This document shows, piece by piece, positions 1 through 64,000 of a stretch of DNA of 64,000 nt. The notes below the pieces were generated by a model that worked only from the letters and a program-made list of their open reading frames with translations, searched no databases and had not been told where the DNA came from. Location: positions 4,698,390 to 4,762,389 of the forward strand of contig JASKMD010000003.1 in assembly GCA_030144725.1 (NCBI GenBank). The letters run 5' to 3'. The position numbers and the translations under genes are program-made. How positions within the stretch are numbered: the stretch's first letter is position 1; each line of letters opens with the position of its first letter. The DNA comes from Haematococcus lacustris. Lineage: Eukaryota; Chlorophyta; Chlorophyceae; Chlamydomonadales; Haematococcaceae.

Positions 1-91
<91 letters not shown>

Positions 92-178
92 CACCCTCCA
101 CCCTCACCCTCCACCCTCCACCCTCCACCCTCCACCCTCCACCCTCACACCTCATCCACCCTCACCCTCCGACCTCCC
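1..178. repeat. (CCCTCA)n microsatellite with CACCCTC variants
   Basis: A nearly pure CCCTCA hexamer run for the first ~90 bases degenerates into CCACCCTC-type units up to about 178. It is not the TTTAGGG or TTTTAGGG telomere repeat of plants and green algae. It probably lies in an intron or 5' region of the Pro-rich gene that follows. Confidence 0.85.
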
Positions 179-191
179 CTCTGCTGCTCCT

Positions 192-3100
192 GTGGCCATG
201 CAGCCCAGCAGCCTGTCTGGCACTGTGTCCTCATGCAGGCCAGGGCCACCGCCCCCTGACCCAGGACCCCCTCCTGCCCCCCCCTCACCCCCTGCCCCAC
301 ACCCTCCCAGCCCTAGCCCCAGCCCCCCACCCCCAAGCCCCCCCCCACCAGCCCCCCCTCAGCCCCCCCCCTCCCCCCCACTGCCGCCCATCCAACTCCC
401 AGCTGCTGACCCCCCCGGTGGGTGAGCCCAGCTAGCAGCCTCCCATGCCCCTGCACCTGGCAATGGCAGCGCACTCACTGACACATCCGGCTTTCACCCT
501 CCATGCTGCTGCTCTGTTTGCAGCCTCCACCCTCCCCCTCACCGCCACCCTCCCCCTCCACCCTCCCCCTCCACCCTCACCCCCTCCTCCCTCCACCCTC
601 CACCCTTCCCCCCTCCTCCATCCCCAGCCCCTCCACCCTCCTCCCTCCACCCTCCACCCTCCACCCTACCCTCCACCCTCCTTCCCTCCCCCACTCCACC
701 CTCCCTCCCCTCCATCCCCTCCTCCTTCCACCCTCCCCCTCACCCCCTTCTCCCTCCCCCTCCCCTCTACCGCCTTCTCCCCTCCCCCTCCCCTCTCCCC
801 CTCCTCCCTCCCCCTCCCCTCTACCGCCTTCCCCCTCATCTCCCCTCTACCCCCTCCTCCCTCCCCCTCCCCTCTACCGCCTTCTCCACCCTCCCCTCCC
901 CTCTACCCCCTCCTCCCTCCCCCTCCCCTCTACCCCCTCCTCCCTCCCCCTCCGCTCACCACCCTCCTCCCTCCCCCTCCCCTTCACCCCCTTCTCCCTC
1001 CCCCTCCCCTCTACCGCCTTCTCCCCTCCCCTCCCCTCTACCCCCTCCTCCCTCCCCCTCCCCCTACCGCCTTCTCCCCTCTCTCCCCTCTACCCCCTCC
1101 TCCCTCCCCCTCCCCTCTACCGCCTTCTCCCCTCCCCTCCCCTCTACCCCCTCCTCCCTCCCCCTCCCCTCTACCCCCTCCTCCCTCCCCCTCCGCTTCA
1201 CCCCCTCCTCCCTCCCCCTCCCCTTCACCCCCTTCTCCCTCCCCCTCCCCTCTACCGCCTTCTCCCCTCCCCTCCCCTCTACCCCCTCCTCCCTCCCCCT
1301 CCCCTCTACCGCCTTCTCCCCTCTTCTCCCCTCTACCCCCTCCTCCCTCCCCCTCCCCTCTACCGCCTTCTCCCCTCCCCTCCCCTCTACCCCCTCCTCC
1401 CTCCCCCTCCCCTCTACCCCCTCCTCCCTCCCCCTCCGCTTCACCCCCTCCTCCCTCCCCCTCCCCTTCACCCCCTTCTCCCTCCCCCTCCCCTCTACCG
1501 CCTTCTCCCCTCCCCTCCACCTCTACCCCCTCCTCCCTCCCCCTCCCCTCTACCGCCTTCTCCCCTCTTCTCCCCTCTACCCCCTCCTCCCTCCCCCTCC
1601 CCTCTACCGCCTTCTCCCCTCCCCTCCCCTCTACCCCCTCCTCCCCTCCCCCTCCCCTCTACCCCCTCCTCCCTCCCCCTCCGCTTCACCCCCTCCTCCC
1701 TCCCCCTCCCCTTCACCCCCTTCTCCCTCCCCCTCCCCTCTACCGCCTTCTCCCCTCCCCTCCCCTCTACCCCCTCCTCCCTCCCCCTCCCCTCTACCGC
1801 CTTCTCCCCTCTTCTCCCCTCTACCCCCCCCTCCTCCCTCCCCCTCCCCTCTACCGCCTTCTCCCCTCTTCTCCCCTCTACCCCCTCCTCCCTCCCCCTC
1901 CCCTCTACCGCCTTCTCCCCTCCCCTCCCCTCTATCCCCTCCTCCCTCCCCCTCCCCTCTACCCCCTCCTCCCTCCCCCTCCGCTTCACCCCCTTCTCCC
2001 TCCCCCTCCCCTTCACCCCCTTCTCCCTCCCCCTCCCCTCTACCGCCTTCTCCCCTCCCCTCCCCTCTACCCCCTCCTCCCTCCCCCTCCCCTCTACCGC
2101 CTTCTCCCCTCCCCTCCCCTCTACCCCCTCCTCCCTCCCCCTCCCCTCTACCCCCTCCTCCTTCCCCCTCCACTTCCCCCCTCCCCTCCCCCTCCCCTCA
2201 CCCCCCTCCCCCTCCCCCTCCCCCTCACCCCCTCCCCCTCCCCCTCCCCTCCCCCCTCCCCCTCCCCCTCCCCTCACCCCCTTCCCCCTCCCCCTCCCCT
2301 CTACCCCTCTCCTCCCTCCCCCTCCCCTCTCCCCCCTCCTCCCCCCCCCTCCCCTCCCCCCCTCCTCCCTCCCCCCTCTCCCCCCACCTCCCCCTCCCCC
2401 CCCCGTGCTTGGCTCCTGTAGCAACCCCATTCCAGTCGCACTCCCAGCAACAGGTGGGTGTGTGCAGGCTCAGGTGCTGTGCAGCAGCAGCAGCAGCAGC
2501 AGCTCAGCCTGGTCCATTGCCCCTGTCAAGCGTGTCAGGCCGTGTGGGGCGGTGTGCCGTGCAGGACAATCACTCTATGTGTCTGGTCCGTTCCCAGTGA
2601 CCAGCCTCAACACTTATGGGAACCCAGCCTTGCTGTTTGGCCCCATCACAGGCAATGGCAGGAACGTCACCTTCACCACCTGCTTCCAAGGTGCGAGCCT
2701 AGCAGCCTGGTCACCTCAGCTGCACCTGGACCTCCTCAGATCCCCCTGCCTCCCTCTACACAGACTGCACCTCTGCCCTCTGCCCGCTCCTTGTGCGCCA
2801 TGGCCTCGCCCACTGCCGGTCAGCGCTGCTGTGACCCCATGTTGCTGGCTGCTGTTGCTGCTGGGCAGGGTCAGGGTCAGGGGCAGGGGCAGGGGCAGGG
2901 GCAGGGGCAGGGGCAGGGGCAGGGGCAGGGGCAGGGGCAGGGGCAGGGGCAGGGGCAGGGGCAGGGGCAGGGGCAGGGGCAGGGGCAGGGGCAGGGGCAG
3001 GGGCAGGGGCAGGGGCAGGGGCTGGGGCTGGGGCAGGGGCAGGGGCAGGGGCAGGGGCAGGGGCAGGGGCAGGGGCAGGGGCAGGGGCTGCTGATGCTGC

Positions 3101-3811
3101 TGGTCAGGGGCAGGGACTACTGATTGCTGCAGGGACTACTGATTGCTGCAGGGACGACTGCTTGGAACTCTGCTCTCAGCCTGTACCAGACCACCACTGC
3201 GCCGATGACATTGCCCGCTGTGATGGGTCAGTGGGCCCGGTGGGTGCCCTCCCTGCAGCCTGGCTGAGGAGGAGGAGGAGGAGGCTGAGGAGGAGGCTGA
3301 GGAGGAGGAGGCAGGAGGAGGAGGCAGGGCAAAGGTCACAAGCAGGGGTCCGGGCCGAGCTGGCTGTGAGGGTGATGTGGTCAGGGGTCAGGGGGCTGCA
3401 GGGGTCAGGGGGGTCACTGCCACCCAGTAGTACCACCCTGCCTGCTGCCCTGCTGGCCCGCTGCACCCCAGAGCCCCACTCTGCTGCCCCGCTGCCCTCC
3501 CTGCCAGGTCCCACCACCAGGGGTGTGCTGGGCAGCGGTGATGGTCCCCTCTGCCTGCTGCCTTCTGCTGCCCCCTGGCCCCCACCGCCGGGGGTGTGCT
3601 GCGGCAGCGGCGGTGCTGATGCCTTGGTGCTGCGCAGGTGGCAGCCGGCACACGACGCCACCTCACCCACCTGCTCCTTTGCCACCTATCCCTAACACTT
3701 TGCCTGCGCAGGTGGCTGGCAATGATGACGCCACCTCTCCTGCCTGCTCCTTTGGCGCACAGCTGTCCAGGCTGACCACGGACCCTGACCAATGGCCTGA
3801 CCTACTGGCTG
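192..3811 (+). CDS. Hydroxyproline-rich wall-type glycoprotein with PPC-like domain, probably frameshifted
   Basis: The upstream part is open for [10 protein letters not shown] and [10 protein letters not shown] runs, the pattern of volvocine extracellular Hyp-rich glycoproteins. About 2 kb of Pro/Ser/Leu repeat follows. A globular domain starts near 2407 ([11 protein letters not shown]) and continues with a [10 protein letters not shown] stretch and NVTFTTCFQ to a donor at 2690/2691. After an intron with a GGGGCA array, an exon at 3152 restores the phase and gives [14 protein letters not shown] later exon from about 3711 reads [21 protein letters not shown]. These blocks match the core pattern of bacterial-type pre-peptidase C-terminal (PPC) domains: a TC ending a strand, then W/FxxxLxLY, then NDD. 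The next expected block, TNGLTYWLV (about 3788-3814), lies one base out of frame, so this copy may be a pseudogene or hold a sequence error. No signal peptide is visible and the 5' end is uncertain. The family is inferred from pattern only. Confidence 0.5.
540..2400 (+). repeat. Polypyrimidine Pro/Ser-coding minisatellite with higher-order structure
   Basis: About 1.86 kb is almost only C and T on the plus strand. Building blocks of roughly 27 and 54 bases alternate (CTCTACCGCCTTCTCCCC and CTCTACCCCCTCCTCC types). Marker TCCGCTTCACC recurs near 1191, 1434, 1679 and 1979, giving a higher-order period of 243-245 bases with one longer interval. Two plus frames stay open throughout, and both give Pro/Ser/Leu-rich protein. 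The minus-strand frames (EGRGREEGV type) are shadows. Confidence 0.9.
2879..3087 (+). repeat. (GGGGCA)n intronic microsatellite
   Basis: About 34 GGGGCA hexamers with two GGGGCT interruptions lie inside the intron 2691-3151 of the Pro-rich gene. It is the reverse complement of the CCCCTG motif that forms the two 612-base arrays elsewhere in the window. Two copies of an 18-base TGATTGCTGCAGGGACTAC-like segment follow it, just before the acceptor. Confidence 0.85.
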
Positions 3812-3829
3812 GTGAGTGGGCCCCAGGCA

Positions 3830-6243
3830 GCGGCAGGGGCAGGGCCAGCCCGCTGCACAATCTGACTTGTAGTGGCTGGCTGGCTGTGGTGTGACCTACC
3901 ACCTTTGCTGTACTGTACTGTAACCACCTGTGGCCCGACCTCAGCAAGGTCGACACTCTCAGCAAGGCACATAGCACACAGGATCGCAGTCCACTCAACC
4001 CGCCAATCTGAAGGGTGGCTGGCTGGCTGTGGTGTGGCCTACGCAGGCACTGCCACGAGGTCATGTCGTTTAGGGCAGTGAGCGGCAGTGAGGGGGTCGA
4101 GTAGGATTGGCCTAATAGGAATAGGGGAGGTTTTTTAGCTGTACTCCTGCCCTCCTGCTCTTGCCCTCCTTCATGCAGATGCTTAGAGCAACCGGCAATG
4201 GCAATCCAGTAGCCAACTCAACCATTTTGGTGTCAGTTGCCTTTTGAGCTGTGGTCGATCCCATCGCAACATGTCCCTATTAGAGGTGCGTGTAGCGAGT
4301 CCTGCTGCTGGGCCCGCTACTCCCCCAACACGACCTGGTGAGCCACTACCACCAAGACAGTGTTGTGTTGTAACTAGGGTACGCCCATGTTATTCTAGGT
4401 GTACGCCCATGGGTACGCCCATTTTCAATCTAGGTGGCTCAGATTCTTAGGAAAAACGAGATATTAGGCAGGAGGGACCTCGTAAAAATGTATGAAAAAA
4501 CAAGTAAAAATGTATGAAAAAAGTATGAAAAACCAAGAATTCTAGGCTGGAACCTAGAAATCTCGGACTACAATTCTAGGTTGGCGGGTAGCTCCCTAGT
4601 TGTGACGCTTGAATGCCTGTGGGGGTGGGTTAGAACCAACAACGCCTCCCTCACGCATGGGCATGCACTACTGAAGTGTTTCTGACAAGCATGTGAGGAG
4701 TTGAAGGCGCAAGCAGGGAAGGCCGTGCTGGTAGCATGGTCTTGGTTGGGCGCTTGACTGTTCGAGACTACTGCCGCTGTTTGCTGCTAAGCACTTGAGA
4801 CGTGTCAGAGCAAGCTAGGCAGTGCGGAGCAGGGGTGACCTGCAGCCCCTGGCTGCTGCTGGCTGATTTGCCCTATCCTGGCGTCAGAGTGGAGTTTGAG
4901 GCTACGGCTGCTCTGCCTCTTTTAACCAGCTGCCTCTACCTCTTACCAGCTGCCTCTACCTCTTACCTCTTACCTCTGCCCCTGACCAGCTGCCCTATCT
5001 CCTGTGGGGCTCCCTGGTCGGCATCATGCACTCACGGGATACCTCTATGCTGCAGGCTGTTCTGCCATCACCGGCACCACATGCTGCAGGCTGAACTGAC
5101 TCAGTATGGCGGCATCATGCCATCTGCCATGCTGACTCAAACGCCCCACACAACCCATGTGGCTGCAGGGGCGAGCGTCTACTTGTCCTTAGCCAGGGCA
5201 CCACATGTTGCAGGCTGTCATGGCACCACATGCTGAACTGGGCTGCCATTGTGGCGTCGTGCCATCTGCCCTGCTGACCCCTGCACCCTACACTGGCCTA
5301 CCACCTGGCTGCAGCAACGAGCGCCTTTAGTCCTAAGCCACCTGGAATGCTGCAGGCCACTTCGCCACGAGGATGAAGTTGAGCCGCCTGCATTACCCAC
5401 ATTGATCCAATCACTGCCAACATTGATCTGGCCCACCTGCGGACAGTGGGTCCCCAGTAAGCTTGGGGCACACCCCTTGTGCAGCCCAGTGGGGCACTAG
5501 AAATAATGTGCATGCACATGCATGGCCTGGCGATTCATCTGCTGGTGAGGGCGGGTGTCACGCTCCCAGTAATACGAACATGTGTCGCTCAGGCCAGTCC
5601 ATGGTGGCCTTGGGCTCATTCCTTTGACGTTGTCATGTGTAGTAGCAGTTGTTGCTGCCCAGTAGGTGCCCAGACATGTGTCGCTCAGGCCTGTCCATAG
5701 GAGGTTACACATGCTTGGCCTCACACATGGCGTCACTCTTGCGGCAGCTGACAGGGAGCCATACGGCGTACCGGTGCCGGCCCTATGCTTGGACTGTGCA
5801 ATGCATGCACAACCCTCATTGTGAGGAGCACCAGCCACATGAAATAACTGAGTTTAGTACTTCACCACAGAGTTGGTAGTTTTATAGAGATGCATGCGTG
5901 GATGTTACTTGCCTGAAGATGTGCGTGGATCAACTGACATGACAGATCTTGTCTTCCTCATGGATGCGGTTCTTCCTTGTCAGGTTCTTCACAATTCTGT
6001 AACAAGACCACGATTGAAGCCATAGCTCCATATATGACGCTTTCCTCACCGACTGGCAAACGCCCGCGGTAGCCAATGAAGAAGTAGCTATAACACCGAG
6101 GGGGTATGATTAGGTTGGTGGGGTTGCAAATGCCGGGGTAGCCAATGTATAAGTAGATGTGCCATTGAGGAGGCAGGGCTTGGGTAAATACACTCCGGAG
6201 TTAGAAAGCAAGTAAGGGAACTGCACTGAAGGCAAAGACAGTT
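3830..6243. other. Gene-poor stretch, no supportable gene
   Basis: I see no ORF with a recognisable domain on either strand. Around 4370-4570 short AT-rich direct repeats occur (GTACGCCCAT, AAAATGTATGAAAAAA, AATTCTAGGTTGG forms). Near 5040-5230 the phrase ACCACATGCTGCAGGCTG recurs, and ACATGTGTCGCTCAGGCC occurs near 5578 and 5673. These look like decayed repeat copies. Confidence 0.6.
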
Positions 6244-6380
6244 GGTCACCCCCGCCATTGGCGGCACCCCTGATAAAACTTTACTGGGTTTTAAGGGTCT
6301 TACAACAACTCTTGCGCAGGGCGGTGCAGCTCACCAGCTGATGTACACCTGTGCCGGGGCGGGCGGGGATTCTGGGAGAT
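6244..6380 (+). mobile_element. Relic of the 27-bp-TIR MITE family (one end only)
   Basis: Starting with GGTCACCCCCGCCATTGG, about 135 bases match the left end of the MITE at 28406-29093. The terminal inverted repeat differs at one base (GGCGGC for GGCTGC), followed by a diverged CACCCCTGATAA stretch and a GGGC(G/A)GTGCAGCTCA block. No matching right terminus is visible downstream, so this is a truncated, older copy. Confidence 0.7.
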
Positions 6381-6901
6381 TGGGTCGCGCTGTGCCGGAA
6401 ATGGCCTCCTTAGTGGGGCTGGTATCAATGGGCCCCGCCCCGCCCCGTCCCGCCCCGCCCCGCCGCGTGTGGGAGTGCCCTGTGTGGGGGTGGGAGGGCG
6501 AAGCTGGGGTTGGGAGGGGGTGGGAAGGGGTGCGAGGCTTAGGCGGGGGCTGGGAAGTGGTGCGGTTGCAATGCCCGTCGATGGCCCTCCAAGTTAGCTC
6601 CAACACCTCCTGCACCAATGAAAGGCTCGCGGAGCGAGCCTGGCGGGCTGGAATGTGATTGCACTTTCCGCTATGCCAGGGACGCTAGATGCCAGGCCCA
6701 GATCGCCATTAATGCCGCTAATCACCACTAGAAAAAACGACGGTGAGCAGCTGAGGTGTGTCCGCGATTGCTTGCGCCGGCATGGCCTTAAGCGCAAGTA
6801 TAGTCGCGCCGTTCGCCAGGAGACGCGCAATAATGCGCAAGTGCCAACGCGATAAACGCTACCGAGAACGGTGCTCTTTATAGTGATTCCTTGCATGAAG
6901 A
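6381..6901. other. GC-rich spacer, no clear gene
   Basis: This stretch holds a CCCCGCCCCG-rich block near 6435-6470 and GGGGTGGGAGGG-type sequence near 6485-6545. Short ORFs on both strands show no family resemblance. It may include decayed LINE sequence, but I cannot show it. Confidence 0.5.
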
Positions 6902-7924
6902 TTACCGACCCCATGTTGGGACCACCTACGTGACATATGTGCCCGGGCGCAAGGCACGGGCGCAGGGCACCGACATTGCAGAGGGACCCTCGCATCTCCC
7001 GGCACCGACATTGCAGAGGGACCCTCGCATCTCCCGGCACCCTTAGGGCTGTATGGCAGCCAGGTATGGGGCACTGCTTTCCTTGGGCATGGTGTGCAAC
7101 TCTCCAACCCAGTGCAAACACGCATGCTCAGCTTTCTCAGGTTTGCTGCCAGGGTACGTAGCTCAGTGTCAGGCCTGATGGTGCTGCATGAGTTGGGGCA
7201 GCTGCCCCTCCAACTTTACTGGCTAAGGGCTGCATGCAAGTTCTGGAACACTGCCAAACTTTCCCACAGTGACCTGCTGATGAGGGTCATCAAGGCAGAT
7301 GTGGAGTTAGGCAGGAGCTGTCAGGCTAGTTGGAGTGCTCAGTTCCAGCTTGCCGCCAGAGAGCTGATGGGGGGTGAGTTCACCTTGAGCCCGGACATGG
7401 TCCTAGGCACCAAGGCTATGGAAGTCAAGTGGCTCGAGAGGTGGGGGAGGCGTTGGGTTGGGTTTGAGGGAGACCCTAGACTGCCTGAGACGGTGCATCG
7501 GGAGAGATGTTCGTATGCTGCATGGTTTAAGCATGGGGACGGCATTGGCATCAATCACATGGCACCACACCTGCTTAATAGACAGCTATCTACAGAAGTC
7601 CGCACGAGCTTGACTAGGTTCAGGCTAGGCAACAGCGGTCTGGGGGTGGAGAAGGCTCGGTTTGAGGGGGTAACTTTCATTGATCGCACATGCACCAGAT
7701 GCACAGAGGGGGTAGTGGATGACGCCATGCATTTCATCTTTGAGTGCACTGCCACGAGTTCCATCAGGGAGCAGCCGGAGTTTGCCTTGACTTTACAGAA
7801 CAACAATGAGAACTTGCATGACTTCATGTTGAGCCCATGTGCACCTTTGTTTGTGCACCTTGCTATGAAGTGCGTTTCAGAAAGTCCCGAACCCCTTGAG
7901 GGGGAGGGCGGCCTAGCAGCCTAA
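6902..7924 (+). pseudogene. 3' fragment of a LINE (non-LTR retrotransposon) reverse-transcriptase ORF
   Basis: The frame ending at a TAA-side stop at 7924 reads LGLYGSQVWGTAF near 7043, which matches the LYGxExWG block just C-terminal of the palm in many LINE reverse transcriptases. A helical stretch follows (RMLSFLRFAARV, QLPLQLYWLRAA). Near 7600-7760 comes LTRFRLGNSGLGVEK, then the zinc-binding tail with C-x2-C-x9-H-x4-C spacing (RTCTRC, then HFIFEC). This is the usual C-terminal zinc region of LINE ORF2 proteins. The FxDD catalytic region is absent, so the copy is 5'-truncated. Between 6966 and 7037 two tandem copies of a 35-base segment (GGCACCGACATTGCAGAGGG start) sit in frame. No poly(A) tail is obvious after the stop. 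The family call is firm; the clade is unknown. Confidence 0.75.
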
Positions 7925-8612
7925 CGGCTGACGGCTTAAGCGGTGTAAGCCATCTAGCATGAAAGGGCTACAGTAGAGGAAGCTCGTCGATTTCAAGCAC
8001 TATGTTAAGGGGCTGGCACACAGCAGGCATATGGAACACCAGGTTGGGTTGAGTAACCCCCCCAACCCATGCAACCCTAACCCGTCCGCTGGGCACACTG
8101 GCTTCCCGGTAGTTCCACGTGGGCCGCTCGTTGAGAAGAGGTGCAGGGACGATGCCGCCAACCGAGTGGGGTGAACGCCTGCTTGGCCAGCAACCAATGC
8201 AGAGTGCCGCCAGTCCATCATGGCCACTGCGCCCTGACCAGCTGGCTGACCACCTGGCTCTTCACCCACCACAAGTACCGGGACCAAAAGTACCTTGTCT
8301 TGATCGCCCAGCCTCCCTCCCCCCTCTTCACACTGCCCAGCCCTGCCCTGCCCAGGCTGCCAGCATAAACACACCCAATGGCAGTGCTGCCTCAACTGCC
8401 ACCACATCCATCCAGTCATCATGTTCACTGCCCTGACCTGGCCTTGCCTGGCCAGCATAGGCCTCTGCACCCATGGCCATTTTGAAAGGCTGCAGTGCCT
8501 CCACTGCAGCTCACTGAGCCCCAGACTCTCCCTGCCTCCCAGACATGCTCTAGGCCTGTGATGACTTGACTGCCACAGCACCAGCTAGCAAGGTTAGCAG
8601 CTGCTGGAGAGC
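7925..8612. other. Intergenic, probably 3' UTR side of the calmodulin-like gene
   Basis: No supportable ORF. The sequence lies between the LINE relic and the stop codon of the minus-strand calmodulin-like gene, so part of it is probably that gene's 3' UTR. Confidence 0.5.
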
Positions 8613-10913
8613 TCATTTGGCCATCATCATCTGCGCCAATGGTAGGGGTGCAGGAGGCACATGCATGTCACACTAGTGAGTGTTAGAGTGATACAGTGGC
8701 AAGTGCAACAGCGGACCACAGCTGACACCAGGGGGCGAGAGACGACCAGAAAGGGTCCCATCACTGTACATTCGCAGAGGCAGCAACAAGTGACAAGTGA
8801 CAGGCAGGCAGGACAGCACCACTCGCCAAGCCTGACAGCATGCCTGCCGGCTGCCAGCTGCTGGCTCACCTTGATGAACTGCTCATACTCCACCCGGCCT
8901 GAGCTGTCCGGGTCCGCCTCCTTCGTCAGTGCGTCCAGCTCATCTGCACATGGGTGGCAGCCATCAGGCTCACCTCACTCTCACAGGCACAGCTCACTCA
9001 CTCTTACTCGGCTGGGCTCCAAGCGCAGTGAGCCACATGATGCACCCTGGGGTTTGGGCCACTGCCTCAATCCCACTGCTCTAGGCCATGTAGGTGGCTC
9101 CAGAGCCCCCCTGTTACAGCTTGTTGGGGATGCAGAGCTCGCCTGGCACTGCTCCTCTACCTTCTACCCAGCTGCTTTCTAGGGGGGGGGAGGGGCTTCG
9201 TTGTTGCCTTCTGTCTTAGTACTGTCTACAGGACTGCAGTGCCTGCCTGGCAGCTTCTCTTGACAGCCCTGGTCACACACCCACAGCCCTGGTCACACAC
9301 CCACAGCCCTGGTCACACACCCACAGCCCTGGTCACACACCCACAGCCCTGGTCACACACCCACAGCCCTGGTCACACACCCACAGCCCTGGTCACACAC
9401 CTACAGCCCTGGTCGCACATCCACAGCCTCAACACACTCTTTTCTGTTGGCGCAAGAACGTCTCACCATCACAGTCATATGTATCCTTACCTGAAACCCT
9501 CATGTAAACGTTGCTGCCACATTCACTGACATTCATTAGGGCCTCAAAGAGTGAGAGAGTGGTGGGGCCTGTGCCAGCTGGGCTGCTGGTGGCTGGGGTC
9601 AGCTCACCAGGCGACAGCTTCTCCCCAATATTTGACAGCACATGGCGCAGCTCTGAGGTGGTGATGAAGCCCTGGCCAGCCTGCAGGGCACCCACAGCAG
9701 CACTGAGGGACTGGGAGGGGACATCAGACACACCAGGCAGTGGCAAGGTATGCCAGGGGCAGCGCAATACGGAGGGGCACAGCCAAGGCAGTGCTCATCA
9801 TCACAGTGGGCCATGGCAGTGGGAGCTGTCGCCATTAGCGGCTCTCACCAGCAGTGAATGCCCTGTGGAGGCACCGTGAAGGCACTGTGGAGGCACCTGT
9901 CCTGGCCCTTACCTATGATGCTTGCCAAGGACTACTGCTGCAGCACGTGCTCTCACCAATAATGACCACATTTGATCAGGCTTGCTGGCTTGGCCTGTAC
10001 ATGCCGTGTAGGCGGGTGTGCCTGGCCTTAGGCGTGTGCAGTGTGTGGCAATGGGGAGACACAGGGCAGGGGTGGGTCATGACACAGGGCTCCATGGTGC
10101 TAAGAGCAGCACAGTAAGCTTACCAGCTATGCCAGCACAGAAGGCTAGCAGGACATGCGGAGTCTGTGGGCTGCGGCACCCACCTTGTCAAACACTTTCC
10201 AGGCCTTGCGCAGCTCTGCCTCGTTGTCAAAATCACGAATGTCACGCTCCATCACACTCGTGAACTCTGTGCAAGCATGGCCTTCCCTTCCTCAGCGTGT
10301 GTGACACCGCCAGCACCATGGCATGCTCTGCTGTTGCTTGAGTGCAAGCATGGTACAAAACTGGGATGCCACGGTGCACTTTGGTAGCTGTGAAGGGAGT
10401 GGACATGCTCAGCTCCTGGGTATGAGGGTGTGCTGCTTGTCAAACAACAGTCTATCCGGCACTGCCTGGCTTGACTGCACTCAACCAGGGAAATTGATGA
10501 CACCTCGACCATCTGGATCCACCTCCTTCACGATTTGTTTGACCTCCGCCTCTGTAACAATCAGAGACCAGAGATCGTGACAACCAGGATGGGTGCGCGC
10601 ACACCATATGCCTTGAATGTAGCTCATTAAGAGCAAGCACCTGTGGGGGATTTGCCTAGCGCCCTCATCACTGTCCCCAGTTCCTTGGTTGTGATGCAGC
10701 CATCTCCATCCTGCAGCCCTCAGACCCGTGGCATTGATCCAGAGTCCACCTCGCGCATTTTGCGATCACCCTCACCTTGTCGAACAATGCAAAGGCCTGC
10801 GATAACCGAGGAATGGCCCAGAGTCAACATCCGAAACCCTCGCTTGCCCATTGCAAGTCATTCGTACACACCTCCTTGTACTCCGCAAGCTTGCTGTCGT
10901 CCGCCTTGACCAT
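8613..10913 (-). CDS. Calmodulin-like protein, 148 aa, 8 exons, complete
   Basis: Exons (minus, 5' to 3'): 10872-10913, 10776-10796, 10641-10710, 10486-10551, 10184-10266, 9608-9680, 8870-8943, 8613-8630. All junctions are GT-AG and phases join without a break into 148 codons plus TGA; calmodulin is usually 149. The order follows calmodulin: AFALFDKDGDG and [14 protein letters not shown] (EF1 loop 20-31), [13 protein letters not shown] (EF2, 56-67), the linker, [14 protein letters not shown] then [13 protein letters not shown] (EF3, 93-104), [14 protein letters not shown] (EF4, 129-140), and the C-terminal MMMAK. Known of the family: Ca2+-dependent binding and regulation of target helices. 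EF1 is canonical. EF2 has Arg at loop position 5. EF3 has Ala at 3 and Gln at 5. EF4 has Gln for the bidentate Glu at 12. The C-lobe should therefore bind calcium weakly, which favours a calmodulin-like protein over the housekeeping calmodulin. Exons of 21 and 18 bases are unusually small. Confidence 0.93.
9263..9425. repeat. 20-bp minisatellite, about 8 copies
   Basis: AGCCCTGGTCACACACCCAC repeats in register about eight times, with the last two copies diverging (CACACCTAC, CGCACATCC). It lies in intron 6 (8944-9607) of the calmodulin-like gene. Confidence 0.9.
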
Positions 10914-11746
10914 TGTCGTTCAAATCTCTAACGAGTCCGACTACACTTGGGTGTTTAACTATGTGCTGAGCGTAACGTGCTTCAGAGCGATCTGTGAGCA
11001 GTTGGGCGTAAATACATGGGCTATGAGAAATGAGGCGGGTGCATGTAGGATGGGACAAGAGGCCAGCGAGTCAGGTGGGCTGAAGGGCGGGGATGCGGGG
11101 AAGGAGGAACACTAAGGGCAGACTCTGTGGGACCCAGTGGGTGGCAGACTTGAAGGGAAATCTACCAAGGGCCAATAACTGGTCCAAGGCTTATGTGATG
11201 TGCTCCAAACCACCTCACTTCCGGTCTTCTCTTATCATACCTTCTACCTGCCTATCCATGCAGCCAGGAGGGATCATCACGAGTACCATACATGTGCGCT
11301 CTGCACCAGCTGCGCGACAGGTGCCATGTCGGTGTCAGTTCCCACGGGTGCTTCCTTCACACCTCTCACACTCGCCAGTTGTTGACTATCAGAGTCGCAA
11401 TGTCTGCACCTCGCATCGCTGCTGGACGTCACAAAGGCCCACGTTGCGAGAACGTCTCGCAATAGTGTCAAGGCGCCAGGACGTAAGGAGCACATAAGAC
11501 TGTTCGCAAATGATGCGGCACAGCCAACACGTAGTTGACGCGAGATGCTAGCTGCACAATCTACTTGTTTCACTGGGACTTGGGGATGTGGTCGGCTCTA
11601 GGGTGCTGCAGTATGCGAGGCTGTCGTGTAGCTGGGAAATGGTAGGGACTCGAGTCGCAGTCTCCACCTGCAGGGCCCGCCGTGATTGCGGAACGCGACA
11701 GTCTGTACACGAACTCCCTCGCGCGCCCCGTCCCTCGCTTGCAGGC
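10914..11746. promoter_or_regulatory. Divergent intergenic region between calmodulin-like and CVNH-like genes
   Basis: About 830 bases separate the two start codons, which point away from each other, so both promoters should lie here. From about 11150 to 11465 the sequence matches, with divergence, the 380-base segments at 14614-14993 and 20296-20675. Shared blocks include ACCACCTCAC, GGTCTTCTC, ATCATCA and ACACCTCTCACAC. It therefore marks the duplicated upstream region of the CVNH-like genes. The acceptor-like CGCTTGCAG just before the ATG in both genes suggests a 5'-UTR intron. Confidence 0.5.
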
Positions 11747-12441
11747 ATGCAGCTCGGTATGAAGAGCGTGGTACCGGCCCTGCTCCTCCTTGCCCTACTG
11801 TGCATGTCCCAAGGTCAGTCTGCCAGTCTACCCTGCAGCCTTCCGCACCTTGCCACAACCAAGTTGCCAGGTGTATGGTTTGATGGCTGCCTGGCGCCTA
11901 CTGCCCCATCTTCTCCCCCCTCTACATCTGTCTGCGGCGTGTGCTTGGGGGGGAGAGTGATCACGAGGGTGCTAACTGCCTGGGAGCAGCAGCTGGCGTG
12001 CACCGGGCTGCTCACCATCGCAGCCAGCCATGAGGGTGCTGGCCTACAGGACGATGAAGGTTGGCCTGTTTGCATGCATGTGTGTGCACCTAGTGCTCTC
12101 ATGGTCCTTGCCTCACTATGCCTGTGGGTGGCTCAACCTTGCATGTTGTGTCTGTGGCTGCAGAATGGGGTGTGGCTGCAAACGATCCGCCCAGTGGAAG
12201 CTTTAGAGATTCGTGCAGCCATTGTGAGTGGGCGTCTGACACAACCTATGCTTGCGGAGAGTGCAAGAAGTCAGAGTTTTTGACAGCATTTCCCGGGCTA
12301 AAGGTAACGGTCAAGCCGGGTGCTTGCGGAGGGTGCAGGACAGGAAGTGGTATGATTGTGCTTGCGGGCATAACGGGTGCAAACACGTGTGGCTATGTAT
12401 CCAACTGTGATGGTGTGCTGAAGTGCACCAGACGCTGCTAG
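11747..12441 (+). CDS. Secreted cysteine-rich CVNH-like protein, copy 1 (114 aa)
   Basis: Exon 1 (11747-11813) encodes MQLGMKSVV, then PALLLLALLCMSQG: a basic start and a Leu/Ala core typical of a signal peptide. The donor is AAG|GTCAGT. Exon 2 (12164-12441) starts after GGCTGCAG in matching phase and ends at TAG. The mature part has GSFRDSCSHCEW, YACGECKKS, ACGGCRTGSG, TCGYVSNC and DGVLKCTRRC, so at least nine cysteines. The GSxxxxC start and the N-x-DGxLxC end resemble cyanovirin-N homology (CVNH) domains, sugar-binding folds found in cyanobacteria, fungi and ferns. That assignment is by pattern only. The extra cysteines suggest a disulfide-rich algal variant. An alternative is an unrelated small secreted protein. 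A TGTAA motif near 13080, also kept behind copy 2, is a candidate poly(A) signal. Confidence 0.65.
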
Positions 12442-13704
12442 GCCCCAACTGCAAGCTTCTGGTGTGGCTGCCACTGCCAGCATGCCTGCTAGTGTCCAGT
12501 CATCATGTCAAGGGCGTTGTGGACCTTTGGGTCAGTCATTGTCCTGTATCATACTCGCACACGTAGGCATGGGTATGCATGCTGACCTATGATTTTTGGG
12601 TGGATGTGGTGCACCAAATCGTATCCTGATTGTTGCATTGGGTTGACAGATGTTAAACAGGGCTGTGTGCAAAGTTTCAGGTCAAAACTCACAAGGCAAC
12701 CACGCGTGTTCATCGATTTCATGCAAGAATGAAAGAATGCAAAAGTGAAAGAACGCAAAGTCACAACCCCGCCTCTATGCTTGTTCTAGGCGCTGAAGCA
12801 TCAGGGAGGACACTACATCACTCCGCGATGTCAGATGTTGTCAGCTCATCCAGTCATAATTGGTGTGTGTATGAAATTTCCACTGCAGTGGTGGTTGACC
12901 TCACTCGTGCTCCATGCCCTCCATGCCACATACAACCTAGCACAGCACTCGGGACAGTGTCATAACACTACGGCATGTGTCAGTACCAGCTCCTGCAGTA
13001 CCAGCTCCTGCGCGTAGCGGTCATCCAGACTTAACTTGTGTGTGCAGAACGGTCGACCTCAGTTGTGCAATACATGGTGTTGTAATGCTGAGCGCTCCAT
13101 GCTGGGTTCAACCTAGCACAGCACTCGGACAGTGTCACAACAATCCGACATGTGACTGTGAAACGCGCCCCGGCCAGGGTAGTGTCTTGCTTTTTGCGCA
13201 TTATGGCTGCGGTACCAGCTCGTGCGCGTAGCTATTGCGGCGCACTGAACGCGATAACGGACCGGCCCAATGTCCTATGCGTTCAGCACCAGCAACTAGG
13301 GTCACAACGAGCTATCTAGCTTCAGCGTACCGATACGAAAGCCCCTCTACACAGGGCGTGAGAGTCAGTGTGTGAAAGGCCAACTCCTACGCGTTCTCTA
13401 CCAATCACCAGGGGTCACAGCAACGTATGCCTTGCCAAAACGAACAATCAGTGAGGACGCCATGCCAGGAAGCTCATGTGATAAGCAAGGTGGAACCTGA
13501 GCCAGGGCTGACGGCTTTTCTCTCAACACTGAAGCTGTGCACTGAGACACCACTGCCCTGCAGCCAGCTATCTACCTAGCTTGGGCAGCGAAACCCAGAC
13601 ACATATAATGACTTGCAACAGTTGACAGCAGCTCCAGGATGATAAGACACTCATAGCCAGCCGGGTCCAAAGCACCAGCAAGTGAGCGCCATGCATTGCA
13701 GTGG
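12442..13704. other. 3' flank of CVNH-like copy 1 (duplicated segment)
   Basis: No gene is visible. Blocks here recur behind copy 2 at 21523-22190, for example TGTAATGCTGAGC, CCGGCCAGGG and CAACGAG(C/G)TATCT. A short TACCAGCTCCTGC direct repeat occurs near 12984-13010. The similarity shows that the duplication covers gene plus both flanks. Confidence 0.65.
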
Positions 13705-14316
13705 CCCCTGCCCCTGCCCCTGCCCCTGCCCCTGCCCCTGCCCCTGCCCCTGCCCCTGCCCCTGCCCCTGCCCCTGCCCCTGCCCCTGCCCCTGCCCCTG
13801 CCCCTGCCCCTGCCCCTGCCCCTGCCCCTGCCCCTGCCCCTGCCCCTGCCCCTGCCCCTGCCCCTGCCCCTGCCCCTGCCCCTGCCCCTGCCCCTGCCCC
13901 TGCCCCTGCCCCTGCCCCTGCCCCTGCCCCTGCCCCTGCCCCTGCCCCTGCCCCTGCCCCTGCCCCTGCCCCTGCCCCTGCCCCTGCCCCTGCCCCTGCC
14001 CCTGCCCCTGCCCCTGCCCCTGCCCCTGCCCCTGCCCCTGCCCCTGCCCCTGCCCCTGCCCCTGCCCCTGCCCCTGCCCCTGCCCCTGCCCCTGCCCCTG
14101 CCCCTGCCCCTGCCCCTGCCCCTGCCCCTGCCCCTGCCCCTGCCCCTGCCCCTGCCCCTGCCCCTGCCCCTGCCCCTGCCCCTGCCCCTGCCCCTGCCCC
14201 TGCCCCTGCCCCTGCCCCTGCCCCTGCCCCTGCCCCTGCCCCTGCCCCTGCCCCTGCCCCTGCCCCTGCCCCTGCCCCTGCCCCTGCCCCTGCCCCTGCC
14301 CCTGCCCCTGCCCCTG
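13705..14316. repeat. (CCCCTG)102 microsatellite
   Basis: A perfect, uninterrupted hexamer array of 612 bases. All frames are open (PCPCPC, LPLPLP, APAPAP and their complements), and none is a credible gene. The sequence resuming at 14317 (CTCAATCCCAAGC) and the CAAGCTTCAACTGA just after correspond to CAAGCTCCAATTGA near 22246. Copy 2 therefore carries only a short degenerate CCCCAGCCCC stretch where copy 1 carries this array. Confidence 0.95.
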
Positions 14317-14613
14317 CCTCAATCCCAAGCCTCAATCCCAAGCTTCAACTGAGGCGTGATTGGGCATTCCTAATGGCTGCAGGGGGTGCAACCTGGGCAG
14401 GTGGTCACATTGTTGGCAGGTGGTCTTTGCAACCCACTGATCAAACTTGCAATAGCCTGATACACCCCCCACCATACACTGCCATGCCACACTGGACCAC
14501 ACCTGCTTAGGTTGATGCCCTGGTCAAGTGCAGGATGGCTTAAGGGTGAGGCAGCTGGGCTGGGAGGCAGAACTTGAGGAACCCTGCCAGGGGCCCATCC
14601 CTGGTCCTCAGCT
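14317..14613. other. Spacer between CCCCTG array and duplicated promoter segment
   Basis: No gene seen. Near 14540-14612 it begins to match the region upstream of CVNH-like copy 1 (the GGCCCAT..CTGGTCC..TCATGTAA pattern). Confidence 0.5.
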
Positions 14614-14993
14614 CATGTAACTTGCTCTACACCACCTCACCTCTGGTCTTCTCATATCATCCCTTTCATCTGCCTTCCTGCCTCTCCATCGTCTCGCACG
14701 TGATGCACGCGGTCAGGAAGGATCATCATGGGTAAGCGCAAGAGCCGCGCTGGCTTCGGGTTGCTGTGCTGTGTGCCCTTTTGTTCTATGTGCGCGTTGA
14801 GCACTAGCGCCGGTGCCACGTACCAATTTCCCCCGCCCCCTCCCTCACACCTCTCACACCCGCCAGTACTTAAGATACACTCGTGCCCACAGTGTTCAAT
14901 ATAGCACGCGTGCTTAAAGTGCTGCAACATCTGCACCAAGGCTCGCTGCTAGAGGCTACCAAGCCCCACATCGCTACGCCTTGAAAAGTCGCA
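14614..14993 (+). repeat. 380-bp direct repeat, left copy (orphan CVNH-like upstream segment)
   Basis: From CATGTAACTTGCTCTACACC to TTGAAAAGTCGCA this segment matches 20296-20675 over the same 380 bases with only a few substitutions, and both are in the same orientation. The two copies bracket the large inverted repeat. Only the right copy leads into a CVNH-like gene. Confidence 0.9.
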
Positions 14994-15023
14994 CTTGCAA
15001 ATACCACATATTTGCAAGTGCGT
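14990..15023. other. Hairpin at the left edge of the inverted repeat
   Basis: GCACTTGCAAAT and ATTTGCAAGTGC form a 12-base inverted repeat around a 7-base loop (ACCACAT). ATTTGCAAGTGCG occurs again at the palindrome centre (about 17632-17644), and in the form CGCACTCGCAAAT at its right end. It may be a recombination or terminal signal of the element. Confidence 0.7.
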
Positions 15024-15349
15024 TACAGTTGACCAGATGCCTCCCTATCTAAGGGACACTAGACTCTGCTCAAGGAATCCCAGGCATCACAGACAATGCC
15101 CATCTCCCTGCTGACAAGCCTGATGAACCATGATGAATGCCTGTCAACCACCAAACCAGGCTAGGTGCATGCTGCAGTCAGATGCCAGCTGCAGGGGCTC
15201 AGGCTACGGATCATCTCGGCTTCTCAGAGTTGCCTGCATGTGCCTCAGGACACCACCTTGCTTTTCTGCTGCTCATTACTCATTCTGCACTCATTGTCAC
15301 AGTGCAGCGACATAGTGCACCATGTCCATGCTCCACCTGCGCCTGCTCA

Positions 15350-17537
15350 TTACTCCACAAAGCCCCTAGGACGACGCAACGCCTTCGCACGCGGTCCCAC
15401 CAGCGGTGAACGGCCTGGGATTTGGTTAACGGCGGTAGGGGAAGAGGTGGGGTGATTGGGAGGGGAGGGGGAGGGGGAGGTGGGTGGTAGGTCGTTTCCA
15501 GTCGGCATGTCTGGAAGGTTGGGAGGAAAACCTAGTAGGCCCTGCGTTTGCAGCAGCAGGTCAGGTCAAGGCAGCAGGTCAGGGCAAGGCAGGGCGGTGC
15601 AGGGCAGGGCAGGGCAGGGCAGGGCAGGGCAGGGCAGGGCAGGGTAAGCACCCGAACTGGAAGGGCGGAGAAGTGATCCACTGTTCCCTCCAAGGGGTGC
15701 CGGGGAAAGGGAGGATACTCGTCGTCAGCCCCCGCTCCCACCCCGGCTCCCACCCCCGCCACCGCCCCTGATGCTTCCGCCCCTACCGCCTCTGCTGCCC
15801 CAGCTGCCCCAGCTGCCTGCTCCCTCGCCCCCGCCGCTCCCTCCGCCGCTCCCTCGCCCGCTCCCACCCCCGCTTCCCCACCCTCTCCGCCCCCCAAACC
15901 GGCCCCATCAACCAGCTCCTCCGCCCCCCCCTCCTCCCCAGCCCCAGCACCCGCTCCCTCACCAAACCCACCCCCCGCCTCCTCCCCCCCCGCCTCCTTC
16001 TCTGTCCCTTCCTCCTCCTCCTCCTCTCCCCCCCCCATCCCATCCCCCGCACCAGCCCCTGCTGCGCCCTGTTGCTGCTGCATGACCTTCACCACTTCCT
16101 CAATGGTCGGGATGAAAGGTGCTCTGTCCATACAAAAGGGAGGACGCCCAACACCTTTGCCTTGCGCCCAAGCGGTGGCCTGCGACATGTCCATTGCGTG
16201 GGATGCACGCAGATATGACCACAATAAAAACTCCGCCCTACCATCACGTCATCGTCTACGCCTACACAACACGTTTCCTACAACTACCACGTTCCGTGAA
16301 GGACATCAATCATAATCGGCATCACTCACCATCATGTCTGTCACGACCTTCCGAGGGGGGGGTGGGTTGTCCATGGCGTGACGCAACAGTCGGCACCACT
16401 TAAGGTCAAAAAGCTTGTCAGCTTTCACAGCCCAGTTCAGGATTGCTGCCAATAGGCTGGGGTCCACGCTTTTCATGGCGTCAATGTCGTTGTCCACCCA
16501 GGCGGCCATGAACGCGTTGCCCACGTCCCTCGCGGCCTGCAATCCGCATGCTATACAATTAGATACGGTGGTCATGATCAATCTTGTCTCACGCCTCAGC
16601 GCCTAAACCCATACCTTGTGCTTCATCTGTTTCAACACATTGGTAAGCTCGTGGCGCCGTCGGATTTGCTTGCGCCACTGTCGCGCGTCATACACAGCCA
16701 TCGCCAGCGCCATTGCCTTCTTAATAACCTCTTGTGCAGCACCTTCTGCTCCGTACTCCTACAACGACAAACAACAACGTAGGGCTAATTACTGCATTCA
16801 TGGAGAAATAATGTTTATTTCTGAACTCACCGCCATAGCGTCGTACATGTCTCGTAGGCATTCAGCTAGGTGTCGGTCTGCGGGGGCGGACTGCGTGTCC
16901 GCCTCCAGCTCCGCCTACGACATACAACAAGGAACTAGAATACGCGAGTGTAATTGTAACGCGACTCATGTTCCATGAACAACGTGTACATACAAATATA
17001 TGAATTGCATTTGGATATACCCCTGCTCTCACCACCAGCGCGGTAGCCAACCTCCGGCGCTTGGGGAGGTCGAAAGTGGGGTCTCCGCGCATGTCCTTGG
17101 CGAAGATGGAATCGGGGGGGACGGGCGGGAACCCCGCCACCCTGACATGTGGGCGGGGATATGGCTTGTACGCCTCCGGCAGGTCCACCAACGCCTGTCA
17201 ACGAGGACATCAAGCATATGCACCAGTGTTACAACCACATGGCACATCAATGGCATGTGCCGTCTTTTAATGTCACTGTGTGAGCAGCAACGTAATAGGG
17301 TGTGTGGGCTTCTCGTACCTTAGAGACATCAGCACAATCACCCTCCAACAGGGACCTCGCCAGTCCATCGCTTCGTGGGAAAGGGCGGTTAGGGTCATCG
17401 CCGGCCGCCAACCTCCGGTCCAATTCGCGATCCACGCTGTCAACCCATTGCACAGGGTATGATACTGCTTCTATTTTCTTCACACGACCGCCGCTCCTCA
17501 CGGTGAATGAGTGTTCCCATCTGTGTTTGTGAGCACC
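15350..17537 (-). CDS. 5'-truncated seven-exon gene of unknown family, left-arm copy
   Basis: Exons (minus, 5' to 3'): 17319-17537, 17033-17194, 16831-16914, 16615-16758, 16330-16536, 15652-16179, 15350-15541. Every exon is a multiple of three with phase-0 GT-AG introns, giving 511 codons to a TAA. The first visible exon begins after TTCAG and has no start codon of its own; anything 5' of it is cut off at the palindrome centre. Visible parts: basic KHRWEHSF, charged helices (AEGAAQEVIKKAMAL, RQWRKQIRRRHELTNVL), KLFDLKWCRLLRHAMD, PFIPTIEEVVKVMQQQQ, then a long Gly/Glu/Ala acidic low-complexity segment and a Pro/Ser-rich tail. I do not recognise the family. Its place in a palindrome suggests cargo or part of a mobile element. 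The second-exon acceptor (CAG|GCG) is intact here but altered in the other arm. Confidence 0.6.
15590..15645. repeat. (GGGCA)n in left arm
   Basis: About nine GGGCA pentamers lie in the last intron of the left-arm gene. The mirrored CCCTG run is at about 19647-19700; the two arms differ in copy number, which shifts the outer arm register by 10 bases. Confidence 0.85.
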
Positions 17538-17751
17538 CTGAACACAAGACATACGGCTGACATAAACAGGCCAACCTCACACAACACAGGAGAACATACA
17601 CACACACACAACCACACAACACATACCCCATATTTGCAAGTGCGACTTGCAAGTGTGTTGTGTGGTTGTGTGTGTGTATGTTCTCCTGTGTGTGTGCGAT
17701 GTGGTTGTGTGAGGTTGGCCTGTTTATGTCAGCCGTATGTCTTGTGTTCAG

Positions 17752-19949
17752 GGTGCTCACAAACACAGATGGGAACACTCATTCACCGTGAGGAGCGGCG
17801 GTCGTGTGAAGAAAATGGAAGCAGTATCATACCCTGTGCAATGGGTTGACAGCGTGGATCGCGAATTGGACCGGAGGTTGGCGGCCGGCGATGACCCTAA
17901 CCGCCCTTTCCCACGAAGCGATGGACTGGCGAGGTCCCTGTTGGAGGGTGATTGTGCTGATGTCTCTAAGGTACGAGAAGCCCACACACCCTATTACGTT
18001 GCTGCTCACACAGTGACATTAAAAGACGGCACATGCCATTGATGTGCCATGTGGTTGTAACACTGGTGCATATGCTTGATGTCCTCGTTGACGAGCGTTG
18101 GTGGACCTGCCGGAGGCGTACAAGCCATATCCCCGCCCACATGTCAAGGCGGCGGGGTTCCCGCCCGTCCCCCCCGATTCCATCTTCGCCAAGGACATGC
18201 GCGGAGACCCCACTTTCGACCTCCCCAAGCGCCGGAGGTTGGCTACCGCGCTGGTGGTGAGAGCAGGTGTATATCCAAATGCAATTCATATATTTGTATG
18301 TACACGTTGTTCATGGAACATGAGTCGCGTTACGATTACACTCGCGTATTCTAGTTCCTTGTTGTATGTCGTAGGCGGAGCTGGAGGCGGACACGCAGTC
18401 CGCCCCCGCAGACCGACACCTAGCTGAATGCCTACGAGACATGTACGACGCTATGGCGGTGAGTTCAGAAATAAACATTATTTCTCCATGAATGCAGTAA
18501 TTAGCCCTACGTTGTTGTTTGTCGTTGTAGGAGTACAGAGCAGAAGGTGCTGCACAAGAGGTTATTAAGAAGGCAATGGCGCTGGCGATGGCTGTGTATG
18601 ACGCGCGACAGTGGCGCAAGCAAATCCGACGGCGCCACGAGCTTACCAATGTGTTGAAACAGATGAAGCACAAGGTATGGGTTTAGGCGCTGAGGCGTGA
18701 GACAAGATTGATCATGACCACCGTATCTAATTGTATAGCATGCGGATTGCAGGCCGCGAGGGACGTGGGCAACGCGTTCATGGCCGCCTGGGTGGACAAC
18801 GACATTGACGCCATGAAAAGCGTGGACCCCAGCCTATTGGCAGCAATCCTGAACTGGGCTGTGAAAGCTGACAAGCTTTTTGACCTTAAGTGGTGCCGAC
18901 TGTTGCGTCACGCCATGGACAACCCACCCCCCCCTCGGAAGGTCGTGACAGACATGATGGTGAGTGATGCCGATTATGATTGATGTCCTTCACGGAACGT
19001 GGTAGTTGTAGGAAACGTGTTGTGTAGGCGTAGACGATGACGTGATGGTAGGGCGGAGTTTTTATTGTGGTCATATCTGCGTGCATCCCACGCAATGGAC
19101 ATGTCGCAGTCCACCGCTTGGGCGCAAGGCAAAGGTGTTGGGCGTCCTCCCTTTTGTATGGACAGAGCACCTTTCATCCCGACCATTGAGGAAGTGGTGA
19201 AGGTCATGCAGCAGCAACAGGGCGCAGCAGGGGCTGGTGCGGGGGATGGGATGGGGGGGGGAGAGGAGGAGGAGGAGGAAGGGACAGAGAAGGAGGCGGG
19301 GGGGGAGGAGGCGGGGGGTGGGTTTGGTGAGGGAGCGAGTGCTGGGGCTGGGGAGGAGGGGGGGGCGGAGGAGTTGGTTGATGGGGCCGGTTTGGGGGGC
19401 GGAGAGGGTGGGGAAGCGGGGGTGGGAGCGGGCGAGGGAGCGGCGGAGGGAGCGGCGGGGGCGAGGGAGCAGGCAGCTGGGGCAGTTGGGGCAGCAGAGG
19501 CGGTAGGGGCGGAAGCATCAGGGGCGGTGGCGGGGGTGGGAGCCGGGGTGGGAGCGGGGGCTGACGACGAGTATCCTCCCTTTCCCCGGCACCCCTTGGA
19601 GGGAACAGTGGATCACTTCTCCGCCCTTCCAGTTCGGGTGCTTACCCTGCCCTGCCCTGCCCTGCCCTGCCCTGCCCTGCCCTGCCCTGCCCTGCCCTGC
19701 ACCGCCCTGCCTTGCCCTGACCTGCTGCCTTGACCTGACCTGCTGCTGCAAACGCAGGGCCTACTAGGTTTTCCTCCCAACCTTCCAGACATGCCGACTG
19801 GAAACGACCTACCACCCACCTCCCCCTCCCCCTCCCCTCCCAATCACCCCACCTCTTCCCCTACCGCCGTTAACCAAATCCCAGGCCGTTCACCGCTGGT
19901 GGGACCGCGTGCGAAGGCGTTGCGTCGTCCTAGGGGCTTTGTGGAGTAA
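17752..19949 (+). CDS. 5'-truncated seven-exon gene of unknown family, right-arm copy
   Basis: Exons: 17752-17970, 18095-18256, 18375-18458, 18531-18674, 18753-18959, 19110-19637, 19758-19949, the mirror of the left-arm gene, also 511 codons with phase-0 introns. Both copies are transcribed outward from the palindrome centre. The acceptor of the second exon reads GACGAG|CG here instead of GACAG|GCG on the left. Splicing at the new AG would shift the frame, so this copy may be broken. A few substitutions change residues in the acidic region (SAGAGEE against GAGAGEE, AVGAAEA against AAGAAEA). No domain is recognised. The conserved reading frame in both arms suggests that the coding function was recent. 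Confidence 0.55.
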
Positions 19950-20295
19950 TGAGCAGGCGCAGGTGGAGCATGGACATGGTGCACTATGTCGCTGCACTGT
20001 GACAATGAGTGCAGAATGAGTAATGAGCAGCAGAAAAGCAAGGTGGTGTCCTGAGGCACATGCAGGCAACTCTGAGAAGCCGAGATGATCCGTAGCCTGA
20101 GCCCCTGCAGCTGGCATCTGACTGCAGCATGCACCTAGCCTGGTTTGGTGGTTGACAGGCATTCATCATGGTTCATCAGGCTTGTCAGCAGGGAGATGGG
20201 CATTGTCTGTGATGCCTGGGATTCCTTGAGCAGAGTCTAGTGTCCCTTAGATAGGGAGGCATCTGGTCAACTGTAACGCACTCGCAAATATGTAA

Positions 20296-20675
20296 CATGT
20301 AACTTGCTCTACACCACCTCACCTCTGGTCTTCTCATATCATCCCTTTCATCTGCCTTCCTGCCTCTCCATCGTCTCGCACGTGATGCACGCGGTCAGGA
20401 AGGATCATCATGGGTAAGCGCAAGAGCCGCGTTGGCTTCGGGTTGCTGTGCTGTGTGCCCTTTTGTTTTATGTGCGCGTTGAGCACTAGCGCCGGTGCCA
20501 CGTACCAATTTCCCCCGCCCCCTCCCTCACACCTCTCACACCCGCCAGTACTTAAGATACACTCGTGCCCACAGTGTTCAATATAGCACGCGTGCTTAAA
20601 GTGCTGCAACATCTGCACCAAGGCTCGCTGCTAGAGGCTACCAAGCCCCACATCGCTACGCCTTGAAAAGTCGCA
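20296..20675 (+). repeat. 380-bp direct repeat, right copy (upstream of CVNH-like copy 2)
   Basis: This segment matches 14614-14993 without a gap. It begins 3 bases after the right end of the inverted repeat and leads toward CVNH-like copy 2, whose upstream/promoter region it probably is. Confidence 0.88.
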
Positions 20676-20694
20676 AACCCAGGCAAGTTTCATC

Positions 20695-20892
20695 GCAAAT
20701 GTCTCGCACTAGTTTCGCGCTAGTGTCGCACTAGTGTCGCGCACTAGTGTCGCGCTAGTGTCGCACTAGTGTCGCGTTAGTGTCTCGCTAGTGTTGCGTG
20801 TTTGGCTAGTGTCTCGCTAGTTTCTCGCTAGTGTCTCGCTAGTGTCGCACTAGTGTCGCGCTAGCGTCGCACTAGTGTCGCGCACTAGTGAT
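20695..20892. repeat. Degenerate CACTAGTGTCGCG tandem repeat upstream of CVNH-like copy 2
   Basis: Roughly 16 repeats of a 9-14-base unit built on (C/G)CTAGTGTCGC, many containing the palindrome CACTAGTG, fill the 200 bases before the gene. The matching place upstream of copy 1 has only one related GCAATAGTGTC motif, so the expansion is specific to copy 2. It could be a protein-binding cluster or just a minisatellite. Confidence 0.75.
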
Positions 20893-20953
20893 CGCGCGAC
20901 TTGACAGGCTGGACATCCACCCCCCTTGCCCGCCCCGTCCCTCGCTTGCAGGC

Positions 20954-21522
20954 ATGCAGCGCGGTATGAGGAACGCGGCCCGGGCCCTGCTACTCTTGGC
21001 GCTATTGTGCCTGTCCCAAGGTCAGTCTGCCAGCTTCCCCTGCAGCTACCTCATCTTGCCACTGCCAAGTGGCCATGGTTCCTTGTGTGGTGCCCCATCC
21101 TCCACCCCCTCAACATCTGTCTGCGTCATGTGCTCTGGGGAGTTGTATTTTTCAGGGTGCTAACTGCCTGACAGCAACAGCTGGCGTGCACCGGGCTGCT
21201 CACTATTGCAGCCAGGCATAAGGGTGTTGGCATGCACGATGTTGGAGGCTGACCTGTTTGCATGCGTGTGCGCACCTAGTGTGCTGATAGTGCTTTCCTA
21301 GGTGTGGCTGCAGGATGGGGCGTGGCTGCACAAAGGTCACCCGATGGCAGCTATCAGGAAACATGTGACGATTGTGCATGGACGTCTTTCACCGTCTTCG
21401 CTTGCGGAAGTTGCAAGACAGATAGTGGCAGACGGGTGCCGGCGTCCCTGAGGAGTGCGGACAGGTGTGGCGAAGAGGTATCCAACTGTGATGGTGTGCT
21501 GCGGTGCACCAAAAGCTGCTAG
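20954..21522 (+). CDS. Secreted cysteine-rich CVNH-like protein, copy 2 (91 aa)
   Basis: Exon 1 (20954-21020, 67 bases) has the same length, phase and signal-peptide design as copy 1 (MQRGMRNAA, ALLLLALLCLSQG). Exon 2 (21314-21522) starts after GGCTGCAG and ends at TAG. The mature part reads GSYQETCDDCAW, FACGSCKTDSG, RCGEEVSNC and DGVLRCTKSC. Compared with copy 1 it lacks 23 residues in the middle, including one cysteine pair. The GSY-x3-C start and N-x-DGxLxC end again resemble a CVNH domain. The intron keeps recognisable similarity to that of copy 1. Both genes face the same way, consistent with a tandem duplication later split by the palindrome. Confidence 0.65.
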
Positions 21523-22526
21523 GCACCCACTGCGAGCCTCTGGTGTGGCTGCCACTGACAGCATGCCCGCTAGTATCTAGTCATGTCAGGGGCTTCACTT
21601 GTTGTCTTCTATGGTCATGCTTGTTAGAGCTGCTGAAACATCATGTAGGACACTACATTGTTCTGGCTATGCTTGTCAGGTGTTGTCAAGTGAAGGCTTC
21701 ACTGAAGCTCTTGCATCCAATCTCAGCTGATTTGTATCTCAAATTCTGCACTGCATTGGTTGTTGATGGTTGTAATGCTGAGCACGTCATGCTGGGCTCA
21801 CCTAGCAGAAAACTCGGGACAGTGTCATAACAATCCAACATGTCAGTGAAGCGCTCCCCGGCCAGGGCGATGCCTTGCTTTACGCGCATCTTGCATACAG
21901 TGCCAGGTTCTGCTCTTTGCCATTTGGACCGGCCCTTTCTACTATGCGTACAACATTAGCCACTGGGGTCACAACGAGGTATCTGGTGACAGCGTACCTT
22001 TACAACAACCTTTCTACCGTTGAGTGCGGGCCTTTGACATGGTGTTGTGATGCAAAGTACATGGTGCTAAGCCAGCTCTCATGCTTTCTTAACCAATCAC
22101 CAATAATGTCGGGGAGCTTGGGTGATGAGCAAGGTGGAAGCTGAGCCAGAGCTCATGGCTTTGCTCACAACACCTCAGCTTGTCGCACTCAACCAATTCT
22201 AGCCCCAGCCCCAACCCCCGCCCCTGCCCCAGCCCTAGCCCCAAGCTCCAATTGAACTGGTCAGAGGTGAGCCCGCCCCCGCCCCTGCCCCCGCCCCCGT
22301 CAGGGGCAGATGGTCAAGCTGTGTGGCTGGTTCTGCTCCGGCGCATGCTTGTTGTCAGCCTGGTGCTGTAGGGACTATGTAGGGGCTATGGGGCCAGCCA
22401 ACAGGCCTGCAAGCCCCGCTCCCTGCTGGTCTTGCCGGAGCAACATCAGTGTCGGAACAGGGAGGGAAGGGTCAGAACAGGGAGGTGAAATGGAGGCAAA
22501 GGAGTGGAGGCAAGGGAGGGGACGGG
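21523..22526. other. 3' flank of CVNH-like copy 2 up to the assembly gap
   Basis: No gene seen. It holds a TGTAATGCTGAGC block (near 21773) shared with copy 1 and a CCCCAGCCC/CCCGCCCCTG GC-rich stretch at 22200-22310. Some GGAGG-rich sequence runs into the gap. Confidence 0.6.
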
Positions 22527-22626
22527 NNNNNNNNNNNNNNNNNNNNNNNNNNNNNNNNNNNNNNNNNNNNNNNNNNNNNNNNNNNNNNNNNNNNNNNNNN
22601 NNNNNNNNNNNNNNNNNNNNNNNNNN
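22527..22626. other. Assembly gap (100 N)
   Basis: Exactly 100 N, the conventional size for a gap of unknown length. Sequence resumes inside the 6.64-kb repeat unit, so array copies may be missing here. Confidence 1.
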
Positions 22627-23344
22627 GCATGTCGAGAGTTGTTGGGCAGAGACATCATCCATGGCATTCCAGTCTGTGGTTGAAACTATGCTGTAATTGC
22701 CTGCATTTTTACATTTAGCTGAAATCAAGGCAATGCACTACTGGAACCATATATAACAACCCCTATCAGTTTCGTTGCTGAATATCACGTCCGTGCTCCT
22801 TGGCACCACATAGTGTGTGATGTGACGTGGTTCCCTGTCAATGTGCACTCACTGCATGCTTGGTGGTTCAGCCGGTTTTATTGCGTACCTTATGCCACAA
22901 CGAGCTTAAACGTGTGGTTTCAGCCCAGATGTCGGCGTGGCTGGACCGGGGGCCGGGTTTGCAGCAACCCTGCATGGTCGCAGTCGGGTCCACGGTTAGT
23001 GAGCCACACGCGCTCATTTTTGCAGCTAGGCAATGGAACAAACGTCACTGTTCTGACCTGCATCGTCGGCCGCATCACTTGCAAGGGGCAGAAAAGTCAG
23101 CACGACAGCCATAACAAGCTTTGCGATGTGCACGGGGTATAGAGCACCCCACTACGTCGACTGGACACTTCCCAATGCTACACTTGGTCCAGATGGCGGG
23201 CTACGGGGGTTAACATGCGACAGGGAGATAACAGCGATGCGCTGAACCCAGCGGTGCATGTCTTACATGCTGGGATGGCCTGTATGTCATACGCAGAAAT
23301 ATTTGAAATTTCCTCAGGACGTGTCACAACTGATTAGGGCGTGC

Positions 23345-24120
23345 CGGGTCTTAAGACCCGCCTGATGTTTTGGGTCCTAAAGGTCTTAAGACCGGTACTA
23401 GAGGTCTTAAGACCTGAAAGTGGCACTTATGCGAGAGGTCCCTAGATCGGTTCCTGTCAGGGTCGGGTATGCTCACCTTCGGAGTGATAGAATGAAGTAT
23501 CGCTAGTGGATTGGGCCAGTCTATCGGGGTTACAGGGGTAGGGATTACAACAGTGGCAGAGCCCGCAACGGCGGCTTGTGCAACATGCAACACACAATTT
23601 TACTGACGGTCGAGTGTGAGGGAGTGAGGGAGTTTGCGGCCTGACGCTGTGGCGCCCGTTCTTTGTAGAAGCGTCATCATCGCGCTGCGCTGAACAGGAT
23701 GGGCGCCACAGCTCGTATCATGGCCGAGTTTGCGGCCTGGTCACTCGCTTACTGTGAGAGCAACCATGAAGCAAGGCGTGACTGCGGCTATGGTATATGG
23801 GTACTGTAAGCCTCATCACACTGTAAGCCTCATTTCGGGCGCTCCGGCGTGGTCGCGATATTTCCGATGGGTTGCCCTGGTGCACAATGGCACATCGACA
23901 CTCAGACAGTTACATCCGGCATAGGCCACTGCACTCTACTCATAGGTACTCATTTGTACTTTTAGGTCCAGCGAGCTTCGGCTGGAGGATGAGTGTCTTC
24001 GGTGTCGGGCGGTGTAAGACTGACAGGCGTAGTCATAGCGCTAGTGGCGCTGATGTGTGCCGCCGGTGGGCCGGTGGGGTCTTAAGACCCCGTTCAAAAT
24101 CCTCAGGGTCTTAAGACCCG
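23345..24120. mobile_element. Palindrome-ended element with five GGTCTTAAGACC motifs (copy 1)
   Basis: Three copies of the palindrome GGTCTTAAGACC cluster at the left (23345-23415) and two at the right (24077-24120). The outermost ones are extended to GGGTCTTAAGACCC and are followed by similar TGA.G.TTTT sequence when read inward. This arrangement suggests a non-autonomous element with palindromic terminal and subterminal repeats. No ORF with a known domain lies inside. It sits immediately 5' of the hAT C-terminal segment. Confidence 0.55.
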
Positions 24121-24140
24121 GGTCATAATAGGACCTGGCC

Positions 24141-24541
24141 GGGAACGCCCTACAGCTGATCCTAGACACCTGGCCGGAGCCAGAGTACGCTGTTGGCATG
24201 GGGCTCAAGACATGGACAGGTCTGCACCGGACCTGACAGCTTACCCAGTGGCCTTGTGGCGCAGGTATGGTAAGAAGGTGCCACACCCACAAGTTGGGGC
24301 GTAGCGCGTGGTCAGCATCGCCGCCACCTCAGCTGCCACTGAACACCTATTCAGTGCTATTAAGTTCATCTGGAGCGACCAGCGCTCTCGCTTGTTGCTA
24401 GGGCGCATGTGGATCATGTCCTATGTGTTATTCAACACACGGGTCATGACTCGCAAGGAGCACCACGCATTAGCTGAGGCGCAAGAGGAGTGGGAGAGCT
24501 TCGTGGCAGCCCAGGTAGTGCTCAATGCCCCTCAGCTGTAG
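24141..24541 (+). pseudogene. hAT transposase C-terminal (dimerisation) fragment, array copy 1
   Basis: The frame reads LWRRYGKKVPHPQVGA, a TAG, then RVVSIAATSAATEHLFSAIKF, IWSDQRSRLLLGRMWIMSYVLFN. This is the hAT-family C-terminal dimerisation domain (atSAatEhlFS ... R..L......mm.y...N). The in-frame TAG at about 24302 and a frame change upstream show decay. The rest of the gene would lie in the gap to the left. Confidence 0.85.
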
Positions 24542-24676
24542 CATGCACGTACACCCCACAATGGCATTGCACGACAGGGCTTGTGATGGGCAGCCTGAAG
24601 CGGGCAGCCTGTAGCGCGCAGCCTGGAGCTGGATGCTTTTATTTTTGTTGTGTGTTGTTGTGTTGTCTCACCTTGT

Positions 24677-24705
24677 TTATTATTATTATTATTATTATTA
24701 TTATT
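24677..24705. repeat. (ATT)n, array copy 1
   Basis: About nine ATT triplets; the second copy is equal and the third is six triplets longer. Confidence 0.95.
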
Positions 24706-25434
24706 TGTTTTTTGCCAGGAGTCTACAGACATACAACCACCTATCCAGCCCAGCCCAGCCCAGCCGAGCCCAGCCCAGTGTGGTGTTGTGTGGAGTGGTG
24801 CTGACTTGTCTTGACGTAGTGGTGCTGTGACTTGGTGTTGTGTGGTGTGGTGTAAAATGGTGTTGACTTGTGCTGTGGACTTATGCAAGTATCCCCGTCT
24901 TGACTGGTACGATTTGGTAAGACCCTGCACAGGGGTGGTATTGGTAGGACCTATACAGGGTTGGTAAGGTCTTCTATCAATATGCCTAGTGTCGAACGAT
25001 TAACGTAAGAAACTTTGTAGCTCTGTAATTCTGCATCACTGAACATCATATCTGAATTTCCTACGTTCCAAACGGGTTGTGAACTATTGATTGGTTGCTT
25101 GTATGTTAGGTGGCTGTGTTGACACTGAGCAGCACCTTCCATTGGGTGGGAGAGAGGGGGTGGGAATAAGAGAGGGGTGATTGGGGATGAAGGTGGCGTG
25201 AGACACTCAATTGAACCACATAAACAAAATCAAGCAAGCAAGGGATAGTACTTACCAGTGTAAGAGTCATACACTCGAGTAGCACTACATCTAGCAGCAC
25301 ATGGGGCAAGCGTCATTCATCCCTGACTGCGAACAGACCTACTGGCTGCAGATGGTGCTGATAGCAGCATGGCAAGGGCCAGCACCAGCATGGCTACATA
25401 GTGTCTTGGCCACGTCGTAGTGGCCGTAGCAGGG

Positions 25435-26565
25435 TCACACAAACGCACCCATCATCTCCCCCTTGTTGTCCACCTTGTTGTACCGTTCCCCTGCACGCAT
25501 CAGACACTGACCTCATCAGTGCCCTGCCAGCTGCCATGCCGCAGCTTGGGTTGTGTTTCCCTCTGTCATGTCTACACAGACTGTGTTAGCATTTGCTCCA
25601 AGTGCTGTGCACCCAGCCTAATCCTGACCTCATCAGTGCCCTGCCAGCCGTGCCGCAGCTTAGGTCCTATTCCAGTCTATTATGTCTACTCTGCCTGTGT
25701 ATGCGTTTGTTGCAGTGCCAGTGCCAGTGCTTTGCACCCTGCCTTACTCCTCTCACAGCTGCCCACTGCATTGCCATACAGCTTGGCTACCCATAGGCGT
25801 GCCCCAAAGCTCAATCATTCAGAAGTAATGTGCATGGCAACACAGCCACGGCACAGCACCCTCTCCTATGCACTGCCATGTCGTAATTGCCTTGCCATCA
25901 ACATGCACTCACAGTCGCCAGCAATGGGTGCGGCCACCAGGTGGTCAGGGATGCCAAAGCTGTCCACCAGCTGTTGAGACACTGGCCCCAGACTGGCAAC
26001 CAGGCTGCGCACCAGGTCAGGCACGTGACGCCCAACCTGCGCATGGCATGCAAGCATGCAGCTCTACTAGTACCACGGACCACAGAATCTGTTAGGCACA
26101 GCTTTGCTGATGAGGCGGTCTGAAAAAGTCAGCACTTTGCTTGGGCAACATTGCAGCCCAAGGAAGAGCTGCTGTGGTAACTGGGCAGTGGGCGTGCATG
26201 AGCTGAAGACGTTAACGAGTGACTCACCATCAGGGACGAGCTACAGTGGTGCTGTGTGCAGCAGCAGCTGCCCATGAGCTGAGAATGTCAACAATGTCAA
26301 CAATGCAGGCTGGCTTACACCAGGGAGGCAAGATGTTGCCCTTGGAGTTGCGCATGGAGTTTGCCATGAAGGCGGAGGCTGTGCCCCAAGCAGCCTGTGT
26401 ACTTCATGTGTGACACATCAGAGCGTCACACTTGCTCAGTCTGCACCTGAGGGCTGAGGATGCCCTCCGCCATGAACCAAGCCAGGTCTTGCTCCACGCA
26501 GCGTGCAGCAAACAGGCGAGCGCAGGCCTCCAGCACGCAGCGTACCGCGAGGGAGGGTTGCTTGC
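25435..26565 (-). pseudogene. Acyl-CoA oxidase 3'-end duplicate (exons 20-22), array copy 1
   Basis: Exons at 26447-26565, 25913-26036 and 25435-25490 repeat exons 20-22 of the intact oxidase at 38737-50946 almost without change ([48 protein letters not shown]). Upstream exons are absent: at 27209 the sequence switches from oxidase intron 19 to hAT sequence. Without a promoter or exons 1-19 it cannot make an oxidase. Confidence 0.9.
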
Positions 26566-28405
26566 CTGCACAGGCAGCAGTCGGGCAGGCAGGTGAGCTG
26601 AGCGGGTGACTCAGCAGGTGAGCTGAGCTGAGCAGCTGAGTCTAATGTGCTGCTATCAGCGTCAGATGCGTTCATGGTAAAGCCGATCGTGGCAGTGGAG
26701 AGGGATGAGGAGCAAGCAAGTAGGGAAAGCGGGCTCAGCCCAGCAAACTCAAACGAGCAAGCTGCTGGGGTCAGGACAGGCAAGATACAAGGCCATTGAG
26801 GATCAACGTTGGAATCAGTAGGTTTGGTACAGCTTCAATGCAAGCAGCACAACAGGAAAGAGGACGGGAGTGAGGAGCTTGCTGTACCCAGATGTTTACC
26901 AATATGTACAACCCAAATGGGCGCCTTAGCCATTGCAGGTAACAGCAGCATGTGGCAGACTGGCTACGGTCGAGCAGGTCACGGTTCCAGCAGGCGGTGA
27001 AAGGCCAGAGGGCATGAGCGGCACGCAAGCAGCTTGATTTGCCAGACAAGTGGCTCAACAGCACCTGGGACCTGCAGCCCTTGGACCCTCGAGGTTGTGC
27101 GCAGTGTAGGCAGGCCCAGCCAGCTTTGACAGATGTGGCAGTGGATGGGGAGGTGTGTGGTGAAGGGCGAAAGATGATATAGGTGCATTGTGGCAGCGGG
27201 GGCAGGGGGTACGGGGACCATGGCTTTGGCTAGGGACTCTACCACCATGGGTGCATTGCACACGGGCCAGATTTGTGGGCTGGTGACGGACACACCCTTG
27301 GGCATGCAGAAGCTGTGGCGGCAGTGGAGGCAGCCATGCCCAAGGTCTTGGCAATGGGCTGCTGGGCGCACATCTTGAACCTCTTCTTCACAGGTCAGAT
27401 AGCTATGTATATCCCATGCTCTACATGTTTAGAGGTCCACACTACCACCTCCCAACACAATCCCTCAACCTCCCATACCCCAGCCTCGTGCCTTGGCATG
27501 GCCCCATGCATGGCGCTATGTTATACGCATTGTGGCATCAGCGCATATGTCTTACACTCTCCAGATGTCAAGAAGCTCCCCGGCATCTTGGAGCACATTG
27601 AGGAGGCAAAGGACATCGTAAACCTCTTCGCCCCCGCCAGGTCACCTCGCAGGAGTGGCTGCGCAATCCAAAGCAAGGCTCAAACGGGTGCCCATGTGTG
27701 CAACCAGGTTCAGCGGCATGTACAAGATGTTGCGGAGCTTGCAGCAGAACAAGCAGGCTCTCACCAACACAGTGGTGTTGCGTGGGTTGGACGCCGATGA
27801 GCGCTCAAAGCTGGTCAAGAATTGTGTGCTGTCTGAGCCATGGTGGGAAAAGAAAAAGAACTGGTTGGTGGAGTTAATGGTCCCCGTGGCTCAGCCGTTG
27901 ACAGCCAACCAAGCAGGTCACGCCAACCTTGACGACGTACACTATGGCTCGGCCATAGCGGATAAGTGGTTTGGTGATGCCACCAGGTGAGACACTACCT
28001 CCACCACTACTTCCACCACCACCACCATTACCATCACCTTTACCATCATCTTCACCTTTTGATGCCCTGCCACCCTTTCTCAGTCCCCTTCCTGCCCCAA
28101 CCCAGACCTCCTCAACACCTCACCCCACCCCACCCCAAGTAGCTCTCGTCGAATGTGTACAGGAAGGTGCCCATAGAGTTTGTGGACGACGTGATGGAGC
28201 TGGAGCAAGTGTTCCGCAAGCGCATGGACTACGGGCACCATGTCGCTCTCTACCTAGCTGCCCTGCTAGACCCCAGGAACCGCCACGAGGCTTACAACCT
28301 GACCATTGACGAGGTGTGGGCTGCAGAGGAGCTGGCTAGTAAGCTAGCAAGCGCGGATGGTGATGGCAAGGATGCAGGTGGCAATGCCGCGCGCCTAGAG
28401 CTCCT

Positions 28406-29093
28406 GGTCACCCCCGCCATTGGCTGCACCCCTGATAACATCTTATTGGTTTTTTAGAGTTTTACAGCGATTCTTGAACAGGGCAGTGCAGCTCATCAGT
28501 GCGAAGCTGGCGGGCTGCTCGGGCTGATGTGCACCTTTGCCGGGGTCGGCGGGCTCAAACATTTGAATTTTCAAATATAGGCCTTTTTTGCTGTCCAGTT
28601 AACAGCCCAACCAGGATGTCAAATGAAGAACTGCAAGTTCTGTTCGATTATTCGTGTGGGATATTAACGTGTCTATGAGACAGAAACGCGTTACCTCCAA
28701 GTGTGGGCCGTTTCATGTGTGGGCGGTCAACACAGTTAACAGCTCATTTTCTACATCTTTTTGACCGATTTTTGCTGCGCGTGGTTGCTCGTGAGCCACA
28801 GGCATCAATGTATGAAGTATCTTGTGCAACCTGAAAAGTTGCGATGTCCAGTCCAAATGCGAAATGCACGTCGAGCTGGGTCCAGGCTACCTATACCAGT
28901 CGCTTAGATTGCCTGCGAGGCTCCAGAACACGTCGCGTGTTGGGGGCCAGCCACCCGGCAAACCGCTGGGGCTGGCTGCACTCTAGTCAGGCCATCGCAA
29001 GCTCATCGCACCAATCGGCGACCTCATCCGTGCAGAAATGAGTTAGATGTTATCTCTTGAGCCATGGGGGTGCAGCCAATGGCGGGGGTGACC
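28406..29093. mobile_element. MITE with perfect 27-bp terminal inverted repeats (copy 1)
   Basis: Bases 28406-28432 (starting GGTCACCCCCGCC) are the exact reverse complement of 29067-29093. TCCT lies directly on both sides and may be a 4-base target duplication. The 688-bp interior has no coding frame of note and includes an AT-rich CATTTGAATTTTCAAATATAGG stretch. It interrupts the hAT transposase reading frame directly after ARLEL. Confidence 0.88.
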
Positions 29094-29986
29094 TCCTAGT
29101 CTAGCCTAGTTGATGCACTTGCCTTACTCGACACTAAGGACACGGATGAACGGTACTCTTGTGAATGAACTACTTGTAGCACATGCGCGCCCCACACCTG
29201 CACATCTTGCCTTTTGTAGGGATGTGGGGCTGTTGGCATGCACCTGCAAAGCATTCATAGCAAGTGTTGCATGTCGAGAGTTGTTGGGCAGAGACATCAT
29301 CCATGGCATTCCAGTCTGTGGTTGAAACTATGCTGTAATTGCCTGCATTTTTACATTTAGCTGAAATCAAGGCAATGCACTACTGGAACCATATATAACA
29401 ACCCCTATCAGTTTCGTTGCTGAATATCACGTCCGTGCTCCTTGGCACCACATAGTGTGTGATGTGACGTGGTTCCCTGTCAATGTGCACTCACTGCATG
29501 CTTGGTGGTTCAGCCGGTTTTATTGCGTACCTTATGCCACAACGAGCTTAAACGTGTGGTTTCAGCCCAGATGTCGGCGTGGCTGGACCGGGGGCCGGGT
29601 TTGCAGCAACCCTGCATGGTCGCAGTCGGGTCCACGGTTAGTGAGCCACACGCGCTCATTTTTGCAGCTAGGCAATGGAACAAACGTCACTGTTCTGACC
29701 TGCATCGTCGGCCGCATCACTTGCAAGGGGCAGAAAAGTCAGCACGACAGCCATAACAAGCTTTGCGATGTGCACGGGGTATAGAGCACCCCACTACGTC
29801 GACTGGACACTTCCCAATGCTACACTTGGTCCAGATGGCGGGCTACGGGGGTTAACATGCGACAGGGAGATAACAGCGATGCGCTGAACCCAGCGGTGCA
29901 TGTCTTACATGCTGGGATGGCCTGTATGTCATACGCAGAAATATTTGAAATTTCCTCAGGACGTGTCACAACTGATTAGGGCGTGC
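29094..29986. other. Unassigned sequence between MITE and GGTCTTAAGACC element
   Basis: Two overlapping short plus-strand frames occur, one at 29110-29325 (with LLACTCKAFIASVACRELLG) and one at 29455-29784. Neither resembles a known family to me. The segment recurs at 22627-23344 (part) and 35736-36628. Confidence 0.5.
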
Positions 29987-30762
29987 CGGGTCTTAAGACC
30001 CGCCTGATGTTTTGGGTCCTAAAGGTCTTAAGACCGGTACTAGAGGTCTTAAGACCTGAAAGTGGCACTTATGCGAGAGGTCCCTAGATCGATTCCTGTC
30101 AGGGTCGGGTATGCTCACCTTCGGAGTGATAGAATGAAGTATCGCTAGTGGATTGGGCCAGTCTATCGGGGTTACAGGGGTAGGGATTACAACAGTGGCA
30201 GAGCCCGCAACGGCGGCTTGTGCAACATGCAACACACAATTTTACTGACGGTCGAGTGTGAGGGAGTGAGGGAGTTTGCGGCCTGACGCTGTGGCGCCCG
30301 TTCTTTGTAGAAGCGTCATCATCGCGCTGCGCTAAACAGGATGGGCGCCACAGCTCGTATCATGGCCGAGTTTGCGGCCTGGTCACTCGCTTACTGTGAG
30401 AGCAACCATGAAGCAAGGCGTGACTGCGGCTATGGTATATGGGTACTGTAAGCCTCATCACACTGTAAGCCTCATTTCGGGCGCTCCGGCGTGGTCGCGA
30501 TATTTCCGATGGGTTGCCCTGGTGCACAATGGCACATCGACACTCAGACAGTTACATCCGGCATAGGCCACTGCACTCTACTCATAGGTACTCATTTGTA
30601 CTTTTAGGTCCAGCGAGCTTCGGCTGGAGGATGAGTGTCTTCGGTGTCGGGCGGTGTAAGACTGACAGGCGTAGTCATAGCGCTAGTGGCGCTGATGTGT
30701 GCCGCCGGTGGGCCGGTGGGGTCTTAAGACCACGTTCAAAATCCTCAGGGTCTTAAGACCCG
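29987..30762. mobile_element. Palindrome-ended GGTCTTAAGACC element (copy 2)
   Basis: Same structure as at 23345-24120. The fourth palindrome is damaged here (GGTCTTAAGACCACG instead of the extended GGGGTCTTAAGACCCC). Confidence 0.55.
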
Positions 30763-31318
30763 GGTCATAATAGGACCTGGCCGGGAACGCCCTACAGCTG
30801 ATCCTAGACACCTGGCCGGAGCCAGAGTACGCTGTTGGCATGGGGCTCAAGACATGGACAGGTCTGCACCGGACCTGACAGCTTACCCAGTGGCCTTGTG
30901 GCGCAGGTATGGTAAGAAGGTGCCACACCCACAAGTTGGGGCGTAGCGCGTGGTCAGCATCGCCGCCACCTCAGCTGCCACTGAACACCTATTCAGTGCT
31001 ATTAAGTTCATCTGGAGCGACCAGCGCTCTCGCTTGTTGCTAGGGCGCATGTGGATCATGTCCTATGTGTTATTCAACACACGGGTCATGACTCGCAAGG
31101 AGCACCACGCATTAGCTGAGGCGCAAGAGGAGTGGGAGAGCTTCGTGGCAGCCCAGGTAGTGCTCAATGCCCCTCAGCTGTAGCATGCACGTACACCCCA
31201 CAATGGCATTGCACGACAGGGCTTGTGATGGGCAGCCTGAAGCGGGCAGCCTGTAGCGCGCAGCCTGGAGCTGGATGCTTTTATTTTTGTTGTGTGTTGT
31301 TGTGTTGTCTCACCTTGT

Positions 31319-31347
31319 TTATTATTATTATTATTATTATTATTATT
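31319..31347. repeat. (ATT)n, array copy 2
   Basis: About nine ATT triplets, equal to copy 1. Confidence 0.95.
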
Positions 31348-32076
31348 TGTTTTTTGCCAGGAGTCTACAGACATACAACCACCTATCCAGCCCAGCCCAG
31401 CCCAGCCGAGCCCAGCCCAGTGTGGTGTTGTGTGGAGTGGTGCTGACTTGTCTTGACGTAGTGGTGCTGTGACTTGGTGTTGTGTGGTGTGGTGTAAAAT
31501 GGTGTTGACTTGTGCTGTGGACTTATGCAAGTATCCCCGTCTTGACTGGTACGATTTGGTAAGACCCTGCACAGGGGTGGTATTGGTAGGACCTATACAG
31601 GGTTGGTAAGGTCTTCTATCAATATGCCTAGTGTCGAACGATTAACGTAAGAAACTTTGTAGCTCTGTAATTCTGCATCACTGAACATCATATCTGAATT
31701 TCCTACGTTCCAAACGGGTTGTGAACTATTGATTGGTTGCTTGTATGTTAGGTGGCTGTGTTGACACTGAGCAGCACCTTCCATTGGGTGGGAGAGAGGG
31801 GGTGGGAATAAGAGAGGGGTGATTGGGGATGAAGGTGGCGTGAGACACTCAATTGAACCACATAAACAAAATCAAGCAAGCAAGGGATAGTACTTACCAG
31901 TGTAAGAGTCATACACTCGAGTAGCACTACATCTAGCAGCACATGGGGCAAGCGTCATTCATCCCTGACTGCGAACAGACCTACTGGCTGCAGATGGTGC
32001 TGATAGCAGCATGGCAAGGGCCAGCACCAGCATGGCTACATAGTGTCTTGGCCACGTCGTAGTGGCCGTAGCAGGG

Positions 32077-33207
32077 TCACACAAACGCACCCATCATCTC
32101 CCCCTTGTTGTCCACCTTGTTGTACCGTTCCCCTGCACGCATCAGACACTGACCTCATCAGTGCCCTGCCAGCTGCCATGCCGCAGCTTGGGTTGTGTTT
32201 CCCTCTGTCATGTCTACACAGACTGTGTTAGCATTTGCTCCAAGTGCTGTGCACCCAGCCTAATCCTGACCTCATCAGTGCCCTGCCAGCCGTGCCGCAG
32301 CTTAGGTCCTATTCCAGTCTATTATGTCTACTCTGCCTGTGTATGCGTTTGTTGCAGTGCCAGTGCCAGTGCTTTGCACCCTGCCTTACTCCTCTCACAG
32401 CTGCCCACTGCATTGCCATACAGCTTGGCTACCCATAGGCGTGCCCCAAAGCTCAATCATTCAGAAGTAATGTGCATGGCAACACAGCCACGGCACAGCA
32501 CCCTCTCCTATGCACTGCCATGTCGTAATTGCCTTGCCATCAACATGCACTCACAGTCGCCAGCAATGGGTGCGGCCACCAGGTGGTCAGGGATGCCAAA
32601 GCTGTCCACCAGCTGTTGAGACACTGGCCCCAGACTGGCAACCAGGCTGCGCACCAGGTCAGGCACGTGACGCCCAACCTGCGCATGGCATGCAAGCATG
32701 CAGCTCTACTAGTACCACGGACCACAGAATCTGTTAGACACAGCTTTGCTGATGAGGCGGTCTGAAAAAGTCAGCACTTTGCTTGGGCAACATTGCAGCC
32801 CAAGGAAGAGCTGCTGTGGTAACTGGGCAGTGGGCGTGCATGAGCTGAAGACGTTAACGAGTGACTCACCATCAGGGACGAGCTACAGTGGTGCTGTGTG
32901 CAGCAGCAGCTGCCCATGAGCTGAGAATGTCAACAATGTCAACAATGCAGGCTGGCTTACACCAGGGAGGCAAGATGTTGCCCTTGGAGTTGCGCATGGA
33001 GTTTGCCATGAAGGCGGAGGCTGTGCCCCAAGCAGCCTGTGTACTTCATGTGTGACACATCAGAGCGTCACACTTGCTCAGTCTGCACCTGAGGGCTGAG
33101 GATGCCCTCCGCCATGAACCAAGCCAGGTCTTGCTCCACGCAGCGTGCAGCAAACAGGCGAGCGCAGGCCTCCAGCACGCAGCGTACCGCGAGGGAGGGT
33201 TGCTTGC
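32077..33207 (-). pseudogene. Acyl-CoA oxidase 3'-end duplicate (exons 20-22), array copy 2
   Basis: Exons at 33089-33207, 32555-32678 and 32077-32132 repeat oxidase exons 20-22. The break with hAT sequence is at 33851/33852, the same junction as in copy 1, so both junctions descend from one event. Confidence 0.9.
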
Positions 33208-35047
33208 CTGCACAGGCAGCAGTCGGGCAGGCAGGTGAGCTGAGCGGGTGACTCAGCAGGTGAGCTGAGCTGAGCAGCTGAGTCTAATGTGCTGCTATCA
33301 GCGTCAGATGCGTTCATGGTAAAGCCGATCGTGGCAGTGGAGAGGGATGAGGAGCAAGCAAGTAGGGAAAGCGGGCTCAGCCCAGCAAACTCAAACGAGC
33401 AAGCTGCTGGGGTCAGGACAGGCAAGATACAAGGCCATTGAGGATCAACGTTGGAATCAGTAGGTTTGGTACAGCTTCAATGCAAGCAGCACAACAGGAA
33501 AGAGGACGGGAGTGAGGAGCTTGCTGTACCCAGATGTTTACCAATATGTACAACCCAAATGGGCGCCTTAGCCATTGCAGGTAACAGCAGCATGTGGCAG
33601 ACTGGCTACGGTCGAGCAGGTCACGGTTCCAGCAGGCGGTGAAAGGCCAGAGGGCATGAGCGGCACGCAAGCAGCTTGATTTGCCAGACAAGTGGCTCAA
33701 CAGCACCTGGGACCTGCAGCCCTTGGACCCTCGAGGTTGTGCGCAGTGTAGGCAGGCCCAGCCAGCTTTGACAGATGTGGCAGTGGATGGGGAGGTGTGT
33801 GGTGAAGGGCGAAAGATGATATAGGTGCATTGTGGCAGCGGGGGCAGGGGGTACGGGGACCATGGCTTTGGCTAGGGACTCTACCACCATGGGTGCATTG
33901 CACACGGGCCAGATTTGTGGGCTGGTGACGGACACACCCTTGGGCATGCAGAAGCTGTGGCGGCAGTGGAGGCAGCCATGCCCAAGGTCTTGGCAATGGG
34001 CTGCTGGGCGCACATCTTGAACCTCTTCTTCACAGGTCAGATAGCTATGTATATCCCATGCTCTACATGTTTAGAGGTCCACACTACCACCTCCCAACAC
34101 AATCCCTCAACCTCCCATACCCCAGCCTCGTGCCTTGGCATGGCCCCATGCATGGCGCTATGTTATACGCATTGTGGCATCAGCGCATATGTCTTACACT
34201 CTCCAGATGTCAAGAAGCTCCCCGGCATCTTGGAGCACATTGAGGAGGCAAAGGACATCGTAAACCTCTTCGCCCCCGCCAGGTCACCTCGCAGGAGTGG
34301 CTGCGCAATCCAAAGCAAGGCTCAAACGGGTGCCCATGTGTGCAACCAGGTTCAGCGGCATGTACAAGATGTTGCGGAGCTTGCAGCAGAACAAGCAGGC
34401 TCTCACCAACACAGTGGTGTTGCGTGGGTTGGACGCCGATGAGCGCTCAAAGCTGGTCAAGAATTGTGTGCTGTCTGAGCCATGGTGGGAAAAGAAAAAG
34501 AACTGGTTGGTGGAGTTAATGGTCCCCGTGGCTCAGCCGTTGACAGCCAACCAAGCAGGTCACGCCAACCTTGACGACGTACACTATGGCTCGGCCATAG
34601 CGGATAAGTGGTTTGGTGATGCCACCAGGTGAGACACTACCTCCACCACTACTTCCACCACCACCACCATTACCATCACCTTTACCATCATCTTCACCTT
34701 TTGATGCCCTGCCACCCTTTCTCAGTCCCCTTCCTGCCCCAACCCAGACCTCCTCAACACCTCACCCCACCCCACCCCAAGTAGCTCTCGTCGAATGTGT
34801 ACAGGAAGGTGCCCATAGAGTTTGTGGACGACGTGATGGAGCTGGAGCAAGTGTTCCGCAAGCGCATGGACTACGGGCACCATGTCGCTCTCTACCTAGC
34901 TGCCCTGCTAGACCCCAGGAACCGCCACGAGGCTTACAACCTGACCATTGACGAGGTGTGGGCTGCAGAGGAGCTGGCTAGTAAGCTAGCAAGCGCGGAT
35001 GGTGATGGCAAGGATGCAGGTGGCAATGCCGCGCGCCTAGAGCTCCT

Positions 35048-35735
35048 GGTCACCCCCGCCATTGGCTGCACCCCTGATAACATCTTACTGGTTTTTTAGA
35101 GTTTTACAGCGATTCTTGAACAGGGCAGTGCAGCTCATCAGTGCGAAGCTGGCGGGCTGCTCGGGCTGATGTGCACCTTTGCCGGGGTCGGCGGGCTCAA
35201 ACATTTGAATTTTCAAATATAGGCCTTTTTTGCTGTCCAGTTAACAGCCCAACCAGGATGTCAAATGAAGAACTGCAAGTTCTGTTCGATTATTCGTGTG
35301 GGATATTAACGTGTCTATGAGACAGAAACGCGTTACCTCCAAGTGTGGGCCGTTTCATGTGTGGGCGGTCAACACAGTTAACAGCTCATTTTCTACATCT
35401 TTTTGACCGATTTTTGCTGCGCGTGGTTGCTCGTGAGCCACAGGCATCAATGTATGAAGTATCTTGTGCAACCTGAAAAGTTGCGATGTCCAGTCCAAAT
35501 GCGAAATGCACGTCGAGCTGGGTCCAGGCTACCTATACCAGTCGCTTAGATTGCCTGCGAGGCTCCAGAACACGTCGCGTGTTGGGGGCCAGCCACCCGG
35601 CAAACCGCTGGGGCTGGCTGCACTCTAGTCAGGCCATCGCAAGCTCATCGCACCAATCGGCGACCTCATCCGTGCAGAAATGAGTTAGATGTTATCTCTT
35701 GAGCCATGGGGGTGCAGCCAATGGCGGGGGTGACC
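35048..35735. mobile_element. MITE with 27-bp terminal inverted repeats (copy 2)
   Basis: Array duplicate of the element at 28406-29093, with the same flanks and TIRs; it differs by at least one base (TTACTGG against TTATTGG near its left end). Confidence 0.88.
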
Positions 35736-36628
35736 TCCTAGTCTAGCCTAGTTGATGCACTTGCCTTACTCGACACTAAGGACACGGATGAACGGTACTC
35801 TTGTGAATGAACTACTTGTAGCACATGCGCGCCCCACACCTGCACATCTTGCCTTTTGTAGGGATGTGGGGCTGTTGGCATGCACCTGCAAAGCATTCAT
35901 AGCAAGTGTTGCATGTCGAGAGTTGTTGGGCAGAGACATCATCCATGGCATTCCAGTCTGTGGTTGAAACTATGCTGTAATTGCCTGCATTTTTACATTT
36001 AGCTGAAATCAAGGCAATGCACTACTGGAACCATATATAACAACCCCTATCAGTTTCGTTGCTGAATATCACGTCCGTGCTCCTTGGCACCACATAGTGT
36101 GTGATGTGACGTGGTTCCCTGTCAATGTGCACTCACTGCATGCTTGGTGGTTCAGCCGGTTTTATTGCGTACCTTATGCCACAACGAGCTTAAACGTGTG
36201 GTTTCAGCCCAGATGTCGGCGTGGCTGGACCGGGGGCCGGGTTTGCAGCAACCCTGCATGGTCGCAGTCGGGTCCACGGTTAGTGAGCCACACGCGCTCA
36301 TTTTTGCAGCTAGGCAATGGAACAAACGTCACTGTTCTGACCTGCATCGTCGGCCGCATCACTTGCAAGGGGCAGAAAAGTCAGCACGACAGCCATAACA
36401 AGCTTTGCGATGTGCACGGGGTATAGAGCACCCCACTACGTCGACTGGACACTTCCCAATGCTACACTTGGTCCAGATGGCGGGCTACGGGGGTTAACAT
36501 GCGACAGGGAGATAACAGCGATGCGCTGAACCCAGCGGTGCATGTCTTACATGCTGGGATGGCCTGTATGTCATACGCAGAAATATTTGAAATTTCCTCA
36601 GGACGTGTCACAACTGATTAGGGCGTGC

Positions 36629-37404
36629 CGGGTCTTAAGACCCGCCTGATGTTTTGGGTCCTAAAGGTCTTAAGACCGGTACTAGAGGTCTTAAGACCTG
36701 AAAGTGGCACTTATGCGAGAGGTCCCTAGATCGATTCCTGTCAGGGTCGGGTATGCTCACCTTCGGAGTGATAGAATGAAGTATCGCTAGTGGATTGGGC
36801 CAGTCTATCGGGGTTACAGGGGTAGGGATTACAACAGTGGCAGAGCCCGCAACGGCGGCTTGTGCAACATGCAACACACAATTTTACTGACGGTCGAGTG
36901 TGAGGGAGTGAGGGAGTTTGCGGCCTGACGCTGTGGCGCCCGTTCTTTGTAGAAGCGTCATCATCGCGCTGCGCTGAACAGGATGGGCGCCACAGCTCGT
37001 ATCATGGCCGAGTTTGCGGCCTGGTCACTCGCTTACTGTGAGAGCAACCATGAAGCAAGGCGTGACTGCGGCTATGGTATATGGGTACTGTAAGCCTCAT
37101 CACACTGTAAGCCTCATTTCGGGCGCTCCGGCGTGGTCGCGATATTTCCGATGGGTTGCCCTGGTGCACAATGGCACATCGACACTCAGACAGTTACATC
37201 CGGCATAGGCCACTGCACTCTACTCATAGGTACTCATTTGTACTTTTAGGTCCAGCGAGCTTCGGCTGGAGGATGAGTGTCTTCGGTGTCCGGCGGTGTA
37301 AGACTGACAGGCGTAGTCATAGCGCTAGTGGCGCTGATGTGTGCCGCCGGTGGGCCGGTGGGGTTTTAAGACCACGTTCAAAATCCTCAGGGTCTTAAGA
37401 CCCG
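36629..37404. mobile_element. Palindrome-ended GGTCTTAAGACC element (copy 3)
   Basis: Same structure as the other two; the fourth palindrome carries a further change (GGTTTTAAGACC). Confidence 0.55.
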
Positions 37405-37959
37405 GGTCATAATAGGACCTGGCTGGGAACGCCCTACAGCTGATCCTAGACACCTGGCCGGAGCCAGAGTACGCTGTTGGCATGGGGCTCAAGACATGGA
37501 CAGGTCTGCACCGGACCTGACAGCTTACCCAGTGGCCTTGTGGCGCAGGTATGGTAAGAAGGTGCCACACCCACAAGTTGGGGCGTAGCGCGTGGTCAGC
37601 ATCGCCGCCACCTCAGCTGCCACTGAACACCTATTCAGTGCTATTAAGTTCATCTGGAGCGACCAGCGCTCTCGCTTGTTGCTAGGGCGCATGTGGATCA
37701 TGTCCTATGTGTTATTCAACACACGGGTCATGACTCGCAAGGAGCACCACGCATTAGCTGAGGCGCAAGAGGAGTGGGAGAGCTTCGTGGCAGCCCAGGT
37801 AGTGCTCAATGCCCCTCAGCTGTAGCATGCACGTACACCCCACAATGGCATTGCACGACAGGGCTTGTGATGGGCAGCCTGAAGCGGGCAGCCTGTAGCG
37901 CGCAGCCTGGAGCTGGATGCTTTTATTTTTGTTGTGTGTTGTTGTGTTGTCTCACCTTG

Positions 37960-37960
<1 letters not shown>

Positions 37961-38007
<47 letters not shown>
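37961..38007. repeat. (ATT)n, expanded in array copy 3
   Basis: About fifteen ATT triplets, 18 bases longer than in the other two copies; this alone accounts for the 6660- against 6642-base unit length. Confidence 0.95.
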
Positions 38008-38736
38008 TGTTTTTTGCCAGGAGTCTACAGACATACAACCACCTATCCAGCCCAGCCCAGCCCAGCCGAGCCCAGCCCAGTGTGGTGTTGTGTGGAGTGG
38101 TGCTGACTTGTCTTGACGTAGTGGTGCTGTGACTTGGTGTTGTGTTGTGTGGTGTAAAATGGTGTTGACTTGTGCTGTGGACTTATGCAAGTATCCCCGT
38201 CTTGACTGGTACGATTTGGTAAGACCCTGCACAGGGGTGGTATTGGTAGGACCTATACAGGGTTGGTAAGGTCTTCTATCAATATGCCTAGTGTCGAACG
38301 ATTAACGTAAGAAACTTTGTAGCTCTGTAATTCTGCATCACTGAACATCATATCTGAATTTCCTACGTTCCAAACGGGTTGTGAACTATTGATTGGTTGC
38401 TTGTATGTTAGGTGGTTGTGTTGACACTGAGCAGCACCTTCCATTGGGTGGGAGAGAGGGGGTGGGAATAAGAGAGGGGTGATTGGGGATGAAGGTGGCG
38501 TGAGACACTCAATTGAACCACATAAACAAAATCAAGCAAGCAAGGGATAGTACTTACCAGTGTAAGAGTCATACACTCGAGTAGCACTACATCTAGCAGC
38601 ACATGGGGCAAGCGTCATTCATCCCTGACTGCGAACAGACCTACTGGCTGCAGATGGTGCTGATAGCAGCATGGCAAGGGCCAGCACCAGCATGGCTACA
38701 TAGTGTCTTGGCCACGTCGTAGTGGCCGTAGCAGGG

Positions 38737-41700
38737 TCACACAAACGCACCCATCATCTCCCCCTTGTTGTCCACCTTGTTGTACCGTTCCCCTGCACGC
38801 ATCAGACACTGACCTCATCAGTGCCCTGCCAGCTGCCATGCCGCAGCTTGGGTTGTGTTTCCCTCTGTCATGTCTACACAGACTGTGTTAGCATTTGCTC
38901 CAAGTGCTGTGCACCCAGCCTAATCCTGACCTCATCAGTGCCCTGCCAGCCGTGCCGCAGCTTAGGTCCTATTCCAGTCTATTATGTCTACTCTGCCTGT
39001 GTATGCGTTTGTTGCAGTGCCAGTGCCAGTGCTTTGCACCCTGCCTTACTCCTCTCACAGCTGCCCACTGCATTGCCATACAGCTTGGCTACCCATAGGC
39101 GTGCCCCAAAGCTCAATCATTCAGAAGTAATGTGCATGGCAACACAGCCACGGCACAGCACCCTCTCCTATGCACTGCCATGTCGTAATTGCCTTGCCAT
39201 CAACATGCACTCACAGTCGCCAGCAATGGGTGCGGCCACCAGGTGGTCAGGGATGCCAAAGCTGTCCACCAGCTGTTGAGACACTGGCCCCAGACTGGCA
39301 ACCAGGCTGCGCACCAGGTCAGGCACGTGACGCCCAACCTGCGCATGGCATGCAAGCATGCAGCTCTACTAGTACCACGGACCACAGAATCTGTTAGACA
39401 CAGCTTTGCTGATGAGGCGGTCTGAAAAAGTCAGCACTTTGCTTGGGCAACATTGCAGCCCAAGGAAGAGCTGCTGTGGTAACTGGGCAGTGGGCGTGCA
39501 TGAGCTGAAGACGTTAACGAGTGACTCACCATCAGGGACGAGCTACAGTGGTGCTGTGTGCAGCAGCAGCTGCCCATGAGCTGAGAATGTCAACAATGTC
39601 AACAATGCAGGCTGGCTTACACCAGGGAGGCAAGATGTTGCCCTTGGAGTTGCGCATGGAGTTTGCCATGAAGGCGGAGGCTGTGCCCCAAGCAGCCTGT
39701 GTACTTCATGTGTGACACATCAGAGCGTCACACTTGCTCAGTCTGCACCTGAGGGCTGAGGATGCCCTCCGCCATGAACCAAGCCAGGTCTTGCTCCACG
39801 CAGCGTGCAGCAAACAGGCGAGCGCAGGCCTCCAGCACGCAGCGTACCGCGAGGGAGGGTTGCTTGCCTGCACAGGCAGCAGTCGGGCAGGCAGGTGAGC
39901 TGAGCGGGTGACTCAGCAGGTGAGCTGAGCTGAGCAGCTGAGTCTAATGTGCTGCTATCAGCGTCAGATGCGTTCATGGTAAAGCCGATCGTGGCAGTGG
40001 AGAGGGATGAGGAGCAAGCAAGTAGGGAAAGCGGGCTCAGCCCAGCAAACTCAAACGAGCAAGCTGCTGGGGTCAGGACAGGCAAGATACAAGGCCATTG
40101 AGGATCAACGTTGGAATCAGTAGGTTTGGTACAGCTTCAATGCAAGCAGCACAACAGGAAAGAGGACGGGAGTGAGGAGCTTGCTGTACCCAGATGTTTA
40201 CCAATATGTACAACCCAAATGGGCGCCTTAGCCATTGCAGGTAACAGCAGCATGTGGCAGACTGGCTACGGTCGAGCAGGTCACGGTTCCAGCAGGCGGT
40301 GAAAGGCCAGAGGGCATGAGCGGCACGCAAGCAGCTTGATTTGCCAGACAAGTGGCTCAACAGCACCTGGGACCTGCAGCCCTTGGACCCTCGAGGTTGT
40401 GCGCAGTGTAGGCAGGCCCAGCCAGCTTTGACAGATGTGGCAGTGGATGGGGAGGTGTGTGGTGAAGGGCGAAAGATGATATAGGTGCATTGTGGCAGCG
40501 GGGGCAGGGGGATACCTTGCGGTGCAAATGGAGCCTCCAAGGCTTGCAGGGATGCGTCCATGACCTCCCTCTCCGCAAAGGCAGTGGCTGCTGCCTGCAC
40601 TGTGTCGCTCTGTGACCACATGGACATGGACAGGAGCATGCATGGCATTGAGCTGCATGACATGGGCGGTGAAATTAGGTCACAGGCTAGTGTAGGGGCT
40701 GTCCAAGCTTTAGCAGGCCAGGGTGCCCAGGGTGGCTGGCTGATATCTTCAGCAGCTTTATTTATTTCTGTGCATGAGATCAACGGCTTCCATTATTGTT
40801 TGTGTGAGACCAGACGGAAAGGGACAGGCAGGCATGGGCAGGCATAGGCAGTGTTTGAGAGAAGTCAAGCCTCATAGAGACAGGTGGGCACAGGCAGTCA
40901 TGACGTGTTTATGAACGAAAGGGTAGGCACAGCAGCATTGCATGCATGCAGGTGAGGGACAGGATGTGGCAGATGACAGACCCTACAGTCCTGGCAAGCA
41001 GGGGCCAGAGGAGGGCCAGTTGCCCGGTCACACCTGGCGCTTCATCCATTCGTCAAAGAAGTCAGCTTGGCTGCAGCCCGCCATGGCCTGCACACATCAA
41101 CACCAGGAGATGCTGCAAGCTCAGTTGTGCCCAAACACCGCGGTGGAGGGCAGCAGCAATAGCCACAACAGCTGCAGCCCCAGCCCCAGCTTCAGCCTCA
41201 GGAAAAGCGACAACCACAACAAACTTGCAGCTACAGAGCACTTCCAGCAACAACCCACAGCGCTCCAGAGCAACTTCTGAAGCACACCGCCATCTTCACA
41301 TGATACTACAAAGCCCAGTGCGACACTGATCGTTGCGAGAAGTAATCAGAAACCCAAGGAACACTTGACCAATCTAGCAGCTCTCAGCCCAGCAACACCC
41401 AGCTGGACCCAGCAGCACTCTGCAGCAGCAGCGGCCCAGAGGCAGGTGTCACCTGCTGTAAAGCTGTGAGCTGGCGCGCCTCCCTGATGACCAGCAGCCG
41501 CTGCAGGCTGGAGGTGCTGCCCAGCTCAGCGGCAGAGGTTGGCCCGGTGGCAGTAGCCTGCAGCAGGAGGGGCAGACGGTGGGGCACAGCAACTGTGGCA
41601 GCACTGGCAAAGCAGGCTCGGCAGCAGCAGAAAAGCTGGTAATGTGCTCACTGAATGCATCAGGGTGGAACAGCTGCTGTCCTAATCCTGACATTCAGAC

Positions 41701-41826
41701 GATGCAACCATCGCACCCACACACCCTTCACCAGTTCAACACACTTGCCTGACTGCCTGACTCAGCCCCTCATCTAGACGCCATCAAGAGGCACCCACCT
41801 GGCCCTGCCTACCTGCCTGCCCACCT

Positions 41827-41879
<53 letters not shown>

Positions 41880-44800
41880 ACCAGGGACATGCGTGCAGCG
41901 TAAGCTGGCCAGCTCAGCATGGACAACAGCTCCTTGGCCACCTTTTGCATCAGCACCCTGCAGACACAGTGTGCCAACTCTGCTGCTGCTGCTGCTGCTG
42001 CCAGTGTGCAGGCTCTGTTGCTGCTGCTACTGGTCTCTGCAGCACCACTGCCATGCTGGTGCACAACCTCCAAGTGGCAGCTGCATGACCAGGACACAGT
42101 TACCTTAGGAGGCAAAGCTCCAGGCCTCAGCCCTACATCTGGCCTGACCTTTGACCATCACCACCCCCCCACAACCTCCCACTCACACTCACAGCCACAC
42201 GTCACACAACCCTATGCTGAAACGTGTACAAGCCTAGCCATGCCCAGCCAGCCCCTGCCAACTCCCCCACTGCTGCCTACCACCTGCCACTACCACCCCG
42301 GCCATGCCCAGCCGGCCCCTGTCTCGTCCCCTGCTGCCATTCCCCACCGCCCCCACGCCCTGCCCCCGCACCTGTTGTCCCCCTCCGCTGTCATGCCCGC
42401 ATGAGCAAAGCCCAGCAGGGAGCCAAAGCGGTTGACGCTGAGGTACCCCTGGCCACCGCAGCGCTCACGACAGGTGGTTGCGGTTTCCTGCACCCGCACG
42501 GACAAACCACACTGGGGCGTTGTGCTCACACCCCTGCATGCAGATATGTTGCCTGGCGTGGCTGCTTGGCCCAGCCCATGAGCAAGTTGGGCATAGTAGG
42601 GCTAGGGGCTGCAAGGGAACACAGCGAGGTCAAGAAGTGGTGGCATGGAAGCCGAGGCTGTGGAGGAGGGGGTGCTAACTGATGTGGTGCGGGGGCGCAG
42701 GAGTGGGCCAGGTGCATGTCAAGAAGTGGTGGCATGGTACCCTCTGGGGGTTGAGGTATGAAAGGGTAGGAAGTGGGGGGGCTTGGGAGGATTTAGGGCT
42801 GAACTGGCACCATGTGACAAAGCCAGAAAACATAACCCCCCTCACTGGCAAGCATGCCGCAAGGGCTGGGGTGGGTAAGCCCTTTGCCCATCTTTGACAG
42901 CAGCACATGGCACTGAACAAGGGTGCATCAACAGCCCTACACCAACTGTGATGCTACAAATATACCGCTACTATACTACTATATCACAATACACAGTGTA
43001 TTACAACTACATTTATATAGAACACAAACAGTGTGCCAGGTTAGCTACAGCCCTGGGTACCAATGTGAGGGCGAGGATGAGGTGGGCTCGGATATCTGCC
43101 TGCACATGGTTCACACCAGGAGGAGTGGGGCAGGGGCTTAGCCGCACTTGCCTCAATGTGCCAGGAGCACAGCGGCTTGATGGCGCAGCACAGCACCACC
43201 ACCTCTTGGGCGACCTGCCGGCAAAGGGGGCAGGGGCATGTAGGCTAGATGCTGATATGGCTGCAGGACAGTGGTGGGTAGGGATAGAAAGGCTGAGTGT
43301 CTTTGTCGCTGCAACAATGGCAGCGGCTGCATCGATGGCAAAAGCTGCATCAATAGCAGTAGCTGCCACAATGGCAGTGGCCGCATCAATGGCGTAATCA
43401 CATAGGCTGAGTGCTTGTATTGCTGCCGGAGAAGGTGTGTAAGGGCGCAAAGGTTGTGTGTCTAGGTGGCTGCCTATGCAGCAGTGACATACAGGAAGGG
43501 TGATTTGGATTGATAAGGCAGCATGGGCTGTTGACAGATTAGCCAGCAAATTGACGCTGTCTTGCGCAGCTGTAGCATTGCAGCTTGGCTCAGAAGCAAG
43601 AGGCAGTATGAGCAGTAGGGAGAAGAGTACATCCAGTGCGTGGCGGGGAGGGGCAGGACAGGACAGGCAAGCTGTGTTGGCAGTGCAAAGCAGCCCTGCC
43701 AGCGATAACATAAACTGTAGAGGATGAACGAGGCCATTACCATGGCCTGGTGTCTCCCATGGAACGGATGAACAGGACAACCACGCTGTGCTGGCAGTGC
43801 GCATCTGCAGCAGCCTAATCCTTAATGGAAGCAAAGGCAGGGAGGCCTCACCTTTGGGTCTACTGCCTTGCCGTCAAAGCCTGAGGCAGCGGCCCAGCGC
43901 TCCTTCACTGAGCTCAGGCCGAGGTTCAGGCACACGGTGCGTGCCAACAAAGGCACAAGAGCGCTGCACACACACAATAGCAGTGAAGGCAACTGTGAAG
44001 GCAGCAGTAACGGCAGCAATGGAGGCAGCAACTGTGAAGGCAGCTATGAAGGCAGCCATGAAGGCAGCCATGGAAAGGTGGGTTGCATAGACTGGCAAGG
44101 TGCAATGCCTGTCAGTGTCAGTGACAGCAGCTGCATGACACCACGTATCCAGCCCCAAGCAGCAGGGTGTCAGCTCACGGCTTAGCCATTTGGGACCTAA
44201 TCTGTGGGAGACCTAAGAAGCAGGACATGGAGACGGCACATGTGTGCACCCTGTTGTATCCCTGTGTAGCCCCCCTAAGGCCCCTAGGACCCTATGGCCT
44301 CCACAGCACCCGTCACCTACGCCCTGTTGGCCCACATAGCCACTGTTGCAGGGGCCCCTGCTAATCTATGGCCCTCTGTATCTAGGCACTTGAGCTAGTC
44401 GGATCTACTCGTGAATCCCAGTCCCAGAGCAACTCATGACAAGCCCCTGATCTTGGATTTCCTGACCTTGGATCCCTTTATCTTATGAGCCCGAGACAAA
44501 CAGGACATTGGCCACAACAAGCCTACTAAGGCACTGCCACAACCCCTGTAAAGGTCATACATACGCATGGTAATGCTGGTGATCCGTAGCCCCTGTAAAG
44601 GTACTATATGCACATGGTTTCACATGCACATTCCAGGTACTATATGCACATTCCTTACTGCCACAGCACTGCCTCACCGCTGCTGCAGCTGGTAGTCCAG
44701 GATGGCGGTGTCGCTCTTGCCCCTTGGGCCAACACACAAGCGGGAGGCCGCGTAGCGGAAGGCCACCGTCAGGGCCACCTAGCAGGGCAGGCAGCAGGAC

Positions 44801-47800
44801 AGGCTGGCATTGAGGCAGACGGTCAGGCAGTGGCATTGGCTGGACTCTTCCTAAAGCAGCAGCAGGTCAAGCAGCCAGTCAGGCGTTGGCGAGTCAGGCA
44901 GCGGTGGGTTAGGCAGCGGTGGGTCAGGCAGTACCTACTCAGGGAGGGCAGTTATGGGAGAGGATCCAACCACCCAAACAACTGGGCAGTGGTAGGAAGC
45001 AGGGCTTGCAGCAGTGCTTGCAGTGGTAGGTGGGTCAGGTGGGCCAGGTGGTCAGTGGGTCAGGTGGATCCGAACAAGCCTGGCATGGTGGCACTACTGT
45101 GCAATGCCTAGGGACAGCATGTCATCAGCAACACACGACAGCTTGTGCAAAACTGGGGCAGCTGTGGCATCTGGAGTCAAGGTGTGGTGCCTGCGCATGC
45201 CTGGGCCCACACCCACCTTGCTGCCGCTCTGCATCATGCTGGCAATACACAGCCGCCCACTCAGCAGCTGGTCCGCAACCTAGACAGGCAAGGGAAGGAG
45301 CAGGGTGGCAACAGGGAGCATTAAAATCCGCTTCAGCTCCTCCCATGGTGCTACCATGCAAGCACCATGCAAGCACCATGCATTGCCCAGCCAATCTCCC
45401 TGTGATGCAAGTGTAAGGGGCACAGCCAGTGTGGAGGACAGGGCAGGAAAACAGCTGGGCGACAACAGGAAGGACAGCTGCACCCAAGTGGATAGAAAGT
45501 GTGAGCATTTGCATTGTATTAGGTAGGTCCGGGAGAGGGCAGGAAGAGGACCGGGTAGGGCAGCAACAGCCGTATTACAGAGGGCAGCAACGGCCCCTTT
45601 CAGCTAAGTGTGACACTCTGCAGCGCCATGCCTGCTGCCATAGGCCCTCGACTCCCTTGCTGACTCCTTGGCACACCTTGAGGAAGCGGTCGCGGGGCTT
45701 GGCCACGCTGCTGGTGAAGGTGCCATCAGGGGCCACCTGCCCAGTGGCAGCAGTGGCAACAGCAGCAGTGGCAACAGCAGCAGTAGCAAAAGCAGCACTG
45801 GCAACAGCAGCAGTGGCAACTGGGTCTTGGTTAGGGGCCAGTGGCAGCAACGACAAGAGCAGCAGAGGCAAGCTCACCACCGCCATCCCCATTTCAGAAG
45901 CACTAGCACTAGCATCCTAACATTATCCTGTCTGCTGCCAGCCCAGCCCTGCCCTTCCCTGCCACACCATGCTTTGCTTGGCCACCCTGACGATGCATGT
46001 GCTGTTAGTGGCAGCAACAGCAGCAGTGGAAATGAGGGTCAAGGAGGGCGCTGTCAGGGCCACATGCTCAGAGCCGCTGCAACCGCCACAACAGCAGGGC
46101 ACCACCCTACTACATATGCTACGGCAGCATAGCGAGGATCAGCTTAGCGATGCAGACACAGGGCAGTGGGTGGTAGTCAGTAGATACTGAATTTAAATGA
46201 AGGACAGGTACAGGGACGGGTACAGGAAGGTAGAGGGCATGCAATCATGAACACACCACATCAACAAACCAAGGACCCTCCTCCCATTGCCTCAATGCCT
46301 CATGGCACTCGCCTTCGTTCCCTCTGCAACACATGCCTTCACCTGTCTTCCTAACCTGATGCTAGGTGCACAACTGCCTGGGCATACCCTGCTGGCATGA
46401 CCCCAACGTCATGCACCCATATGCAAACACCTCAAGCACCCTCCTGTAGGGTGAGATAGGGAATAACCTGTGCCTGCGCTGACCCGAGTCAAACTGACCC
46501 GAGTCAAACTGACCCGAGTCAAACTGACCCGAGTCAAACTGACCCGAGTCAAACTGACCCGAGTCAAACTGACCCGAGTTATGGAAAAATATTGACGCCT
46601 ATATTTTCCCCTATACCTCAAATATGCCAGCCTATGCCGCACCACCACCACCCCAATGTCGTGCAGCCTACTGCCCTCTCCAGCCCTACCCTGCTGACAC
46701 TTAGCCTACGTCCCACACCCTCCTGCCCAGCAACGCCCTTGCCACCATGAGCCTGCTGCCTGCTGCCTGCAGGTCATGCCCACCTGGGACCAGGCGTCCA
46801 GCAGAGCTGCCCTAGGCACACGCACGTGGTCAAACCACAGCTTGCCATTGTCCACGCCATTGCTGCAGGTGCAGTCAAAGGCAGGCAGGGCAGTTACTAG
46901 CAGGCAGGCAGGGCTCTTACTCGAAGATTACAGCCAGCTACCCGCTGTGCCACCATGTGCCGAGCTGCAGGGGCGCTAGATCATGAGCTGGCCAATGGCG
47001 CCTTCACAGCGGGTAGAGCCACCATAGCAGGTGAGAAGAGCCACCAGACTCTGGGAGGTTTAACACCATGGCGGTGCATTAAGAGAGGAAAGAAGTGCAG
47101 AGGGATCAAGATGAGCAGCTGCTGCAGAGGGCCAAGGGAACGGGCGAGGTGCATGGAAGGGGAGGTCTCAGTGTGTTTGCATGGCTGCCATAGCTACAAC
47201 CACACTCATCCCTGTCAGCCTTAGCTGCAGGTGAAGCCGACCCTTCCGCCCTGCTGCTTTGCCTTGGCCTAATGGGCGCATAGCAATGTGGTGTGGGGGC
47301 TCATGGAGGTTGCAAGGCAGGGCGCAGGCTGCCAGCAGGCCCACCCCCAAGAAACCCACTCACCAGCCCATCTTGTGGCCCATGTCCTCGATGCGCACGC
47401 CTGGGCACACGGTCATGTCATCATTCCTGCATGCAAGCACACCACACCTCAGCCCCTACCTCCCCTGCCTCCCTTTCCTCCCTTTCCTCCATTCAGTTCC
47501 TGCATGTCAACGAGTTGTGATGTTCCATGCACATGCGATCACCCTGAACTGCTTTCATGAAGCTGTCTTTCCTGTCGCCGCTGACCATGTGGTCACCGCA
47601 GGTTTGTTGTGTTCGTCAGTTGTGTCGCTCCATGCACTTGTGATCCGACCCTGTGCTATCCTGAAGCTTGTTCCATGCACCTGTCAGCCCTGTCCTGTCC
47701 TGTCTGTCCAGGCCCCATGTGCTCTCATCCTAGCGTCAGGCTGGGCGTGCTGGATGCTGCTGCTGCTGCTGCTGCAGGGGCACTACAGCCATAGGGGAGG

Positions 47801-50800
47801 TAGGGGCAGCAGGTGCTGCTGCTGCGGCTGCTACAAGCACTAAGGTCCATGAATGGTGACCCTGCTGCTGCTCTGCCGCTGCTTCAGACACCACTTTGTT
47901 TTGGTGGCCTTCATCTCCCCCCTGTGCAGCGCACCTGATGCGCACCAGCAGTCCATGCACGCCGTGGTTCACGCCCTTGGTGTACAGCTGAGCAAACACC
48001 ACACACCACTGCAGCCAACAGAGCAGCAGGAGCACCAGCAGCAACGTCACAAGCGATGGGACGGATGCAATGGTTACTGCAGCAACAGCTATGGCAGCGG
48101 CAGAAGGAGCAGCAGCAGCAGAGTCCCCGAACATGCACCGTAGTAGTGGCAAAAGCGCAGCGACAGCAACAGCTGTAGCAACAGCAGCAGGAGCCGGAGC
48201 AGTGCCTTCTGCATCGACTGCTTGTCAGGGCCAGTACCCAGGCCTATCGTGGTACCACTGTGGCGCCACTAGCTGCTGGTGGCCTAGCCCCGCAGTGCAG
48301 TGTTGTGTAGGTTCGCCCCAGACCTTACCCCTGCAAGCCTCCTATTACTTAGTGTTGCCCAGACCTGCTTTGACTAATAATGTGCAACGGAGGCTGCGGC
48401 CTGGTTGCTTCAAACATGTGCCAATCACCCTTGTTTGGGCCACTGCCCAGGCCTACTGCAGCGCCACTAGCTGCCAGGTGGCCTAGCCCTACAAGCCTGC
48501 TGCTACCTAGTGTCGCTTAGGCCTTCCTCTTGGCCTGGCAGCCAGGCTACCTTCCTGCCTACACTGCCAAGACTGCCGCATGCACCGAAATTCTAGGCGG
48601 CACATGCTGGCGTCTGTGTCATGCACAGCCCCTCCTGCCAACCCCCCAGGCCCCAGCCCCTCCTGGCACCGCTTAGAGTGCGTAGCCTATCATGACAATC
48701 TCCTGCCCTAGGCCCTGACAGCTGACCCATTGAATCAGCTGCAGGCGGCCCAGTCCTGCTAACACAGCGCTGACCCCATGCCTGGCAGCCTGGCAGCTTG
48801 ACCACTCACGTGAGCATGCACTGCAGAATTGGTGATCCAATACTTGCTGGCCAGCGTGTTAGGGGTGTGCACCACAAACTCCTGCACAGCAACAGTACAA
48901 CATAAACATAACTGTGTATAGGGAAGGAGGGTGGAGCAACGAATTTGATCAAATCCTGCTGCCACTGCAGCTGCTGCACCATCAGTGCCAGCCCTGTTGT
49001 TAAGAGCCATGTTGAAGTCACAATTCCTGATCCAGGAGGGTTGGGGTGTGGACAAGTGGCAAGGGCAGCAGCACAAGGGCAGCGGCAGCAAGGGGTACAG
49101 CAGCAGCAGCAGCGACACCAACCCAAGTGCTGGAGCAGCAAAGTCAGCAGCCTCAAGTCAGCAGCAGCAAACAACAAGGGCTGGGACTAGGGCAACAAAG
49201 GGCATAGCAACAGGGGCACACACCTGGGTTTGGGGGTCATAGTGCGCAGTGGTGGCCATCTCCACCGCATTGTTGCCATATCCCAGCTCAGTGAGCCCAA
49301 AGCATCCAACCTGCCGTGCAGCGGCAGGGGCAGGAGCAGCAGCAGGGGCGGAAGCGCAGGACAGGGGTGGGCAGGGGCAAGGGCAACGCCCTCACGCCCC
49401 CTGCTCTCCATCTCACTAATACCCATGCTAGCCCCAATCTACCTCCTGCCACTCCCTGCCCCGCTGCTCCCTAGCCAGCTGCCACAGCCACACACCTGCT
49501 CCAGGGTGTCCATTGGCTTCAGCAGCATGTCGTGGTGCTTGGCTGTGCCCAGCTTCAGCACCGTGCCTGCACACCACCCAGTCACCCACCCACGGCAGGC
49601 TGGAAAGTGAAGGCTGTCAGTGTCAGGACAGCCCAGTCCTCAAGCTGCCACTTTTGTTCATCAGCCAACATAGCAAACTCATAGCACTGGGTTGCAGCAA
49701 AGTGGGTTGACAGGGGGGTGACGATGGTGGTAGCGATGAACAGGTGCAGCACACAGGCTCTCTGTTTGGCGGCACTGCCACTCGCGCAACACTAGTTGCG
49801 CGCCATAGATGATATCACATGCACCATCGACTGACCCTGACCCACCGCAGCACAGCACATCCTCAGACAAGTCATTGAATTGCTGCATGGCTGGACTGCA
49901 TGGCCAAACTGCATGGCCAAGCTGATTGGGTGGTCTTGGCCACATGCTTCTGACTACACCTCATGTCTCCTTTATTCAACATGCCACTCTTTGCAAGCAT
50001 GCAAACTTACCGCCAAAGAGATTGAACTGCACCGTCATCTTGGTGGCCATGCTGGGGTCACAGAAGGCCGCCACCTCATGCGCTGCAAACACTCGTAGCG
50101 GGTTGGTCCTGCCCATGGTGACACACATCACAACCCACTCACACATCAATCCCTCTAGCCAGGTCATGAGAACAGGTGCTCAAGACCGACAGCCAGCTAT
50201 GATTGGTAAAGTCCCAAGCTGTTGCACAAGGCAAGGTGTTAGACCCGTGGTAGACCCCATGCATACCAACAGGTCACACAGGAATGCCTGGGTTATGCTA
50301 CACCTACAGGGCCAGCAATGGGCCCAGTGGTACATTTGGCTGTACTCCCACACTAAAGCTTCCAAGGGAGAACAGCACTGGCTTGCAAGAGTGACAGTTG
50401 ACACAAAATCTGACAAGGCTACCTGAAGTCACGGACTGAGGCAAAGCCTGCAAGGCAAATCTTTTTCAACCGCTCCAGAGCCAGGTCACGCTCCTCTCGC
50501 AGCTCCATGTCATAGCGGCTGCACACATGGATCAGCCATCCATGGGGTGCGCAACGATAGCACTGCAATGTCCACCTAAAGCACAGCCTACTGCGTCAAT
50601 TAACAAACAATGTCAACCATAGGAAATCTCATATCTCAAGTGCGAAAAGGACCATGCTGCCAAGGTTTCAACTAGCCACGTGGGCGGGACTGCTGACATG
50701 GCAAAAGGCAAAACAGCATAGCAGCGCTCACGGCACAAAACTGTCGTCCAGCATTAGGCGCTTGAGCGCGGCGCGCATCTCGTGATTGTCATGCTCTAAC

Positions 50801-50946
50801 AGCTCGCGCAACTCCTCTGCGTCGAAGCTAGACACCGCAGAAGCTCCACTATAGTTGGCCGAGGCCGGGACCCGCGAAGCAGATGGCTGCTTCCGCGTCT
50901 CGAAATGTCCAAGAAGCGTAGCGAGTCGTCTCTGCTGCGCATCCAT
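38737..50946 (-). CDS. Peroxisomal acyl-CoA oxidase, 665 aa, 22 exons, complete
   Basis: Exons (minus): 50732-50946, 50423-50518, 50011-50108, 49496-49566, 49224-49310, 48810-48881, 47935-48008, 47364-47426, 46784-46862, 45677-45736, 45217-45279, 44678-44778, 43852-43963, 43152-43214, 42372-42487, 41882-41957, 41453-41557, 41034-41087, 40516-40609, 39749-39867, 39215-39338, 38737-38792. They sum to 1998 bases in unbroken phase. Acyl-CoA oxidase oxidises acyl-CoA to trans-2-enoyl-CoA and passes electrons to O2, giving H2O2: step one of peroxisomal beta-oxidation. Motifs: [21 protein letters not shown] (162-174), [36 protein letters not shown] (424-433), AEGDN with Glu453 as the likely catalytic base, and [15 protein letters not shown] at the C-terminus. 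RLATLLGHF (7-15) fits the PTS2 pattern; the C-terminus GAFV is not PTS1. Intron 14 uses a GC donor (GAG|GCAAGT). Exons 20-22 lie in the tandem array. Start: ATG at 50946, divergent from the F-box gene. Confidence 0.96.
41829..41878. repeat. (CTGC)n in oxidase intron 16
   Basis: About 12 CTGC tetramers just downstream of the exon 16 donor on the gene strand, the same motif as the giant array at 58581-60712. Confidence 0.9.
46480..46580. repeat. 15-bp minisatellite in oxidase intron 9
   Basis: TGACCCGAGTCAAAC repeats almost seven times without change and ends at TGACCCGAGTT. Other parts of the large oxidase introns hold weaker repeats: GAAGGCAGC 9-mers near 44000-44075, GGCAACAGCAGCAGT units near 45740-45820 and CTG triplets near 47755. 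Confidence 0.92.
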
Positions 50947-51813
50947 GGTTACAATGTGTGTGTGGTTGTTGCGGGCACTCGGTTATGCGCAATTGATCTT
51001 TCACATTGATTTTAATACCGTTTTACCGTTTTGTTGACGTGCCAACTCTCATGCTTGCAATCTCCAAAGTATCCAACTGTTCAGGGTCAGGACACCGAGA
51101 ACACGCCCACGCGTTGGTATGAATGCACACACTCTGCTCGGCAAACCTGACCATGCACATAGTGTGGCAGGGTCACCCCCTGTACAGGTTGACTTGTTGC
51201 TAGTGGTCCGCCTCAAATGAGCCACTAGTGAGGGAATTTAATGGCTGATGCATTGCAGTACCTGTGACATCTGGTATCTTAGCGGTGGTAAGGAACCCGC
51301 TAGCTTAAGGCACAGACACACATAAGGCGCCCCCTAGACTAGGGCTTAGTAGGTAGGGCCTAGGGCCTGGCCTGGAGTGGACCACACGTTACAGGCATTG
51401 CAGGTGCCCTGCTGCTCTGATGACCCTTCGCGCTATCAGGTTGACGAACGGAGTCCTGTCTTCGGTCAAAGAAGAAGTGGAGTGAAGGGAAGCTCGCCAT
51501 GATCATGAATTGCCAGTTTACTTTGTGACCTGCACACCTGTGTAGCTAGGTTTGCCTCGTGCATCGTGTGCTGTTGTTGCAGTCAGGTGTCACTGCTGTG
51601 ACGATGTGTATCATTGAGAAAACCTACCAGTGGCAAACTGACCCCCTCCACCCTGCTGCCCATCAGGCCTCCCTCCAGAGTTATGCCTGAGCCAAGCACC
51701 CGCCTCAACATGCTGCCCATGAGGACCCATGCTGATGCCAGGTGCAGGGCGCTGTCAGCAGTAGGGTGTGCTGCAGCAGTGGGTGAAGCCAAGGCTGGTC
51801 AGGCGGGCTTGTA
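50947..51813. promoter_or_regulatory. Divergent promoter region of acyl-CoA oxidase and F-box gene
   Basis: The two start codons face away from each other across 867 bases with no other gene, so both promoters and 5' UTRs should be here. No defined binding site is evident. The 60 bases next to the oxidase start are relatively AT-rich (GATTTTAATACCGTTTTACCG). Confidence 0.5.

Positions 51814-64000
<12,187 letters not shown>

Follow-up and report, generated by a model that had tools for sequence, protein, structure and literature searches.

A 5.3-kb palindrome in the nuclear genome of Haematococcus lacustris, a candidate fold-back inverted dimer inserted at a staggered break

How does a near-perfect palindrome of several kilobases, carrying two pieces of one gene, come to stand in an algal nuclear genome? 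Long palindromes with short spacers are expected to be unstable. In the window, the 64,000-nucleotide stretch of Haematococcus lacustris contig JASKMD010000003.1 analysed here, the self-complementary stretch runs from 15006 to 20293 at 98.4% over 5,306 aligned columns and cannot be a product of chance; the first-pass annotation had placed it at 15007-20292. Its arms are identical at 2570 of 2594 positions with 11 gap positions (~99% alike), and the differences include 13 substitutions in about 2.6 kb (~2,580 columns) and two indels, a divergence of 0.5% with which a "recent origin", as proposed there, agrees only loosely. The innermost arm pair (83% complementary over 40 nt) leaves 30 nt between the arms, close to the ~30 bases first read. 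The gap is 52 nt for the long arm pair and, since an indel lies close to the centre, 118 nt when counted strictly without gaps. The palindrome and its short spacer were correctly described from the start; the gene model needed correction in part.

Each arm holds six exons of this gene, here called gene2, in copies that point outward and lack the 5′ part at the centre, as the annotation had it. In place of seven exons and 511 codons, however, we find six exons, with 487 codons to the stop on the left and, in a frame read across a changed second-exon splice acceptor (GA where AG is expected), 479 on the right. A relative on contig C83 has further exons upstream of the part present in the arms, and the arms depart from the C83 gene at 15644 and 19645, where they enter a GCAGG/CCCTG repeat; the end of the reading frame is therefore read-through of simple repeat. 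Each arm carries only a piece of gene2, truncated at the 5′ and the 3′ end alike. With both copies incomplete and a splice site broken in one, the earlier phrase "survival with open frames" finds no support. The protein is of unknown family, as first stated, with no significant match in Pfam or PHROGs, and its AlphaFold model, from an alignment of five sequences, has a mean pLDDT of 40.

Table 1. Coordinates in the window of the palindrome, its gene fragments and its insertion site.
Feature	Position	Strand	Remarks
Left copy of 380-bp target duplication	14614-14993	+	378/380 identical to 20296-20675; single copy at paralogous empty site L013
12-nt filler, left joint	14994-15005	+	With the target's last CGCA contains CGCACTTGCAAATA
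Left arm	15006-17623	-	Gene2 fragment on minus strand; arm-pair comparison
Outer part of left arm	15006-15555		Unmatched in C83 gene region
GCAGG repeat	15556-15644		Left arm, where gene2 fragment stops
Gene2 fragment, left arm	15645-17537	-	Six exons and introns; first present exon starts 17537, last starts 16179
Central spacer	17624-17653	+	Holds ATATTTGCAAGTGCG, exact copy of arm end 15008-15022
Right arm	17654-20293	+	Gene2 fragment on plus strand; arm-pair comparison
Gene2 fragment, right arm	17752-19644	+	Six exons and introns; acceptor 18093-18094 is GA
CCCTG repeat	19645-19743		Right arm
2-nt filler, right joint	20294-20295	+	Yields ATGTAAC-ATGTAAC
Right copy of 380-bp target duplication	20296-20675	+	Pairs with 14614-14993; single copy at L013

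A 380-bp direct duplication, absent from the first-pass annotation, abuts both arm ends. When the flanks are joined, they match the paralogue L013 at 95.7% over 1,317 bp, unbroken across the joint; this empty site is paralogous, not allelic. At the left joint, CGCACTTGCAAATA is an exact inverted copy of the arm end at 15009-15022, 5 bp away, and the 15-nt ATATTTGCAAGTGCG matches the arm end exactly, so that copies of the arm end lie both at this joint and at the centre. Templating of the centre from the broken target, based on an 18-nt match to the left joint, was dropped because the arm end accounts for all but ~4 nt and the motif is itself palindromic. The two target copies differ by 0.53%, against 0.5% for the arms, and because arms and target copies have diverged equally, palindrome formation and insertion were probably one event.

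We favour, with some confidence, the reading that a fold-back inverted dimer was inserted in one event at a staggered break. In the order of steps that we infer, a strand would have been copied from a truncated, chimeric gene2 copy, with copying ending in intron 2, and its CA/GT-rich 3′ end would have folded back and primed self-copying as far as the 5′ end; the product would be a 5.3-kb palindrome closed by a loop of ~30 nt. This product would have been taken up upstream of a host gene, at a break whose ends were long and staggered. Fill-in of both 380-nt overhangs would yield the direct duplication; the fillers at the joints and at the centre could stem from template switching at short homologies. 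Of the marks of a fold-back insertion, the locus has inverted fragments, a short spacer, short templated pieces at the joints and an empty (paralogous) site; as to a donor, we find only the partial 94% relative at C83. On the outside, the two arms terminate at an identical nucleotide; under a fold-back capture this would require a defined strand end, a point against it.

Insertions flanked by duplications are known from plants. Yeast offers a precedent: fold-back there produces templated insertions in which two fragments of a single locus stand inverted to each other, also inside transformed ssDNA, and their median lengths in two mutants are 50 and 150 bp (PMC11724301). The window resembles them in the inversion of one locus's fragments, the short spacer and the short joint homologies, but differs from the yeast insertions by its 2.6-kb arms, its 380-bp target duplication and its apparent recurrence in one gene family. 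Complementary 3′ overhangs, when filled in, yield tandem duplications (PMC8355091). The break region in the window is likewise directly duplicated, though here the host is an alga and a palindrome separates the copies. A literature search found no paper on a palindrome, target duplication and transposon in combination.

The first-pass annotation had also suggested an active mobile element whose ends have an unusual structure and had advised a search for further copies. In genome searches (best 40 of 392 candidates; 7/7 in a second search), the sole other strong match to the arm lies on C83, covering three quarters of it in single form at 94%, and the whole arm was found only in the window; for the exact unit, the suggestion is therefore not supported. 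Assembly searches (7/7 candidates scored in one) revealed no high-identity donor that shares the outer 549 bp, which weighs against a fold-back capture. On its right side, the C83 unit disappears into a retrotransposon and an N gap.

The wider gene2 family, so far seen only in Haematococcus, counts in favour of the mobile-element suggestion. Near-identical inverted copies occur at five of its 13 loci, on four contigs (the window, C143, C89a, C89b and C182), and three of the pairs outside the window have spacers of 22, 43 and 32 nt; in the controls, both-strand copies were seen at 0/27, 0/15 and 3/143 loci. The four other palindromic loci lie within 5.105-5.115 Mb of C143, 2.402-2.413 and 2.424-2.437 Mb of C89 and 1.794-1.815 Mb of C182. 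This bias towards inverted copies is the surprising part. The excess in one family is not accounted for by general repair, which speaks against fold-back capture as such. The other loci look like products of similar events, and replication or location of the family may therefore favour them.

One rival, which we consider unlikely, takes the gene2 family as a mobile replicon, so far uncharacterised, whose copying proceeds through single-stranded or hairpin-ended DNA, with inverted dimers as normal intermediates and a defective copy in the window. Equally unlikely in our judgement is its broader form, in which an unrecognised algal element with a helix-rich Haematococcus gene family multiplies via single-stranded or hairpin DNA. 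Inverted dimers whose loops span a few tens of nt would repeatedly remain behind in the chromosomes, and breaks would have taken up some of them, with target duplications hundreds of bases long. The recurrent inverted pairs agree with such a replicon, as do the pieces of four copies at C182, which alternate -,+,-,+ at 99.1-100%; the joints nevertheless vary among loci, and at C182 the tail-to-tail joint is palindromic, in contrast to the stretch covered at one head-to-head joint. Also in favour of a replicon, the motif AAGTGCGTTACAG occurs at the window arm end and to the left of the C83 unit, and at C83 a tyrosine-recombinase-like gene lies about 0.25 kb from gene2, facing away. This gene adjoins the C83 relative much as in Crypton-type tyrosine recombinase elements, but it has no match in the window or at the other family loci read, and in place of the short 4-6 bp terminal direct repeats of Cryptons, which have no long ones (PMC3212892), the window has its 380-bp direct duplication and the palindrome. 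The recombinase-like gene has a homologue, P0003, with an NDC10_II match just under the cut-off, and of two solved-structure searches with the recombinase-like proteins, one gave no match and the other one weak match (E 0.35). Domain searches with gene2 returned no known replication or nuclease domain, no outer ends common to the family palindromes could be shown, and palindrome centres fall at different gene positions from locus to locus. C143 and C89b, which carry the same element (long matches 83-93% identical), have their centres on opposite sides of the gene, and a fixed terminal inverted repeat is therefore disfavoured. This also bears on a conventional transposon of the cut-and-paste type whose terminal inverted repeats are long, a most improbable reading for which long inverted arms between direct target duplications would be natural. 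Known transposases leave target duplications of about 2-11 bp; the one here is 380 bp, and this length together with the unconserved centres led us to disfavour the reading. A second copy of the arrangement was not found (best 40 of 392 candidates; 7/7), and the termini can be compared only with the partial C83 arm and its lost right side.

Ampliconic host genes, each locus having undergone one inverted duplication by ordinary rearrangement with near-identity kept by arm-to-arm gene conversion, are a doubtful explanation; animal Y-chromosome palindromes have their arms kept alike in this way. The C89b palindrome, of at least 12.5 kb, extends well past the gene, and 19 of the 26 differing columns of the C143 arms lie within the inner ~1 kb, as this account would allow; it leaves the target duplication and empty site of the window unexplained, and the equal divergence of arms and target copies means that no extra homogenising is needed. 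Palindromes are also a known weak point of assembly, and N gaps adjoin C143, C89a and C83. Even so, an assembly artefact from hairpin or chimeric reads is very unlikely. A missed-adapter or hairpin-read origin was judged unlikely for the window because its flanks are direct copies, not inverted ones, and its arms differ, with changes assigned to each side by the outgroup. There is no N in the window at 14000-21500, in L069 of C89b or in L074 of C182, and a separately named Haematococcus gene set, V8C86DRAFT, contains three family genes whose shared exons are identical; all three are listed on contigs of 309,046 bp, presumably a single contig.

As a fold-back insertion, the locus would be a legible record of complex DNA repair in a nucleus, uniting in one place a multi-kilobase fold-back copy, templated fillers and a long target duplication, for which an empty paralogue serves as the reference. 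Should the family bias hold, it also offers a natural system in which to ask why some sequences become long short-spacer palindromes and how the alga keeps them. Spread of palindromic elements has also been reported for the organelles of H. lacustris, in both plastid and mitochondrial DNA (PMC7043297).

A non-coding RNA reading was rejected, the only hits being sub-threshold miRNA matches to the central CA/GT hairpin, and a cyanovirin-like identity considered for the downstream gene was unsupported by Pfam. In the outer left arm, 15026-15244 resembles a dispersed repeat of ~270 bp at 65-69%.

The palindrome spans 15006–20293 and is 98.4% identical to its own reverse complement, in keeping with the near-perfect, short-spacer structure described in the first-pass annotation. 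Its central spacer measures 30 nt when defined by the innermost 40-bp pair (83% complementary), 52 nt when taken from the long arm pair and 118 nt by a strict ungapped count, figures that differ because of an indel near the palindrome centre. Between the arms, 20 of 2,595 columns differ; excluding seven at 17589–17599, where an indel shifts the alignment, leaves 13 substitutions (0.5%). Polarised with the relative on contig C83, four of these fall in the left arm and eight in the right, and one is assignable to neither. The arms also differ by a 10-nt indel in a GCAGG repeat and by ~14 nt near the centre.

Each arm carries six exons of one gene, gene2, with 487 codons to the stop in the left arm and 479 in the right, rather than the seven exons and 511 codons initially proposed. 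In the right arm, the acceptor of the second exon is altered to GA. The C83 copy of gene2, 94% identical to the arm over 1.98 kb and containing an in-frame stop, has extra exons upstream and a longer, different 3′ end, and the arm gene is therefore cut at both ends; the original reading had recognized the 5′ truncation but not the 3′ one. Among the 7,991 best candidates by common words that were scored, the sole protein relatives are two Haematococcus lacustris hypothetical proteins, P0001 (92% identical across 40% of the query) and P0002 (47% across 73%). A search with P0002 returned itself and three others, all from H. lacustris (6,112 candidates), which points to Haematococcus as the host.

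In each arm the outermost ~640 bp, GCAGG repeat included, are unlike gene2 as found in C83. In the 308-Mb assembly (597 contigs), where the window lies at C175:4698390–4762389, the strong matches to the whole arm are itself and, partially, C83, while most remaining matches are to the C-rich tract of the arm at 65–73% (best 40 of 392 candidates). The outer 549 bp strongly match the two arms only (7 of 7 candidates scored). A 219-bp stretch here (15026–15244) resembles, at 65–69%, a dispersed repeat of ~270 bp with three copies on C143 and two on C89; identity to the C89 copies reaches 90% over the first 49 bp.

The 380 bp at 14614–14993 stop exactly at the left joint, and a second copy (20296–20675; 378/380 identical) is separated from the right arm by 2 nt. 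When 14400–14993 is joined to 20676–21400, the product aligns with a paralogous empty site at 95.7% over 1,317 bp, unbroken across the joint; the target therefore probably had these 380 bp once and gained the second copy with the insertion. The target copies have diverged about as much (0.53%) as the two arms have. Together, the last four target bases and a 12-nt filler at the left joint contain CGCACTTGCAAATA, which repeats, exactly and in inverted orientation, the arm end lying 5 bp farther inward, and the palindrome centre contains ATATTTGCAAGTGCG, an exact arm-end copy. The right joint reads ATGTAAC-ATGTAAC, the target's own bases repeated. The target (14600–15020) belongs to a repeated family whose arrays are direct tandems, spaced at ~2.4 kb on C175, the contig of the window, and ~2.7 kb on C176.

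Palindromes, inverted pairs and other features; coordinates in the C143, C89a, C89b and C182 rows are contig positions, other plain coordinates window positions
Feature	Coordinates	Orientation	Details
Left arm	15006-17623		
Right arm	17654-20293		
Central spacer	between the arms		30 nt, TACCCCATATTTGCAAGTGCGACTTGCAAG
C143 inverted pair	5105353-5115175	convergent	99.4% identity
C89a inverted pair	2402747-2406029 vs 2408202-2411832	convergent	~99%, outermost 280 bp 90%; 2.2-kb spacer
C89b inverted pair	at least 2424453-2437000	outward-facing	98.5-99.1%
C182, pieces of four copies		alternating	99.1-100% identical; locus covered in pieces
C182 palindrome	centre 1802697	tail-to-tail	98.4% over 1.4 kb
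Recombinase-like gene exons	L009:4469-6645 (C83:6409468-6411644)	minus	faces away from gene2
GCCCCT repeat	13704-14318		x102
6,642-bp unit	22627-40515	head-to-tail	~2.7 copies, 99.4-99.7% identical
CTGCCC repeat	52094-52727		x106
TGCC repeat	58577-60712		x534

The best single account of the window palindrome is fold-back copying followed by capture at a staggered break. A strand end would fold back on itself and self-copy up to its own 5′ end, yielding an inverted dimer that would be captured at a break whose long, staggered ends would then be filled in. In yeast, one study describes two inverted fragments of one locus as the commonest complex insertions in rad27 and rtt105 mutants (15/23 and 14/18) and a direct test of fold-back inside transformed ssDNA (PMC11724301). 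A separate paper describes tandem duplications arising from filled-in complementary 3′ overhangs (PMC8355091). In an alternative of this type, a single replication tract could equally have left the target at 14993, copied the donor in both orientations and re-entered 380 bp upstream.

Inverted pairs recur within the gene2 family. P0002 has 49 genomic matches (64/64 candidates scored), which form 13 loci when clustered at 16 kb (33/49 rows typed). Copies lie on both strands at six loci, and at five of these, the window, C143, two loci on C89 (C89a and C89b) and C182, they are inverted and near-identical; the two copies at the sixth, C83, have diverged. Strict-count spacers are 22 nt at C143, 43 nt at C89b and 32 nt at C182. 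C143 and C89b share one common element (long matches 83–93% identical), with palindrome centres on opposite sides of the gene. C143 and C89a adjoin N gaps. At C143, the inner ~1 kb (5109286–5110199) holds 19 of 26 differing arm columns, mostly transitions, and a TTAGGG telomere-like array between the N gap and the C89a palindrome (C89:2402324–2402440; 2325–2440 of retrieved stretch L065) reads inward.

Three other families served as controls. The window-flank family, whose matches were obtained before the inverted pattern was noticed (best 40 of 51 candidates), lies on both strands at 0/15 loci, its arrays being direct tandems (40/42 rows typed). The recombinase family of P0003, a homologue of a recombinase-like gene on C83, does so at 0/27 loci (best 86 of 327 candidates; 37/115 rows typed), and reverse transcriptases (PF00078), chosen after the pattern was noticed, at 3 of ~143 loci clustered by eye, the three being scored by strand alone (best 150 of 4,540 candidates). 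Fisher tests gave p = 7e-6 (6/13 vs 3/143), 2.7e-5 (5/13 vs 3/185) and 3.7e-4 (5/13 vs 0/42), with control counts resting on best-scored candidates, outside which partner copies could go uncounted, and control families unmatched for copy age or assembly gaps. The excess in the gene2 family is a strong lead rather than proof.

At C83, gene2 starts ~0.25 kb from the recombinase-like gene, which lies on the opposite strand and weakly resembles tyrosine recombinases (E = 3.8e-4 for Phage_integrase, short of the Pfam cut-off); P0003 itself scores just under the cut-off for NDC10_II (E = 1.1e-5). The genome contains at least 27 loci of the P0003 family. No recombinase-like gene was found in the window or, within the stretches read, at the other gene2-family loci. 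The 13-nt arm-end motif AAGTGCGTTACAG recurs once, to the left of the unit on C83, which may reflect either chance or a terminus common to both. Placement in a Crypton-like family is thus at most tentative, and two features of such families do not fit the window unit. Literature on Haematococcus palindromes and transposable elements and on Crypton in green algae gave no recognition of the gene2 family among the top matches listed, which cover few subscription journals. Elsewhere in the window lie a long head-to-tail array and three very long, nearly pure tandem repeats.
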